From Erwinia amylovora (GTDB taxonomy: Bacteria; Pseudomonadota; Gammaproteobacteria; Enterobacterales; Enterobacteriaceae), in contig NZ_CP066796.1 in the NCBI RefSeq assembly GCF_017161565.1, forward strand, positions 744,001 through 808,000: a DNA stretch of 64,000 bases. Reading direction: 5' to 3'. Positions 1 to 64,000 of the stretch are shown in pieces. The notes under the pieces were generated by a model. That model was not told where the DNA came from and ran no database searches. It was given only the letters and a program-made list of their open reading frames with translations. The translations under genes and the position numbers were made by a program. Every line of letters begins with the position of its first letter. Positions within the stretch are counted from its first letter, which is position 1.

Positions 1-1498
1 TTGATAGGGCTTTCCTGCAATCGCACTGTGTGGGTACCCGCAGCTGCGCGCCTATCTGCTGGGCGAAAGTGACGGTCAGCCTAAAACCCCGCAGTGGGCA
101 AGTCGCATCACCGCCATCCCGGCAGCACGTATCGCCCTGCTGGCGCGGCAGCTGTGCGGCAAACGTAGCTTTATCACCTGCTCTTATTCAGTACAGCGCG
201 CCCACCGTGGCGAACAGCCGTACTGGATGATGATTGCGCTCTCATCCATGCTTGGCCAGCCGGGTTTGCCGGGGGCGGGCTTCTCTTTTGGTCACGGCTC
301 AATGAACAGCGTGGGCAACCCACGTACGGAGGGACCTTCTCCGTTGATGTCGACCGGAGTAAATCCGATTGCCAGCCAGGCTATCCCGGTGGCGCGCATC
401 AGCGATATGTTGCTTAATCCCGGCGCGGAATATAGCTTCCAGGGGCAGAGCCATACCTACCCGGATATCCATCTGATCCACTGGGCCGGGGGCAACCCTT
501 TCCATCATCATCAACAGCTAAACCGGCTGGTTGCTGGCTGGCAGCGCCCCGATACGGTGGTGGTGCAGGATATCGTCTGGACGCCTGCCGCGCAGATGGC
601 AGATATCGTTCTGCCGGTGACCACCTCACTGGAGCGCAATGATATTGGCGGATCGTCGAAGGACCGCTTTGTGCTGGCGATGCATCAGGCGATAGCACCC
701 CGGCATCAGGCGCGCAACGATTTTGATATCTTTGCCGATCTGGCGGAGCGTCTGGGGTACCGCGACAGCTATACCGAAAAACGCGATGAAATGGCGTGGA
801 TAGAATATCTTTACCAGCAGTGTGCGCTGGCTCACGCTGGCAAAGGTATCGTTTTCCCGGCGTTCGAAACCTTCTGGCAGCAGGGCCACGTTGAGATCCC
901 GCAGCCGGATAAGCCGTGGGTATTTATGGCTGACTTCCGCCAGGACCCGTTCAGGCATCCGATTGATACTGCCAGCGGTAAAATTGAGCTATTTAGTGAA
1001 ACCATCGCCGGATATCAGCTGACCGATTTCGCTCCACACCCGGAATGGCAGCCGCCGCAGGAGTGGCTGGGAGCGGAAATCGGTCAGCGCTTCCCGCTGC
1101 ATATGATTTCGATTCAGCCCCATGACCGTCTGCATAGCCAGATGGATGCCACGCCCGGCGTACAGGCCAACAAAATCCGTGGGCGTGAAACCCTGTCAAT
1201 GCACCCGCAGGATGCAGCGCTACGCGGCATCAGTGACGGTGACGTGATTGATGTCTTTAACGATCGCGGACATATGCAGGCCGGTGTGCGTATTACCGAC
1301 GGCGTCAGTCCGCGGGTGGTGCTGATCGCCACCGGGGCGTGGTTTGACCCGGGATTTGGCAAAGCGTGGCGGAATTACGATCGCGCCGGTAATCCGAATG
1401 TACTGACGCTGGATATCGGCACCTCATCACTGACACAAGGCCCCAACGCCATGAGCTGCCTGGTAGAAATCAGGAAGGCGACATCTGATATGGACTGA
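1..1498 (+). pseudogene. bisC: BisC-like molybdopterin S/N-oxide reductase, 3' part, frameshifted
   Basis: This is the C-terminal part of a molybdopterin-guanine-dinucleotide oxidoreductase of the BisC/TorZ/DMSO-reductase family; these enzymes reduce biotin sulfoxide, methionine sulfoxide or N-oxides. Family hallmarks visible are GESDGQPKTPQWA (about 92-130), the active-site loop around GNPRTEGPS, GGNPFHHHQQLNRL, and the C-terminal cofactor-binding domain (HDRLHSQMD, GREPL-like GRETLSMHP, ATGAWFDPG). Bases 3-35 read DRAFLQSHCVG in frame 3, but the homology continues from base 35 (YPQLRAYLLGESDG) in frame 2, where TGA and TAG stand at 2-7. One G appears to be missing from the run at 32-34. The rest is open to the stop at 1496-1498. 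The 5' end lies outside the window. Either a pseudogene or a sequencing slip; the substrate cannot be told from this fragment. Confidence 0.8.
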
Positions 1499-1683
1499 TT
1501 GCATCTGGCGACCTCATTTATTGCCGCCATTGCTTAACCACCTTTATTGGTAAGCAGCGATATAAGATATTGTGTCGCGGAAATCGCAGGTGATGACAAG
1601 TTAAGATATGTTCAGCAGACCCTAAAGCGGATTGATTTTTTTGATATTTCTATGAAATGTACAGGCGTAACAGGATGGTATGG

Positions 1684-1715
1684 ACAGGATGCTCAGTTTA
1701 ACATAAGCATCCTGT
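1684..1715. terminator. Perfect 10-bp inverted repeat between bisC-like gene and ompX-like gene
   Basis: ACAGGATGCT at 1684-1693 is followed, after a 12-base loop, by its exact complement AGCATCCTGT at 1706-1715. It lies between two convergent genes, so it may end transcription on either strand. No T-run follows directly, so a rho-independent role is only possible. The rest of 1499-1765 shows no convincing gene. Confidence 0.4.
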
Positions 1716-1765
1716 GGCCATTTCAATTTTAGTTTCCTCTGACCGAGAGATGACAGATAGTAGAT

Positions 1766-2323
1766 TCAGAAATGATAGCCAATACCCATACTAAAGCCGT
1801 TGATTTTTGTTTGCTGCAGTTTACTTCCTTCATAGCTAATATCGAGGACAATGTTTTCCAGAGGGTTAATCTGAACACCAGCACCATAAGCTAATGAAGT
1901 CGTGTTATCAGTCGAATTTTCAGTATATGTATAATTACTATGGCGGTAGTTCTGTGTCAGAGCGGATTTACCGTTACTTATACCACCAACGGCATAAAGT
2001 GAAACATGTTTGTTAATACGGTAAGCCGGACCAACAAGCAACGAAAAGTATTTTACTTTTACACTATCGTCGTAATACGTGTCCTCCCAACTGGACGAAT
2101 CAAACACGTTTCCTCCAGCAGACATATAGCTGAATGACGTGATGACGCCGAGCAAAGATTCCGGCTCATAGCGATACTTGACGTTAACACCTCGCAGATT
2201 ATTAAAATCCTGCACCCGGCTTTGCGCATAGCCGATTGACAGAGCATGGCTGTCTGCACGCGCCAACAAGCTGGCCGGCAGAGCGCTAAAGGCTAAAACA
2301 ATTGCCATAATTTTTACATTCAT
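1766..2323 (-). CDS. Ail/OmpX-family outer-membrane beta-barrel protein
   Basis: 185 residues. A signal peptide covers residues 1-23 with a likely cut after ARA. The mature part has alternating hydrophobic strands: SIGYAQSRVQ, VKYRYEP, YFSLLVGPAYRI, VSLYAVGGISNGKS, SLAYGAGVQINP and the terminal strand FSMGIGYHF. The terminal aromatic residue is the signal read by the BAM machinery. Size and strand pattern fit the eight-stranded Ail/OmpX/PagC/Lom barrels. Members of the family act in adhesion, serum resistance or envelope protection; which applies here cannot be seen. The last stretch before the stop is in line with a complete protein. It stands alone, with an AT-rich upstream region and the CDI remnants behind it. 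Confidence 0.85.
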   Translation of the reverse strand: MNVKIMAIVLAFSALPASLLARADSHALSIGYAQSRVQDFNNLRGVNVKYRYEPESLLGVITSFSYMSAGGNVFDSSSWEDTYYDDSVKVKYFSLLVGPAYRINKHVSLYAVGGISNGKSALTQNYRHSNYTYTENSTDNTTSLAYGAGVQINPLENIVLDISYEGSKLQQTKINGFSMGIGYHF

Positions 2324-3039
2324 TGCTATATCCTTATTGCTTATATTGAAGTTCCCTCTTGAAAGAGGAGTTTTTTTCGCTAACCCACAGCTTGATAAAA
2401 TAACGCAAAAAGCGCCATGCCACTTAGCTAATACCTGAAATGCAGGGGCGATGAGGTTAATTTACGCTGCGTGAACGAAAACGAATCTATCAAATGATTT
2501 ATTAAGAGTAAAGGAAGTGTTGGGCTGTTAATTAATAACAAGGTTATGTTTTATTAATTAATTTCACTATTAATTTTTTATTCGTTATTAACGCGAAAAT
2601 CTTAATGTCAACGATATCAACTGCGGAAATATTGTCATTGCTTGAAGTGAAATTTTCTTCGCGGTGTATAAGCTAATTCTCTTACTGACGGCCAGAATTC
2701 CCTGAACTCTTTCTGCTACCCCGGATGATACCTCTGAGCGGTGGCAGAAGCGCGATGTGAGTGCCAGCCGGGAGGATCCTGTTTTGGATATTGATAAAGC
2801 GGCTAATGAACTCTGCAAACAGGGCAGGCTAAGCCAGCAGTTTGGCGATGGTTTAGCAGAGGACAGGTGCACTGGCAGCAGCAAAAGATTGATATCAGCA
2901 CGTTGAGGAAGTTACTCGCTTGAATTTGATGGCTTAAGGCGTTGCTGCAAAGCTTCCCGATGACTGTGCATAAGACCGATCCCGGCGCCAGCCTTGACTT
3001 GCCCTTATGCATTGCTTGACTGGCATCCAGACTGGCTTG
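2324..3039. other. Gene-poor stretch between ompX-like gene and CDI remnants
   Basis: The first 260 bases are AT-rich and would hold the promoter of the ompX-like gene. From about 2700 to 2900 the plus strand has a short open run (SERWQKRDVSASREDPVL and onward to about LISAR) that looks protein-like in composition but has no start codon and matches no family I recognise. No RNA gene, insertion sequence end or repeat was seen. It is probably decayed coding DNA. Confidence 0.4.
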
Positions 3040-3200
3040 TTTCTGTTCTGCTGGTATTGAGCGTCATTACGCTTTCCTCATCCACCCACATTAATACCCA
3101 CGCCAGCGGAAGCGCTGCGGCATTCATTTGCCCGTCGGGTGCCCGGGTGATCTGCGCCGGCAGCAGGTTGACATCACAGCTCTGCTGCCGGCTGCGAATA
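3040..3200 (-). pseudogene. Diverged remnant of a cdiA FHA-2 repeat region
   Basis: Read on the minus strand this gives CDVNLLPAQITRAPDGQMN followed by a stretch ending SVMTLNTS. It lines up with the intact cdiA segment RDVNLLSAQNTSVLEGKNE...GLTLNAS (about 12740-12870). Similarity is clear in DNA and protein but far lower than between the recent copies, and there is no usable start or continuing frame. It is therefore an old, decayed copy of the cdiA region that lies just upstream of the common breakpoint seen in the younger orphan modules. Confidence 0.6.
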
Positions 3201-3224
3201 TAATCAAGTGAGGAGCGGCTACAC

Positions 3225-3506
3225 CCCTAACCAAAATAAGGCATATGCCGTGGGCTACGTCCGCGATCGGGCACCTTTGCGCCATCGCCCGCCGTGGCGC
3301 TGAAGGGCGGCGGGGTTTGATACCGGCACGGCGGTTAACGTGCGGGTGCTGCCGGACTGCCTGATACTGACGGTTAAACCGCCATCGCGGAGCCGGAGGT
3401 GATGCAGGCGCTGCGCCAGGTGTGCGGTAAGCCGTCCGCCCGCAAGCAGCGGCAGATTACTGAGTTTATCCGGATGATGGCGGGGCCGCAGAAGCGACGG
3501 GCGTAA
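3225..3506 (+). pseudogene. symE: Decayed symE-like toxin gene
   Basis: Fragments of a SymE protein can be read in different frames: KAYAVGYVRDR (N-terminal core strand), VALKG followed by GFDTGTAVNVRVLPDCLILTVK (the AbrB-like core), then PEVMQALRQVCGKPSARKQ and QITEFIRMMAGPQKRRA up to the TAA at 3504-3506. The last part matches the C-terminal tail of E. coli SymE, which the three younger copies lack. At least two frameshifts and a small deletion make it non-functional. Its end abuts a truncated cdiA core at about 3510, so a deletion joined the two. Confidence 0.75.
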
Positions 3507-3509
3507 CTG

Positions 3510-3854
3510 ATATCTGGCCTTGTTTTCAATATCGCCGAAGCCGAGCGAGCCGGTATCGAGGCGGTTTTTGTCCGGGGCGGCGGTGGAGCCGATAACCGCG
3601 CCGTTGAGCTGGGTATGTTCACCGGTGGTGATATCAAAGCCGCCCTTGCCGGCAAAGATGCCCGTCTGCTCCTGGACCGAGTCGTAGTTGCTGTGCATTT
3701 TATCCCGGCTCAGGCTGACAGAAGCGGTGGAAGGACTAAAGCCAACGCTGCCGCCCGCGCTGGCGTTCAGCTGTTTTGAGTCGTAGTTATCGCTGTCCTG
3801 CTCGCTGGTTAAGGTCAGGTAGCGTCCGGCATCCACGGTGACGCGGTTGCCGCT
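3510..3854 (-). pseudogene. Truncated orphan cdiA core (no VENN, no toxin)
   Basis: Reads from the shared breakpoint ([19 protein letters not shown]) through [35 protein letters not shown] and [11 protein letters not shown], nearly identical to cdiA residues 2072-2187. It then stops abruptly and runs antisense into the decayed symE gene. The pre-toxin domain, VENN motif, toxin and immunity gene are all missing. The junction at about 3507-3516 lies where both parent sequences can read tatctggcc, so the event may have used short homology. It is the fourth copy of the repeated core. Confidence 0.8.
3512..3854 (-). repeat. cdiA-core repeat, copy 4 (truncated, 0.34 kb)
   Basis: Partial copy of the 1.3-kb cdiA-core repeat; its right end is the common breakpoint and its left end is a deletion junction. 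It matches main cdiA at about 12270-12613. Confidence 0.85.
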
Positions 3855-3924
3855 TTCCGCTCCCTTGCTTAATTAGCATCATAAGACAGGGACACGTATA
3901 CCCATAACATCAAGACGTTATACC

Positions 3925-4080
3925 GTGGGTTATATCCGCGATCATATTAAGCACCTGCCGTCACCGTCCATTACCCTGAAGGGCCACTGGATGGCGGAGC
4001 TGGGATTTGATACCGGGCAGAAGATCGAGGTGATCACCGAGCCGGGACAGCTGATTATCCGACTGGCGGGGGAAGGGTAA
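3925..4080 (+). CDS. symE: SymE-like toxin, probably 5'-truncated (copy A)
   Basis: The frame is open from 3877 (HHKTGTRIPITSRRYTVGY...) to the TAA at 4078-4080, with TAG at 3874-3876 just before it. It reads YTVGYIRDHIKHLPSPSI, TLKGHWMAELGFDTGQKIEV and ITEPGQLIIRLAGEG, matching the AbrB-fold core of SymE, the SOS-linked type I toxin of E. coli. There is no ATG before the core, so GTG at 3925 is the only ordinary start and would give 51 residues. The N-terminal tail and the C-terminal tail of typical SymE are absent. It is divergent from the cdiA core behind it and convergent with the following immunity gene. It may be a fragment carried along with the cdiA module rather than a working toxin. 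Confidence 0.55.
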   Translation: MGYIRDHIKHLPSPSITLKGHWMAELGFDTGQKIEVITEPGQLIIRLAGEG

Positions 4081-4100
4081 CTTACTGACTATAAAGTAAA

Positions 4101-4122
4101 ATCCCGGCTCGGTGGCCGGGAT
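4101..4122. terminator. Bidirectional hairpin between symE copy A and immunity gene
   Basis: ATCCCGGC and GCCGGGAT form a perfect 8-bp stem with a six-base loop. It sits between the stop of symE (plus) and the stop of the immunity gene (minus) and is flanked by the conserved tract ataaagtaaa. The same hairpin recurs at 10198-10219. Confidence 0.7.
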
Positions 4123-4127
4123 ACTGA

Positions 4128-4448
4128 TCATTCAATAGCAGTTGCTACATATTGCTCAATAATATGAACATCTTCAACATTACATTCTGGGTAGATCCAT
4201 TTTTCCCAGTTGTTAATAACCCATTCTGTGCTCAATCCATTTCCTTCGTCTGAAATACTTTCCATTGGAAATTTTACTAAACATAGGCCAGCCTTGTAAC
4301 CGGATGAAATAATTAAACCATATGGACGTTCATCGTCCTGCGTTTCAAATACCATAAAATCAACCAACTTTTCATAAGGCCAGACTGCAGGTAATCGAAA
4401 AGCAGATCCTCTGGATATAAACTTTTCTCTACGATCAATAAGCTTCAT
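4128..4448 (-). CDS. cdiI: CDI immunity protein, partner of the E3-like toxin (Imm45-like)
   Basis: 106 residues, acidic, no signal peptide or membrane helix, so it should act in the cytoplasm. The start codon overlaps the stop of the toxin gene upstream by one base, the arrangement expected of a toxin/immunity pair. Conserved-looking stretches are GSAFRLPAVWPYEKLVDFMV, YGLIISSGYKAGL and WVINNWEKWIYPEC. They agree with what I remember of the CdiI partner of the Enterobacter cloacae E3-like CdiA toxin (Imm45 family), though no search was possible. Its role would be to bind and block the adjacent 16S rRNA-cleaving domain. Base composition is clearly more AT-rich than the cdiA core. Confidence 0.75.
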   Translation of the reverse strand: MKLIDRREKFISRGSAFRLPAVWPYEKLVDFMVFETQDDERPYGLIISSGYKAGLCLVKFPMESISDEGNGLSTEWVINNWEKWIYPECNVEDVHIIEQYVATAIE

Positions 4449-6493
4449 TATTTCACCTTCAAATTATGGCCGCCCGACGTATCCGCAGGCTTTCTTACTT
4501 GCATAGAGAAATCAACTTCACCTAAATGTTTGCCCTTTGGACTGACGACTTCAAATCGCCCATGCTGCGTATCCAGCGCATAAAGATTTCCATCTTGCCC
4601 CCGATACACATCTCGCCCACCATTTTTTTTAGTTAGTTGGTTATCCTTGACCATACCGTGTTCTGCTGCAACTTTCGGGGCTGTTTGCTTTATGATAGCT
4701 ACTCGCTCACCGGGAGGAAGACCAGCTAAACTTTTCTCGAAAGCACCGACAGCCTGCCCTGTCGCAATTTTTACGCTTGGATTAACTGCTGGAAGCTTAC
4801 CAGCCTTCCCAAGCCCACCCGTAACAGCAGCCATTGCTGCACCAGCCAGTATCTCCGCTTTCTGGCTATCTAAGCCATAAATCGTCTGTAACTGCTGAGC
4901 AAAGTCAGTACTGGTTACTATTCCTGACTCATCCATCTGCTGCATCAGCAAGACCGATAAATCATTCTTCATACTCCACGGAATATCTTCACCCAGCGCT
5001 CTGTCTATTGCTTCGTGAACCAATAGGCTGTTGGCGGGGATATCACCGTATTTCTCTTTACAAGCTGCGGCATCGGAAGCACAAGTTACGATAAGATCAT
5101 TACGCTGTGCCAGACTCAGATCTTCCATTTCCTTCACGATCTGTTTGCAGTCACCACGGGCATCGCAGCCTTTCGCTTTCGCCGCAAAATCATCTATCTG
5201 CTTGCTGCTCAGATAGTTATTCTCCACCGCATTCTTCCCGGCCTGGGCACCCGTCACTGTATCGGCGGCGCTCCCTCCCGTCAAGCCGCCCGCGAGGCCT
5301 GCCGCCAGCGTGCCCAGCGTGCTGACCGTCTGCTTTTGCTCTTCGGTGAGCTGGTTCCTGTCTGTCCCGGGGTACAGCTGCTGCGCAATAAATTCCCCGG
5401 TCGTTGCGCCTGCTGCTCCGGCCAAAGCGGAGTGACCGCTTGCCTGTGCCACTACCGCACCCACGACCGCATGCGCCATCAGGTTGGCTTCGACGTTGAT
5501 GCCGCCGGGCACGGTCTTGTCTTCGGTCATCTTATGAATAACCTCCGCCAGATACGGTGCCGCTCCGCCCGCAATCGCCGCACCGATGTTGCCGCCCGCC
5601 AGGCCCTGTACCGCCGCCGTGGCGGCCTGGATGGCCTGCTGCACCTTGCCGCCGGTGCCGAACCCGCTTTCCGTTAAGGCCTGATGATAGAAATTCTGGT
5701 AAACCTGATTTTCTATATCCGCCTCACTGTACTGCTTCGACGGGTCCTGCTTTTTCAGTCCGGCCAGGGCTTTATCGCGGTCGTGCTGACTGGCCCCGGC
5801 AATTTTATCATTTGCCGCCCGCGTGGCTTTGATTTTGCCCTGCGTCGCCGCAATATCTGCCGCCTGCAAGGCTATTTCGCTTATCTTCTGCGCTTCCTGC
5901 AGCCGCTGCTGCTCCTTTTCTTTATTGAAAATAGGGGAGAGCGTCTGGTTGGCATGCTCCACGTCGCGGCTCAGGCCGGCAACATCCTGGCGCCGGGCGC
6001 TGGCGTCACGGATGATGATGCTGCCGTCAGATACCGCCGCTTTGGTGGTTGAGCTGTCGTGTCCGTTACCGTTGACGCCCACCATCAGGATGCCGGCCGC
6101 ATTCCCGAGGAACTGCAGGCCTGTATTGCCGCCGGTGCCGAAGCTCTCGCTCAGGTGTTCGACCTGGTATCTGGCCTTGTTTTCAATATCGCCGAAGCCG
6201 AGCGAGCCGGTATCGAGGCGGTTTTTGTCCGGGGCGGCGGTGGAGCCGATAACCGCGCCGTTGAGCTGGGTATGTTCACCGGAGGTGATATCAAAGCCGC
6301 CCTTGCCGGCAAAGATGCCCGTCTGCTCCTGGACCGAGTCGTAGTTGCTGTGCATTTTATCCCGGCTCAGGCTGACAGAAGCGGTGGAAGGACTAAAGCC
6401 AACGCTGCCGCCCGCGCTGGCGTTCAGCTGTTTTGAGTCGTAGTTATCGCTGTCCTGCTCGCTGGTTAAGGTCAGGTTGCGTCCGGCATCCAC
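4448..6493 (-). CDS. Orphan cdiA 3' module with colicin E3-type RNase toxin
   Basis: 681 residues from a GTG; the homologous sequence begins at the breakpoint at 6511. Residues 1-422 repeat the cdiA core (FHA-2 end, alanine-rich helical region, pre-toxin domain). VENN is at 423-426, followed by a variable C-terminus: an entry-type domain with cysteines (KGCDARGDCK, VTCASDAAAC), then the catalytic part NGGRDVYRGQDGNLYALD and onward to GKHLGEVDF. D641, H644 and E648 have the same spacing as Asp510, His513 and Glu517 of colicin E3, which cleaves 16S rRNA in the decoding centre. There is no signal peptide or TPS domain, so it cannot be secreted as it stands; it is a donor cassette for recombination into cdiA, or possibly expressed inside the cell. 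Confidence 0.85.
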   Translation of the reverse strand: MDAGRNLTLTSEQDSDNYDSKQLNASAGGSVGFSPSTASVSLSRDKMHSNYDSVQEQTGIFAGKGGFDITSGEHTQLNGAVIGSTAAPDKNRLDTGSLGFGDIENKARYQVEHLSESFGTGGNTGLQFLGNAAGILMVGVNGNGHDSSTTKAAVSDGSIIIRDASARRQDVAGLSRDVEHANQTLSPIFNKEKEQQRLQEAQKISEIALQAADIAATQGKIKATRAANDKIAGASQHDRDKALAGLKKQDPSKQYSEADIENQVYQNFYHQALTESGFGTGGKVQQAIQAATAAVQGLAGGNIGAAIAGGAAPYLAEVIHKMTEDKTVPGGINVEANLMAHAVVGAVVAQASGHSALAGAAGATTGEFIAQQLYPGTDRNQLTEEQKQTVSTLGTLAAGLAGGLTGGSAADTVTGAQAGKNAVENNYLSSKQIDDFAAKAKGCDARGDCKQIVKEMEDLSLAQRNDLIVTCASDAAACKEKYGDIPANSLLVHEAIDRALGEDIPWSMKNDLSVLLMQQMDESGIVTSTDFAQQLQTIYGLDSQKAEILAGAAMAAVTGGLGKAGKLPAVNPSVKIATGQAVGAFEKSLAGLPPGERVAIIKQTAPKVAAEHGMVKDNQLTKKNGGRDVYRGQDGNLYALDTQHGRFEVVSPKGKHLGEVDFSMQVRKPADTSGGHNLKVK

Positions 6494-6511
6494 GGTAACG
6501 CGGTTGCCGCT
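5216..6511 (-). repeat. cdiA-core repeat, copy 3 (1.3 kb)
   Basis: 1296 bases from the VENN codons (5216-5227) to the common breakpoint ending ...gttgccgct (6511). It is close to identical to main cdiA 11318-12613, and the flanks differ on both sides. Confidence 0.9.
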
Positions 6512-6581
6512 TTCCGCTCCCTTGCTTAATTAGCATCATAAGACAGGGACACGTATACCCATAACATCAAGACGTTATACC

Positions 6582-6737
6582 GTGGGTTATATCCGCGATC
6601 ATATTAAGCACCTGCCGTCACCGTCCATTACCCTGAAGGGCCACTGGATGGCGGAGCTGGGATTTGATACCGGGCAGAAGATCGAGGTGATCACCGAGCC
6701 GGGGCAGCTGATTATCCGGCTGGCGGGGGAAGGGTAA
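6582..6737 (+). CDS. symE: SymE-like toxin, probably 5'-truncated (copy B)
   Basis: Almost identical to the copies ending at 4080 and 10177, including the junction upstream (cccttgcttaattagcatca). The protein core VGYIRDHIKHLPSP, SITLKGHWMAELGF and EVITEPGQLIIRLAGEG is intact, and the first ordinary start is GTG at 6582. As in the other copies the frame opens without ATG after an in-frame TAG. The lack of disabling changes may mean recent duplication or selection; the sequence alone does not decide. Confidence 0.55.
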   Translation: MGYIRDHIKHLPSPSITLKGHWMAELGFDTGQKIEVITEPGQLIIRLAGEG

Positions 6738-6755
6738 CTTACTGACTATAAAGTA

Positions 6756-6782
6756 AAATCCCAACCGCCAGGGTTGGGATTT
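6756..6782. terminator. Bidirectional hairpin between symE copy B and immunity gene
   Basis: AAATCCCAACC pairs with GGTTGGGATTT around a short GC-containing loop. A and T runs on either side make it a good bidirectional terminator for the two convergent genes. The stem differs from the hairpins at 4101 and 10198, but the flanking tract ataaagtaaaatccc is kept. Confidence 0.7.
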
Positions 6783-6787
6783 AATTA

Positions 6788-7090
6788 TTAATTCAATGTG
6801 TTAAGTAACATATCGATTAGATTAGATGCTTCCTGTCTATAATCTGATTCCCAACGATTTTGCCAGTCCCGAGGGCATCCTTCGTTTTCCCATTCAGACA
6901 AAGCAACTGCGTTAATAATTTCCAGCTCGAACCATATTTGGTGGTAGTCATCTCTGCTTTGATCATTTCTAAACAACTCATCCACTTGAACCAGATCTTC
7001 GGCATAACTGACGAACTTTGCAAAACTGGTAATGTTATTTAACGTACTTAACGCATATTCGCAAATAATGTCTTTTTTACTTGTCGCCAT
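6788..7090 (-). CDS. Small acidic protein, probable CDI immunity protein of the RNase-like module
   Basis: 100 residues, rich in Asp, Glu and Trp (WENEGCPRDWQNRWESDYRQ), no signal peptide or membrane helix. It overlaps the restored end of the upstream toxin reading frame (7077) by 14 bases, so the two genes are translationally linked. I do not recognise the family; the role as immunity protein is inferred from position, size and charge. It is intact although the toxin frame beside it is broken, which is what is expected if the cell must still resist siblings carrying the working toxin. Confidence 0.65.
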   Translation of the reverse strand: MATSKKDIICEYALSTLNNITSFAKFVSYAEDLVQVDELFRNDQSRDDYHQIWFELEIINAVALSEWENEGCPRDWQNRWESDYRQEASNLIDMLLNTLN

Positions 7091-7771
7091 ATTTAACCGT
7101 CACTACTCTTCCGGATTCATTTGTAACCACAGATACCTTGTTTTCAGGATCAAAATGTACTGTCGTCCCCCTCGACTAGGCGTTGATTTACCCGTTTTAA
7201 TTACATTTTCAATCACGGATGGTGTTATCCCTCTATCCTGCATTCTATCCAAAGCGTGACCAGAATATTCTCTATTACTGATCGTGGCTGGTTGATTCCT
7301 TACAGGCTGGTAAGAGGGGTTTTTAGGTTGATTCATTTGATTGTATCGGCTACCCATAGGAAGGGTTGCAGATACCTCACTACTAGCCTGATTTATCAGC
7401 TTCGACGCCTCAGCCACATCGCCTTTCTTCAGCGCCGTTTCTGCCGCCCTGATGACCTTTCCTGCCGCATCACCTGCGCCAGGAACTATACCGATTGCAG
7501 CGGCAAGGTAATCCAGCGCCGACTGCGCTTCCGCAAAGCTTTTGATATCACCCACGACTGGCACGAAGTCAGCGCCCAGTGACACTGTGTCTTTCAGCGC
7601 TTCACGCCGCTCTTCGTACATCTTCACCGAGCAGGTCTGGGCGCTCATTCCGCCGCAGTTTGCCTTCTTATAGCGCTCGTTTTCGGCCTCAACGTACTCA
7701 CCCGCCTTCTGCTCCGGCGTCTTGCCTTCAGACTGCGCCTGCGTAATATCACTCAGCGCATTATTCTCCAC
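7077..7771 (-). pseudogene. Orphan CdiA C-terminus beginning at VENN, RNase-like toxin, frameshifted
   Basis: The reading frame begins exactly with the VENN codons (GTG GAG AAT AAT, 7771-7760); none of the cdiA core is present. Next come a cysteine-containing stretch (KKANCGGMSAQTCSVK), a pre-toxin TG-like helical domain (DFVPVVGDIKSFAEA, GIVPGAGDAAGKV) and the toxin end SGHALDRMQDRGITPSVIEN. The last resembles DUF4258/RelE-like (BECR-fold) RNases. At a run of five C on the plus strand (7167-7171) the frame slips and would end at 7103 with LKTRYLWLQMNPEE. One more base restores GTTVHFDPENKVSVVTNESG and RVVTVKYGDK up to a stop at 7077, the expected final strands of the fold. The toxin is therefore inactive as written. 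Confidence 0.7.
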
Positions 7772-8027
7772 TAGAGTTGGGGGGAGGAGTTTTGTCTTTC
7801 ATCCTAGATAAGATCCAAATACCTGCTCCTGTAGGGATGCCCGCCGCGATGCCTCTTTTAATTGAAAAAAGAACATCCTCCTGCCAGCCAAAAATGAAAG
7901 AGCCATTTTTCAAATAAACCAAAATTGCAGCACATAGGCATCCGGATAAAATAGCAATAGTCATAATAACGACAAAAGTTACTAGTAAAATTAGGAGGGA
8001 TTTCAAACCATAAGTACGAGGTTTCAT
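7761..8027 (-). CDS. Two-helix membrane protein, probable CDI immunity protein
   Basis: 88 residues with two hydrophobic segments: about residues 9-37 (LLILLVTFVVIMTIAILSGC and on) and about 58-74 (GIAAGIPTGAGIWILS). It overlaps the end of the glycine-rich toxin gene by ATGA, as expected for cdiI. Membrane immunity proteins normally guard against toxins that act in the inner membrane, which fits the hydrophobic, glycine-rich partner. Its last codons (Ser-Gly-Glu-stop) are read out of frame from the VENN codons of the next module, so its 3' end was probably set or altered when that module was joined here. Family not recognised. Confidence 0.65.
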   Translation of the reverse strand: MKPRTYGLKSLLILLVTFVVIMTIAILSGCLCAAILVYLKNGSFIFGWQEDVLFSIKRGIAAGIPTGAGIWILSRMKDKTPPPNSSGE

Positions 8028-9951
8028 TTCTTATCCCCCTCATCTTTTAGCTTATTCTCGACTTTACTACCTGTTGCTTCACTGGCTACAGAACCGCCAA
8101 TAGCTCCAGCAATACCCGCAGTTTTATCAGAGATGACCGGAAAATATTTATTCCCAATTTCCAAAGCTTTACCTCCGCCCGCACCAACCGCAGTACCAAC
8201 GGCTGCCCCTGCCACAGCAGGAACTGCATCTTTCCCCTGCAACGTCGCCCCACCGTAAGCTCCGATAACGCTGACTCCTTCTGTAAACCAGAACCCTTTA
8301 CCCTGCGTAACGGCCCCTGAACCCGCTGCTATCAGTGCATCGGTCATGCTTACCGGGCCATCGCCTGTAATCTGATTACTTACATTGGCCGCACCACTGA
8401 TAACCCCGCCTGCCAGGATACTTCCTGCCGTTGCGCCGGAGGGCAACAGTACGGGCGCAACCACAGCGGACATTCCCGCGCCCCAAGCCGTTATCAGCCC
8501 CGTGGCTGCATTCTGTCCGGCGGGTAAATCACCCTGCGCCAGCTTATTCAGCCCGGCCTGTTTCTGCTCCGGCGTCAGTCCGTTTGTCTCTGCATACTGG
8601 TCCCACGATGCCACAGCCTGACCATAACTCTGCAAGCCGGACGGCAGGCCCAGCGCATTATTCTCCACCGCATTCTTCCCGGCCTGGGCACCCGCCACTG
8701 TATCGGCGGCGCTCCCTCCCGTCAAGCCGCCCGCGAGGCTTGCCGCCAGCGTGCCCAGCGTGCTGACCGTCTGCTTTTGCTCTTCGGTGAGCTGGTTTCT
8801 GTCTGTCCCGGGGTACAGCTGCTGCGCAATAAATTCCCCGGTCGTTGCGCCTGCTGCTCCGGCCAAAGCGGAGTGACCGCTTGCCTGTGCCACTACCGCA
8901 CCCACGACCGCATGCGCCATCAGGTTGGCTTCGACGTTGATGCCGCCGGGCACGGTCTTGTCTTCGGTCATCTTATGAATAACCTCCGCCAGATACGGTG
9001 CCGCTCCGCCGGCAATCGCCGCACCGATGTTGCCGCCCGCCAGGCCCTGTACCGCCGCCGTGGCGGCCTGGATGGCCTGCTGCACCTTGCCGCCGGTGCC
9101 GAACCCGCTTTCCGTTAAGGCCTGATGATAGAAATTCTGGTAAACCTGATTTTCTATATCCGCCTCACTGTACTGCTTCGACGGGTCCTGCTTTTTCAGT
9201 TCGGCCAGGGCTTTATCGCGGTCGTGCTGACTGGCCCCGGCAATTTTATCATTTGCCGCCCGCGTGGCTTTGATTTTGCCCTGCGTCGCCGCAATATCTG
9301 CCGCCTGCAAGGCTATTTCGCTTATCTTCTGCGCTTCCTGCAGCCGCTGCTGCTCCTTTTCTTTATTGAAAATAGGGGAGAGCGTCTGATTGGCATGCTC
9401 CACGTCGCGGCTCAGGCCGGCAACATCCTGGCGCCGGGCGCTGGCGTCACGGATGATGATGCTGCCGTCAGATACCGCCGCTTTGGTGGTTGAGCTGTCG
9501 TGTCCGTTACCGTTGACGCCCACCATCAGGATGCCGGCCGCATTCCCGAGGAACTGCAGGCCTGTATTGCCGCCGGTGCCGAAGCTCTCGCTCAGGTGTT
9601 CGACCTGGTATCTGGCCTTGTTTTCAATATCGCCGAAGCCGAGCGAGCCGGTATCGAGGCGGTTTTGTCCGGGGCGGCGGTGGAGCCGATAACCGCGCCG
9701 TTGAGCTGGGTATGTTCACCGGTGGTGATATCAAAGCCGCCCTTGCCGGCAAAGATGCCCGTCTGCTCCTGGACCGGGTCGTAGTTGCTGTGCATTTTAT
9801 CCCGGCTCAGGCTGACAGAAGCGGTGGAAGGACTAAAGCCAACGCTGCCGCCCGCGCTGGCGTTCAGCTGTTTTGAGTCGTAGTTATCGCTGTCCTGCTC
9901 GCTGGTTAAGGTCAGGTTGCGTCCGGCATCCACGGTAACGCGGTTGCCGCT
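8024..9951 (-). pseudogene. Orphan cdiA 3' module with glycine-rich toxin domain, frameshifted core
   Basis: Starts at the shared breakpoint (9951) and copies cdiA residues 2072-2503, but the run of T at 9663-9666 has four bases where the other copies have five. This splits the frame into 9933-9592 and an ATG-led frame 9526-8024 of 500 residues. After VENN (8668-8657) the C-terminus is new: ALGLPSGLQSYGQAVASWDQ, then long Gly/Ala-rich stretches (GAYGGATLQGKDAVPAVAGA, AGAIGGSVASEATGSKVENK). No nuclease motif can be seen. With a two-helix membrane immunity protein behind it, a membrane-disrupting or pore-forming toxin is the best inference. It lacks a TPS domain and so cannot be exported by CdiB. 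Confidence 0.7.
8657..9951 (-). repeat. cdiA-core repeat, copy 2 (1.3 kb, one base shorter)
   Basis: 1295 bases between the VENN codons and the common breakpoint, with one T fewer at 9663-9666 and a few substitutions relative to main cdiA 11318-12613. Confidence 0.9.
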
Positions 9952-10021
9952 TTCCGCTCCCTTGCTTAATTAGCATCATAAGACAGGGACACGTATACCC
10001 ATAACATCAAGACGTTATACC

Positions 10022-10177
10022 GTGGGTTATATCCGCGATCATATTAAGCACCTGCCGTCACCGTCCATTACCCTTAAGGGCCACTGGATGGCGGAGCTGG
10101 GATTTGAGACCGGGCAGAAGATCGAGGTGATCACCGAACCGGGGCAGCTGATTATCCGGCTGGCGGGGGAAGGGTAA
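10022..10177 (+). CDS. symE: SymE-like toxin, probably 5'-truncated (copy C)
   Basis: Third close copy, with small differences (Glu for Asp in GFETGQKIEV). It has the same missing ATG, the same TAG-HHKTGTR lead-in and the same end LIIRLAGEG at the TAA 10175-10177. It stands between the complete cdi locus on its right and the first orphan module on its left, convergent with the immunity gene of the main locus. It shows that the core-plus-symE unit already joins directly to the working cdi operon. Confidence 0.55.
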   Translation: MGYIRDHIKHLPSPSITLKGHWMAELGFETGQKIEVITEPGQLIIRLAGEG

Positions 10178-10197
10178 CTGGCTGGTTATAAAGTAAA

Positions 10198-10219
10198 ATC
10201 CCGGCTCGGTGGCCGGGAT
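10198..10219. terminator. Bidirectional hairpin after the main cdi operon
   Basis: The same 22-base hairpin as at 4101-4122 (ATCCCGGC/GCCGGGAT), placed between symE copy C and the end of the main immunity gene. It would end the cdiB-cdiA-cdiI transcript. Confidence 0.7.
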
Positions 10220-10226
10220 AATTGAT

Positions 10227-10568
10227 TTAAGGTCCATGCCATGACAATTTTACTTTCAACGTATCTGGCACAAGTTCAAAAAGCTCCCTGATATATTTCA
10301 GATGTTGATTGTAATTTGGTGATATATCATCATTACATTTATCATAATAATATTTCGCCTGATGGTTTAAAAACCATATATCATGCTCAGTAAAATCAGG
10401 GTTAAGTAATGTATGTGTCAGATTATGCACTAACTCTGCTTCAAAATAACACGACATATCCCTTCCTTTTTCTTTTTTATCAAGAAACTGGATGTTTCTT
10501 ATATAAGGCAAGGAAAGAGCCAGCATTTTCACATATATCTCATTTTTTTTCATGTAAATAACCATCAT
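10227..10568 (-). CDS. cdiI: CDI immunity protein of the main locus
   Basis: 113 residues from ATG at 10568, overlapping the cdiA stop by ATGA; a second start at residue 6 (MKKNEIYVKML) is equally plausible. Soluble, with aromatic and charged patches (YYDKCNDDISPNYNQHLKYI). AT-rich compared with cdiA. The place directly after cdiA and the translational overlap mark it as the cognate immunity protein that protects siblings from the ParB-like toxin domain. I do not recognise the family from sequence alone. Confidence 0.75.
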   Translation of the reverse strand: MMVIYMKKNEIYVKMLALSLPYIRNIQFLDKKEKGRDMSCYFEAELVHNLTHTLLNPDFTEHDIWFLNHQAKYYYDKCNDDISPNYNQHLKYIRELFELVPDTLKVKLSWHGP

Positions 10569-13500
10569 TTCCTTGTCGGCATAGGCTTAGCACCAGCAGG
10601 AGCGTTTTTTGCCTGAGTCCAGGAACCATTTTGCAGTAGTTTTTCTATATAAGAAGCATCTCCTGTATTCTTGTATATTTCCTGAGCAGCAACCATACGA
10701 TGATTTCCCTCTGATATATAGTAATTACCTTTACTGTCTATATAACCCGCAATACGGCCTTCAGGTGCCGTGAATCGGTAATTACTTGATAACATGTCAT
10801 TTTTAATCTGATCCACTTGCTGAGGGTTTCTCAGACCAATCTGCATACTTTTTATGCTGGTTGATACACCACTTTGGGAAATATTAGATACTGTTGCCTT
10901 AGCAAGATTAATTATGCTCTTACTAAGTCCAGCCACAGAACCAATGGCAACTTGATTTTCAGGATCGGATATAAACACCGCAAACTTAGTCCAGCCTGGG
11001 CTGTTGACGTCTATCTTCGCCAGATCCTGTCCATTCCACTGCTGCACGTAGGCTTTGGCTTCATCGCTGGTCATCACATCTGCGCCGATATGGTTCAGCC
11101 AGCCCGGACGTTCTGTTGCATCAATACCGCCCTGCGCCAGCTCCTTATGCATTCCCTGTGCTGTTAGTGGATTGTCCTTTAGCTTTTCGTCGGTTTCCGC
11201 ACTCTGCTTATCGCTGACCTGCTTCCATTTATCAACGACTGCCTGGCAGTCACCGCCAGATTTCCGGCATTGCGACAACTCTTTATCAAACGCCAGCGCC
11301 TGATCTGCGTGCAGCCAGTTATTCTCCACCGCATTCTTCCCGGCCTGGGCACCCGCCACTGTATCGGCGGCGCTCCCTCCCGTCAAGCCGCCCGCGAGGC
11401 CTGCCGCCAGCGTGCCCAGCGTGCTGACCGTCTGCTTTTGCTCTTCGGTGAGCTGGTTTCTGTCTGTCCCGGGGTACAGCTGCTGCGCAATAAATTCCCC
11501 GGCCGTTGCGCCTGCTGCTCCGGCCAAAGCGGAGTGACCGCTTGCCTGTGCCACTACCGCACCCACGACCGCATGCGCCATCAGGTTGGCTTCGACGTTG
11601 ATGCCGCCGGGCACGGTCTTGTCTTCGGTCATCTTATGAATAACCTCCGCCAGATACGGTGCCGCTCCGCCGGCAATCGCCGCACCGATGTTGCCGCCCG
11701 CCAGGCCCTGTACCGCCGCCGTGGCGGCCTGGATGGCCTGCTGCACCTTGCCGCCGGTGCCGAACCCGCTTTCCGTTAAGGCCTGATGATAGAAATTCTG
11801 GTAAACCTGATTTTCTATATCCGCCTCACTGTACTGCTTCGACGGGTCCTGCTTTTTCAGCCCGGCCAGGGCTTTATCGCGGTCGTGCTGACTGGCCCCG
11901 GCAATTTTATCATTTGCCGCCCGCGTGGCTTTGATTTTGCCCTGCGTCGCCGCAATATCTGCCGCCTGCAAGGCTATTTCGCTTATCTTCTGCGCTTCCT
12001 GCAGCCGCTGCTGCTCCTTTTCTTTATTGAAAATAGGGGAGAGCGTCTGGTTGGCATGCTCCACGTCGCGGCTCAGGCCGGCAACATCCTGGCGCCGGGC
12101 GCTGGCGTCACGGATGATGATGCTGCCGTCAGATACCGCCGCTTTGGTGGTTGAGCTGTCGTGTCCGTTACCGTTGACGCCCACCATCAGGATGCCGGCC
12201 GCATTCCCGAGGAACTGCAGGCCTGTATTGCCGCCGGTGCCGAAGCTCTCGCTCAGGTGTTCGACCTGGTATCTGGCCTTGTTTTCAATATCGCCGAAGC
12301 CGAGCGAGCCGGTATCGAGGCGGTTTTTGTCCGGGGCGGCGGTGGAGCCGATAACCGCGCCGTTGAGCTGGGTATGTTCACCGGAGGTGATATCAAAGCC
12401 GCCCTTGCCGGCAAAGATGCCCGTCTGCTCCTGGACCGAGTCGTAGTTGCTGTGCATTTTATCCCGGCTCAGGCTGACAGAAGCGGTGGAAGGACTAAAG
12501 CCAACGCTGCCGCCCGCGCTGGCGTTCAGCTGTTTTGAGTCGTGGTTATCGCTGTCCTGCTCGCTGGTTAAGGTCAGGTAGCGTCCGGCATCCACGGTAA
12601 CGCGGTTGCCGCTGGCCTGTGCGCCGGTCAGGGTGATGTCACGCCCGCTGGAGATGTTCAGACGGTCACCGGCGCTCACAGTGGTTTCAGTATGACTGAC
12701 GCCGTTGCCGCTCTCCGAGCCAGTACCGATATTGGCGCTGGCGTTGAGCGTCAGGCCATTTTTATCCCCGCCGAAATTAATGCCAACGCCAACGGAAGCG
12801 CCGTGGCTTTCGTTTTTACCCTCAAGAACCGAGGTGTTCTGCGCCGACAGCAGGTTGACGTCACGGGCGGCAGTCAGGCCGAGATCCTTGCCGGCCTGCA
12901 GCTGGCTGCCCTGAACGGTGATATCCGCGTCGGTGGCGCGAATATTGAGGTTGTTTCCGGCGGTGAGCGTGCTGCCCTGGCTCTGGTTCGAGGTTTGCGT
13001 CTGCTGAGATTTTGACGACTGGCTGCCGTAAGACAGGTTAACGCCAAACAGGTTTTTCGCCTCTTCTCCCTGAGCCGACCCAAGCTGATAGCCCTGATAC
13101 GCCTGCACGCCGCCCAGCGCCGTTTTGAGGCCGTCAAGCGCTGCCAGCCGCCCGCTGCTGGCGTTACTGGCCTCATTAGCGCTGGTCACCGCGCTGTTAA
13201 CCGCACTGCCCACCGCACCTGACAGCGCCAGCGTCAGTCCGCTCTGTTTTTGCTCTATGGTATGGGTTTGCACGCTCTGGTTGTCGGCCGCCAGAATATT
13301 GACCTGTTTGCCGCTCAGGTCCAGATCCTTGCCGCCCAACACCTCCGAGCCTTTTACCGTCAGCGCACTGCCTGCAGCAAGCTGGACATTGCCCTGACTG
13401 CTGCCGACGGTGCTACCCGCGCTGCTTTGCGATTGCCCGTTATCGGTGGTTTTAAGCGCATTTTTACCGTAACTGAAACCGATGCCGCCGGTGCCGGTCA

Positions 13501-16500
13501 GGCCGGTTTTTTTCTCCTCGCGCCGGTGATTTTCCTCGCGCGACTGGTCGGCGGCGGTGATATTGAGGTCATTGCCCGCCAGCAGGCTAACGTCCTGAGT
13601 GGACGCCACGCTGCTGCCGCTCACCAGCAGATCGTGTCCTGCCTGCATCATCACGCTGTTGCCGCTGACGCTACTGCCCAGCGCGCTCTGGTTTTGAACT
13701 TCATCATGCGTTTCTACCGATTTGCCGGACAATAATCCTTTAACGGTTTGCTTACTGTGTTCGGTCAGATGATAAGCAGAATCACCGGCGGTCAGGTTGA
13801 TATCATGACCGGCCTGCACCGCCACGTTGTCTTTTGCCGTCATGGCGGCGGCCTGAGCATTGACATCGTGGCCCGCGCCCAGAGCCACGCTACCGCCGCC
13901 GTTAAGCTGCGTGCCGATATCCTCGGTTTGCGTCAGATGACGGTAGTTATCGCTGCCCCAGTCACTTTTTTCGCTGTGGGTAGTGGCCAACGTATTCAGG
14001 TTGAGGTCATGGCCGGCAATGATTTCTGTCTGACTGTTCTTGCCGCTGTTGTCCACTTGCGATGCGGTCAGATTGATGTTGTTCACAGCCCGCAGGCCCA
14101 GCGTGCCATTGTCATTTTGCACATAGATGCCCGCCGCCCGGTTAAGATAGCGATTGCTGTCGTCGCCCGCCAGCGTGCTGCTGCTGTTGATGTCGCGACC
14201 TGCTATCGCCACCAGCGCATCACCGCCCTGCAGGGTGCCGCCGATGTTGTTGATATCGGTCATGGCTTTGAGATTGACGCGGTTAGCGCCAATATAGCCG
14301 CTGTTGTTGAGGGTGTCAGCACCGATCTGCGTCACTTCACGGCCGGCTATTTTTCCCCCGTTGGTCAGGTCGCGGCCGGTGTTGAGCACCACGTTGGTGC
14401 CGGACAGCAAGGCCCCGCTACCGTCGAGGTCGCCTTTTTTCACTCGCGCATAAACCTGTGGCACCAGCACGCTTTGCCGCGAACCGTCCGGCAGGGTAAC
14501 GTCCTGTTTGACCAGCCACACCATATCGCTGGTCAGCAGCGCCATCTGCTCTGGCGTCAGGGCCACGCCCGGCGTCAGGTGGTAATCCTTAGCGAAAGTC
14601 ACGCCCGCGTCCATCAGCGCTTTGTACTGCTCGCCGTCATTGCTGTAGCCCGCCAGGTAACGTTGCCCGGTCAGATTGACAATTTGATCGCGGATCAATC
14701 GCTGTTCGTAGTAACCATCGCCCAGACGCTTGTCCAGACGGCTCGGATCCTGGCCAAGCGCACTCTGCATGTAGTCACTGCTTAGCCACTGCTTTTGACT
14801 GGTGAAGCGGGGGTCGGTTTCGATCAGATAGTGGCTGGTCACCTCGCCATGCAGCTGGAACAGGCTGTTGTCGGGCAGGCGAGTATTTGGGGTGGTAACG
14901 CGGATAACGCTGTTCGCCGCCGCTCCCGGCAGGGCGATTTCCACGATATGCCCGACCGGTGCCACAACCCCGGCGGTGTTGCCAGCCTGTTGCTCCAGCG
15001 CCGAAGTATCGCGCCCGGCAACCGTGGTGCCGCTGCCGTTAACCTGGGTATTACCCTGATAAACCATCGTGGCCAGAGCAAAGGTCTGCTTTATCGCAGC
15101 TGGCTTGTAGCCGTTGGTGTCCTTGCCCTGGGACGTCTTCGTTTTTCCATGGTGGCGGCTTTTTTTAGCATACCAGCGGGTTTGCGAACCTTTATCAACC
15201 GTGACTTTGGTGCCTTCGCTGGCGACGTTATTCAGTACCGCGCCAGGATTCACCCCCAGCGTGCCGCCTGCCATAATGCGGCTGTCGTAGTTATTAATCC
15301 GCTCGCTGTTGACCGTCAAATTGCCTCCGGCAATGATCTGGCCCGGATCGCTCTCTTTGATCTGTGTTTCGGTAACGGTGCGCTGGTATTGGTACTCGTA
15401 AAACTCATTGTTGACGCTGCCATCAGGCATGATGGCATCGTGTACGTTGTACTTATTCGAGTGCGAGGTATCCACTTTAGCCCAGTCGTGGCGGGTTGTT
15501 GCGCCCTGTAATACCGCTTCATGATGCTGCGAGCGTTCGGTAACCACATTCTGGGTGACCAGGTGGTCGTTAAAATTATTGATCTGCCCGATGTTGAGCG
15601 TCATATTCCCAACAGATTCCAGCGTGGCGCTGTGGTTGTTGAATACTAACGCCTGGCCAGACGCTTGCCATTTGTCGTCGAGCTGACCGCCAATCGCCAC
15701 GTCCCCGGCACTGTAGATCAGCGCGTGAGCGCTGTTATTGATGTTTTGCGCAGCGATATCCAGACGTTCCCGGGCGGCGATGGTCGCCGCCGTGCCTCCT
15801 TCGGCCAGATTATTCAGCGTGCCGATTTGCAGAGCGATATGGTCACCATAAATGCGCCCGCTGCCCGTGTTGGTTAGCGTACCCGACTGAATATGGGTCA
15901 GGCTGCCATCGATCAGGCCACGATTGGTCAGTTCGCCATCGTTCAATATATGGTTTTGTCCGGCGCTGATTTCACCCGCCGCGGTGTTGTTCAGGCTGGC
16001 TGAATGAAGGTTCAGCGTTCCGCCGGCTTTTAGCAACGCCCGGTTGTCAAGGTTACCGCCAACATTGAAGTTCAGATCGCCGTTTGCAATCACATCGCCC
16101 TGGTTAACGAACCCCTGTTGCAGATTGAGCGTCATCGCGCCCTGCGATAACACGCGCCCGTCGCCGCCCAGAGAAGCGGCGCGTAGCTGCAGATGCTTAC
16201 CGGAGATCAGCGTGCCCCCGCTATTACTTAGCACCAGCGTATCACCGCCGCTGATCGAAAGACCATCAGCAGATGAGACTAAGCCATGCGTATTATTGAG
16301 CGACTGCACGGTGGTAATATCCAGCAGATCGTTAGCGCGCAGCACACCTTGCGTATTGTCGAGTGAATCACTGTTCAGCTGAACACGCTGGCCTTCCAGC
16401 CCGGTATTGTGCGTGTTGCTGTCACGGTTGACTATTTGCGCAGCGTTAACGGTAGTGGTGGCGCCGCTGCGGATCAGGCCGGCAGTGTTATTGACCAACC

Positions 16501-18826
16501 CCTTAAAGGCATTCAGTAGCGCATTGCCCGCGGTTTGTAACTGACCGCCACGGTTGTCCAGTTCGCTAACGTCCAGCCGGGCGTTTGCGGACGAGCTGAT
16601 TATGCCGCCCCGGGCATTATCCAGCTTTTGTCCGTGGCTATTGAGTTGCAGATCGCCGCCGCTGCGCAACTGACCGGCCTGATTGACCAGTTCGCCGCTT
16701 AGTAGGGTAAGCGATTTGCCCGCGCTCATCGTCCCGTTGCGGTTATCAATCTGCTGGCCCTGGCTGTCAATCTCCACGGATCCGTCTGCCTGCATCACGC
16801 CCTGCTGATTATTCAGCGGATTGAGCAGGTTGACGTTTAATGAGCCGCTATCCTGCGCGCTGATGTGACCTTGCTGGTTGTTCAGGCTGGCGGCCCGCAG
16901 ATCGATATCACCGCCTGCCGCCAGCGTACCGTTCTGGTTGTCCACGCCGTTGAACAGCGTAAGGGACAGGGGGCCGCTACCAATTTGCAGAATTTTGCCA
17001 TCGCGATTGGACAGATTGTTCGCCGTTAACGTGATGTGCTGCGCCGAGGTCACGCCGCCGTCAAGCAGGGCATCGCCGGTGGTCATGTTCAGGTGACCGT
17101 TAGACAGGATTTGGCCTTTAGCGCCGTTCAGGCGGCCGCTGCTCAGGGACAGATTGCCGTCAGCCGTATGGACAATGTTGCCATCCTGATTATTGATGAT
17201 CGCGGCTTGTATCGTCAGATCTTTGCCGTTACTGGCGAGGCTACCGCCATGGTTATTGAAGTTGCCCTGATGGCTAAGCTGCAGCGAATTGCTGCCCGAC
17301 TGAGTGATCGCGCCCTGTTGGTTCGACAGATCGTGTGCGTTAATGCTCAGTTTGTCGGCCGACAGGCTGCCGCCGTCGTTATTCAGCATTTTTCCGCTGC
17401 TGGCGGTCAGCTGGCGCTGCGCGGTAATCTGCGCACCACCGCCGGTGAGCAGGTCGCTTTGCCCGGCATCCAGCGTGATGTTGTTCGCACTGCCGGAACC
17501 GTGGCGTACATCCACGCCTTGCCCACGGGCGGTGAAATCGCCGGCGGCCAGATTTTGCCCCTGAGCGCGCAGCTGGCCTGAGGTGGTCAGCGTTAAGTCG
17601 CCGCTGGCGGCCAGCTTACCGTCCTGATTGACCCCAGCGGCGAGTAAGCTTCCCGGTTCACTGTTAAGGCTGGCGCTTTGCGTTTGCAGATGATTGCGTG
17701 CCGCAACCGACCCGCTGTTATGCAAATCGCCCGCGCTGGTCAGGCTGGCATTGTCGCCAGCCTGTAAGGCACCGCTATTGTTGATGGCCGTATCAGAGGC
17801 GATGTTCATTCCGGCGCTGCTACTGAGGTTGCCGCTGTTTTCGATACGGCCATCTGCCGTGATGACCAGCGAACCGGCCTGTGCGCCTATATTACCGGCG
17901 TTAGCCACGCCGACGCCCTGTTCAGTGCCGATTAGTCGAATTTTGTTGGCATACATGCCGCCGAGGCGGGCGACATCGACCGCCAGCTGCGGCCGGGTGG
18001 ACCCGTCGGCTGCGAGTTTATCGATCTGTTGATGAGCCGCATCGACCCGGTTACGACCGGCCGTCACATTTAACGCTTTCGCCACGATGCCTGCATTGAT
18101 TTTCACCGAACGGGCAATGACATCCGTGTAATCCTGGCGGCTGCTGTCCATGCCGGCACCCTGTACCACAATTTCACCGCGCTCCACCGCATACCCGGTT
18201 AGCTGGCCTTGACTCATTTGCGCCTGGCCGGTCGTCAGCGTGGCGCGGTTAGCATTGATAAAACCACAGCCGTTACAGGAAATGCCCGATGGGTTAGCGA
18301 TCACCACCTGTGCCTGACGGCCGGCCACTTCGATGTAGCCATTGAGCCGGCTTGGGTCGCGCGAGTTAACCTCATTGAGGATCACTTTTGCTTCTCCGCC
18401 CGCCAGCCACTGGTTTCCAGCCACCATGCCGCCCAACTGGGTGGCGACATTGTGGCGTGAGTTATTCAGGATGGCGCCTTTATTATCAACGTCGAACTGG
18501 CGGTAAGTGTTGCGCGAAACGCCGGCCTCACTTGGCGTTTGGATATTGACTTGCGGCGTGCCGTTGGCGCTCGATACGATATTCGGCTGCTGGTTATTCG
18601 GGGCCTGGCCATCGGCGACAATGCCGGCCAGAGCACAACCGGTCGAGGTGACAAAAGCGAAAGCGGCAAGCATGACGCAGCTTAACGGGCTAAGCCGGCA
18701 GCAGCGCGTGGGAATTTTGTCCCGGCGCATGCGCGACCAACCCGTATGGCTGCGGGCAATATCTGCCACGACCATCAGCAGGCCGCGCGCCCGGTTGAAA
18801 ATAATGCGAAAGCGGAGTTTGTTCAC
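10565..18826 (-). CDS. cdiA: CdiA, filamentous two-partner-secreted CDI toxin with ParB-like C-terminus
   Basis: 2753 residues, somewhat shorter than E. coli CdiA. Order: extended signal peptide (MNKLRFRIIFNRARGLLMVV then a hydrophobic segment ending ALAG, about 1-68); TPS secretion domain with NPSGISCNGCGFINANRATL (about 69-310); long FHA-1 repeat filament (SLNNQQG, GGDLQL, DNRNGT units, to about 1110); a non-repetitive middle (about 1110-1480, with LPDNSLFQLHGEVTSHYLIE, LGDGYYEQRLIRDQIV) likely including the receptor-binding and YP regions; FHA-2 repeats (about 1500-2190); alanine-rich and pre-toxin domains; VENN at 2500-2503; then a 250-residue toxin part. The end contains YYISEGNHRMVAAQEIY (Gly-Asn-His-Arg at 2707-2710), the signature of ParB-like nuclease folds. 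Activity is inferred, not shown. Residues 2072-2503 are repeated in the orphan modules. Confidence 0.93.
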   Translation of the reverse strand: MNKLRFRIIFNRARGLLMVVADIARSHTGWSRMRRDKIPTRCCRLSPLSCVMLAAFAFVTSTGCALAGIVADGQAPNNQQPNIVSSANGTPQVNIQTPSEAGVSRNTYRQFDVDNKGAILNNSRHNVATQLGGMVAGNQWLAGGEAKVILNEVNSRDPSRLNGYIEVAGRQAQVVIANPSGISCNGCGFINANRATLTTGQAQMSQGQLTGYAVERGEIVVQGAGMDSSRQDYTDVIARSVKINAGIVAKALNVTAGRNRVDAAHQQIDKLAADGSTRPQLAVDVARLGGMYANKIRLIGTEQGVGVANAGNIGAQAGSLVITADGRIENSGNLSSSAGMNIASDTAINNSGALQAGDNASLTSAGDLHNSGSVAARNHLQTQSASLNSEPGSLLAAGVNQDGKLAASGDLTLTTSGQLRAQGQNLAAGDFTARGQGVDVRHGSGSANNITLDAGQSDLLTGGGAQITAQRQLTASSGKMLNNDGGSLSADKLSINAHDLSNQQGAITQSGSNSLQLSHQGNFNNHGGSLASNGKDLTIQAAIINNQDGNIVHTADGNLSLSSGRLNGAKGQILSNGHLNMTTGDALLDGGVTSAQHITLTANNLSNRDGKILQIGSGPLSLTLFNGVDNQNGTLAAGGDIDLRAASLNNQQGHISAQDSGSLNVNLLNPLNNQQGVMQADGSVEIDSQGQQIDNRNGTMSAGKSLTLLSGELVNQAGQLRSGGDLQLNSHGQKLDNARGGIISSSANARLDVSELDNRGGQLQTAGNALLNAFKGLVNNTAGLIRSGATTTVNAAQIVNRDSNTHNTGLEGQRVQLNSDSLDNTQGVLRANDLLDITTVQSLNNTHGLVSSADGLSISGGDTLVLSNSGGTLISGKHLQLRAASLGGDGRVLSQGAMTLNLQQGFVNQGDVIANGDLNFNVGGNLDNRALLKAGGTLNLHSASLNNTAAGEISAGQNHILNDGELTNRGLIDGSLTHIQSGTLTNTGSGRIYGDHIALQIGTLNNLAEGGTAATIAARERLDIAAQNINNSAHALIYSAGDVAIGGQLDDKWQASGQALVFNNHSATLESVGNMTLNIGQINNFNDHLVTQNVVTERSQHHEAVLQGATTRHDWAKVDTSHSNKYNVHDAIMPDGSVNNEFYEYQYQRTVTETQIKESDPGQIIAGGNLTVNSERINNYDSRIMAGGTLGVNPGAVLNNVASEGTKVTVDKGSQTRWYAKKSRHHGKTKTSQGKDTNGYKPAAIKQTFALATMVYQGNTQVNGSGTTVAGRDTSALEQQAGNTAGVVAPVGHIVEIALPGAAANSVIRVTTPNTRLPDNSLFQLHGEVTSHYLIETDPRFTSQKQWLSSDYMQSALGQDPSRLDKRLGDGYYEQRLIRDQIVNLTGQRYLAGYSNDGEQYKALMDAGVTFAKDYHLTPGVALTPEQMALLTSDMVWLVKQDVTLPDGSRQSVLVPQVYARVKKGDLDGSGALLSGTNVVLNTGRDLTNGGKIAGREVTQIGADTLNNSGYIGANRVNLKAMTDINNIGGTLQGGDALVAIAGRDINSSSTLAGDDSNRYLNRAAGIYVQNDNGTLGLRAVNNINLTASQVDNSGKNSQTEIIAGHDLNLNTLATTHSEKSDWGSDNYRHLTQTEDIGTQLNGGGSVALGAGHDVNAQAAAMTAKDNVAVQAGHDINLTAGDSAYHLTEHSKQTVKGLLSGKSVETHDEVQNQSALGSSVSGNSVMMQAGHDLLVSGSSVASTQDVSLLAGNDLNITAADQSREENHRREEKKTGLTGTGGIGFSYGKNALKTTDNGQSQSSAGSTVGSSQGNVQLAAGSALTVKGSEVLGGKDLDLSGKQVNILAADNQSVQTHTIEQKQSGLTLALSGAVGSAVNSAVTSANEASNASSGRLAALDGLKTALGGVQAYQGYQLGSAQGEEAKNLFGVNLSYGSQSSKSQQTQTSNQSQGSTLTAGNNLNIRATDADITVQGSQLQAGKDLGLTAARDVNLLSAQNTSVLEGKNESHGASVGVGINFGGDKNGLTLNASANIGTGSESGNGVSHTETTVSAGDRLNISSGRDITLTGAQASGNRVTVDAGRYLTLTSEQDSDNHDSKQLNASAGGSVGFSPSTASVSLSRDKMHSNYDSVQEQTGIFAGKGGFDITSGEHTQLNGAVIGSTAAPDKNRLDTGSLGFGDIENKARYQVEHLSESFGTGGNTGLQFLGNAAGILMVGVNGNGHDSSTTKAAVSDGSIIIRDASARRQDVAGLSRDVEHANQTLSPIFNKEKEQQRLQEAQKISEIALQAADIAATQGKIKATRAANDKIAGASQHDRDKALAGLKKQDPSKQYSEADIENQVYQNFYHQALTESGFGTGGKVQQAIQAATAAVQGLAGGNIGAAIAGGAAPYLAEVIHKMTEDKTVPGGINVEANLMAHAVVGAVVAQASGHSALAGAAGATAGEFIAQQLYPGTDRNQLTEEQKQTVSTLGTLAAGLAGGLTGGSAADTVAGAQAGKNAVENNWLHADQALAFDKELSQCRKSGGDCQAVVDKWKQVSDKQSAETDEKLKDNPLTAQGMHKELAQGGIDATERPGWLNHIGADVMTSDEAKAYVQQWNGQDLAKIDVNSPGWTKFAVFISDPENQVAIGSVAGLSKSIINLAKATVSNISQSGVSTSIKSMQIGLRNPQQVDQIKNDMLSSNYRFTAPEGRIAGYIDSKGNYYISEGNHRMVAAQEIYKNTGDASYIEKLLQNGSWTQAKNAPAGAKPMPTRK
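11318..12613 (-). repeat. cdiA-core repeat, copy 1, inside main cdiA (1.3 kb)
   Basis: The parent of the repeat family: residues 2072-2503 of CdiA. To the right of 12613 cdiA continues without interruption (ggcctgtgcg...), whereas all orphan copies switch there to ttccgctcccttgctt and symE. Confidence 0.9.
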
Positions 18827-18843
18827 GGTGGAGTTTCCTTACT

Positions 18844-20598
18844 CTAATATTGCCAGTTGAGATTAAAGCCCAGTGATACGGGATCGGTTCTGAAACCGTC
18901 CGGCTTTGAGAAAGGCACCGAAGCAAACAGGTCATAGCCCACCTGTAATGCTTTGCCACGTAGCCCCATGGCACCACCGGCTAAATGGTTGCCAGCCAGA
19001 TATTGCGTACCGTTTCCGCCCACCTCACCGTAATCCACCCCGAGATAGAGTTCCTGAGTCGGCAGCGGCGTTGCCCATGCGATGTCGTTACGCACCAGCC
19101 ATCCACGGTCGGCATTCAACGTCCTTTCACCATCAAAGCCGCGTACCGTCCAGCGGTTACCTATGGCGAACTGCTCTTGTGGGGTGAGTAAGGTATGACT
19201 GAGCTGGCGTTGATACTGCACGTTATAGTGAAATCGTTGCCGCAGCAGGGTAAACGGAATATCAACCTGGGCGGAAAGTTGCACGATTTTACTTAACGCT
19301 GTGGCATCACCCATATTTTCCTCGGGTGCCTGCATCGCGCCAAACCAGCGGGTGCCGCGCTGATAGCTGGCAGCCACATCCAGCGTGGCCTGCGATATAT
19401 AGTGGCGATGCTGCAAACCCATTCGCCACGCCGAAGTGCGGCGGCGCTGAATGCCAATCTCGGTATCATCTATGTAGTTTCTGGATCCGCGCGCCAGCAG
19501 GTCATAAGTCAGCGTGGTTTTCTGATTGCCGTTACGGTGCAATATGCGACTGACCTGAAAATCCATATTCTGGCTTTTGCCGCTGTAGTGATAGTCGCTG
19601 TTGAGTCCGGCCACCGTTTGCCGGTAGTCATAGCTGTTGGCTGTCAGGCTAAGCAGCCAGTAGCCAAACGGCACCGAGTAGTGGCCGGTCAGGTTGTTGG
19701 AACCTTTGCCGTTTTTGCTTTGCAGGCTGCTGCTGCCAGAAAGATAAAACATATCGCTAAGCGATAACGGATTGTCCAGCGATAGCGTCAGGCCGCCCTG
19801 ATAGCGGCCGGTGCTGCGCGTGCCGGAGTCATCGAGTGAGGCAGCAACGCGCCACATGCGCTGCTGACGCCAGCGCAGCGCAATGTCGCTTTCGCCTGGC
19901 CCGGCAGCGGGCAGGATCTCCATATCGGCCTGCACGGTCGGCAGGCGCTGCAGGTTCTCCAGCCCCTGCTCAATATCACGCAGATCCAGCAGCTGGCCCT
20001 GATGGGCCGGAAATGCGCTATAAAGGCTGATGTAACGTCCACTGTCCGGCGTCAGCGTCACGTGTCGGGTTTTACCCGCGACCACCACCAGCCTGAGTTC
20101 ACCGCTTTTGAGATCCTGTGCGGGGGCCAGTACCCGGCTGGTAATATAGCCGTGGTCAACCAGGCGATTTTGCAGGGTGCTCATCAGCAGGTTGATCCCC
20201 TGTCCGCCAAGGCATTTCCCCACCGCCTGATGGCTGATGCGCTGCAAAGGTAGCCAGTGGGGCAGGGCGTCTGTACCGCTCAACGTCACGCGTGTAAGCG
20301 TGAAACACGGGGTTTCTTGCGCAAAACGAAGGTGACCCACGTTGCCCGACGGCGCTGACAGCCGAATATCAGGTGCTTGTGGCTTCAGGCGATTCTGTAA
20401 AGCCCGTTGTTGATCTTGCTGATGAATTAATTGTTGATCGCCTTGCCCGATTAATGCGTCAGGTAAAGGCTTAGCGGGCAACGTTGCGGCGACAGGCGCG
20501 GTTTCAGCCCGTGCTTCAGCAACGGAAAGCCAAAGGGATATCAGCAGTGTTTGCCGCACGATATTTATTATCCGGCGGCGTAGTTGAATATCCATCAT
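18844..20598 (-). CDS. cdiB: CdiB, TpsB/Omp85-family outer-membrane transporter for CdiA
   Basis: 584 residues. Signal peptide 1-31 (hydrophobic [20 protein letters not shown], cut near ARA-ET). A plug-helix/linker region is rich in Gln ([20 protein letters not shown]). Then come two POTRA domains ([32 protein letters not shown] and [10 protein letters not shown]) and a 16-strand barrel with [20 protein letters not shown], the family motif [12 protein letters not shown] (VRGY/F box on loop 6) and the final strand [11 protein letters not shown]. It recognises the TPS domain of CdiA and moves it across the outer membrane. The gene ends 17 bases before cdiA, the E. coli-type order cdiB-cdiA-cdiI. 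Confidence 0.92.
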
Positions 20599-20848
20599 TT
20601 ATTATTATCCTGTTTGGCGTGTCGGAAATGGCTTCCATTTCTTCATTGCAGAAAACAAATTTTACAAAATTAATATATGAATTTACATTAGAAAATCTAT
20701 TTAAGTAAAAAAATAATGCGAATTCTTAATTTCGGTACGAATTTTATACAGCGCGGCAGGCTTAATAAAAAGAGTTGGCGAATCAAAGGGAAGGTGACTG
20801 ACGGCTTAACGGAAAAAATATCACGGAAAAGCGACAGTTCTCATAGCT
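20599..20848. other. AT-rich upstream region of cdiB
   Basis: Strongly AT-rich non-coding DNA ahead of cdiB, which should hold the promoter of the cdi operon on the minus strand. No gene or clear operator was recognised. The region to its right belongs to the small-RNA promoter. Confidence 0.5.
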
Positions 20849-20914
20849 GGTTACATTTTGCGGATATCTGTTGCGATTCCGCGGTAGCGGTTTAATGCGG
20901 TGCATTGCTACAGT
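20849..20914 (+). promoter_or_regulatory. Promoter of the OmrA/B small RNA with OmpR-like site
   Basis: GGTTACATTTTGCGGATATC at 20849-20868 resembles OmpR boxes (TTTACATTTTGnnACAT-type). TACAGT at 20909-20914 is a good -10 element seven bases before the first C of the RNA. In E. coli both omrA and omrB are switched on by EnvZ-OmpR, so the same control is expected here. Confidence 0.6.
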
Positions 20915-20920
20915 TCAGAT

Positions 20921-20999
20921 CCCAGAGGTATTGATGGGTGAACATCAAAAGTATTGACGCTTTATTTCACCAACCTGCGCAGAAGCGCAGGTTTTTTTT
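20921..20999 (+). ncRNA. omrA: OmrA/OmrB-type Hfq-dependent small RNA
   Basis: It begins CCCAGAGGTATTGATGGGTG, which matches the shared 5' end of E. coli OmrA and OmrB (the seed that pairs with targets such as ompT, cirA, csgD and flhDC mRNAs). It ends with CACCAACCTGCGC, loop AGAA, GCGCAGGTT and eight T, the typical Omr terminator and Hfq tail. The middle is different from both E. coli RNAs, so it cannot be assigned to A or B. About 79 bases. E. coli has two tandem copies next to aas; only one is seen here, and it is 11.8 kb away from aas. Confidence 0.9.
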
Positions 21000-21175
21000 G
21001 CTCTTAATTTGTGTTTAATTATCATAATTAACTCTCTAACCCCGGTTAGTTAAATTCTTCCGCTCTAAAACGTCCGCTGGCCTCACACGATCTGAAACAC
21101 AGTTTGTCTTTTAACCCTTTGTCATTTTTTGTATAACTCTCTTCAAGTTATTCTGCACCCTGCCACGGAACACAC

Positions 21176-22891
21176 ATGCCGCCGTTAAGAAAATCGCTGG
21201 CCAAATCCCAGTCTGCTCCTACTTTCAACCTCTTGCGATTCCGGCTTGTTTGCCTTGGCGTGTTGACCTGTCTGGTTTTTTTACTGCTAAGAGTGGCGGA
21301 TTTACAGCTGATTAATCATCCGATGCTGGAAAAAGAGGCTGACCAGCGCTCGCTGCGCACCGTCACTCTCCCCCCCAATCGTGGTACTTTGCTGGATCGC
21401 AACGGTGAGGCGTTAGCACTTAGCGTACCGTCGCGTGATATTATCGCCGATCCGCAGCGCGTGCTGGAGGCGCACCCGGATTTTACCAGCGCGAAATGGC
21501 AGTACCTTGCCAACGCGCTGGAACAGCGCCCGGAACAGATTGCCGCACAGATTGGCGCAAACCCCGAGCGGCGCTTCCTCTATCTTGGCCATAAAATCGA
21601 ACTGGGCATCGCCAAAGATATCGCCAAACTGCACCTGGCCGGTATCAGCACCTTATATAACGACAGTCGTTTCTACCCGATGAGCGAAGCCACCGCACCG
21701 CTGATCGGCATTGTTGGCGCGGAGAACAGCGGTCTTAGCGGCCTGGAGAAGGGCTTTGATAAGCTGTTACGCGGTACGCCGGGCGTGAAGAAGTACCGTC
21801 AGGATGCCAATGGCAATATTGTGGCGATGATCAATTATGAGCCACCGCAGCAACCGCCAACGGTTCAGCTCAGTATTGATAAATTTGACCAGTACACCCT
21901 GTACAGCAAACTGCGCGACGGGGTTATGCTGAACAAAGCGGATTCCGGTGCGGCGGTGCTGATCAAGATCGATACCGGGGAGATCCTCGGCATGGCCTCT
22001 TACCCGTCATTTAACCCGAACCATTTCGTTGATGTTTCACCGGCGCAGATGCGTAATGCGGCGATCAACGACAGCTATGAACCGGGTTCAACGGTAAAGC
22101 CGCTGGTGGTGATGGAAGGCCTGGCGCGCAAGCTGGTGCGCCCGGATTCCGTACTGGATACCACACCGTACCGGGTTAACGGCCATCTGATCCGTGATGT
22201 GGGGCACTGGTCGCGTTTGACCATGACCGGCATCCTGCAGAAATCCAGTGATATCGGCGTATCGCATATTGCGCTGGCGATGCCGGCCGAAGTGCTGGTA
22301 AACACCTACCACTCTTTCGGACTGGGCAAGCCGACCGGGCTGGGCCTGACCGGAGAGAGTGTGGGCTACTTCCCGCTGCACCGCCAGCGCTGGGCCGATA
22401 TTGAACGCGCCACCTTCTCTTTTGGCTATGGACTGCGCGTGACCCCGCTCCAGATAGCACGCGAATATGCCACCCTCGGCGCGTTTGGCGTTTACCGCCC
22501 GCTGTCGATCACCAAAGTCACGCCGCCGGTGCTGGGTAAACGCGTGGCCGATGAGCAGACGGTGCGGGCGGTGGTACATATGATGGAAAGTGATGCGCTG
22601 CCGGGCGGCAGCGGCGTGCGTGCTGCGGTACCGGGCTATCGCCTGGCGATTAAAACCGGTACTGCCGAAAAAATGGGCGACAGCGGCAAATATGACGGTG
22701 GCTATATTAACTACACCGCCGGGGTAGCGCCGGCCAGTAATCCCCAGGTGGCGCTGGTGATTATGATCAACCACCCGACGGCGGGCGATCACTTCGGCGG
22801 CTCGGTAGCGGCGCCGGTGTTTGGCAATATTATTGGCCCGGTGCTGAAACATATGAATATTCCCCCGGACGCGCTCTACGGTCACGGTTAA
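21176..22891 (+). CDS. Second FtsI-like penicillin-binding protein (PBP3 paralog)
   Basis: 571 residues, close in length to FtsI (588). One N-terminal membrane anchor (LVCLGVLTCLVFLLLRVADL), then the pedestal domain with RGTLLDRNGEALALSVP, and a transpeptidase domain. Active-site motifs: S305-T-V-K308, S357-S-D359 in place of the FtsI Ser-X-Asn, and K493-T-G. Strong identity with FtsI continues to the end (RWADIERATFSFGYGLRVTP, KTGTAEKMG). It is not the division-cluster ftsI, as no mra/mur genes are near; it looks like the accessory FtsI paralogs known in Salmonella (PBP3SAL) and other enterics. It would cross-link septal peptidoglycan in the periplasm, perhaps under special conditions such as acidity. 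Monocistronic, with a terminator behind it. Confidence 0.88.
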   Translation: MPPLRKSLAKSQSAPTFNLLRFRLVCLGVLTCLVFLLLRVADLQLINHPMLEKEADQRSLRTVTLPPNRGTLLDRNGEALALSVPSRDIIADPQRVLEAHPDFTSAKWQYLANALEQRPEQIAAQIGANPERRFLYLGHKIELGIAKDIAKLHLAGISTLYNDSRFYPMSEATAPLIGIVGAENSGLSGLEKGFDKLLRGTPGVKKYRQDANGNIVAMINYEPPQQPPTVQLSIDKFDQYTLYSKLRDGVMLNKADSGAAVLIKIDTGEILGMASYPSFNPNHFVDVSPAQMRNAAINDSYEPGSTVKPLVVMEGLARKLVRPDSVLDTTPYRVNGHLIRDVGHWSRLTMTGILQKSSDIGVSHIALAMPAEVLVNTYHSFGLGKPTGLGLTGESVGYFPLHRQRWADIERATFSFGYGLRVTPLQIAREYATLGAFGVYRPLSITKVTPPVLGKRVADEQTVRAVVHMMESDALPGGSGVRAAVPGYRLAIKTGTAEKMGDSGKYDGGYINYTAGVAPASNPQVALVIMINHPTAGDHFGGSVAAPVFGNIIGPVLKHMNIPPDALYGHG

Positions 22892-22928
22892 GAAACCGCG
22901 TCGTCTTTTGCGCCGTCAGCTGCAGATC

Positions 22929-22952
22929 ACCACGCGTATGCGTGGTTTTTTT
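22929..22952 (+). terminator. Rho-independent terminator after the ftsI paralog
   Basis: ACCACGC, loop GTAT, GCGTGGT, then seven T. It starts 38 bases after the stop codon. The remainder up to 23176 is the leader of the efflux operon, with no further gene. Confidence 0.85.
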
Positions 22953-23176
22953 GGCGCTATTTCATGGCGATAACATATATTAAATCTCGCATTTCTTACG
23001 GAATTCTTACGCTGCCAGCATGGAACGCCAGCAGATAAGCTAAGATAATATGCTTAACTACCCACCACCTTTGGACGGGTAAGGGGCTAAAGCCATGCCC
23101 TTTACGCCGGGTTTTTGCGCGCCGGGGATTATCCTGTCGGGTGTTGTTTATCACTGCATTTTATGAACCGGGCCTT

Positions 23177-24406
23177 ATGAGCGAAATCTCCCGCAAGAAG
23201 CCGTACTCACGGCGTAAGATCATTCTCTGCGTTATCGTGCTGGTGCTGGCTGCCGGCCTGTTCTGGCGCTTATGGCCGTATGGCCCTGGCGCAGCCGGGG
23301 GACCTGGCGATATGGGCGGCCCGCGCGGGCAGGGCGGACCAGGGCAGATGGCGGGGATGGCCACTCCGGTCCACGCCGGGGAAGTGCGGCTGGCCGATGT
23401 GCCTGTTTATCTGACCGCGCTGGGAACGGTTATTCCCAACGCCACCGTCACCGTCACCAGTCAGGTGAGCGGCACGCTGACCCATGTTTATTTTAAGGAA
23501 GGGGAAAAGGTGGCCGCCGGGCAGCTGCTGGCGCAGATCGATCCGCGCAGCTATCAGGCCACGCTGGCGCAGTATCAGGGCAATCTGAGCCAGAACCAGG
23601 CGCTGCTGAAAAGCGCTCAGCTGACGCTGGCGCGTTATCAGAAACTTTATGCCCGGGATTTGCTGGCGCGTCAGGATCTTGAAACTCAGACTGCCACCGT
23701 GGGGCAGTACCTCGGCGCGGTGACAGCGGATCAGGCGCAGATCGCTGCCGCTAAGCTGAATATTGAATTCGCCCGCATTACCGCGCCGATCTCCGGGCGG
23801 GTCGGACTGCGGCTGGTGGATGCCGGTAACAGGATCCAAAGCTCGGATACCACCGGCATTGTGGTGATAACCCAAACGCAACCGGCGGCGGTGACTTTTA
23901 GCGTGCCGCAGAGCAATATACCCACGCTGCTTAAGGCGCTGCATAACGGCCAGCCGCTGCCCGCCACCGCTTTCGATCAGGCAGGCAGCACCCAGCTGGC
24001 TCAGGGTGAAGTGCAGTTTATCAGCAATCAGATTGATACCAGCACCGGCAGCGTTGCGCTGAAAGCGCTGTTCGTCAATCAGGACGAAACCCTGTATGCC
24101 AACCAGTTTGTCAATCTGCGGCTGCAAACCGGCACGCTGAAACAGGCCACGGTGATCCCGGCCCGGGCGCTACAGTTGAGCAGCGACGGCAGTTTCGTTT
24201 ATGTGATCAATAAAGACCGCACGGTGACGCGCAAAGCCGTCACCACCGGCCCGGCATTCGGCAGCAGTCAGCAGGCTATTCTGTCCGGCGTCAGCCCGGG
24301 CGAGCAGGTGGTGACCGAAGGTATCGACCGCCTGAGCGATGGCAGCAAGGTGTCGCTGGTCAGTGCAGAAGAAACCCGCGCGGCCGCGGGCAAGAAAGCG
24401 CAATGA
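23177..24406 (+). CDS. mdtU: RND efflux periplasmic adaptor protein (MdtA/MuxA-like)
   Basis: 409 residues from ATG at 23177; a GTG at 23141 in the same frame is less likely because MSEISRKK leads directly into the membrane anchor ([19 protein letters not shown]). It then has a Gly/Pro-rich linker, lipoyl-like domain ([20 protein letters not shown]), coiled-coil hairpin ([38 protein letters not shown]), and beta-barrel and membrane-proximal domains ([40 protein letters not shown]). It links the inner-membrane pump to an outer-membrane channel. It is first of three genes with ATGA overlaps. There is no baeSR behind it, so this is more like the second, MuxABC-like system (MdtUVW of Erwinia amylovora) than mdtABC; the symbol rests on that context. 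Confidence 0.85.
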
Positions 24407-27400
24407 ATCCGTCACGCATCTTCATCCTGCGCCCGGTCGCCACTATCCTGCTGATGGTGGCGGTGCTGGCCTCCGGGATTTTCGCCTACGGCATGCTCTC
24501 CACCTCGGCGCTGCCGCAGGTCGATTACCCGACGATACAGGTCACCACGCTCTATCCCGGTGCCAGCCCGGATGTGATGGCCTCCTCGGTGACCGCACCG
24601 CTTGAGCGCCAGCTGGGGCAGATGCCTGGCCTCAGTCAGATGACTTCCAGCAGTTCCAGCGGCTCTTCGGTGATTACTCTGCAATTTTCGCTGGAGCTGT
24701 CGCTGGATGTGGCCGAACAGGAAGTGCAGGCGGCGATAAACGCCGCCAACAGCCTGCTGCCGACCGATCTGCCCAATCCGCCGACCTACAAGAAAGTGAA
24801 CCCGGCGGACAGTGCGGTGATCGCCCTTGCGGCCAGTTCGGATACGCTGCCGCTAACTAAAGTGCAGGATCTGGTCAATACCCGTGTTGCGCTCAAGCTG
24901 TCACAGATTTCAGGCGTGGGGATGGTGACGCTGGCGGGCGGGCAACAGCCGGCGATCCGCGTGCGCATTAACCCCAATGCGCTGGCCGCGCACGGACTGA
25001 CGCTGGAAGACGTCAATACCCTGGTCAGTAACAGCAATGTCAATGGCTCGAAGGGCGGGTTTGACGGGCAGTATCACTCGGTGACCATTGATGCTAACGA
25101 CCAGCTGCGCAGCGCCGCACAGTACGGCAACCTGATCCTGACGTATCAGAACGGGGCCGCGCTGCGCCTGCATGATGTGGCACAAATCGACGAGGCGGCG
25201 GAAAACAGTTACCAGTCGGCGTGGGCCAATACCAGCCCGGCGATTGTCATCAGCGTGCAGCGCCAGCCGGGAGCGAATGTGATCGCGGTGGTGGATGCGA
25301 TTAAGGCCCGGCTGCCCACCTTACAGGCGGCTTTACCGGACGGGGTGAAACTCACCGTGGTCTCTGACCGCACGCAGACCATTCGTGCCTCCATCAGCGA
25401 CGTGCAGTTTGAGCTGATGCTGGCGATCGCGCTGGTGGTGATGGTCACCTTTCTGTTTCTGCGTAACGTGGCGGCCACGCTGATCCCAAGCGTGGCCGTG
25501 CCGCTGTCGCTGGTCGGCACCTTTGGCGTGATGTATCTGGCCGGCTTCAGCCTGAATAACCTGACGCTGATGGCGCTGACCATCGCCACCGGCTTTGTTA
25601 TCGATGATGCGATCGTGGTGGTGGAGAACATCTCGCGCCGCCTGGAACAGGGCGAAACGCCGATGGAAGCGGCGCTGAAGGGATCGGCACAGATTGGCTT
25701 TACCATTATCTCCCTGACGTTTTCCCTGATTGCAGTGCTGATCCCGCTGCTGTTTATGGGCGATGTGGTCGGGCGGCTGTTCCGTGAATTTGCCATTACC
25801 CTGGCGGTGTCGATTCTGGTATCGATGCTGATATCGCTCACCCTGACGCCGATGCTGTGCGCGTATTTATTGCACTCTGTTCCGCCGGAACGCCAGTCGC
25901 GCTTCTACCGTCGCGGCGGCGAGATCTTCGACCGGCTGATTGCCGCTTATGACCGTCTGCTGACCATTGTTCTGAATCATCAGCGCATCACGCTACTGGT
26001 GGCGCTGGCCACGCTGGCGCTGACCGCGCTGCTTTACCTGATGGTGCCGAAAGGCTTCTTCCCGGCCCAGGATACCGGTTTGATTCAGGGGGTGACCGTT
26101 GCCTCACAGGATGTTTCCTTCAGCGAGATGTCGCGGCGGCAACAGCAGCTGGCGGCGATCGTGCTGCAAAATCCGGCGGTGGAAAATCTCTCTTCCACCG
26201 TGGGGATTGATGGCAGCAATACCAGCCTGAACAGCGGCCGCCTGCAGATTAGCCTGAAGCCCTTTGCCCAGCGCGACGAACGGGCCGATACGGTGATTAG
26301 CGAATTGCAGCAGGCCACCGCTGCGGTGCCTGGCATTCAGCTCTATTTGCAGTCGGCGCAGGATCTGACGGTCAATGACCAGGTTAGCCCGGCTCGTTAC
26401 CAGTTCACGCTGGACGACGTTGACAGTGAAAACCTGGTGGCGTGGTCGCCGCAGCTGGTGGCGGCGTTACGGGTTCGCCCGGAATTCAGCTCGGTGGTGA
26501 GCAACCTGCAGGATCAGGGGCAGGTGGCGTACGTTGAGTTAAACCGCGATGCGGCGGCGCGCTACGGCATCACCGCCTCTGACGTTGATACCGCGCTGTA
26601 TAACGCCTTTGGTCAGCGGCTGATCTCGACCATTTTCACCCAGGCGAACCAGTATCGCGTGGTGCTGGAAGTCGCGCCGAAGTTCCGGCAGTCACCGGCC
26701 TCCTTTGGGGATATCTGGCTGGCCACTGCGTCCGGCAGTTCCGATAGTCATAGCAGCTCCAGCTCCGCCACCAGCAGCACCGGCAGTTCAACCAGCAGCA
26801 GCACCGGCAGTTCAACCAGCAGCAGCGCCGGCAGTACCACCAGCAGCGGCACCAGCAGCAGCATGGTGAAACTGACTTCCGTTGCCACCATCCATCTGCG
26901 TACCGGTTCGCTGGTGCATATGCGCCTGAACCAGTTACCGGCGGTCACCGTCTCCTTCAACCTGAATGATGGCTATTCGCTGGAGCAGGCACAGCAGGCG
27001 ATCGGCGAAGTCAGCAGCGCGCTGGCCCGGCCGTCGGGTATTACGCTGCGCTGGCAGGGGGAGACGGCAGCTTTCCAGAATGCGACCGGCAACACCCTGT
27101 GGCTGATCCTGGCGGCGCTCCTCACCATGTATGTGGTGCTGGGCATTCTCTATGAAAGCTTTATTCACCCGGTGACCATCCTTTCCACGCTGCCGTCGGC
27201 GGCGGTCGGCGCGCTGTTAACCCTGCTGCTGTGCAACACCGAATTCAGCCTGATTGCGCTGATTGGCGTGATCCTGCTGATCGGCATTGTGAAAAAGAAT
27301 GCGATTATGATGATCGACTTCGCCCTGGAGGCGGAAAATAAGCAGCATCTCAGCCCGCGTGATGCCATCCACCAGGCCTGTCTGCTGCGTTTTCGTCCGA

Positions 27401-27627
27401 TCCTGATGACCACCATGGCGGCGCTGCTCGGCGCGCTGCCGCTGATGCTGGCCTCCGGCTCCGGTGCTGAACTGCGCCAGCCGCTGGGGCTGGTTATCGT
27501 CGGCGGGCTGATCTTCAGCCAGGTGCTGACGCTGTTCTCTACGCCGGTCATCTATCTGTGGTTCGATCGCCTGGCACAGCGTTTTCATCGCCAGCGCCGC
27601 AAGCCCGTAGCGCGGGAAGCCGAATGA
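24403..27627 (+). CDS. mdtV: RND multidrug efflux pump subunit (MdtB/MuxB-like) with serine-rich insert
   Basis: 1074 residues, about 35 more than the family norm. Twelve transmembrane helices in the RND plan: helix 1 ([20 protein letters not shown]), helix 4 with the proton-relay [16 protein letters not shown], the second half starting near residue 530, and [17 protein letters not shown] near residue 965. Large periplasmic porter loops lie between helices 1-2 and 7-8. It works as a heterotrimer with the next gene's product. Around residues 777-823 there is an unusual Ser/Thr/Gly tract ([20 protein letters not shown] and more) encoded by imperfect agcagcaccggcagttcaacc repeats. It falls between IWLATASG and [10 protein letters not shown], a surface loop of the porter domain. 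Overlaps its neighbours by four bases at both ends. Confidence 0.9.
26728..26868 (+). repeat. Short in-frame Ser/Thr/Gly-coding repeats in the pump gene
   Basis: Imperfect repeats of the type accagcagcagcaccggcagt (26782 onward) code for a serine-rich loop. The length is a multiple of three and the frame stays open, so the tract could vary in length by slippage without breaking the gene. Confidence 0.75.
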
Positions 27628-30600
27628 ATATCACCCGGCTATTTATCTTCCGCCCGGTGGCCACGCTGCTGCTGATGCTGGCCCTGCTGCTGCTGGGGGC
27701 GCTGGGTTACCGGCTGCTGCCGGTGGCCCCGTTGCCACAGGTGGACTTTCCCACTATCCTGGTCACCGCCAGCCTGCCCGGAGCCAGCCCGGAAACCATG
27801 GCGGCAACGGTGGCTACCCCACTGGAGCGTGCGCTGGGGCAGATTGCCGGTATCAGCGAAATGACCTCGCAGAGTTCGCAAAGCTCCAGCACCCTCATTC
27901 TGCAATTCTCGCTGGACCGTGATATCAACGGCGCGGCGCGTGACGTGCAGGCGGGGATCAACGCCGCCCGCAGCCTGCTACCGGGCAGCATGCCGTCGCT
28001 GCCGACTTACCGTAAGGCTAACCCTTCGGATGCGCCGATCGTGATGCTGGCGCTCTCCAGCACCACCCGCACCAGTGCAGAACTGTACGATCTGGCGGAG
28101 AGCAAAATCCAGCAGCGCATCTCTCAGGTGAACGGCGTGGGTCAGGTATCGCTGCGCGGCAGCGCGCTGCCGGGGGTACGCATCGATCCGCAACCGCAGC
28201 AGCTGTCCCAGTACGGCATATCGCTGGATACGCTGCGCGAGGCGATTGCCAACAGCACCACGAATAAGCCAAAAGGGATGCTGTCAGGCGATCGCCAGTC
28301 GTGGATGGTGGACAGCAATGGTCAACGGGATCGGGCAGAACAGTTTCGCGACCTGGTGGTCAGCTACCGGGATGGTCGGGCGATCCGGCTTCGCGATGTG
28401 GCTACGGTCTCTGATGCCGTCGAAGATAAGTATAACGTCGGCTACTACAATGGCGTGCCGTCGGTGATGATCGGCGTGACCCGCTCTGCCGGGGCGAATA
28501 TGCTGGAAACCATTGACCGCATAAAGGCGCTAATGCCGCTTTTCGAAAAACAGCTGCCCGCCGACATGAAGCTGGCTATTGTGGTTGACCGCGCGCCGAA
28601 CGTGCGGGCTTCGCTGTACGATACCGAAGAGACGTTACTGGTAGCCACGCTGCTGGTGATTGGCGTGGTATTTCTCTTTCTGCGTGATATCAGGGCGGTG
28701 GTGATCCCGGCTCTGGCGCTGCCGCTGTCGTTAACCGGCACCTGTGCGGTGATGTATCTGCTGGACTACAGCCTTGATAATCTGTCGCTGATGGCGCTGA
28801 TTATCGCCACCGGATTTGTGGTGGATGATGCCATCGTGGTGCTGGAAAATATCACCCGCCATATTGAAGCGGGCTTAAGCCCGGTGCGCGCGGCGATCAA
28901 AGGAGCAAAGGAAGTCAGCTTTACCGTGTTGTCCATGACCCTGTCGCTGGTAGCGGTGTTTATCCCGATCCTGTTGATGGGCAGCATTGTTGGCCGCCTG
29001 TTCCGCGAGTTTGCCGTAACGCTGACCGTATCGCTGATTATTTCGCTGCTGGTTTCACTTAGCCTGACGCCAATGCTCTGCTCGCGTCTGTTAAAACGCC
29101 GATCGCCGCCTGAGCGCCGCCCGCATCCGTTCAGCCGCTGGATTGAACAGGGCCTGAACCGCCTGCTGGCGCGCTATGCGACGGCGCTGAACTGGGTGAT
29201 GCGCCATCAGCGACTGACGCTGTTCAGCCTGATGCTGACCGTGCTGCTGAATATCTTCCTCTATTCGGTGGTGCAGAAGGGGTTCTTCCCTAATCAGGAC
29301 ACCGGGCTGCTGATGGGGATGATGCGCGCCGATCAGAATATCTCATTCCAGGCGATGGAACCGAAAATGCAGCAGTTTGCCAGCCTGATCGCTGCCGATC
29401 CGGCGGTGGACGGCGTTTTGTCCTCCATGGGCAGCGGCGCGTTTGGATCGCGCAACACCGCGATGTTCTTTGTCCACCTGAAAGACTTTAAGCAGCGCAC
29501 GGCCAACGCCAGCGAGGTGGCGAACCGCCTGAGCGGCAAAACTCAGCATATTCCCGGCGTGCAGCTGTTCCTGAGGGCGGCACAGGATATTCATATCGGT
29601 GGCCGCAGCGCCAACGCCACTTACCAGTACAGCCTGCAGGCCGACGATCTGGAAACGCTGCGCATCTGGACGCCGAAGGTCAAAGCGGCGCTGGAGCAGA
29701 TCCCGCTGCTGACCAGCGTCGATTCTGACGCGGAAACCGGCGGCCAGGAGGTGATGATCGCTATCGATCGCGACCGGGCTACCCGGCTGGGCGTCAATGT
29801 GCAGATGCTGGACGAGATGCTGAATAACGCCTTCAGCCAGCGGCAGATTGCCACAATGTATCAAACGCTGAATCAGTACCATGTAGTGATGACAGTCAAC
29901 GATCGCTGGACGCGCGATCCCGCCGTATTGTCACAGATGTTTGTTATCAACGATCGCGGCGAGCGCATTCCGATCTCTGCCTTTGCCAGCTTCAGCGGCG
30001 CGAATGCCCCGCTGGCGGTCAACCATCAGGGCCAGTCAGCCACCAGTACGGTGGCCTTTAACCTGCAGGATGGCGTTTCGCTGCAGCAGGCGCAGGCGGC
30101 GGTGAAAACCGCGATGGCGAAAATAGGTTTGCCGGATAGCGTGCAGGCCGGATTTCAGGGCACGGCGAAGGCGTTCACTGAACTGAGCGCCTCCATGCCC
30201 TGGCTGATCCTTGCGGCGCTGGTGGCGGTTTATATCGTGCTGGGAATGCTGTACGAAAGCTATATACATCCGCTGACCATCCTGTCCACGCTGCCTTCCG
30301 CCGGTGTCGGGGCGCTGCTGCTGCTGCTGCTGACTGACACCCAGCTGACGGTGATTGCGCTGATCGGCATTTTGCTGCTGATCGGCATCGTGAAAAAGAA
30401 CGCCATTATGATGATCGACTTTGCGCTGGCCGCCGAACGTACCCAGGGCATGACGCCGCAGCAGGCGATTACCCAGGCCTGCCTGCAGCGTTTCCGTCCG
30501 ATCATGATGACCACCCTGGCGGCCTTCTTCGGCGCATTGCCGCTGGCGCTGGGCAGCGGTGGCGATGCCGATCTGCGCAGCCCGCTGGGGCTGGCGATTG

Positions 30601-30722
30601 CCGGTGGCCTGATGCTCAGCCAGCTGCTAACCCTGTTCACTACGCCGGTTGTGTACCTTTATCTTGACCGCGTCAGCCGTGCCGCTAAACGTCAGTGGCG
30701 GCGTTTGCGCCAGGCTGAATAA
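27624..30722 (+). CDS. mdtW: RND multidrug efflux pump subunit (MdtC/MuxC-like)
   Basis: 1032 residues from ATG at 27624, which overlaps the stop of the preceding pump gene (ATGA); an earlier in-frame start at 27558 lies inside that gene and is not needed. RND architecture: [20 protein letters not shown] helix 1, [20 protein letters not shown] with the paired Asp of helix 4, and [20 protein letters not shown] in the second half. Porter-domain loops carry [20 protein letters not shown]. Pairs with the other pump subunit in a B2C or similar heterotrimer; substrates in the best-known relatives include novobiocin, bile salts, flavonoids and macrolides. No serine-rich insert is present here, unlike its partner. 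Confidence 0.9.
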
Positions 30723-30726
30723 CAGG

Positions 30727-31592
30727 ATGAAAATGACAAAGCTCACTCCTTTAGCTCTGGCCCTGCTGCCTGGCGGCTGTAGGGTTGGCCGAAGAACCAC
30801 GCCCGGGCGCGCCGTTGTCTTTGCATGGCAAAAAGGCCAAAGGCTGGCGTGAAGCGCGGCCGCAGGACCATATCCGTAAGGGGGAGTGGCGGGCGGTGTA
30901 TCAGGATGCCACGCTGAATGGCCTGCTGTGCCAGGTGCAAATCTCTAACCAAAATGTGGCGCAGTGCCAGGCGCTGGCCGCCTAATCGCGCAGCGATCTG
31001 TTCCCGACCGCCACCGGCAGCAGCGGCCGGAGCAGTATCAGCAACAGCCACGATGTGCAGGCCATCCGGGGCAAGCTGCGGCGTACGCTTGAGGAGAACC
31101 GCGCCAGCGCCGCCGAGCGGGCAAAGATCACCCTCAGCGCCCGGCGGTGGTTTCTCCTGTTCGTAACTGCATAATTTGATCTTACTGCCGAATCGCATCT
31201 GGTCGCCGGGGCCGGGCCGGAGCGGCACGCTGCCGGAGTCTGGTGCCACCCCGGCAAAGGTTGCACAGGCGCGCGCCGCCTGTGATGCCGATGTCGCCAG
31301 CTACCGCCAGAGGGTACTGACCGGCTGCCAGGAGGTAGAGAATGACCGGGCGGAGCTGAATACCTTGCAGGATGAAACGCTGGCGCAGCAGCGCGCCACC
31401 GCAGCGGCGCAGAAGTCGGCGCATGTTACCCGCACTCAGTACCAGGCCGGAATGAACGATTATCCTGATGTCGCCACTACTGAGAATACCAGCCTCAGCC
31501 AGCAGCAAAGTCTGCTTCAGCTGCAAAGCACGCAGTGGGTGACCAGCGTACAGCCGGTGGTAGCGCTGGGCGGCGGCTGGAGTTCATCATGA
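30727..31592 (+). pseudogene. Ruined outer-membrane factor lipoprotein (NodT/OprM family)
   Basis: Starts five bases after the pump gene with a lipoprotein-like leader (MKMTKLTPLALALLPGGC). Then come scattered OMF pieces in different frames: HIRKGEWRAVYQDATLNGLL and VQISNQNVAQCQALAA (31-kb region start), SRSDLFPTATGSSG, and near the end RAACDADVASYRQRVLTGCQ, TRTQYQAGMNDYPDVATTEN and SVQPVVALGGGW. An intact member would be about 460-480 residues; here at least three frame changes and a loss of the middle leave less than 290 codons. The operon was once of the four-gene MuxABC-OpmB type, and the pump must now use TolC or another channel. Confidence 0.85.
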
Positions 31593-31633
31593 CAGGGGAA
31601 GCGCGGGGAATGAAACGGATACGACAGGATTTT

Positions 31634-32485
31634 TTACCCATGATTAACCGTAATCCCCCTTAATTCCAACTGTAAAGCCAGCTCTAAATGCTGCTCCAGT
31701 CGCTGCTTTACGGATTCCTCGGGGCTGGAAATTCTGTCCTGAATAACCTCATTTTCTTTCTGAACTGGAAAAATATCAGCCGGAATTAATTCTGGCGCTA
31801 TTTTGTTGTGACTGACGATCAGTTCATGAATGATTTTCCTCCACACTTTTTTCTTATCAAGCGGCTGGGAGGAGAGTTGGTTATTATGCAGTTTCCGGTT
31901 TATTATTTTACGCCATCGCTGCTGAAATGACTCAATATTTTTTAATGATTTGATATTATTAATATTGCTGATAAAAGAAGGATGAGTCGCTCTCAGTAGC
32001 AATAAATCTGTTATATCTCTTTGTCTTGAGCCTAACCGGTTTGTATCGGCAGATGAAATTACTTTATCGCTTTTGCTAACTTCATTACTGTAGTTATCTT
32101 TAAAGGTCTTATTTAAGAGATAGTCCCGGAGCTTTTTTCTCCCAGACGAGTCATCTTCAGCGTGAAGATATGGCCTAAACAGAGGCTTAGGCAAAACGCG
32201 CTGCCGGACTTCTGATTTGGTGTACTTAACAGCTTCTGCTGCTGTGTCTGCCAGCAGTGCTAAACTACTTAAACATTCTGCGGTGGAATTGGCTGGTTGA
32301 ATCTTGTCAGGAGATAAACAGCTGGCGGGCTGATATTCTTGTGGTGTCAGTTGCTCTGACGACTGGCTGATGTCCAGCGCCAACCAGATAACATTGGGTC
32401 GGGAGGCTCCGGCGGAGGTGTTATCGGTCAAATTGTAATGGATGTGGAATCGAGGAGTGATCTCCGGCTTGATGTCATTTGGCAT
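31634..32485 (-). CDS. Unknown 283-residue protein, AT-rich gene
   Basis: No family recognised. It has no signal peptide and no membrane helix; charged and rich in Ser, Lys, Asn and Leu. The N-terminal third is Ser/Thr/Pro-rich (TDNTSAGASRPNVIWLALDI, QEYQPASCLSPDKIQPANST); the C-terminal two thirds are probably helical (KNIESFQQRWRKIINRKLHN, EESVKQRLEQHLELALQLEL). Base composition is clearly lower in GC than that of all neighbours, suggesting acquisition. The features would suit a type III effector or other secreted protein of a plant-associated bacterium, but no hrp box was found in the 300 bases upstream, so this is only a thought. It stands alone between the efflux operon and aas, reading against both. 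Confidence 0.6.
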   Translation of the reverse strand: MPNDIKPEITPRFHIHYNLTDNTSAGASRPNVIWLALDISQSSEQLTPQEYQPASCLSPDKIQPANSTAECLSSLALLADTAAEAVKYTKSEVRQRVLPKPLFRPYLHAEDDSSGRKKLRDYLLNKTFKDNYSNEVSKSDKVISSADTNRLGSRQRDITDLLLLRATHPSFISNINNIKSLKNIESFQQRWRKIINRKLHNNQLSSQPLDKKKVWRKIIHELIVSHNKIAPELIPADIFPVQKENEVIQDRISSPEESVKQRLEQHLELALQLELRGITVNHG

Positions 32486-32806
32486 CTTATTTCCCCATGC
32501 GGCTGTGGTTTATTCTGATTTACTGGGAGGAATTTAGTTTTCCACAACGTTTTGATAAACTGGTATAAGAAAACGCTTACCGTTAGGCTGGTTTGATAAA
32601 GTAGTAATTATTGCAAGCAGGGAAGATCCTGCCACCTTAAAGTGTTATCAGCAGAGTAAGAACTTTCATTAAATTTACACCATAATAATACCGGTTAAAT
32701 GAAATAAATCTTATTTAACTTAATGATTCTATTATAAATATTGAATTTGCGTGCTTTATCGTGCATCTTTAATAGCCATGATTAGCTGCGATGGAGCAGG
32801 CAGACT
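32486..32806. other. AT-rich divergent promoter region
   Basis: 320 bases between the unknown gene (minus) and aas (plus), more than 60 percent A+T by eye from 32640 to 32770. It should contain both promoters. No small RNA, hairpin terminator or known operator was recognised; in particular no second Omr RNA, although in E. coli omrA/omrB stand next to aas. Confidence 0.5.
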
Positions 32807-34966
32807 ATGGTGTTTCGTTTTCTACGTGTGTTGTTGCGTTTGGCGTTCGGCACCCGCTTAACTGGCGATCTCGCCAGCTTAACCAAACAGCGAGTGTTGA
32901 TAACCCCGAATCACATGTCATTTCTTGACGGGGTACTGCTGGCGGTGTTCCTGCCGGTAAAACCGGTGTTTGCCGTCTACTCTTCCATCAGCGATCGGTG
33001 GTATATGCGCGTGCTGCGTTCGCTGATCGACTTCGTGCCGCTCGACCCCACCAAACCGATGTCGGTTAAGCATCTGGTCAAGCAGATTGGCCAGGGGAGA
33101 CCGGTGGTGATTTTCCCTGAGGGGCGTATCACCATCACCGGTTCGCTGATGAAAATCTACGATGGCGCGGGGTTTGTTGCGGCAAAATCACAGGCAACCG
33201 TGGTGCCGTTGCGTATCGAAGGGGCCGAATACACGCCTTTCGGCCGCCTGGGGGGCGTGGTCAGGCGCCGCCTGTTCCCGCGTATCACGCTGACCGTTTT
33301 GCCTGCTACCACCATCCCCATGCCTTCAGCACCGCGCGCGCGTGACCGCCGCCGCCTGGCCGGTGAGCATCTCCACCATATTATGATGGAGGCGCGTATG
33401 GCGGTGCGCCCGCGTGAAACCCTGTACCAGGCATTTCTCGCCGCCCGTACCCGTTACGGCCGGTTTAAGCCCTGTATTGAAGACGTTAATTTCAAAGCCG
33501 ACAGCTATAGCGGACTGCTGAAAAAGGCGCTTGGCGTTGGGCGCATTCTGGAGCGTTACAGCCAGCCCGGTGAATATATCGGCCTGCTGCTGCCAAACGC
33601 GACCGTGACGGCGGCGGCTATCCTGGGTGCCTCAATGCGCGGGCGCGTTCCGGCCATGTTAAACTACACCGCCGGGGTTAAAGGTCTCACCAGCGCGTTG
33701 ACCGCTGGCGAAATCAACACCGTATTCACCTCACGCCAGTTCCTTGATAAAGGCAAGCTGTGGCACCTGCCGCAAGGGATCGGACAGGTGCGGTGGATCT
33801 ATCTGGAAGATCTGAAAGATACCCTGACCACGCAGGATAAATTGTGGGTGCTGGGCCATCTGCTGCTGCCGAAACAGGCGATGGTTGCTCAGCAGCCGGA
33901 AGACGCGGCGATGGTGCTGTTTACCTCCGGTTCTGAAGGTCACCCAAAAGGGGTGGTGCACTCGCATAAGAGCCTGCTGGCGAACGTCGAGCAGATCCGC
34001 ACCGTGGCGGACTTTACCCCGCGCGATCGCTTTATGTCGGCGTTGCCGCTGTTCCACGCTTTTGGCCTGACCGTGGGCCTGTTTACCCCGCTGATGACCG
34101 GGGCGCAGGTGTTCCTGTATCCCAGCCCGCTGCATTATCGCATTGTCCCTGAGCTGGTGTATGACCGTAACTGTACCGTGCTGTTCGGCACCTCAACGTT
34201 CCTCGGCAACTATGCCCGCTTCGCCAACCCGTACGATTTCGCCCGTCTGCGCTACGTGGTCGCCGGGGCGGAGAAACTGCAGGATCACACGCGTGAATTA
34301 TGGCTGGAGAAATACGGCATTCGTATTCTGGAAGGCTATGGCGTGACGGAATGTGCACCGGTGGTGGCGATCAATGTGCCGATGGCCGCCAAATCTCACA
34401 CCGTGGGGCGCATCCTGCCGGGCATGGATTCCCGCTTGGTGTCGGTGCCGGGCATTGAGCAGGGCGGCCGGCTGCAGCTGCGTGGCCCCAATATTATGAA
34501 AGGCTACTTGCGCGTCGAACATCCGGGCCAGCTGGAGGCACCACAGGCTGATAACGGTGAAGGGCAGATGGAAGCGGGCTGGTATGACACCGGTGATATC
34601 GTCAGCTTTGACGACAGCGGTTTCTGCCAGATCCAGGGACGCGTGAAGCGCTTTGCCAAAATTGCTGGTGAAATGGTGTCGCTGGAAATCGTGGAACAGA
34701 TTGCCCTGAAAGCCTCTGGAGACAAACAGCACGCCGCCACCCTCAAACCGGACGGCAATCGCGGCGAGGCGCTGGTGCTGTTCACCACCGATGCGCAGCT
34801 GACGCGTGAACAATTGATGCACAGCGCCCGTGAACTGGGTAGCCCGGAACTGGCCGTGCCGCGGGATATTCGCCTGTTATCACAGCTGCCGCTGCTCGGC
34901 AGCGGTAAACCTGACTTTGTCACTCTGCGCGAGATGGCGGAGCAGCCGGAGGATCGCCGTGAATAA
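32807..34966 (+). CDS. aas: Aas, bifunctional 2-acyl-GPE acyltransferase / acyl-ACP synthetase
   Basis: 719 residues, the length of the E. coli enzyme. N-terminal PlsC-type acyltransferase with N35-H36-MSFL-D41 (the HX4D catalytic motif) and [14 protein letters not shown]. The C-terminal AMP-binding ligase has [35 protein letters not shown] and GWYDTGDIV, and two membrane-associated segments. It activates fatty acids on ACP and re-acylates lysophosphatidylethanolamine at the inner membrane. The end overlaps lplT by eight bases, so the flippase and the acyltransferase are made together. Confidence 0.95.
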
Positions 34967-36164
34967 TCCGCAGATTGAGGGTAAACCGCTGCTGTCCAGG
35001 GGGATGATGGCGGTAATTGTCGCCCAGTTCTTTTCGGCATTTGGCGACAACGCGCTGCTGTTCGCTACCCTGGCGGTGTTGAAGCAGCTGATCTATCCCG
35101 ACTGGAGCCAGCCGGTATTGCAGATGGTGTTTGTCGCCACCTACATTATTCTGGCCCCGTTTGTTGGCCAGCTGGCGGACAGTTTCGCTAAAGGGCGGGT
35201 GATGATGTTTGCCAACTCGCTCAAACTGCTGGGCGCACTGACCATCTGTATGGGGCTGGATCCCTTCTTTGGTTATTGCCTGGTGGGGATTGGCGCAGCG
35301 GCTTACTCTCCGGCGAAGTACGGGATCCTCGGTGAACTGACCGGCGGCGACACGCTGGTGAAGGCCAACGGCCTGATGGAGTCATCGACGATAGCGGCTA
35401 TCCTGCTCGGTTCCGTTGCCGGCGGTTTTCTTGCCGACTGGGATCTGACCGGCGCGCTGTTGACCTGTGTCGTGGTGTACGGGCTGGCGGTGGCGGCTAA
35501 CCTGCTGATCCCAACGCTTGCCGTCGCACGCGCTGGCCGCTCCTGGCATCCTTCACGGGTCTCTGCCAGCTTCTTCCGGGCCTGTGCCGTGCTGTGGCGA
35601 GACGGACAAACGCGTTTTTCCCTGGTGGGAACCAGCATGTTTTGGGGGGCTGGCGTCACGCTGCGTTTCCTGCTGGTGCTTTGGGTCCCGGCGGCATTAG
35701 GGATCGTCGATAACAAAACGCCAACGCTGCTGAATGCGATGGTGGCGATTGGCATCGTGTTCGGTGCGATGGCTGCTGCGAAGCTGGTAACGTTGAAAAC
35801 CGTGGCGCGCTGTATGCCAGCCGGGGTAATGATTGGCGTGGCAGTGCTGGCGTTCTCATTGCAACGTCATGCGGTAAATGCTTATCTCCTGCTGGTCATT
35901 ATCGGCATGCTGGGCGGTTTCTTTGTGGTGCCGCTTAATGCACTGTTACAGATGCGGGGTAGGGAGAGCGTTGGGGCTGGCAACGCGATTGCGGTACAGA
36001 ATCTCGGTGAAAACAGCGCGATGTTGCTGATGCTGGGGCTTTACTCGTTGGCAATCAAACTGGGTGCGCCCCCGGTGGCGACCGGAGTCGGTTTTGGCGC
36101 GCTGTTTGCGCTGGCGATAGCGCTACTGTGGGGCTGGCAATGGAAACAAAACCGTAAGATGTGA
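34959..36164 (+). CDS. lplT: LplT, lysophospholipid transporter
   Basis: 401 residues from GTG at 34959 ([20 protein letters not shown]), chosen because the ribosome site ggagg lies nine bases before it and because E. coli LplT starts at the same place relative to LSRGM. Twelve hydrophobic helices of the major facilitator type; family signatures are [31 protein letters not shown] and [20 protein letters not shown]. It flips lysophosphatidylethanolamine from the outer to the inner leaflet of the cytoplasmic membrane, where Aas re-acylates it. Overlaps the aas stop. Confidence 0.95.
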
Positions 36165-36178
36165 TGCCGCATTGCAAA

Positions 36179-36198
36179 CCGGGCCATCCCCGGCCCGG
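36179..36198. terminator. GC-rich hairpin between convergent lplT and tas
   Basis: CCGGGCC (36179-36185) pairs with GGCCCGG (36192-36198) around a six-base loop between two convergent stop codons. The T-run is weak (ctctt), so it may work only partly. Confidence 0.55.
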
Positions 36199-36234
36199 CT
36201 CTTAACGCACTGGCATATAAAATGGCGCAGAGGA

Positions 36235-37275
36235 TCACGGTGCCGGGTAGGTATAGCGGCGGTGGATCGCCTCCAGCCCGGCAAGAACCTCTTCATTCAG
36301 CGTGACATCGTAGCTGTCGATATTGCTGTTTAACTGTTCCAGCGAAGTCGCGCCCAGCAGGGTACTGGCAACGAACGGCTGCTGGCGCACAAAGGCCAGC
36401 GCCATTTGCGAGGGATCCAGCCCGTGCTGACGGGCAAGGCCTACATATTCGGCGATGGCCTGTTCAGATTGCTCACCGCTGTAGCGGGTAAAGCGGCTGA
36501 ACAGCGTGTTGCGCGCCCCGGCGGGTTTAGCGCCGTTCAGGTATTTGCCGCTCAGAGTACCGAATGCCAGGCTGGAATAAGCCAGCAGCTCAACGCCTTC
36601 ATGATGGGCGATTTCCGCCAGCCCCACTTCAAAGCTGCGGTTCAGCAGGCTGTAGGGATTCTGAATGCTAACGATGCGCGGCAGCTCATGTTTCTCAGCC
36701 AGCTGCAAATAGCGCATCACCCCCCATGCGGTTTCATTTGACACGCCGATATAGCGGATTTTACCGGCACGCACCTGTTCAGCCAGCGCTTCCAGCGTCT
36801 CCAGCAGCGTAACCGTGGCGGTATCTTCACTGTACTGATAGTTTAGCTTACCGAAGTAGTTAGTCTGGCGTTGGGGCCAGTGCAGCTGGTAGAGATCAAG
36901 ATAGTCGGTGTTCAGGCGTTTCAGACTGGCTTCCAGCGCGGCGCGAATGTTTTTACGGTCCAGTGCCTGGTTCGGGCGAATTGAGGCATCCGTACCGCGT
37001 ATCGGCCCGATCACTTTTGAAGCCAGCACGATCTTGTCGCGGTGGCCCCGTGCCTTCAGCCAGCTGCCAATGTACTGTTCTGTCAGTCCCTGTGTTTCCG
37101 GGCGCGGTGGCACCGGGTACATTTCGGCAGTATCGACCAGGTTGATGCCGCGGCTCAGAGCCAGATCCAGCTGTGCATGGGCATCAGCTTCGCTGTTTTG
37201 CTCACCAAAAGTCATGGTGCCCAGCCCCAAAGAACTGACTTCGAGGGTGCTGTGGGGAATACGGTGGTAATGCAT
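36235..37275 (-). CDS. tas: Tas, NADP(H)-dependent aldo-keto reductase
   Basis: 346 residues, the same as E. coli Tas. TIM-barrel aldo-keto reductase: LGLGTMTFGEQNSEADAH at the N-terminus, catalytic Asp and Tyr in NLVDTAEMYPVPP, the Lys in DKIVLASKVIG, the His in YQLHWPQRQTNYFG, and the cofactor-binding C-terminal part (VRQQPFVASTLLGATSLEQL). In E. coli it was found as a suppressor of tyrosine auxotrophy; the natural substrate is unsettled. The order lplT-tas-ygdR-ygdQ is that of E. coli. Confidence 0.93.
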   Translation of the reverse strand: MHYHRIPHSTLEVSSLGLGTMTFGEQNSEADAHAQLDLALSRGINLVDTAEMYPVPPRPETQGLTEQYIGSWLKARGHRDKIVLASKVIGPIRGTDASIRPNQALDRKNIRAALEASLKRLNTDYLDLYQLHWPQRQTNYFGKLNYQYSEDTATVTLLETLEALAEQVRAGKIRYIGVSNETAWGVMRYLQLAEKHELPRIVSIQNPYSLLNRSFEVGLAEIAHHEGVELLAYSSLAFGTLSGKYLNGAKPAGARNTLFSRFTRYSGEQSEQAIAEYVGLARQHGLDPSQMALAFVRQQPFVASTLLGATSLEQLNSNIDSYDVTLNEEVLAGLEAIHRRYTYPAP

Positions 37276-37478
37276 TGCGGGCTTCCTTTTAATTAGGCGA
37301 AGGTCGGGGACTTAAGCTACGTCCGCAACAGGAGAAGACTACCAGGCGTTGACGGGTCACGCAGCCGATCCTCCGGGAGCGAATTTAACCGCGCCAGGCG
37401 GGTGGGAAAGAAGCGAATAAGCGGGAAGGTTGGTAGCTGCCACCTGACATCGTACGTTACCAGGTAACAAAACGTGAA

Positions 37479-37700
37479 TTACCGTTCAACCATAGAGGAG
37501 ACTTCATCACCGTTGATTTGCAGTTCATGACCGGATTGATCGGTATATTTCACCAGCCCGGTCTCTTTGTCAATCTGGGGCTTTCCGTCGGTCATGATCA
37601 TTTTACCGTCTTTGGTCGCCATTACGTAATCGCTACTACAGCCGCTAATCATCACGACAAGGCCCAGCGCCGCGGCGGCAAAAATCTGATTCATATTCAT
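37479..37700 (-). CDS. ygdR: YgdR/YgdI-family small lipoprotein
   Basis: 73 residues with a lipoprotein signal ([13 protein letters not shown], lipidated Cys21) followed by SSD, an Asp at +4 only, so outer-membrane sorting by Lol is likely. The mature part is a small beta-rich DUF903 domain ([40 protein letters not shown]). Function unknown in any species. Start chosen at MNMNQIF with gggag upstream on the minus strand. It lies between tas and ygdQ as in E. coli. Confidence 0.9.
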
Positions 37701-37852
37701 CTCCCTGCATCTCTTATAGCCAAATCTAAGTGTAGTAATAAACGCTTTTTTTGTTGGGTAAACAGTATGATCCCCAAAAAGGAGTGATGAATGATAAACC
37801 CGTCAGCTTTGTCTGTACCACCCCGGCCACTGGCCAGGGTAGCGGAACGCGA

Positions 37853-38563
37853 TCAGCGGGGCTGTTTTTTGTTACGTAACAGATTGAGACTTTCTACCGC
37901 CATGGAGAAGAACATAGCAAAATAGATGTAACCTTTGGGTATATGGATGCGGAAGCTCTCCAGTATTAACGTAAAGCCCACGAGAATAAGAAACGCCAGC
38001 GCCAGCATTTTTACCGACGGATGGCGTTCAACAAAATCGCCAATAGTACGCGCGGCAAACATCATCATCAGCACCGCAATCACCACTGCAGCCATCATAA
38101 TAATCAGATGATCGGACAGGCCGACCGCCGTGATAACCGAGTCGAGGCTAAAGATAATATCCAGCAGCATAATCTGTACGATGGCACCCATAAAGGAGTG
38201 CACGTTGGTTTTATGCTCGCCAGAACCGCCCTCAATCGTTTCATAAATCTCCGTACCTGACTTCCACAACAAGAACAGTCCGCCGCCCAGCAGTATCAGG
38301 TCTCGCATGGATAAGTCGTGATCCATCAGGGTAAACAGCGGGTCGGTCAGGCGAATAACCCAGGCAATGGAAGCCAGCAGACCGAGGCGCATCAGCATTG
38401 CACCGGCCAGACCCAGACGGCGGGCGGTATGTTGCTGATGCTTCGGTAACTTCGCCACCACCAGCGAAAGGAAGATAATATTATCGATACCGAGAACGAT
38501 TTCGAGGATGGTCAACGTTCCGAGGGCTAACCATGCATTGGCATCGGTAATCCATTCAAACAT
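37853..38563 (-). CDS. ygdQ: YgdQ, TerC-family integral membrane protein
   Basis: 236 residues with seven hydrophobic helices. TerC/YgdQ signatures are LEIVLGIDNIIFLSLV and MLLDIIFSLDSVITAVGLSD, each with an acidic residue buried in a helix and suited to metal binding. Members of the TerC superfamily are linked to metal export, notably manganese, and to protection of secreted proteins, though YgdQ itself is not characterised. The hydrophilic loop EGGSGEHKTNVH and the basic C-terminus (RNKKQPR) fit a cytoplasmic end. Located between ygdR and mutH, same direction. Confidence 0.9.
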   Translation of the reverse strand: MFEWITDANAWLALGTLTILEIVLGIDNIIFLSLVVAKLPKHQQHTARRLGLAGAMLMRLGLLASIAWVIRLTDPLFTLMDHDLSMRDLILLGGGLFLLWKSGTEIYETIEGGSGEHKTNVHSFMGAIVQIMLLDIIFSLDSVITAVGLSDHLIIMMAAVVIAVLMMMFAARTIGDFVERHPSVKMLALAFLILVGFTLILESFRIHIPKGYIYFAMFFSMAVESLNLLRNKKQPR

Positions 38564-38677
38564 TATTTCGTTACACCTTTAACTTAAACAAAATATAAAC
38601 GGAGATTATACGCAGGTTGACTGCGGCATGAGAAATTTTACTTCACGCTTTTCAGCGTACGGTTTACGACAGCGCGG

Positions 38678-39367
38678 TCACAACAAAAAATGGCGGGCAA
38701 GCAGCGGAGCAGTAAAGGTTTTCTTCAGGTAAAAGCCGCGCGGCAGCGTCATGACAGGCTGCCCGTTGCGGCCAATCGCTTCAGTCAGCGCTTTGCTGTT
38801 GGCGGCCTTTGGGCGGATTTGCAGCACTTCACCGTGACGGGCGGTTAACTGATCCACCTTACCCAGTACGATCATATCCATCAGCTCTTCCCAATCGCTT
38901 TGCAGCTGGCGCTCTTCGTCTTCATTCGGGCTCCATAGCATTGCAGCACCCACGCGCCGCTGCTCCAGCGCAATACTGCGCTCGCCCTCTACCGGAACCC
39001 ACAACACCCGCGCCAGCTTGTGCCGCACGTGGCTGTTGTGCCAGGTGACTCCGCTGTTACCGGTCAGCGGAGCCACACAGACAAAGGTGGTTTCCAGCGG
39101 GCGGCCTGCTGCATCAACCGGAATGGTTTTCAGCTCTACGCCAATCTCGGCGAAGTCCTGCTGGGGTTTGCTGCCCGCGCTGGCGCCAAGATACCGTTCC
39201 AACAGCATGCCGACCCAGCCTTTATCGCGCTTCAAATCACGCGGAACAGGTAATCCGATACGCAACGCCAGTTCCCCCAGCGTGTAGCCCGCCAGAGCGC
39301 TGGCGCGAGCCAGCAGCTCATCTTCGTCTTGCGGTGGCAGGATCCGATCAATCTCAGCGTTCATCAT
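38678..39367 (-). CDS. mutH: MutH, mismatch-repair endonuclease
   Basis: 229 residues. The catalytic D-(X)n-E-X-K motif is complete: D71, E78 and K80 in [15 protein letters not shown], matching Asp70, Glu77 and Lys79 of E. coli. Further conserved blocks are [20 protein letters not shown] (DNA-binding arm) and [12 protein letters not shown] at the C-terminus, which contacts GATC. It nicks the unmethylated daughter strand at GATC when called by MutS and MutL, so a Dam methylase is implied elsewhere. Start MMNAEID; a start at the second Met is equally possible. Confidence 0.95.
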
Positions 39368-40048
39368 CGCTTCCGTATTTGTTTAAAAAACAGGCGCTTT
39401 TTATCTGCCCCCCCACTTTCAGTACAGGAAATGGGGTTAATGCTAATAATAGCATGATATATGGTGTTTTTTTATGGCATCAGCCGGCTGATCATTAACC
39501 CTACGCGGCGGTTTTACCCGGCTTGTCACCGGCAATGAACAGGATCACCGGGGTAGTTATCCACAGAAAAGTGGGATAACTCACAGTTAAACCGAATACT
39601 GTTTCCATTTACAGCCTTGACGCGGACGTTTCTATCAAGTTTTACCCTGATCCAGCCGAACTAATCGACATATTCTGTGGATAAAGTCATAAGCGTTCGA
39701 TCTTTCACCAGCGGCGGTTCAGGCTGATATGACAGCGGTATGACAACAAGAGTAAAAGTGGTGATTGATGATAAAATCCTTTGATTAATATGAATTTAAT
39801 TTTAGATTGTAAATTGGCACACCGCGCTGTAATTAAAGTTTTCCCCATCTGTTAACAGAGTTCTACACAAAGCTATCCACAGAAAACGTGAATAAGATTG
39901 CGCTTTTATCCGCAATTCTGTTCATAACTTTGCGATTTGCCGACAGTTATCCCAGACTGATTCATCGGGATCGCCTAAAAGCAGTGGTTTACCGTCTGTA
40001 AGGAGTATGAAACAATCAGAACATCCAGTTTTAGTTTGAGGTAGTCCG
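39368..40048. other. Long intergenic region mutH-rppH with DnaA-box cluster
   Basis: 680 bases between two divergent genes, AT-rich in the middle. Exact DnaA boxes TTATCCACA lie at 39557-39565 (plus) and 39676-39684 (minus), with a one-mismatch box CTATCCACA at 39873-39881. There is no open frame of note and no clear terminator or small RNA. The promoters of mutH and rppH must lie here. Confidence 0.6.
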
Positions 40049-40576
40049 GTGATCGATGATGATGGCTACCGCCCGAATGTTGGTATCGTAATTTGTAACA
40101 GGCAGGGACAGGTTTTGTGGGCCAGGCGTTTTGGTCAGCACTCCTGGCAGTTTCCTCAGGGGGGGATTAATCCTGGTGAAACCCCGGAGCAGGCGATGTA
40201 CCGCGAGCTGTTCGAGGAAGTCGGCCTGCACCGCAAAGATGTTCGCATCCTTGCTGCGACCCGTAACTGGTTACGATATAAGTTGCCGAAACGTTTGGTG
40301 CGTTGGGACACAAAGCCGGTTTGTATCGGCCAAAAACAGAAGTGGTACCTTCTGCAGCTGATGTGCAATGACGCGGATATCAATATGCAAACCAGTAGCA
40401 CGCCAGAATTCGACGGCTGGCGCTGGGTGAGCTACTGGTACCCGGTTCGCCAGGTGGTCTCTTTTAAACGTGATGTTTATCGTCGTGTAATGAAAGAGTT
40501 CGCCAGTGCGGTCATGCCCCTGCAGGAGAGTGTCGTACAGAGAAATACGCCAGGATATCGACGAAAGAGAGGTTAA
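40049..40576 (+). CDS. rppH: RppH, RNA 5'-pyrophosphohydrolase
   Basis: 175 residues from GTG at 40049 ([20 protein letters not shown]), identical in start to E. coli RppH. The Nudix box runs [20 protein letters not shown] plus VGL, with the metal-binding REXXEE glutamates present. Substrate-binding [16 protein letters not shown] comes before it. It removes pyrophosphate from the 5' end of mRNAs, which opens them to RNase E. It is followed after 12 bases by ptsP, the usual enterobacterial pair. Confidence 0.96.
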
Positions 40577-40588
40577 GCCACGTAGATT

Positions 40589-42835
40589 ATGCTCACACAG
40601 CTGCGCGAAATAGTTGAAAAAGTGGCGGCAGCGCCCCGGCTTACCGAGGCGCTGGATATCCTGGTTAACGAAATTTGTCTGGCGATGGATACCGAAGTCT
40701 GCTCGGTCTATCTTGCCGACCACGACCGCCGCTGCTATTACCTGATGGCAACGCGCGGGCTGAAGAAGCCGCGTGGGCGCACGGTTGCTTTGGCTTTTGA
40801 TGAAGGGATCGTCGGGTTAGTCGGCCGGCTGGCAGAGCCGATCAACCTCGCTGACGCCCAAAAACACCCCAGTTTTAAATACGTTCCCTCCGTGAAAGAA
40901 GAGCGTTTCCGTTCTTTTCTTGGCGTGCCCATTATCAGCAGGCGCCAGCTATTGGGCGTGCTGGTGGTTCAGCAACGTGAGCACCGCCAGTTTGACGAAA
41001 GTGAAGAGTCTTTTCTGGTCACGCTGGCCACTCAGATGGCGGGGATCCTTTCACAGTCGCAGCTAAATGCCCTGTTTGGCCAGTACCGACAAACCCGCAT
41101 TCGCGCGCTGGCAGCCGCTCCCGGCGTTGCTGTTGCCAAAGGTTGGGTTGACTCCAGTCAGCCCTCGCTGGAGAACGTCTTCTCTGCCTCAACGCTGGAC
41201 ACGGTGCGCGAGCGTGAGCGTCTGGCGCTGGCGCTTAGCGAAGCCTCGAACGAGTTCCGCCGCTACAGCAAGCGCTTCACTGCCAGCATGCACAAAGAGA
41301 GCGCGGCCATCTTCGATCTCTATTCTCACCTGTTGAGCGATGCGCGTCTTAAGCAGGATTTGCAGACCGAGATTGATGCCGGTTCGGTTGCCGAATGGGC
41401 GGTAAAAAAAGTGGTAGAGAAGTTTGCCGCCCAGTTTGCCAGCCTGCAGGACAGCTACCTGCGCGAAAGGGCCGGGGATCTGCGCGTTCTTGGCCAGCGT
41501 CTGCTGTTCCACCTTGATGACACCATGCAGGGGACCAACACCTGGCCTGAACGTTTTGTGCTGGTGGCCGATGAGCTGACCGCCACCACGCTGGCTGAAC
41601 TGCCGCACGATCGCCTCGTGGGCGTGGTTGTACGCGACGGGGCTGCGAACTCGCATGCGGCCATTATGGTGCGGGCGATGGGCATTCCGACGGTAATGGG
41701 TGCCGATATTCAGCCTGAACTGATGAACGGCCGCCTGCTGATCGTCGACGGCTATCGCGGCGAGCTGCTGGTCGACCCTGAACCGGTGCTGGTACAGGAA
41801 TATCAGCGGCTGATCAGCGAAGAAAACGAACTGAGCCAGCTGGCAGAAGATAACGTTTTCCTGCCCGGCACGTTAAAAAGCGGTGAGCAGGTAAAGGTGA
41901 TGCTCAATGCGGGACTGAGCGCTGAACATGAACAGGTTTTGGGTAACCGGGTGGATGGGGTTGGCCTGTACCGTACCGAGATCCCGTTCATGCTACAAAG
42001 CGGTTTTCCGTCGGAAGAAGAACAGGTGGCGCAGTATCAGGGCATGTTACAGCTGTTCCTTGATAAGCCAGTCACGCTGCGAACGCTGGACGTTGGTGCG
42101 GACAAACAGCTGCCCTATATGCCGATCAGCGAGGAAAACCCCTGTCTTGGCTGGCGCGGGATCCGTCTGACGCTCGATCAGCCAGAGATCTTCCTCGTCC
42201 AGCTACGTGCAATGCTGCGAGCCAACGTTGCCAGCGACAACCTTAACATCTTGCTGCCGATGGTCAGCAGCCTTGAGGAGATCGACGAAGCCCGCAAGCT
42301 GCTGGACCGCGCCGCGCGTGAAGTTGAAGAGATGCTGGGTTACGCCATCCCGCTGCCTCGCCTCGGCATCATGATTGAAGTGCCGTCGATGATCTTTATG
42401 ATCGACCAGCTCCGGCAGCGGGTCGATTTTGTCTCTATTGGCACCAACGATTTAACCCAGTATCTGCTGGCGGTAGATCGCAACAATACTCGCGTGGCCA
42501 ACCTGTATGACAGCCTGCATCCGGCGATGCTGCGCGCGCTGAAAGCGATTGCAGACGCCACCCGGCAGGCCGGCATTGAGCTGTGCCTGTGTGGTGAAAT
42601 GGCCGGTGACCCAATGTGCGTGGTGCTGTTAGTTGGCCTGGGCTATCACCACCTTAGTATGAACGGTCGCAACGTGGCGCGCGTGAAGTATTTGCTGCGC
42701 CATATCGAACTGAAAGAAGCACAGCGTTTGGCCGAAAGCGGGCTGCAAGCGCAGCTGGCCAGTGAGGTGCGTCACCAGGTGGTCAGCTTTATGGAGCAGC
42801 AAGGATTGGGGGGATTAATCAGAGGCGGCCGCTGA
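40589..42835 (+). CDS. ptsP: PtsP, enzyme I of the nitrogen phosphotransferase system
   Basis: 748 residues. An N-terminal GAF domain (about 1-165) is joined by a helical linker to a PEP-utilising enzyme I. The phosphorylated His356 lies in DGAANSHAAIMVRAMGIPTV; the PEP-binding part has GVGLYRTEIPFMLQ, VSIGTNDLTQYLLAVDRNNT and CLCGEMAGDP (active Cys). It passes phosphate from PEP to NPr and on to PtsN, and through the GAF domain senses glutamine and 2-oxoglutarate. The chain acts on potassium and nitrogen balance and not on sugar import. Start directly after rppH. Confidence 0.96.
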   Translation: MLTQLREIVEKVAAAPRLTEALDILVNEICLAMDTEVCSVYLADHDRRCYYLMATRGLKKPRGRTVALAFDEGIVGLVGRLAEPINLADAQKHPSFKYVPSVKEERFRSFLGVPIISRRQLLGVLVVQQREHRQFDESEESFLVTLATQMAGILSQSQLNALFGQYRQTRIRALAAAPGVAVAKGWVDSSQPSLENVFSASTLDTVRERERLALALSEASNEFRRYSKRFTASMHKESAAIFDLYSHLLSDARLKQDLQTEIDAGSVAEWAVKKVVEKFAAQFASLQDSYLRERAGDLRVLGQRLLFHLDDTMQGTNTWPERFVLVADELTATTLAELPHDRLVGVVVRDGAANSHAAIMVRAMGIPTVMGADIQPELMNGRLLIVDGYRGELLVDPEPVLVQEYQRLISEENELSQLAEDNVFLPGTLKSGEQVKVMLNAGLSAEHEQVLGNRVDGVGLYRTEIPFMLQSGFPSEEEQVAQYQGMLQLFLDKPVTLRTLDVGADKQLPYMPISEENPCLGWRGIRLTLDQPEIFLVQLRAMLRANVASDNLNILLPMVSSLEEIDEARKLLDRAAREVEEMLGYAIPLPRLGIMIEVPSMIFMIDQLRQRVDFVSIGTNDLTQYLLAVDRNNTRVANLYDSLHPAMLRALKAIADATRQAGIELCLCGEMAGDPMCVVLLVGLGYHHLSMNGRNVARVKYLLRHIELKEAQRLAESGLQAQLASEVRHQVVSFMEQQGLGGLIRGGR

Positions 42836-42978
42836 AACAGCGCCGGTCGGTGATGACGCCTGACGAAGTTTACCGCTCCCCGGACCAGATTAACTCGCTT
42901 TATGCTATGATCCGCGCTTTCTTATATCGCCTTTGGCGCACGGCTCCCCGTCAAGACGGACTTTAATAATGGTGAAAG

Positions 42979-43857
42979 ATGAATAACGGCTATCTGGCTT
43001 TCCCTCAATTCGATCCGGTGATCTTCTCCATCGGACCGGTTTCACTGCACTGGTACGGGCTGATGTACCTGGTGGGCTTTGTCTTCGCCATGTGGCTGGC
43101 CGTGCGCCGTGCTAACAAGCCAGGCAGCGGCTGGAAAAAAGAGGAAGTTGAAAACCTGCTGTATGCCGGCTTCCTTGGGGTGTTTCTCGGCGGGCGTATT
43201 GGCTACGTGCTGTTTTACAATATGTCGCTGTTCCTGGAAAATCCGCTGTATTTGTTCAAAGTCTGGGATGGTGGCATGTCATTCCACGGTGGTTTGCTTG
43301 GGGTCATCGTGGTGATGCTGGTATTTGCTCACCGCAGCAAACGTCATTTCTTCCAGGTCGCTGATTTTATCGCGCCGCTGATCCCATTCGGCCTCGGCGC
43401 AGGACGCCTCGGCAACTTTATTAACGGTGAACTGTGGGGCCGGGTCGACCCTAACCTGCCGTGGGCAATGCTCTTCCCCGGCTCACGTAGCGAGGATATC
43501 GCGCTGGTAGCAACGCACCCGGAATGGCAGCAGCTGCTGGCAACCTGGGGCGTATTGCCGCGTCACCCTTCGCAGCTTTATGAGCTGGTGCTGGAAGGCG
43601 TGGTGTTGTTCATCATTCTCAACCTGTTTATCCGTAAATCGCGTCCGATGGGCGCAGTATCCGGGCTTTTCCTTGTTGGTTACGGCGCGTTCCGTATCAT
43701 CGTTGAGTTTTTCCGTCAGCCCGACCAGCAGCTTGGCCTGTTCAGCGGCATCAGCATGGGACAAATCCTGTCGCTGCCGATGATTCTGGCCGGAGTGATT
43801 ATGATGATTTGGGCGTATCGTCGCCGCCCGCAGCAACGAATTCGAGAGGCAAAATGA
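42979..43857 (+). CDS. lgt: Lgt, prolipoprotein diacylglyceryl transferase
   Basis: 292 residues with seven membrane helices. Lgt signature [16 protein letters not shown] (with the essential Arg and Asn), HGGLLGV and the Tyr/Arg in [12 protein letters not shown] are all present. It moves a diacylglyceryl group from phosphatidylglycerol to the lipobox Cys, the first step in maturing lipoproteins such as YgdR and MltA of this window. A TATGAT -10-like element at 42906-42911 may belong to its own promoter. The stop overlaps the thyA start (ATGA), as in E. coli. Confidence 0.96.
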
Positions 43858-44648
43858 AACAGTATCTGGCATTAATGCAGCATGTGCTTGAGCAGGGCGC
43901 GCCGAAAGACGACCGTACCGGCACCGGTACGCTGTCAATTTTTGGTCACCAGATGCGTTTCAATCTGCAACAGGGCTTTCCGCTGGTCACCACCAAAAAG
44001 TGCCATCTGCGTTCGATTATTCATGAGCTTTTGTGGTTTTTGAACGGCGATACCAATACGGCTTATCTGAAAGAAAATAAGGTGTCAATCTGGGACGAAT
44101 GGGCGGATGAAAATGGCGATCTTGGCCCGGTCTACGGCAAGCAGTGGCGCAGCTGGGGAACCGCAGACGGGAGACAGATTGACCAGTTAAGCAAGGTTAT
44201 CGAACAGCTTAAAAGCGATCCTGACTCAAGACGCATGATCGTCTCTGCCTGGAATGTCGGCGAGCTGGACCAGATGGCGCTGGCGCCGTGCCATGCCCTT
44301 TTCCAGTTCTACGTGGCGCAGGGCAAGCTTTCTTGCCAGCTGTATCAGCGTTCTTGCGATATTTTCCTCGGCCTGCCGTTCAACATTGCCAGCTATGCTT
44401 TGCTGTTACACATGATCGCGCAGCAGTGCGACCTCGAAGTGGGCGATTTTGTCTGGACCGGTGGTGACACCCACCTGTACAGCAATCACCTGGAACAGGC
44501 ACGTCTACAGCTGCAGCGTGAACCACACGCATTGCCAAAGTTGCTGATTAAGCGTAAACCGGCCTCGCTGTTTGACTATCGTTTCGATGATTTTGAGATT
44601 GAAGGTTACGATCCGCACCCGGCCATTAAAGCGCCGGTGGCTGTCTGA
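43854..44648 (+). CDS. thyA: ThyA, thymidylate synthase
   Basis: 264 residues, exactly the E. coli length, starting at ATG 43854 after gaggc. An earlier in-frame start at 43809 falls inside lgt and is not used. Catalytic Cys lies in [13 protein letters not shown]; other motifs are the phosphate-binding [26 protein letters not shown] and the C-terminal folate lid [10 protein letters not shown]. It methylates dUMP with methylene-tetrahydrofolate to make dTMP. Translationally coupled with lgt. Confidence 0.97.
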
Positions 44649-44650
44649 AG

Positions 44651-45220
44651 CTAACCCCCTGATTTCAAGGGATGGCAGCCAAACTGCTCAGGCAGCAGCG
44701 GGTAGCTTGCCGCCTGAGGCAGTTCAAAATGCCACCATTCGGTGGCAATGCCACAAAACCCCCCACCAGACATGATCGCGTTCAGCAACAGACGATGACG
44801 TTGAGCCTGCATTGGCACAGCAGGATGATACGCATGAGAACGCGGATGCATCTCGTCGAAGCCGGCTCCCATATCGACAATCCAGCCTTCATTATCCACC
44901 AGCGTTACATCCACCGCCGTACCGCGGCAATGGTTAGACCCCAAGCCTGGCGGGACGACATAGTCCGGATCCGGACAGGCCAGCCATAGATTTTGCTGTG
45001 CCTGCTGTGGGCGATATGCATCGTAAATCAACAGGGTGAAGCCAGCCAGCTGTGCAATGCGCGAGCTTTGCAGCAGCGCTGCGACGGCATTCGGATGTAG
45101 CAGACAGCGATTTTCAAGATAGATCGCTCGCCCGGTAATGTTGTCCGCCGTGGCGTACTTCAAATCGATTTTCACCTGTGGCAGCGCAACGCTGATGTCG
45201 ACCAGATCGGTATCAGGCAT
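44651..45220 (-). CDS. ddpX: D-Ala-D-Ala dipeptidase of the VanX/DdpX family
   Basis: 189 residues from ATG at 45220, chosen over an earlier in-frame Met at 45283 because gggag stands eight bases before it and MPDTDLVDISVALPQVKIDL fits the family N-terminus. The zinc site is complete: SNHCRGTAVDVTL (SXHXXGXAXD) and the catalytic Glu/His pair in TEWWHFE. VanX-type enzymes cut free D-Ala-D-Ala and serve in peptidoglycan recycling or, in resistant bacteria, glycopeptide resistance; here recycling is the natural reading. No signal peptide, so cytoplasmic. Convergent with thyA, two bases apart. Confidence 0.9.
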   Translation of the reverse strand: MPDTDLVDISVALPQVKIDLKYATADNITGRAIYLENRCLLHPNAVAALLQSSRIAQLAGFTLLIYDAYRPQQAQQNLWLACPDPDYVVPPGLGSNHCRGTAVDVTLVDNEGWIVDMGAGFDEMHPRSHAYHPAVPMQAQRHRLLLNAIMSGGGFCGIATEWWHFELPQAASYPLLPEQFGCHPLKSGG

Positions 45221-45356
45221 CAAAATTTCTCCCTTTTGGAAGCCGCATCTTAACCTGTATGAATGCTCATGCAACATCACCATTATCCCGGAAGGAAGCT
45301 CGCATCACCATTAGTTGACGCTGGCAACCGCTGGAGAAAAGCGCACACTGCCGGGC

Positions 45357-45824
45357 ATGAAAACAAGAAATATATCCGGTTTTACGCTGCTGGAAATGCT
45401 GGTGGCGGTCACCATCGCCTGTCTGCTCAGCCTGGGAGGTTGGCGAGGCTGGCACGACTGGCAGCAGCGGCAGCAGCTGGATGACTGCGCGCAGCAGATC
45501 CGGTACCTGCTGCAACGCATACGCAGCGATGCGAACTGGCATAACGCAGTGCGGTTGCTGTGGCTTAAACCCGGTGCGCGCTGGTGTCTGGGGGCAGGAA
45601 GTGTACCAGCACGCTGTCGCCGCGGAATGCGGCACGCTCTTCCGGCGCCGCACCCTGGAATACGCGTGCAGGAAATCACTGCGGGAACAGGGTTTTATGG
45701 CAAAAACAGCGTGGCTCACGCTGGCAGAATCGTGATCAGTAGTCCCGCTGGTGAACGGCGCGTGATCCTCTCTGCCCGTGGCCGGGTGCGCATCTGCGCG
45801 CAGTCGGAGGAGCAATGCCGCTGA
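45357..45824 (+). CDS. ppdA: PpdA, prepilin-peptidase-dependent minor pseudopilin
   Basis: 155 residues from ATG 45357. Type IV prepilin leader MKTRNISG followed by FTLLEMLVAVTIACLLSLGG, cut after Gly8 by PilD/GspO and methylated at Phe. The DANWHNAVRL segment and the C-terminal GRVRICAQSEEQC match PpdA. First gene of the ppdA-ppdB-ygdB-ppdC set, which forms the tip complex of a type IV pilus or type II secretion pseudopilus. Overlaps ppdB by ten bases. The middle is more basic than in E. coli (CRRGMRHALPAPHPG), which may be natural divergence. Confidence 0.88.
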   Translation: MKTRNISGFTLLEMLVAVTIACLLSLGGWRGWHDWQQRQQLDDCAQQIRYLLQRIRSDANWHNAVRLLWLKPGARWCLGAGSVPARCRRGMRHALPAPHPGIRVQEITAGTGFYGKNSVAHAGRIVISSPAGERRVILSARGRVRICAQSEEQCR

Positions 45825-46366
45825 AAGCACAGGGCTTCACGCTGCTGGAAATCTTGATTGCTATGGCGGTGGGTAGCCTGCTGTTACTCGGCGCTGCGCG
45901 CACGCTGCCGATGATACAGACGCAAAATCTGCGTTTAATGATGCAGGCACAGCTGCATGAGGAACTTCAACAGATGATGCGGACCCTGGAAAAAGCCGTG
46001 CGGCGTGCCGGTTACTGTAATGGTACATGCCGGGGAAAGGGGTTACACATCGGCCGCGCTGATGGCAGCTGTCTGCTGGTGCGCTGGGATGAAAACAGTA
46101 ACGGTCGGTGGGAAGGGACGGGGCACAAGGACAGTGATTTTTACGGCTATCGACTACGCGGCAAAAACCTTGAGACGCAGCGCGGAGTGGACAGCTGCGA
46201 AGGCGGCGGCTGGGAACGCCTGAACGAACCCCGGCTTATCACTATCAGTGCTTTTCGGCTGGAAATGCGTCACCGGCTGATTAAGGTGACGCTCAGCGGA
46301 TTTGCTAAAGCCTGGCCTGACGTTTCGCTTACCGTCGAGCACTGGCTGATGGCGGAGAATCTGTAG
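45815..46366 (+). CDS. ppdB: PpdB, minor pseudopilin (PilW-like)
   Basis: 183 residues. Leader MPLKAQG, then FTLLEILIAMAVGSLLLLGA, the class III signal and N-terminal helix. Paired cysteines (GYCNGTC; GADGSC-like DGSC and DSCEGG) suggest disulfides in the periplasmic head. Starts ten bases before the ppdA stop and ends one base into the next start, so the operon is tightly coupled. Confidence 0.88.
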   Translation: MPLKAQGFTLLEILIAMAVGSLLLLGAARTLPMIQTQNLRLMMQAQLHEELQQMMRTLEKAVRRAGYCNGTCRGKGLHIGRADGSCLLVRWDENSNGRWEGTGHKDSDFYGYRLRGKNLETQRGVDSCEGGGWERLNEPRLITISAFRLEMRHRLIKVTLSGFAKAWPDVSLTVEHWLMAENL

Positions 46367-46779
46367 TGAACCTGGCTTCCCAGCGCGGCGGTGGTACGTT
46401 GATCATGGTGATCATCCTGCTGCTAATGGGTACGCTGATGCTTAACGCCACGCGGCGACAGCTCAGTGACGCAAACAGCCTGGTCGGCGACGAACGGATT
46501 TATCTGCAACAATTTACCGCAGCAACGTCGGCGCTGGCCTGGGGCCAGCGTCTCTCCTGGCCAGCTGCCGAAGGCTGGCAGTGCCGGCAGCAGGGGAAGT
46601 ACCGCTGGCGTGCTTGTCTGCACTTTACGCGCATGCTGCTGCGCGCCGATAGCGGGCCGCAGACGCTGGCACTGTATCACTGGATGGATAAGTCCCGTTC
46701 AGGCGGACTGCGGCCCCGGCCACACGGCTGGCTGGACTTCTGCCCTCTGACGGAAAAAGGAGGTTGCGATGTGGAGTAG
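46366..46779 (+). CDS. ygdB: YgdB, DUF2509 pseudopilus-associated protein (PilX-like)
   Basis: 137 residues from GTG 46366. Short N-terminus (MNLASQRGGG) and one membrane helix (TLIMVIILLLMGTLMLNATR), followed by a small periplasmic domain with GWQCRQQGKYRWRAC and FCPLTEKGGC. No classical GFTLLE leader but the same layout, as in PilX/GspK-type minor components. Overlaps both neighbours. It is the third gene of the ppd set. Confidence 0.85.
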   Translation: MNLASQRGGGTLIMVIILLLMGTLMLNATRRQLSDANSLVGDERIYLQQFTAATSALAWGQRLSWPAAEGWQCRQQGKYRWRACLHFTRMLLRADSGPQTLALYHWMDKSRSGGLRPRPHGWLDFCPLTEKGGCDVE

Positions 46780-47098
46780 CCCACATAACCAGCGCGGGTT
46801 CAGCCTGGTTGAAACGCTGTTTGCCCTGCTGTTGTTTAGCGTCAGTTTAACTGCGCTGATGAAATATCAGCAGGTGTTGGGGCAGGGGTTTCAACAGCAC
46901 TGGCAGCAGCGTGAAGCCTGGCGTCAGGCTTTTCAACGCCTGCAGGGTAATTTGCCGGTTAATGAGACCACGGGCTGGCACAGCCAGCTTAGCTCGCGCA
47001 GCGGCCCCGCAGGTTGCCGGTTGCTCAGTGCACAGGTAACCAGCCCGGCAGGGCGGCAAGCTGCGCTGACCCAACTGAACTGCCAACATGAACGCTGA
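46769..47098 (+). CDS. ppdC: PpdC, minor pseudopilin (PilV-like)
   Basis: 109 residues. Leader MWSSPHNQRG, then FSLVETLFALLLFSVSLTAL (cut after Gly10). The head domain is short and carries two cysteines (AGCRLLSAQ, QLNCQHER). It overlaps ygdB by eleven bases and precedes recC by 74 bases, the E. coli order. Confidence 0.87.
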   Translation: MWSSPHNQRGFSLVETLFALLLFSVSLTALMKYQQVLGQGFQQHWQQREAWRQAFQRLQGNLPVNETTGWHSQLSSRSGPAGCRLLSAQVTSPAGRQAALTQLNCQHER

Positions 47099-47172
47099 TA
47101 GCGTGCAACGTTTTCAAGCCGTGCGGAACGGGTTACAGTACCCACCGCGACATCATTAAGGGGCAGATTTGC

Positions 47173-50100
47173 ATGTTTACCGTTTATCACTCGAATCAGC
47201 TGGACGTGCTGAAAACGCTGGCCTGCTGGCAGATTGAAAACCAGCCGCTGCGCGATCCGCTGTGTTCTGAGGTGGTACTGGTGCAAAGCCCCGGCATGGC
47301 GCAGTGGCTGCAAATGTCGCTGGCCGAACAGTTTGGTATAGCTGCCAATATCGACTTCCCGCTGCCCGCCAGCTTTATCTGGGACATGTTTGTGCGCGTA
47401 CTGCCTGATATTCCTAAGGAGAGCGCGTTTAACAAATCCAGTATGAGCTGGAAGCTGATGGCGATCCTTCCCGATATGCTGCCGGGAGAAGCCTTTACCA
47501 TGCTGCGTCACTATCTGAGCGACGATAATGATAAACGCAAGCTCTTCCAGCTGGCATCGCGCGTGGCAGATCTGTTTGACCAGTACCTGGTCTATCGTCC
47601 GCAGTGGCTGAACGGTTGGGAAAAGGGCCGGCTGACAGAAGGGCTGGGGGAGGCTCAGATATGGCAGGCCCCGCTGTGGGCCGCGCTGGTGGAATACACC
47701 CGGCGGCTGGGGCAACCGGAATGGCACCGTGCCAATCTTTATCAACGCTTTATTTCCCGGCTGGAAAACAGCAGCTCGCGCCCGGCAAATCTGCCGGATC
47801 GGGTGTTTATCTGCGGTATTTCGGCGCTGCCGCCGGTCTATCTGCAGGCGCTGCAGGCGTTGGGAAAACATATTGATATTCATCTGTTATTTACCAACCC
47901 TTGTCGTTACTACTGGGGCGACATTCAGGACTACGGTTTCCTCGCCAGGCTGCAAAGCCGTCACCGTCGACATTACCTGGATGGCCGGCCTGTCCCGCAG
48001 TTTCGTGATGCCGAAAACGCTTCCTCGCTGTTTAATGACGCTGGCGAGCAGCAGACCAGCAACCCGCTGCTGGCTTCCTGGGGGAAGCTGGGGCGCGATA
48101 ATCTCTATCTGCTGGCGCAGATGGAACCAAACGAAGTGTTCGCCTTTGTTGATATTGAACCTACCAACCTGCTGCAAACGCTCAAGCGCGACCTGCTGGA
48201 GCTGGAAGATCATGCGGTGATCGGCCTGCAAAAAAGCGAGTGGGAGAACAGCCGCAGCAAACGCATCCTGGCTGCGGATGACCGTTCGCTAGTGATTCAC
48301 CTGTGCCACAGCCCGCAGCGTGAAGTTGAAGTGTTGCAGGACAGGCTGCTGGCGATGATGGCAGACGACACGACGCTGACCGCACGGGATATCATCGTCA
48401 TGGTCGCCGATATCGATGCCTATACGCCGTTTATTCAGGCGGTGTTTGGCAATGCACCAGCCGATCGTGCCGTGCCGTTTGCCATTTCTGACCGCCGTGC
48501 CAGCCAGGCGCATCCGGCGCTTCAGGCCTTTATTTCGCTGCTCAGTCTGCCGGACAGCCGCTTTACCGCAGAGGAAGTGCTTGCCCTGCTGGAAGTACCC
48601 GCCGTTGCCAGCCGTTTCGCCATAGACGAGGAGGGACTGCGCCTGCTGCGCCACTGGGTAGCGGAGTCGGGGGTGCGCTGGGGGCTGGACGATGACGGCG
48701 TGCGCAATCTCGATCTGCCCGCCACCGGCCAGCACACCTGGCATTTTGGCCTGACGCGCATGCTGCTGGGCTATGCCATGAACAGCGAAGCGGGCGACTG
48801 GCAGGGGATCCTGCCCTTTGACGAGTCCAGCGGGTTGATTGCCGAACTGGCGGGAAACCTGGCCGAACTGCTGATGCAGCTCAACCGCTGGCAGCAGTGG
48901 TTAAGTGAACCGCGCGAGTTAGATAGCTGGTTACCGCTGTGTCGCCGGATGCTGGATGACTTTTTTATCAGCGATGCAGAAACAGAAGCCGCGCTGGCGC
49001 TGATTGAAGAACAGTGGCAGCAGGTGATTAACTACGGCGTGCAGGCCGGATATCAACAGGCCGTGCCGCTCACCTTGCTGCGCGATGAGCTGTCATCGCG
49101 CCTTGACCAGCAACGGATCAGCCAGCGATTCCTTGCCGGCCCGGTCAATTTCTGTACCCTGATGCCGATGCGCTCAATTCCCTTCAAAGTGGTGTGCCTG
49201 CTGGGTATGAACGACGGAGTCTATCCGCGTACCTTGCCGCCGCTGGGCTTTGACTTAATGAGTCAGCAATTGCAAAAGGGCGATCGCAGCCGTCGCGACG
49301 ATGACCGCTATCTGTTCCTTGAAGCACTCAACTCGGCGCAGCAGCAGCTGTATATCAGCTATATTGCTCGCTCGATACAGGATAATACGGAACGTTATCC
49401 GTCGGTGCTGGTCAGTGAATTGGTGGAATACATCAGCCAGAGCTTCTGCCTGGCCGAAGACAGCGCCAGAGATGCAGACGCCAGCGCTGAAGCGGTAGTG
49501 AAACACCTGCATCATCTGCACAGTCGTATGCCGTTTGCGGTGGAGAATTTCCACCCACAGGCAGAATTTCGCAGCTTTGCTGCCGAATGGCTGCCCGCTG
49601 CCAGCGGACAGGGAACTGCCCATCCGCCGTTTATGCAGTCGCTGCCGGAAGAGAGCGAAACGGTCATCGATTTTGACAGGCTGGTTCGTTTCTGGCGTCA
49701 CCCGGTTCGGGCTTTTTTCAGCTTACGGCTCGGCGTCAGCTTCCAGCTGGAAGAGACCGGATTGCCGGATGCGGAACCGTTTTCTCTTGATGGCCTGAGC
49801 CGTTATCAGGTCAACAGCCTGTTGCTTAACAGCCTGATTGACGGAAAAGAAGGTGGCAAGCTGTATGCCCGGCAGCGCGCTGCCGGAGCATTGCCTTACG
49901 GCGCATTTGGTGAACTGTTCTGGCAGGAACAGGAAGCGGAAATGAGCGAGCTGGCCGCGCGGGTGCGAGAGCAGCGTGCGGCGGCGGAAAGCTGGGAGGT
50001 TTCGCTAACGCCTGGCGGGTTTACGCTTAGCGGCTGGCTGACGCAGGTACAGGACAACGGGCTGCTGCGCTGGCGTCCGGGGATCCTGAACTTCCATGAT

Positions 50101-50541
50101 GGCTTAACGCTATGGCTGGAACATCTGGTTTACTGCGCCATGGGTGGCAGCGGCAGCAGCCTGATGCTGGGGCGTAAAGAGAGCGTATGGCGCTTCCCGC
50201 CGCTGGCTGCCGATGCCGCGCAGCAGCAGCTGGTTGACTATATTGATGGTTACCGCCAGGGGATGCGTGCGCCTCTGTTGCTCACCGCTTCCGGCGGTGC
50301 CTGGCTGAAGGCGTGCTTTGATCAAAAGGCTGGCGTATTGCAGCATGATGATGCCACGCAGAGACAGGCACGCGGAAAGCTATTGCAGTGCTGGCAGGGA
50401 AATTATCAGGTTGAGGGCGAGGGGAGCGATCCCTACCTGCAACGGTTGCTGCGTCGGCTGGATGATGACAGCGTACAGGAGATGAGCGCTCAGGCAGTTC
50501 GCTGGCTGTTACCGCTGCTGCTGCACCATCAGCCTGACTAA
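47173..50541 (+). CDS. recC: RecC, exonuclease V gamma subunit
   Basis: 1122 residues, equal to E. coli RecC. N-terminal SF1-like fold without working helicase motifs: LVQSPGMAQWLQMSLAEQFG, and FAISDRRASQAHPALQAFIS. Then SRFTAEEVLALLEVPAVASR, the region that reads Chi. The C-terminal part is nuclease-like but inactive. It splits the duplex with RecB and RecD and recognises Chi in the 3' strand. Gene order recC-ptrA-recB-recD-argA is the enterobacterial one. Confidence 0.97.
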   Translation: MFTVYHSNQLDVLKTLACWQIENQPLRDPLCSEVVLVQSPGMAQWLQMSLAEQFGIAANIDFPLPASFIWDMFVRVLPDIPKESAFNKSSMSWKLMAILPDMLPGEAFTMLRHYLSDDNDKRKLFQLASRVADLFDQYLVYRPQWLNGWEKGRLTEGLGEAQIWQAPLWAALVEYTRRLGQPEWHRANLYQRFISRLENSSSRPANLPDRVFICGISALPPVYLQALQALGKHIDIHLLFTNPCRYYWGDIQDYGFLARLQSRHRRHYLDGRPVPQFRDAENASSLFNDAGEQQTSNPLLASWGKLGRDNLYLLAQMEPNEVFAFVDIEPTNLLQTLKRDLLELEDHAVIGLQKSEWENSRSKRILAADDRSLVIHLCHSPQREVEVLQDRLLAMMADDTTLTARDIIVMVADIDAYTPFIQAVFGNAPADRAVPFAISDRRASQAHPALQAFISLLSLPDSRFTAEEVLALLEVPAVASRFAIDEEGLRLLRHWVAESGVRWGLDDDGVRNLDLPATGQHTWHFGLTRMLLGYAMNSEAGDWQGILPFDESSGLIAELAGNLAELLMQLNRWQQWLSEPRELDSWLPLCRRMLDDFFISDAETEAALALIEEQWQQVINYGVQAGYQQAVPLTLLRDELSSRLDQQRISQRFLAGPVNFCTLMPMRSIPFKVVCLLGMNDGVYPRTLPPLGFDLMSQQLQKGDRSRRDDDRYLFLEALNSAQQQLYISYIARSIQDNTERYPSVLVSELVEYISQSFCLAEDSARDADASAEAVVKHLHHLHSRMPFAVENFHPQAEFRSFAAEWLPAASGQGTAHPPFMQSLPEESETVIDFDRLVRFWRHPVRAFFSLRLGVSFQLEETGLPDAEPFSLDGLSRYQVNSLLLNSLIDGKEGGKLYARQRAAGALPYGAFGELFWQEQEAEMSELAARVREQRAAAESWEVSLTPGGFTLSGWLTQVQDNGLLRWRPGILNFHDGLTLWLEHLVYCAMGGSGSSLMLGRKESVWRFPPLAADAAQQQLVDYIDGYRQGMRAPLLLTASGGAWLKACFDQKAGVLQHDDATQRQARGKLLQCWQGNYQVEGEGSDPYLQRLLRRLDDDSVQEMSAQAVRWLLPLLLHHQPD

Positions 50542-50723
50542 ACTGCCCCCTTGCGGATGCAGGCAAATGTCAGATCCAAAGGGCATGGTGCCTGACATCC
50601 TGTGGTGGTTTTATTAAATGATTGATCACGTTAGCGTGCGTCATCGGGCGCAGGCTGAAAGGTTTAAGCCGATATTCATCTGGCAGGATGTCAGATGGTT
50701 ACCCGTTTGGTTGAGGAGTATCA

Positions 50724-53606
50724 ATGCGTTATGCAGTCTGGTTAGCTTGTTTTATTTCCGTCACGTTGTTCAGCCCGCTGACTCAGGCTCGGGCAGGTTG
50801 GCAGCCACTCACCGAAACCATTCGCAAAAGTGAAAAAGACCCGCGTCAGTACCAGTCGGTTAAGCTTGATAATGGTATGACGGTTCTGCTGGTATCAGAT
50901 GTGCACGCAACGAAATCGCTGGCGGCGCTGGCGCTGCCGGTCGGATCGCTGGAAAACCCCACCGACCAGCCAGGCCTGGCGCATTATTTAGAACACATGG
51001 TATTGATGGGATCAAAGCGCTACCCGCAGCCGGATAATCTGGCAGAGTTCCTGAAAAAAAGTGGCGGAAGCCATAACGCCAGTACCGCGTCTTATCGCAC
51101 CGCTTACTACCTTGAGGTGGAAAACAGTGCGCTACAGCCGGCGGCAGACCGGCTTGCCGATGCGATTGCTGAACCGCTGCTGGACCCGGTCAATGCCGAT
51201 CGTGAACGCAATGCGGTGAACGCTGAACTGACCATGGCGCGCTCACGTGACGGCATGCGCATGGCGCAGGTTGATGCAGAAACGATTAACCCCCAGCACC
51301 CCAGCTCTCGCTTCTCCGGCGGGAATCTGCAAACTCTGCGCGATAAGCCAGGCAGTAAACTGCAGGATGCGCTTAAGGCGTTTTATCATCGCTATTATTC
51401 AGCGAATCTGATGAAGGCGGTGATCTACGGTAATCAGCCGCTACCTGACCTGGCTAACATCGCGGCAGCCACTTTCGGTCGCGTAGAAAACCGCCACGCC
51501 AGCGTACCGGACATCACCGTTCCGGTGGTAACCGACCAGCAGAAAGGCATCATTATTCACTATGTGCCGGCCCAGCCGCGCAAACAGCTGAAATTGGAAT
51601 TTCGTATTGAGAACAACAGTGACAGGTTCCGCAGCAAAACCGACACGCTTATTGGTTATTTGATCGGTAACCGCAGCAAAAACACCCTCTCCGACTGGTT
51701 ACAACATCAGGGGCTGGCTGACTCGATCAATGCCGGAGCAGACCCGATGGTTGACCGTAACGCCGGGGTGTTCACTATCGCCGTTTCGCTGACCGACAAA
51801 GGCCTGTTAAACCGCGATAAGGTAATTGCTGCGGTGTTCAGCTACCTCGACACGCTGCGCCGTCAGGGCATTGATAAGCGCTATTTTGATGAAATGTCGC
51901 ATGTTCTCGATCTTGATTTCCGCTATCCGTCGCTAACCCGAGATATGGACTACATCGAATGGCTGGTCGATACCATGCTGCGCGTGCCGGTAGCCGATAC
52001 GCTGGTGGCGCCGTATATCGCTGACCGCTATGATCCACAGGCAATTAAAGCACGTCTGGATGGTATGACGCCGCAAAATGCGCGCATCTGGTTTATCAGC
52101 CCGCAGGAGCCTCACAATAAAACCGCTTACTTTGTTGATGCGCCTTACCAGGTCGATCGCATTAGCGCGCAGCGCTTGCAAGACTGGCAGACTGCCAGCG
52201 CCAAAATCAAACTGGCGTTACCGCTGCTTAATCCTTTGATCCCGGATGATTTTAGTCTGATCAAGGCCGATAAAGCCTATTCTCATCCTGAAGAATTGAT
52301 CAATCAGAACGGGCTGCGCGTTTTCTATATGCCCAGCCAGTATTACGCCGATGAACCAAAGGCCAATATCACCCTGGCGCTGCGCAATAAGGCTGCCACA
52401 AGCACGGCACAGAATCAGGTGATGTTCGCACTTAACGATTATCTGGCCGGGGTGGCGCTGGACGAACTGAATTCGCAGGCGTCGGTTGGCGGCATCAGCT
52501 TCTCCACCAGCGAAGATGACGGTGTGGCCTTCAGCGCCAGCGGTTTCACCCAGCGCCTGCCGAAGCTGATGAGCGAGATAGTGGCTGGCTATGCCAGTTT
52601 TACCCCGAGCGAGCAGCAGCTTGAACAGGCTAAGTCCTGGTATCTGGAGCAGCTGGATGCGGCAGAAAAGGGCAAAGCGTTTGAACTGGCGTTTCAGCCT
52701 GCACAGCTGCTTTCTCAGTTGCCGTATACCGAACGCAGCGAGCGGCGTAAGCGGGTAGCGGGGATCGCGCTGCAACAGCTGCTGGACTACCGCAAAATGC
52801 TGCTGGAGCAGTCAACGCCAGAACTGATGGTGGTGGGTAATATGACCCCCGACGCGGTGCGTAAACTGGCAAACAATATAAAAGAGCGCCTGAACTGTAC
52901 AGGTACTGAACGGTGGCACAGCCAGCAGGTTAGGATTGATAAGCGAATGCTTGCTAACTTGCAAAAGCCGGGCAGCAGCAGTGACTCTGCGCTGGCTGCG
53001 GTGTATATCCCGCCTGGATTTTCCGAACATCAGAGCATGGCCAGCAGTTCTCTGCTAAGCCAGATTATCCAGCCGTGGTTTTACAATCAGCTGCGTACCC
53101 AGGAGCAGCTGGGCTATGCGGTGTTTGCCTTCCAGATGCCGGTCGGCCGCCAGTGGGGCATTGGCTTCCTGCTGCAAAGTAATGATAAGCAGCCGGCCTG
53201 GCTGCTGAGCCGTTTCAAGGCTTTCTATCCCACGGCCGAAAAGCGTCTGCGTGCAATGGGCAAACAGGAGTTTTCTCAGTACCAGGCGGCGATGATCAAT
53301 GAGCTTAAGCAGCGTCCGCAAACGCTGGATGAAGAGGCGGGGCGCTTCAGCAAAGATTTTGATCGTGGGAACTACCGTTTTGATACCCGTGAAAAAGTGA
53401 TTGCGCAGATCCAGAGTTTAACGCCGGAAGCGCTGGCTGATTTCTTCCACCGGGCGGTGATAGCCCCATCCGGGCTGGCGCTGCTGTCGCAGATCTCAGG
53501 CAGCCATGATGGCAAGGCCGATTATGCGCAAGAGAAGGGCTGGACCACCTGGAAGGATCTCTCCACGCTGCAACAGTCGCTGCCGGTGAGCCAGGATACG
53601 CCATGA
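50724..53606 (+). CDS. ptrA: Pitrilysin (protease III), periplasmic zinc peptidase
   Basis: 960 residues. Signal peptide MRYAVWLACFISVTLFSPLT with cut after QARA. The inverted zinc motif H87-YLE-H91 is followed by the distant Glu in ERNAVNAELTMARSRDG, as in insulinase-family M16 enzymes. Two catalytic-like halves are joined by a linker; the second half has lost the motif, as is normal. It degrades small peptides in the periplasm. Overlaps the recB start (ATGA) although the roles are not known to be related. Confidence 0.96.
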   Translation: MRYAVWLACFISVTLFSPLTQARAGWQPLTETIRKSEKDPRQYQSVKLDNGMTVLLVSDVHATKSLAALALPVGSLENPTDQPGLAHYLEHMVLMGSKRYPQPDNLAEFLKKSGGSHNASTASYRTAYYLEVENSALQPAADRLADAIAEPLLDPVNADRERNAVNAELTMARSRDGMRMAQVDAETINPQHPSSRFSGGNLQTLRDKPGSKLQDALKAFYHRYYSANLMKAVIYGNQPLPDLANIAAATFGRVENRHASVPDITVPVVTDQQKGIIIHYVPAQPRKQLKLEFRIENNSDRFRSKTDTLIGYLIGNRSKNTLSDWLQHQGLADSINAGADPMVDRNAGVFTIAVSLTDKGLLNRDKVIAAVFSYLDTLRRQGIDKRYFDEMSHVLDLDFRYPSLTRDMDYIEWLVDTMLRVPVADTLVAPYIADRYDPQAIKARLDGMTPQNARIWFISPQEPHNKTAYFVDAPYQVDRISAQRLQDWQTASAKIKLALPLLNPLIPDDFSLIKADKAYSHPEELINQNGLRVFYMPSQYYADEPKANITLALRNKAATSTAQNQVMFALNDYLAGVALDELNSQASVGGISFSTSEDDGVAFSASGFTQRLPKLMSEIVAGYASFTPSEQQLEQAKSWYLEQLDAAEKGKAFELAFQPAQLLSQLPYTERSERRKRVAGIALQQLLDYRKMLLEQSTPELMVVGNMTPDAVRKLANNIKERLNCTGTERWHSQQVRIDKRMLANLQKPGSSSDSALAAVYIPPGFSEHQSMASSSLLSQIIQPWFYNQLRTQEQLGYAVFAFQMPVGRQWGIGFLLQSNDKQPAWLLSRFKAFYPTAEKRLRAMGKQEFSQYQAAMINELKQRPQTLDEEAGRFSKDFDRGNYRFDTREKVIAQIQSLTPEALADFFHRAVIAPSGLALLSQISGSHDGKADYAQEKGWTTWKDLSTLQQSLPVSQDTP

Positions 53607-56600
53607 GTCAACGAGCCGCAGAAACGCTGGAGCCACTGAGTCTTCCCCTGCACGGCGAGCGGCTGATTGAAGCGTCGGCCGGGACGGGAAAAACCTTCAC
53701 CATCGGGCTGCTCTATCTGCGGCTGCTGCTCGGTTTGGGAGGGGAGGCGGCCTTCAGCCGCCCGCTATCGGTAGAGGAAATTCTGGTCGTTACCTTCACC
53801 GAGGCCGCCACCGCCGAGCTGCGCGGTCGTATTCGTGCCAATATCCACGAGCTGCGCATCGCCTGCATTCGTGGTGAAAGCCCGAATCTGATGCTGGCGG
53901 CATTAATGGCGGAGATCGCCGATCTGCCCCAGGCGGCATCGGTGCTGCTGGCGGCCGAGCGCCAAATGGACGAAGCCGGTATTTTTACCATTCACGGCTT
54001 TTGCCAGCGCATGCTGAATCTCAATGCTTTTGAGTCCGGTATGCTGTTTGAGCAGGAGTTGCTGGAAGACGAAACCCCGCTGCGCCGCCGCGCTGCCGCT
54101 GATTTCTGGCGTCGTTATTGCTACCCGCTGCCGCTGCCGGTGGCACGCGTGGTGCGCCAGCTGTGGGCCGGGCCGGAGCAGTTGCTGAAAACCCTGTCGC
54201 CGTGGCTGGGTGGGGAAGCACCGATGCTGAAATCGGCACCGGATAACGATGAAACTATTGAGCAGCGTCATGAGAAAATCATTGCGCGTATCAGCACGCT
54301 GAAGCAGGCGTGGCTGGCAGCAGGTGATTTACAGCAGGTCATTGACGCTTCGGGCGTTGACCGTCGCAGTTACAATAGTAAGCACTTACCAAACTGGCTG
54401 GAGAAAATCTCCCTGTGGGCGCAGGCGGAAACGCAAGACTACGAGGTGCCAAAAGACCTTGAGCGTTTCGGCCAGCGCCTCCTGTTGGAGAAAACTAAAA
54501 AAGGTGAGCCGCCACGTCATCCTCTCTTCGATCGGATTGACGCCTTTCTCGCCGAGCCGCTGTCGCTACGTGACCTGGTGATTGCCCGCGCGCTGCAGCA
54601 GGTTCGCTTTGTTACCCAACAGCAGAAACGCCTGCACGCCCAGTTAGGATTTGACGATCTGCTGGGGCGCTTCGATGCTGCGTTGCAGCAGCCGGGCGGT
54701 GAGGCGCTGGCTTCAGCTATTCGCCAGCGCTATCCGGTGGCGCTGATCGACGAATTTCAGGACACCGACCCGCAGCAGTATCGTATTTTTCGCACCCTGT
54801 ATCGTCGGCAGCCTGACAGCGCACTGCTACTGATCGGCGACCCAAAACAGGCGATCTACGCGTTTCGCGGCGCGGATATCTTTACCTATATGAAGGCGCG
54901 ATCTGAAGTTAGCGCCCACTATACGTTGGAGACTAACTGGCGCTCGTCACCGGCAATGGTTAACGCGGTCAACCAACTGTTTTCAGGCCAGCAAAATCCG
55001 TTCCTCTTCAGCGAAATACCCTTTATTAACGTCAATCCGGCTGCGCCTAATCACGGCCTGAACTTTAGCGTGCAGGGTAAAGTGCAGCCTGCCCTGCAGT
55101 TCTGGCTACAGCCCGGTGATGGAGTGGGTGTAAGTGATTACCAACAGTTTATGGCGCGTCAGTGCGCGGCAGAAATATGCCGCTGGCTCAGTGCAGGGCA
55201 GAAGGGCGAGGCGCTGATGGGTAAAAGCGGGCAGCAGCGTGCGGTTCAGGCCTCGGACATTACCGTGCTGGTGCGCAGCCGCAGTGAAGCCGCGGTGATA
55301 CGTGAAGCGTTAAATGCCCTGGCCATTCCGTCAGTTTACCTCTCCAACCGTGACAGCGTATTTACCACGCCGGAAGCGCGTGAAATGCTGTGGTTGTTAC
55401 AGGCGGTGTTAGCCCCGGAGCAGGAGCGCATTCTGCGCAGCGCGCTGGCCACCAGCCTGTTTGGCACCGATGCGCTGGCGCTGGATGCGCTCAGCCAGGA
55501 CGAACGCGCATGGGACGCGCTGGTGGATGAGTTCGTTGATTATCGCCAGCGCTGGCTGCAACGTGGCGTGCTGCCGATGCTGCGTGAGCTGATGATGAAA
55601 CGTCAGATAGCCGAAAACCTGCTGGCCTCCGGTAACGGCGAACGCCGGCTGACCGATCTGCTGCACCTGGGCGAACTGTTGCAGGAAGCCTCCGCCACCC
55701 TCGATAGCGAACATGCGCTGGTGCGCTGGCTGGCCCAGCAGATTGAGCAGCCGGATGGCCAGTCCGCCAGTCAGCAGCTGCGTCTGGAGAGCGATCGGCA
55801 TCTGGTACAGATTGTGACTATCCACAAATCCAAAGGCTTGCAGTATCCGCTGGTGTGGCTGCCGTTTGTCGCCAACTTTCGCGAGGCGGATAACGGCGTC
55901 TACCATGACCGACAGACCTTTACCGCGCTGCTTGATTTACAGCAGAGCGAGGAGAGTATCGAACTGGCGGAGCAGGAGCGGCTGGCAGAAGATCTGCGAT
56001 TGCTCTACGTTGCACTGACTCGTTCGATATTTCACTGTAGCGTTGGCATCGGGCCGCTGATTAAGGGCACGCGTAAAAAAGAGGGCAACAGCGATCTGCA
56101 TCGCAGCGCGCTGGGCTATCTGGTGCAGCAGGGGGAACCCGCCGATGCCACTGGCCTGCTGGCAGCGTTGCAGGCGCTTAACAGTGATGCCACGGCGTTA
56201 ATCATCGCAGCAGAGGCAGATGCCCCCCCCTGGCAGACGCAGCAAGAAGAGGTTGGTATTCTGAGTAGCCGGACGCTGCCGCGTTCGCTGCGTGATAACT
56301 GGCGCGTAACCAGTTATTCCGGGCTGCAACAGCACGGCCATTCCATCGTGATGGAATGGCTGCCGCGCCTCGATGTTGACGCAGCCGGTGAAGCCAGCAT
56401 TGAGCGCGTTCCGCAGCTGACGCCGCATACTTTTCCGCGCGGTGCCGGGCCGGGGACATTTCTGCACGGGCTGTTTGAAACGCTGGAGTTCAGCGCCCCA
56501 CTGGATGAAGAGTGGCTGGCGCAGCAACTCAGCGCTCAGGCGCTGGGCGAGGAGTGGCAGCCGGTGATGCGCAACTGGATTGAGCGCATCCTGCAAACCC

Positions 56601-57139
56601 CGCTTAATGAGACGGGCGTCAGCCTTTATCAGCTGCCAGCACCAGCGAGGAAGGCGGAGCTGCAGTTCTATTTGCCGATCTCCCGTCTGCTGACGTCAGA
56701 GGCGCTGGACCGGGTGGTACGTCAGGACCCGCTGTCGCAGCCGTGCCCGCCGCTCGACTTTCACCAGGTTCGGGGCATGCTGAAAGGTTTTATCGATCTG
56801 GTGTTCTGCTGGCAGGGTAAATATTACCTGCTGGACTATAAGTCTAACTGGCTGGGCGAAGACAGCAGCGCCTATACCCAGGAGGCGATGGCTCAGGCGA
56901 TGCAGGCGCATCGTTATGATTTGCAGTACCAGCTCTATACGCTGGCGCTGCACCGCTATCTGCGTCACCGCCTGGTTGATTACGACTATCAACTTCATTT
57001 TGGTGGCGTTATCTACCTGTTTCTGCGTGGTCTGGACGGCGTGGCTGGCAGCAACGGTATTTACTGTACCCGACCGCAGCCGGAGTTTGTTACCGCTCTC
57101 GACCAACTGTTTGCTAACCCCCCGGAGAGTAACGTATGA
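53603..57139 (+). CDS. recB: RecB, exonuclease V beta subunit
   Basis: 1178 residues. Walker A EASAGTGKTFTIGLL near residue 23, UvrD-type motifs VALIDEFQDTDPQQYRIFRT (motif II), LLLIGDPKQAIYAFRGADIF (III) and VTIHKSKGLQYPLVWLPF (V), LRLLYVALTRSIFHC (VI). The C-terminal nuclease domain has YYLLDYKSNWLG with Asp and Lys of the single active site. It is the 3'-5' helicase and the only nuclease of RecBCD and loads RecA after Chi. Starts within the ptrA stop and ends within the recD start, so the three genes are coupled. Confidence 0.97.
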   Translation: MSQRAAETLEPLSLPLHGERLIEASAGTGKTFTIGLLYLRLLLGLGGEAAFSRPLSVEEILVVTFTEAATAELRGRIRANIHELRIACIRGESPNLMLAALMAEIADLPQAASVLLAAERQMDEAGIFTIHGFCQRMLNLNAFESGMLFEQELLEDETPLRRRAAADFWRRYCYPLPLPVARVVRQLWAGPEQLLKTLSPWLGGEAPMLKSAPDNDETIEQRHEKIIARISTLKQAWLAAGDLQQVIDASGVDRRSYNSKHLPNWLEKISLWAQAETQDYEVPKDLERFGQRLLLEKTKKGEPPRHPLFDRIDAFLAEPLSLRDLVIARALQQVRFVTQQQKRLHAQLGFDDLLGRFDAALQQPGGEALASAIRQRYPVALIDEFQDTDPQQYRIFRTLYRRQPDSALLLIGDPKQAIYAFRGADIFTYMKARSEVSAHYTLETNWRSSPAMVNAVNQLFSGQQNPFLFSEIPFINVNPAAPNHGLNFSVQGKVQPALQFWLQPGDGVGVSDYQQFMARQCAAEICRWLSAGQKGEALMGKSGQQRAVQASDITVLVRSRSEAAVIREALNALAIPSVYLSNRDSVFTTPEAREMLWLLQAVLAPEQERILRSALATSLFGTDALALDALSQDERAWDALVDEFVDYRQRWLQRGVLPMLRELMMKRQIAENLLASGNGERRLTDLLHLGELLQEASATLDSEHALVRWLAQQIEQPDGQSASQQLRLESDRHLVQIVTIHKSKGLQYPLVWLPFVANFREADNGVYHDRQTFTALLDLQQSEESIELAEQERLAEDLRLLYVALTRSIFHCSVGIGPLIKGTRKKEGNSDLHRSALGYLVQQGEPADATGLLAALQALNSDATALIIAAEADAPPWQTQQEEVGILSSRTLPRSLRDNWRVTSYSGLQQHGHSIVMEWLPRLDVDAAGEASIERVPQLTPHTFPRGAGPGTFLHGLFETLEFSAPLDEEWLAQQLSAQALGEEWQPVMRNWIERILQTPLNETGVSLYQLPAPARKAELQFYLPISRLLTSEALDRVVRQDPLSQPCPPLDFHQVRGMLKGFIDLVFCWQGKYYLLDYKSNWLGEDSSAYTQEAMAQAMQAHRYDLQYQLYTLALHRYLRHRLVDYDYQLHFGGVIYLFLRGLDGVAGSNGIYCTRPQPEFVTALDQLFANPPESNV

Positions 57140-58983
57140 CGCTGGCAGAAGCCTTACAGCTGGCACAGTACCAGCGCTTATTGCGCCCTCTTGACGTGCA
57201 GTTTGCCCGTATGGTGGCGGCTGAACAGCAGCCCGCGCTGATGCTGGCGGCGGCGCTGGTCAGCCGCGACGCCGGGGAAGGTCATGTTTGTCTGCCGTTG
57301 GCACAGCTGCGTCCTGAATCTTTTTTTGCCGGGCGTTATCCGGAGCTGGCACAGGCCCTGTGGCAGGCTGCCGGCGAACCGGAGGACTGGCAGGCGCTGC
57401 TGCTGGCAGAAACTGCGGTCAGTGACGGCCAGCAGGCCACGCCGCTGGTGGTGTATCAACAGCGGCTTTACCTGCATCGTATGTGGCAGAGCGAGGGAAA
57501 AATCGCGCAGTTTATTCAGCGTCAGCATTATCCTCAGGATCTGGAGGAAAAGCGGGTGCGTGATACGCTGGATAGTTATTTCGGCCAGCAGCCCGATGAC
57601 TGGCAAAAAATCGCCGCAGCGGTAGCGTTGACGCGCCAGGTGGCGGTGATCTCCGGTGGGCCGGGGACCGGCAAAACCACCACCGTGGCCAAGCTGCTTG
57701 CCAGCCTGATTGAATTATCGCCCGCGCCACCGCGTATCGAGCTGGCGGCACCGACCGGCAAGGCGGCGGCGCGGCTGACGGAATCGCTCGGTAATACGCT
57801 GCGGCAGCTGCAGCTGGCCGATCGCATCCTGAGAAGTTTCCCATTGGAGGCGACGACGCTGCATCGCCTGCTGGGGGCGCTGCCGGGCAGTCAACGCATG
57901 CGCTATCACGCCGGAAATCCACTGCATGTTGACGTACTGGTGGTCGATGAAGCCTCGATGCTGGATCTCCCGATGCTGGCTAACCTGATTGCCGCTTTGC
58001 CCGCTCATGCACGAGTTATCTTCCTCGGTGACCGCGATCAGCTGGCTTCAGTAGAAGCCGGAGCGGTGATTGGTGATATTTGCCGCTGTGCGGAAGATGA
58101 CTACAGCCCGCCGCGTGCTGTGGAGCTGACGCGACTTACCGGTTGCGAGGTAGCGGGGCGCGAAGATGCCAGCGCCTCTGAGGTGCGTGATTCGATCTGC
58201 CTGCTGCGCAAAAGCTACCGCTTCACGTCATCTTCCGGCATTGGCCAGCTGGCGCTGGCGGTGAATGCCGGGCAGATTAATCGCGCGGAGCAGGTCTTCA
58301 GCAGCGGTTTCGGCGACATCCGCCGCCATACGCTAAGCAGCAGCGAGGACTATCGGCAGCTGCTGGATGACTGTGTTGCAGGTTACCGTGAGTACCTGAA
58401 ATTGCTGCATGCCGGAGCAACACCGGGGCAAGTACTGGCCGCATTTGGCCGCTTCCAGCTACTGTGCGCGCTGCGCGAAGGGCCGTTCGGTGTTGCAGGG
58501 CTGAATGAGCGTATTGAACAGGCGCTGCGCCTGGCAGGGCTTATCCGCCGCGATATCGCACTCAACGGCAAATGGTATGCAGGACGCCCGGTAATGATTG
58601 CGCGTAATGACCGGGCGCTGGGACTGTTTAACGGTGATATCGGCATCGCGATGCCGGATGAAGATCAGCAGCTGAAGGCGTACTTCCCGTTACCGGATGG
58701 CACGATCAAGGCGGTGCAGCCCAGCCGCCTGGCGCCGCATGATACGGCCTATGCCATGACGGTACACAAGTCACAGGGATCGGAGTTTGAGCACACGCTG
58801 CTGGTTTTACCTAACCAGATGATGCCGGTACTGACTCGTGAACTGGTTTATACCGCGATCACCCGCGCCAAACAGCAGCTAACCCTTTATGCCGACGGTT
58901 CGGTGTTTAACAGTGCGGTGAAGATACGCACGCAGCGCCGTAGCGGGCTGGTGGAACGGTTGAATAACCGGGCTACTTCTTAG
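57136..58983 (+). CDS. recD: RecD, exonuclease V alpha subunit
   Basis: 615 residues. SF1B 5'-3' helicase: Walker A VISGGPGTGKTTTVAKLL, APTGKAAARLTESLG (motif Ia), VLVVDEASMLDLPMLANL (II), VIFLGDRDQLASVEAGAVIG (III), TAYAMTVHKSQGSEFEHTLL (V) and ELVYTAITRAKQQLTLYAD (VI). The faster motor of RecBCD before Chi. The N-terminal part binds RecB. Overlaps recB by four bases. Confidence 0.97.
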   Translation: MTLAEALQLAQYQRLLRPLDVQFARMVAAEQQPALMLAAALVSRDAGEGHVCLPLAQLRPESFFAGRYPELAQALWQAAGEPEDWQALLLAETAVSDGQQATPLVVYQQRLYLHRMWQSEGKIAQFIQRQHYPQDLEEKRVRDTLDSYFGQQPDDWQKIAAAVALTRQVAVISGGPGTGKTTTVAKLLASLIELSPAPPRIELAAPTGKAAARLTESLGNTLRQLQLADRILRSFPLEATTLHRLLGALPGSQRMRYHAGNPLHVDVLVVDEASMLDLPMLANLIAALPAHARVIFLGDRDQLASVEAGAVIGDICRCAEDDYSPPRAVELTRLTGCEVAGREDASASEVRDSICLLRKSYRFTSSSGIGQLALAVNAGQINRAEQVFSSGFGDIRRHTLSSSEDYRQLLDDCVAGYREYLKLLHAGATPGQVLAAFGRFQLLCALREGPFGVAGLNERIEQALRLAGLIRRDIALNGKWYAGRPVMIARNDRALGLFNGDIGIAMPDEDQQLKAYFPLPDGTIKAVQPSRLAPHDTAYAMTVHKSQGSEFEHTLLVLPNQMMPVLTRELVYTAITRAKQQLTLYADGSVFNSAVKIRTQRRSGLVERLNNRATS

Positions 58984-59020
58984 CCAGGCCAGGGCCGGGG
59001 TGTGGAACATGGCGTGTTAG

Positions 59021-59049
59021 AATGCCCGGCAGCAAGGCAGGGCATTTTC
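59021..59049 (+). terminator. Terminator-like hairpin after recD
   Basis: AATGCCC (59021-59027) pairs with GGGCATT (59040-59046), followed by a short T-run. It is placed between recD and the convergent yagU-like gene and can serve either. Confidence 0.6.
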
Positions 59050-59060
59050 TGTATAAACTG

Positions 59061-59618
59061 TTATTTAACGTTGCTAAACCACTGCCCTTTAATGGGCCTT
59101 GCGAAAGCAGCCAGTACTGCAATCAGGCTAACTTCAATCGATACAGACCACACAATATGGCCCAATATCTCGCTCCATAGCTCATAGCCATTGAGTTCCC
59201 ACAGCCAGCCGGTTTTACCGTCTAAATAAGCCGGGTGGCGAAAGCCCAGCGCCGGGATCAGCAAACCGTGCATCACTACAGTGATGATTAAGCCATAGGC
59301 AGCGCCGTACCACAGCCTGACTTTGGGCCAGCAAGCGGATAGCAGGACATAAGCAAAGGCAAAAGCGAAACTGAACAGCCAGTGATAAAGCATGACTGCA
59401 CCGGGGATCGTGATGCCCTGATAAACATAATCCATTGAATGGGCGTTAATGCCCAGTGGCCCAAGCCAGGCATCAATATGCGCTGCGGGTGGCGATATCT
59501 CACCGGCTACGCGCGGGGGCATATTTGCTTCGGTGCCGGACTTTACCAAAGAGCTGATAAAACCGCCAATGAAGGTGCTCCACGCAATGATTTTCAGATT
59601 TATTTTATCTAGTCTCAT
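59061..59618 (-). CDS. yagU: YagU-like inner-membrane protein (DUF1440)
   Basis: 185 residues. Four or five hydrophobic segments: IIAWSTFIGGFISSLVKSG, ITIPGAVMLYHWLFSFAFAF, AAYGLIITVVMHGLLIPALG and LGHIVWSVSIEVSLIAVLAA. The N-terminal GTEANMPPR and the central HPAYLDGKTGWLWELNGYEL are typical of YagU. In E. coli YagU was linked to acid survival and lies elsewhere in the genome, so its place between recD and argA is a difference from that order. No operon partner. Confidence 0.88.
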   Translation of the reverse strand: MRLDKINLKIIAWSTFIGGFISSLVKSGTEANMPPRVAGEISPPAAHIDAWLGPLGINAHSMDYVYQGITIPGAVMLYHWLFSFAFAFAYVLLSACWPKVRLWYGAAYGLIITVVMHGLLIPALGFRHPAYLDGKTGWLWELNGYELWSEILGHIVWSVSIEVSLIAVLAAFARPIKGQWFSNVK

Positions 59619-59808
59619 AACAAAGTTTCCTTGCTTTTATCGAAAAAAGACGGGGGTTAGCCGTCAGTAATTGTCTTACCTGTCTTGCCTGTGTTGCCAT
59701 CTGTAGGTAATTCAGTGTTCTTATCTGCCCATTAACACGGGTGAAATGCCTGTATTGACTGCCGGCGAATAACATCATACGGACTACAGGCTCCGGCATA
59801 GAAAGCGA

Positions 59809-61164
59809 TCAGCTCTGGCGGGTATGAACACTGGTTTCGTGCAGATCGACCATCAATACTTTGGATCGCCGCTGGTAGTTATACATCTGCTTTTTGCTTT
59901 CCGGCAGCCGCTCAATTTCTACCGGCACAAAGCCGCGCTCCTGGAACCAGTGAATGCTGCGCGTGGTCAACACAAACAGCTTTTTTAGCCCCATCTGCCG
60001 CGCCTGCAACGCCACGCGCTCCAGTAATGCTTCCCCGCGTGAAGAGCTACGGTAATCAGGATGTACCGCTACGCAGGCCATTTCACCAATCTGCTCTTCC
60101 GGGAAGGGATAAAGGGCGGCGCAGCCAATGGTCAGGTTATCGCGCTCGATAATGGTGAATTTGTCAATCTCCATCTCCAGCTGCTCACGCGAACGGCGCA
60201 CCAGAATGCCCTGCTGTTCCATCGGGCGGATCAGTTCGAGAATGCCGCCAATATCGTTAATGGTGGCACGGCGGATCTGCTCGGCGCTCTCCATAACAAT
60301 CTGGGTGCCGATGCCATCGCGTGAAAACAGCTCCTGCAACAGCGCGCCATCTTCGCGATAGCTGATCAGGTGGCTGCGGCGCACCCCGCTGCGGCAGGCT
60401 TTGACCGCGCCGCGCAGGAAGCGTACCGTACCTGAGTGGTAATCATCGCGCGTTTCCAGCTCTTCGATGCGCAGCTGTGCCTCATTCGGGAACAGCTCGG
60501 AGATAATACGGCCTTCAGCATCCGTTACGCCCTGTTCGGAGCAGAAACCAATCATCTTTTCGGCCTTCAGCTTAATTGACAGCTGGGTGGCAACCTCTTC
60601 AGAGGTCAGATTGAAGCTCTCTCCGGTGACCGATACGGCTACCGGACCCATCAGGACAATGGCTCCGCTGTCCAGCTGGCGATGTATCGATTCTTCATCG
60701 ATGCGGCGGATACGGCCGCTATGGCAGTAGTCGACACCGTCATCGACGCCCAGCGGCTGGGCAATAATAAAGTTTCCGCTAACGACATTAATATGCGCAC
60801 CCTGCAATGGGGTGTTATTCAGGCTCATCGACAGGCGGGCAGTAATATCCAGCTGCAAACGACCGGCAGCCTGCTTGACCAGTTCCAGCGACGGGGCATC
60901 CGTTACGCGGGTGTGTTTATGGTAGACCGGCTCCAGGTTGTGCCCGGCAAGGCTGGCATCGATCTGCGGGCGCGCGCCGTATACCACCACGAGGCGGATG
61001 CCGAGGCTATGTAGCAGGCCGATATCGTTGACAATGCTTGAGAAGTTTTCATGCCCGATGGCTTCACCGCCCAGCATAATGACAAACGTTTTACCACGAT
61101 GGGCGTTGATATAGGGAACGGTATGGCGAAATCCCTGAACCAGCTCGGTACTACGTTCCTTCAC
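59809..61164 (-). CDS. argA: ArgA, N-acetylglutamate synthase
   Basis: 451 residues from GTG at 61164 ([20 protein letters not shown]); AGAGGG stands just before it and E. coli ArgA starts at the same residue, so an in-frame ATG six codons earlier (61182) is less likely. The N-terminal amino-acid-kinase-like domain ([20 protein letters not shown]) carries the arginine feedback site, and a C-terminal GNAT domain has the acetyl-CoA loop [19 protein letters not shown]. It makes N-acetylglutamate, the first step to arginine. Two ARG boxes lie directly upstream. Confidence 0.96.
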
Positions 61165-61175
61165 GGTAAACCCTC

Positions 61176-61214
61176 TATGCATTATTATTCGATAAAAGTG
61201 TATTTTTATTCTTT
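61176..61214 (-). promoter_or_regulatory. Tandem ARG boxes (ArgR operator) of argA
   Basis: Two 18-base sites fit the consensus wnTGAATwwwwATTCAnw: 61176-61193 (taTGCATtattATTCGat) and 61197-61214 (agTGTATttttATTCTtt), separated by exactly three bases, the spacing bound by one ArgR hexamer. They lie 12 to 50 bases upstream of the GTG start. Confidence 0.85.
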
Positions 61215-61393
61215 TATGGCCGCGGGTGCAAGTGGCATTTGTCCTTATTCATCGCTGAAAAAAGTATTTTCTCCTGTCAGGCGCGCTACATTTAATCGTT
61301 TTTTCTAAGTGACACTGCCGGGGGGATTCGTTAGAGTTTCGCCAATTTTTTTATTTGGCTTTTTATTAGACACATCACAGCATTTGGAGTGGC

Positions 61394-62641
61394 ATGACTG
61401 ATTCAACTTCCCTTAACCGCCGACGGTTATTACAAGGGGCCGGGGCACTGTGGCTGTTGAGCGTTAGCCGCACAGGCATGACCGCCAGCCGACATGTCGT
61501 AGCAATCCGCATCTGGCCGGCATCCACCTACTCACGTCTGACCATTGAGTCCAACGCACCACTGAAATATAAGCAGTTTTCTCTGAGAAGTCCCGACCGT
61601 GTCGTGGTGGATATCGCCGATATCCAGCTTAATCGCCTGTTGAACGATGTCGGGAAGCTGGTGCGCGAAGACGATCCCTATATCAAAAATGTGCGTGTGG
61701 GTCAGTTTGACCCGAATACCGTGCGCCTGGTGCTGGAAATCAAACAGAATGTTGCGCCGCGTATCTTTACTCTTGCCCCGGTCGCCGGGATTAAGAATCG
61801 TCTGGTGCTGGATCTCTATCCGGTGCAAAGACCGCAGCACAATGACGATCCGCTGCTGGCGTTACTGGAAGATTACAATCAGGGCGATCTGGGGCGTAGC
61901 CAGCCTGAGGCCGCCCCGTTACCCGGTAAGGCCGGAAAGGATCGGCCAATCGTCATTATGCTTGATCCCGGTCACGGTGGTGAAGATTCCGGTGCCGTTG
62001 GCAAGCAGAAAACGCGTGAAAAAGACGTGGTGCTGAAAATTGCCCGCCGCCTGAAATCGCTGATCGACAAGCAGCCGAGTATGCGCGCCTATATGACGCG
62101 TAATGAAGACGTTTTTATTCCGTTAAAAGTGCGGGTGGCGAAAGCGCGCAAACAGCGCGCAGACCTGTTTATCTCGATTCATGCCGATGCGTTTACCCGC
62201 CGTGCCGCGCGGGGATCGTCGGTGTTTGCGTTATCAACCAAAGGGGCCACCAGCACCGCAGCACGATTTCTGGCACAGACTCAGAATGAGTCGGATCTGA
62301 TTGGTGGCGTCAGTATGGGGAGCGATCGCTATCTTGACCATACTATGTTCGATATGTTGCAAAGCCGCACAATTAACGACAGCCTGAGATTTGGTGGGGA
62401 AGTGCTGGCGCGCATGGGGAAAATTAATCACCTGCACAAGCGATCCGTCGATCAGGCGGGTTTTGCGGTGTTGAAAGCGCCAGATATCCCCTCTATCCTG
62501 GTGGAAACGGCGTTTATCAGTAATCTGGAAGAGGAACGTAAACTACGCACTACGCGTTTTCAGCATCAGGTAGCGGATTCGATTCTGGCGGGAATTAAAG
62601 CCTATTTCGCTAACGGCGCCGCGCTGGCAACAGCAAAATAA
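61394..62641 (+). CDS. amiC: AmiC, N-acetylmuramoyl-L-alanine amidase
   Basis: 415 residues. Tat signal with twin arginines ([20 protein letters not shown]), AMIN domain (about 35-140; [20 protein letters not shown]) that targets the septum, a linker, and an Amidase_3 domain (about 185-405). The zinc ligands and catalytic residues are seen in [27 protein letters not shown] and [16 protein letters not shown]. It splits septal peptidoglycan so that daughter cells part, activated by NlpD. Divergent from argA, which is the E. coli arrangement. Confidence 0.96.
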
Positions 62642-62694
62642 CCCTTGGGGCGGAAAGGATCCTGCCCGGCTAGCAGATTTGATAAGCTTCAGAT

Positions 62695-62722
62695 ACAAAA
62701 AAACACCCTGAAGGGTGTTTGA
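62695..62722 (-). terminator. Terminator of the initiator-tRNA operon
   Basis: On the minus strand AAACACCC, loop TTCA, GGGTGTTT and a run of T directly after the last tRNA. With A and T runs on both sides it can also stop amiC transcripts. Confidence 0.85.
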
Positions 62723-62723
62723 T

Positions 62724-62800
<77 letters not shown>

Positions 62801-62841
62801 TCCGGTTAACGCTTATATTACTGCACACCACGACGGCAAAT

Positions 62842-62918
<77 letters not shown>

Positions 62919-62992
62919 TCCGCGTGGTTTGTCGCTTCCATCACGACAATTTCTGTTCACTGCTGAACTGAATCTGAATTAGCTTCAGTCAT

Positions 62993-63069
<77 letters not shown>

Positions 63070-63082
63070 TCCGTGGAAGCGC

Positions 63083-63110
63083 ACTATACGCCTGATGCGT
63101 TTTGTTGCAA
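63083..63110 (-). promoter_or_regulatory. Promoter of the initiator-tRNA operon
   Basis: On the minus strand: -35 TTGCAA (63110-63105), 16-base spacer, -10 TATAGT (63088-63083), then a GC-rich discriminator (GCGC), typical of stable-RNA promoters under stringent control. Confidence 0.8.
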
Positions 63111-63276
63111 CCCCTTTTTGCAGTTAAGTGTCTAAAAGCATACTTAAGCTGGCGTTTTTTAACCAAATGCCGAAATAGTGCACTAATATTGGCGTTCTTT
63201 TTTCCGCTGGCACATTTTCTTATGGTGGAGCCTTTGCTATCTTCGCGCAGGGTTTCCGCATAAAGGTAAGCAACGC

Positions 63277-64000
63277 ATGAAAGCAGGTTGGACGAAATAT
63301 CTGGTGACCGGCACGTTGCTGGCACTGCTGGCGGGCTGTAGCTCGAAACCCACCGATCGTGGGCAACAGTATAAAGACGGAAAGTTGATTCAGCCGCTGG
63401 CGCTGGTCAACCAGCCAAACGCAAAAGGTCGCCCGGTCAACGGCAAAGATTTTGCCGACCAGGTTGCGCAAATACGCTTTGCTTCTGCAGGCTTGTATTC
63501 ACGCCAGTCTGTCACCTACAGTGCGGTTCAGAGCTGGCTGATGGCCGGGGGAGATACCCGCCAGCTGCGGCAGTTTGGTTTGAATGCTTTCCAGATGGAA
63601 GGCACCGATAACTACGGTAACGTGCAGTTTACCGGTTACTACACGCCGGTTGTTCAGGCGCGTTACAGCCGTCAGGGCGAGTTCCAGTATCCTTTATATC
63701 GCATGCCGAATAAGAAGCGCAGCAGGCTGCCGAGCAGGGCGGAAATCTACAGCGGAGCGCTGGGCGAAGGCTACGTGGCAGGTTACAGCAACTCGCTGAT
63801 GGATAATTTTATCATGGACGTTCAGGGCAGCGGCTACGTGGATTTTGGCGATGGTCGCCCGCTGAAGTTCTTTGGTTACGGCGGTAAAAACGGCCATCCT
63901 TATCGCAGCGTCGGTAAAGTGTTGATCGACCGTGGAGAAGTGAAGCAGGAAGACATGTCGATGCAGGCGATACGCCAGTGGGGAGAACAGCACAGCGAGG
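63277..64000 (+). CDS. mltA: MltA, membrane-bound lytic murein transglycosylase A (5' part)
   Basis: The gene runs off the right edge; 241 residues are visible of about 365-380. Lipoprotein signal LVTGTLLALLAGC with lipidated Cys21 and Ser at +2, so sorted to the outer membrane. The double-psi barrel part starts with VQFTGYYTPVVQARY and goes on to the 3D/MltA domain (AEIYSGAL, GSGYVDFGDGRPLKFFGYGG). It cleaves peptidoglycan to 1,6-anhydromuropeptides. Start ATG 63277 after taagg. Divergent from the tRNA operon. Confidence 0.95.
   Translation, partial: MKAGWTKYLVTGTLLALLAGCSSKPTDRGQQYKDGKLIQPLALVNQPNAKGRPVNGKDFADQVAQIRFASAGLYSRQSVTYSAVQSWLMAGGDTRQLRQFGLNAFQMEGTDNYGNVQFTGYYTPVVQARYSRQGEFQYPLYRMPNKKRSRLPSRAEIYSGALGEGYVAGYSNSLMDNFIMDVQGSGYVDFGDGRPLKFFGYGGKNGHPYRSVGKVLIDRGEVKQEDMSMQAIRQWGEQHSE

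Follow-up and report, generated by a model that had tools for sequence, protein, structure and literature searches.

Introduction

Orphan cdiA-CT modules have been described by Poole et al. 2011 (PMC3150448), most of them devoid of translation starts, and recombination together with tandem duplication was proposed; symE is not mentioned in the portions of that text drawn on here. In the literature found, symE inside cdi loci receives passing mention only. The CDI cluster of Proteus mirabilis BL95 carries one 297-bp symE, which lies in the opposite orientation between cdiI and an orphan module and is followed after 6 nt by a terminator; it is called not part of the CDI system, and the excerpt describes no repeated junction (PMC11278526). 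The hec loci of Dickeya zeae have SymE genes between hecA (cdiA) pieces, which are listed as inserted; neither arrays nor junctions are analysed in the part of the article used (PMC8386352). SymE of Escherichia coli, as presented in the consulted sections of Kawano et al. 2007 (PMC1891008), is an AbrB-fold protein of the SymE/SymR type I toxin–antitoxin pair, and the promoter of SymR lies within the symE reading frame.

Here we describe a CDI locus in a 64,000-nucleotide stretch of Erwinia amylovora (contig NZ_CP066796.1, positions 744,001 to 808,000; hereafter the window). As in the arrays of Poole et al. (PMC3150448, as excerpted), cdiBAI is followed by shortened, VENN-bearing pieces of cdiA whose toxin ends are unrelated, and by immunity genes. 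In the window, by contrast, a terminator and a symE fragment in antisense are part of the repeat as well, and the cassette runs from VENN to the terminator, whereas that of EC869/254 runs from one VENN to the next. An opposite-strand symE beside an orphan module, with a terminator, is shared with BL95, and symE among cdiA pieces is shared with D. zeae. The window frames belong to the same protein family as E. coli SymE and, unlike it, have no start or 5' region and, along with their intact relatives, no clear LexA box. The orphan cdiA-CT/cdiI array is of a known kind, from which the terminator with the antisense symE fragment in the repeat sets it apart. We propose that the array of orphan cassettes after this CDI locus, bordered by near-identical constant blocks, probably arose from a tandem duplication ending in or beside symE, followed by homologous recombination between the blocks.

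Organization of the CDI locus and the orphan array

The main operon is intact, with cdiB, cdiA and the presumed cdiI occupying 20598-10227, and the orphan array lies directly downstream (Table 1). The orphan fragments are ~99% cdiA-like up to near VENN and then pass into toxin regions of differing Pfam content. Small frames stand 3' of the CTs; among the immunity-type frames run through Pfam, only that at 4128-4448 was named (Imm45). The segment 6788-8650 comprises two toxin/immunity modules, and the leftmost core (3507-3854) has neither toxin nor immunity gene. The degraded symE beside it was detected by nhmmer at 34 bits over 3204-3344 and scored 22.3 bits with Pfam, under the cut-off. The first-pass annotation had assigned to each orphan a symE-like gene, a related hairpin and a new immunity gene; frames and hairpins do stand in that order, but the symE frames are start-less, and the hairpin stem common to units 1 and 3 differs from that of unit 2.

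Table 1 Features of the cdi operon and the orphan array (window coordinates).
Feature	Position	Strand	Basis or remark
cdiB, outer-membrane transporter	18844..20598	-	Pfam ShlB 1e-107, POTRA_2
Full-length cdiA, 2753 aa	10565..18826	-	Pfam TPS, Fil_haemagg_2, PT-VENN, CdiA_helical
cdiA, VENN and orphan-homologous part	VENN 11318-11329; homologous part ~11317-12613	-	repeat comparison
Presumed cdiI, main locus	10227..10568	-	position after cdiA; no Pfam match
Hairpin/terminator between cdiI and symE, unit 3	10198..10219	.	terminator-like, both strands
Start-less symE frame, unit 3	9974..10177	+	Pfam SymE_toxin 64.4 bits; TAG immediately before
Core/symE junction, unit 3	9951..9952		
Orphan cdiA core, unit 3	8658..9951	-	99.2% to cdiA; T run near 9664 one base shorter (frameshift)
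CT part, first module of unit 3	8024..8650	-	within open frame 8024-9526
Small frame, presumed immunity gene, first module of unit 3	7761..8027	-	position only; no Pfam match
Second CT of unit 3, coreless, attached at VENN site	7103..7771	-	frame starts M-ENN; DUF4258
Presumed immunity gene, second module of unit 3	6788..7090	-	position; no Pfam match
Hairpin, unit 2	~6758..6780	.	different stem
Start-less symE frame, unit 2	6534..6737	+	Pfam SymE_toxin
Core/symE junction, unit 2	6511..6512		
Orphan cdiA core, unit 2	5217..6511	-	99.5% to cdiA
Open frame of unit 2 (core, VENN and CT)	4448..6493	-	Pfam PT-VENN, Cytotoxic (PF09000), Fil_haemagg_2
Immunity gene Imm45	4128..4448	-	Pfam Imm45 1.2e-31
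Hairpin, unit 1	4101..4122	.	
Start-less symE frame, unit 1	3877..4080	+	Pfam SymE_toxin
Core/symE junction, unit 1	3854..3855		
Core remnant, unit 1, no cassette	3507..3854	-	98.9% to cdiA
Degraded longer symE	3204..3506	+	3' end meets core remnant at shared CTG; translation

The constant block and its junction

One junction between the cdiA core and an opposite-strand symE-like frame is common to the three units. The core homology ends at 3854, 6511 and 9951, and the match of full-length cdiA to the orphans ends at 12613, beyond which cdiA continues; these shared right-hand ends agree with the first-pass annotation, as does the common sequence after the junction, of which the first 120 bases are identical in all three units. 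The constant block, which reads terminator-symE-junction-core-VENN, is 1,546 bp long, and its copies in units 2 and 3 are 99.0% identical. This excludes chance resemblance and bears out the earlier view that the core was copied together with the junction and symE. The homology gives out close to VENN at one end and, at the other, inside the terminator hairpin or shortly beyond it, and the toxin/immunity cassettes between the blocks are mutually unrelated. Relative to cdiA, the orphan cores of units 2 and 3 are 99.2-99.5% identical over ~1,295 bp. The symE copies are nearly identical while the adjoining immunity genes differ, and therefore symE goes with the block. Assembly collapse of a repeat, a source of copies considered at the outset, is unlikely, given that the copies carry substitutions and different cassettes within one 3.8-Mb contig.

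Coding state and control of the symE frames

The SymE (AbrB-fold) domain is present in the three window frames at 64.4-64.7 bits against Pfam SymE_toxin (cut-off 29 bits). All three lack a start codon and have an in-frame TAG just upstream; the earliest remaining in-frame start is an internal GTG, which would leave 51 residues and whose 20 preceding bases contain nothing resembling a Shine-Dalgarno run. Intact relatives have an ATG, a ribosome site and a 5' hairpin, the last of which is missing from all three window copies. Devoid of start, ribosome site and 5' region, the window symE cannot make SymE as known. The relatives' 5' hairpin was also considered as an antisense terminator, which was not supported, no U-run following the hairpin on that strand in the sequences scanned for LexA sites. 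The SOS-type control attributed to symE in the first-pass annotation likewise found no support: paired LexA half-sites were absent from both strands of four window stretches, and paired CTG/CAG half-sites were absent upstream of 24 of 25 intact relatives, the remaining one being a poor match (9 of 20). An Rfam scan of 2500-21000 returned nothing at gathering score except OmrA-B, which falls outside the array.

Related arrangements in other genomes

The pairing of cdiA cores with symE extends beyond the window genome, as symE is joined to an antisense cdiA core within ~100 nt in 14 other genomes, each at its own positions. Junctions are mostly constant between copies inside one genome and different between genomes. 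The symE-core block is repeated with its own junction in E. piriflorinigrans (two contigs), in two Rosenbergiella species and in genome G017 (two copies), and the repeat measures 3,864 bp at 96.9% in G034 and 2,032 bp at 94.0% in G248. One Rosenbergiella copy deviates on the symE side of the junction, and the two copies of G250 have the same symE side with core ends ~400 nt apart; hence the junction is not constant everywhere. A 3,392-bp repeat in G027 ends before reaching symE.

Intact symE with a conserved 5' region adjoins cdi loci in relatives, and the Pantoea dispersa array (L062) keeps the start and 5' hairpin in four of six symE copies, so symE is not a remnant everywhere. Among 119 symE hits from 66 sources, the 5' region is intact in 48 and truncated in 71, with some loci counted twice where sources overlap or share a genome (L068/L073, L039/L143, L040/L092, L090/L129); the duplicates L058, L060, L070 and L075 had been left out beforehand. 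A concentration of breakpoints at the symE start, striking in the first set, was dropped as a candidate, since that set was found via symE and cannot show clustering. In the larger genome set, cuts next to the core span about -50 to +107 relative to the symE start, those at +30 to +107 being in L046, L087, L127, L134, L141, L091 and L095, and arrays exist with the core some 250-330 nt upstream of an intact symE start.

Ten Pantoea loci and one Mixta locus share the symE block in 50 of 55 pairs; it stops at the symE end or at most ~75 nt beyond in 48 of the 50 and continues through the same cassette in two. Such a homology break over the cassette is expected under any mechanism. The E. coli genomes gave no DNA match to the Mixta symE, and 43 plasmid records match the query, none over 80% of it.

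Of 89 genomes searched, 34 gave a match, and from these a sample chosen by core, 20 stretches of 14 genomes, was hand-picked, in most cases on account of several core hits. An antisense symE-like match within 600 nt accompanies 11 of its 22 orphan cores and is absent from the other 11; arrays therefore do not need symE. Nine of the 11 matches were confirmed with Pfam, against a background of 54 SymE matches in ~65 Mb of the same 14 genomes, and two (L148, L154) are weak and outside the Pfam list. In the script output symE accompanied 11 orphan cores and was missing from 14, and a further 10 lay at stretch ends; these 10 were set aside along with three full-length genes among the 14 (L149 14047, L157 1483, L163 11600). 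The script also excluded six long copies, among them L146 4763, which has a symE hit. Of the 10 full-length cdiA genes in this sample, 6 are followed by a symE-like hit at no more than 3 kb, as read by eye. The first-pass annotation had spoken of a fixed pairing at a constant junction, to be refuted by cores without symE or by varied junctions. Both were found: the junction is mostly constant per genome but differs between genomes, so that a fixed junction is not supported, and the cores devoid of symE weaken the fixed pairing, with the array itself unaffected.

Discussion

The founding tandem duplication would have had its end in or beside symE, a placement chosen because symE often lies opposite and just after cdiI. 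Recombination between the repeats may then have multiplied and exchanged cassettes with symE carried along, and if an orphan core crossed over with cdiA, the full-length gene would receive another toxin end. The block likely allows cassette swap by recombination, rather than serving as a second toxin, and the window symE is most probably a leftover that was copied along and now serves solely as a portion of the repeated homology. Counting against this best explanation, the synonymous divergence of symE from E. piriflorinigrans (4-6 of ~40 sites) is below that of the core (54 of 169; Fisher p 0.005-0.03), which reflects either exchange or an unrecognised constraint.

The first-pass annotation had left a choice between symE as an addiction element and symE as a passenger. 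An addiction role, in which a SymE/SymR toxin–antitoxin pair holds the cassettes in the chromosome, could appeal to the window frames exceeding the Pfam cut-off and to the intact symE genes with conserved 5' regions beside the relatives' cdi loci, four of them in the one P. dispersa array. It is nevertheless highly improbable, as the three window copies stand after an in-frame TAG with start, ribosome site and upstream hairpin gone, the array shows no Rfam match at gathering score, and symE is part of the constant block, not of the cassette that it would protect. For the window this role was rejected on the missing start codon and 5' region, and the passenger fits better. A SymR promoter kept inside symE might alternatively drive transcription past the junction to the orphan core and the immunity gene, which we consider improbable. 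The embedded promoter of E. coli speaks for it, together with symE homology that starts at about codons 3-8 in the window, E. piriflorinigrans and Rosenbergiella. The SymR -10, as we place it from the published motif, lies close to this start of homology. A promoter-like site at 10067-10038 does read out of symE; however, it matches at 9 of 12 bases, the scanned stretch holds 5 such sites versus a shuffle average of 1.6, and the junctions at +30 to +107 would delete the SymR -10. With several cuts beyond the supposed promoter, its capture was rejected as the general cause of the junction's place and remains a rival for the window genome only.

A functional partnership of symE with polymorphic toxin loci in general, in which SymE protects or signals in self-intoxication and the window copies are recent casualties, is also rather unlikely. 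Its occurrence beside T6SS/Rhs-type loci (PMC7764402, PMC3942780) and within cdi/hec loci (PMC11278526, PMC8386352), as reported in the excerpts of these papers, and the 48 hits with an intact 5' region are in keeping with such a partnership; the 71 truncated hits, some loci being counted twice, and the half of the orphan cores devoid of symE in the core-chosen sample are not.

Returning to the carried-along block, a wider reading is offered tentatively: terminator-symE might be the standing right-hand frame of CDI cassettes in many Enterobacterales, with exchange between VENN and terminator-symE and the junction of a forming array cut in or near symE. If true, a cdi-adjacent gene annotated as an unrelated toxin would supply the other homology arm in a system by which cassettes are exchanged naturally. 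The block explains the "SymE toxin" annotations inside toxin arrays, and many array SymE genes, being truncated, ought to be left out of toxin counts. Crossovers are predicted in the core or in terminator-symE. Overall, a repeated block on both cassette borders provides a concrete substrate for exchange, which bears on how CDI toxin ends are replaced with the old immunity kept.

Layout of the array

On the minus strand of the window lie cdiB, cdiA (2753 residues), a presumed cdiI and then the array. Self-comparison of the window yielded one constant block, 99.0% identical between units 2 and 3 over 1,546 bp, in which a terminator hairpin is followed by a symE-like frame on the opposite strand, the junction, the cdiA core (the segment of cdiA up to VENN) and VENN itself; cdiA and the orphan cores share 99.2–99.5% identity. 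The sequence between blocks consists of mutually unrelated cassettes. In the leftmost unit, a core remnant is joined to a degraded longer symE, with CTG common to both. Coordinates are collected in the table, together with separate observations made at these loci.

Features of the window and of other genomes (G, genomes examined; L, loci taken from them; CT, toxin end after VENN; junction residues are taken from where the protein matches end, with an error of several residues possible)
Genome or locus	Feature	Position	Remarks
Window	Core-symE junctions	3854, 6511, 9951	CdiA residue 2072
Window	symE-like frames	3877-4080, 6534-6737, 9974-10177 (+)	
Window	Degraded longer symE	~3204-3506 (+)	
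Window	Cassette 1		Cytotoxic-domain toxin end and Imm45
Window	Cassette stretch with two modules	6788-8650	DUF4258 on second module; second CT frame starts right at the VENN site, without its own core; a similar join appears in E. piriflorinigrans L063
Window	Third cassette		Main locus's own toxin/immunity pair
Window	Break in unit 3 core frame	9664	T run one base shorter than in cdiA and unit 2
Window	OmrA-B small RNA	20921-20999	Rfam RF00079, 73 bits
Window's genome (G000)	Two more SymE-family frames	C1:2616339-2616479, 2872145-2872285	98 and 105 aa open
L038	isrA RNA match (Rfam)	13470-13598	Opposite a symE-like frame
G263 (L126)	Direct repeat	7171-12469 vs 14700-20000	5.3 kb, 97.9% identity
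E. piriflorinigrans	Junction	~residue 2121	Common to two contigs
G017	Junction	1950	Two copies
Rahnella rivi	Junction	1904	
G112	Junction	1969	
E. psidii	Junction	1926	
G269	Junction	1807	
G263	Junction	1914	
Rosenbergiella epipactidis, R. metrosideri	Junctions	near 2213	
G250	Junction		Two copies
G248	Junction	1953	Two copies
Pantoea varia	Junction	2248	
Yersinia aleksiciae	Junction	2356	
Pluralibacter gergoviae	Junction	near 2081	

Junctions in other genomes

Fourteen other genomes, E. piriflorinigrans among them, have a truncated symE with antisense core at a distance of up to about 100 nt. Among 119 symE matches at the loci examined, a count that includes some overlapping loci, the 5' region is intact in 48 and truncated in 71, and 23 of the truncated ones have an antisense core no more than 60 nt away. 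The constant junction described in the first-pass annotation holds between copies within one genome (the window, E. piriflorinigrans, G017, G034 and G248), whereas the residue differs between genomes and two cases deviate: in G250 the symE side is common to both copies while about 400 nt separate their core ends, and one copy in R. epipactidis has a fuller symE with the core end unchanged. The repeated block of G034 (3,864 bp, 96.9%) contains both symE and core; a 3,392-bp repeat in G027 contains the core and ends before reaching symE. In G276 (L125), four symE copies are joined upstream to other sequence at one common point, and three of them share an identical early in-frame stop; the four copies sit behind the end of a longer symE.

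Frequency of symE beside cdiA cores

The core was matched in 34 of 89 genomes searched, and 20 stretches from 14 of these were sampled by core match, symE not being a criterion; the count excludes 10 cores that lie at the end of a stretch, six long copies and a further three genes of full length. An antisense symE-like match lay no more than 600 nt from the 5' end in 11 of 22 orphan cores and was lacking in the other 11, which weakens the fixed pairing proposed earlier. Nine of the 11 matches also appear in the Pfam list, those at L148 and L154 being the weak ones. Across the roughly 65 Mb of these 14 genomes there are 54 SymE matches, which puts the probability of a chance neighbour for any given core well below 1 in 1,000. 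After full-length cdiA genes in the sample, judged by eye, a symE-like match follows within 3 kb in six of ten and is absent in four. In these families symE is frequently, but not invariably, found on the strand opposite cdiI and immediately beyond it.

The symE frames and their intact relatives

All three symE frames of the window exceed the Pfam SymE_toxin cut-off. Each is preceded by an in-frame TAG and lacks a start codon until an internal GTG, from which translation would give 51 residues; the 20 bases ahead of this GTG contain no Shine-Dalgarno-like run. Intact relatives (e.g. in Mixta, Pantoea and Rosenbergiella) have, at the corresponding place, a start codon and a ribosome site preceded by a hairpin. 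Two-sided changes support 8 of 13 pairs of the predicted 5' structure (20 sequences), which includes a second stem covering the ribosome site and is possibly a control RNA structure; at L057, L074, L077 and other loci, the covarying hairpin and ribosome-site stem span about -75 to +3 of symE. No named Rfam family reached the gathering score there in the six loci searched. Since a search of 25 upstream regions of intact symE gave no paired LexA half-sites in 24 and a poor match (9 of 20) in the other, the previous designation as an SOS-type toxin frame finds no support here.

Origin of the array

Orphan cdi arrays are an already known kind. Passing mentions place symE between cdi pieces in P. 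mirabilis (PMC11278526) and Dickeya (PMC8386352), symE has been noted close to T6SS genes (PMC7764402, PMC3942780), and a figure legend in a Xenorhabdus paper (PMC11566119) lists both genes. Searches of an open-access library, which takes in few subscription papers, listed none that treats symE as a repeated component of cdi arrays in its title or the beginning of its abstract.

If a tandem duplication began inside the cdiA core and ended in or beside symE, it would leave behind an orphan copy and the junction seen here. Blocks could later undergo homologous recombination, by which whole cassettes might be added, removed or exchanged and the junction would be kept constant. Comparing ten loci from Pantoea and one from Mixta in pairs gives a shared symE block in 50 of 55 cases; in 48 of the 50 it stops at the symE end or at most about 75 nt beyond, an edge that fits exchange there without proving it. 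Against this mechanism stand the 11 of 22 orphan cores without an adjoining symE, the P. dispersa array, in which the start region is intact in four of six symE copies, and the synonymous divergence between the window and E. piriflorinigrans, which amounts to 4–6 of about 40 sites in symE and 54 of 169 in the core; the lower value for symE may reflect exchange or hidden constraint. Overall, we consider it fairly probable that the array arose from a tandem duplication ending in or beside symE and grew by recombination between blocks, a confidence slightly lowered by the separate core ends in G250 and the G027 repeat that falls short of symE. Crossover at the VENN sequence, loading other toxin ends, was proposed by Poole et al. 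(PMC3150448); a crossover between an orphan core of the array and cdiA would load a different toxin end onto cdiA.
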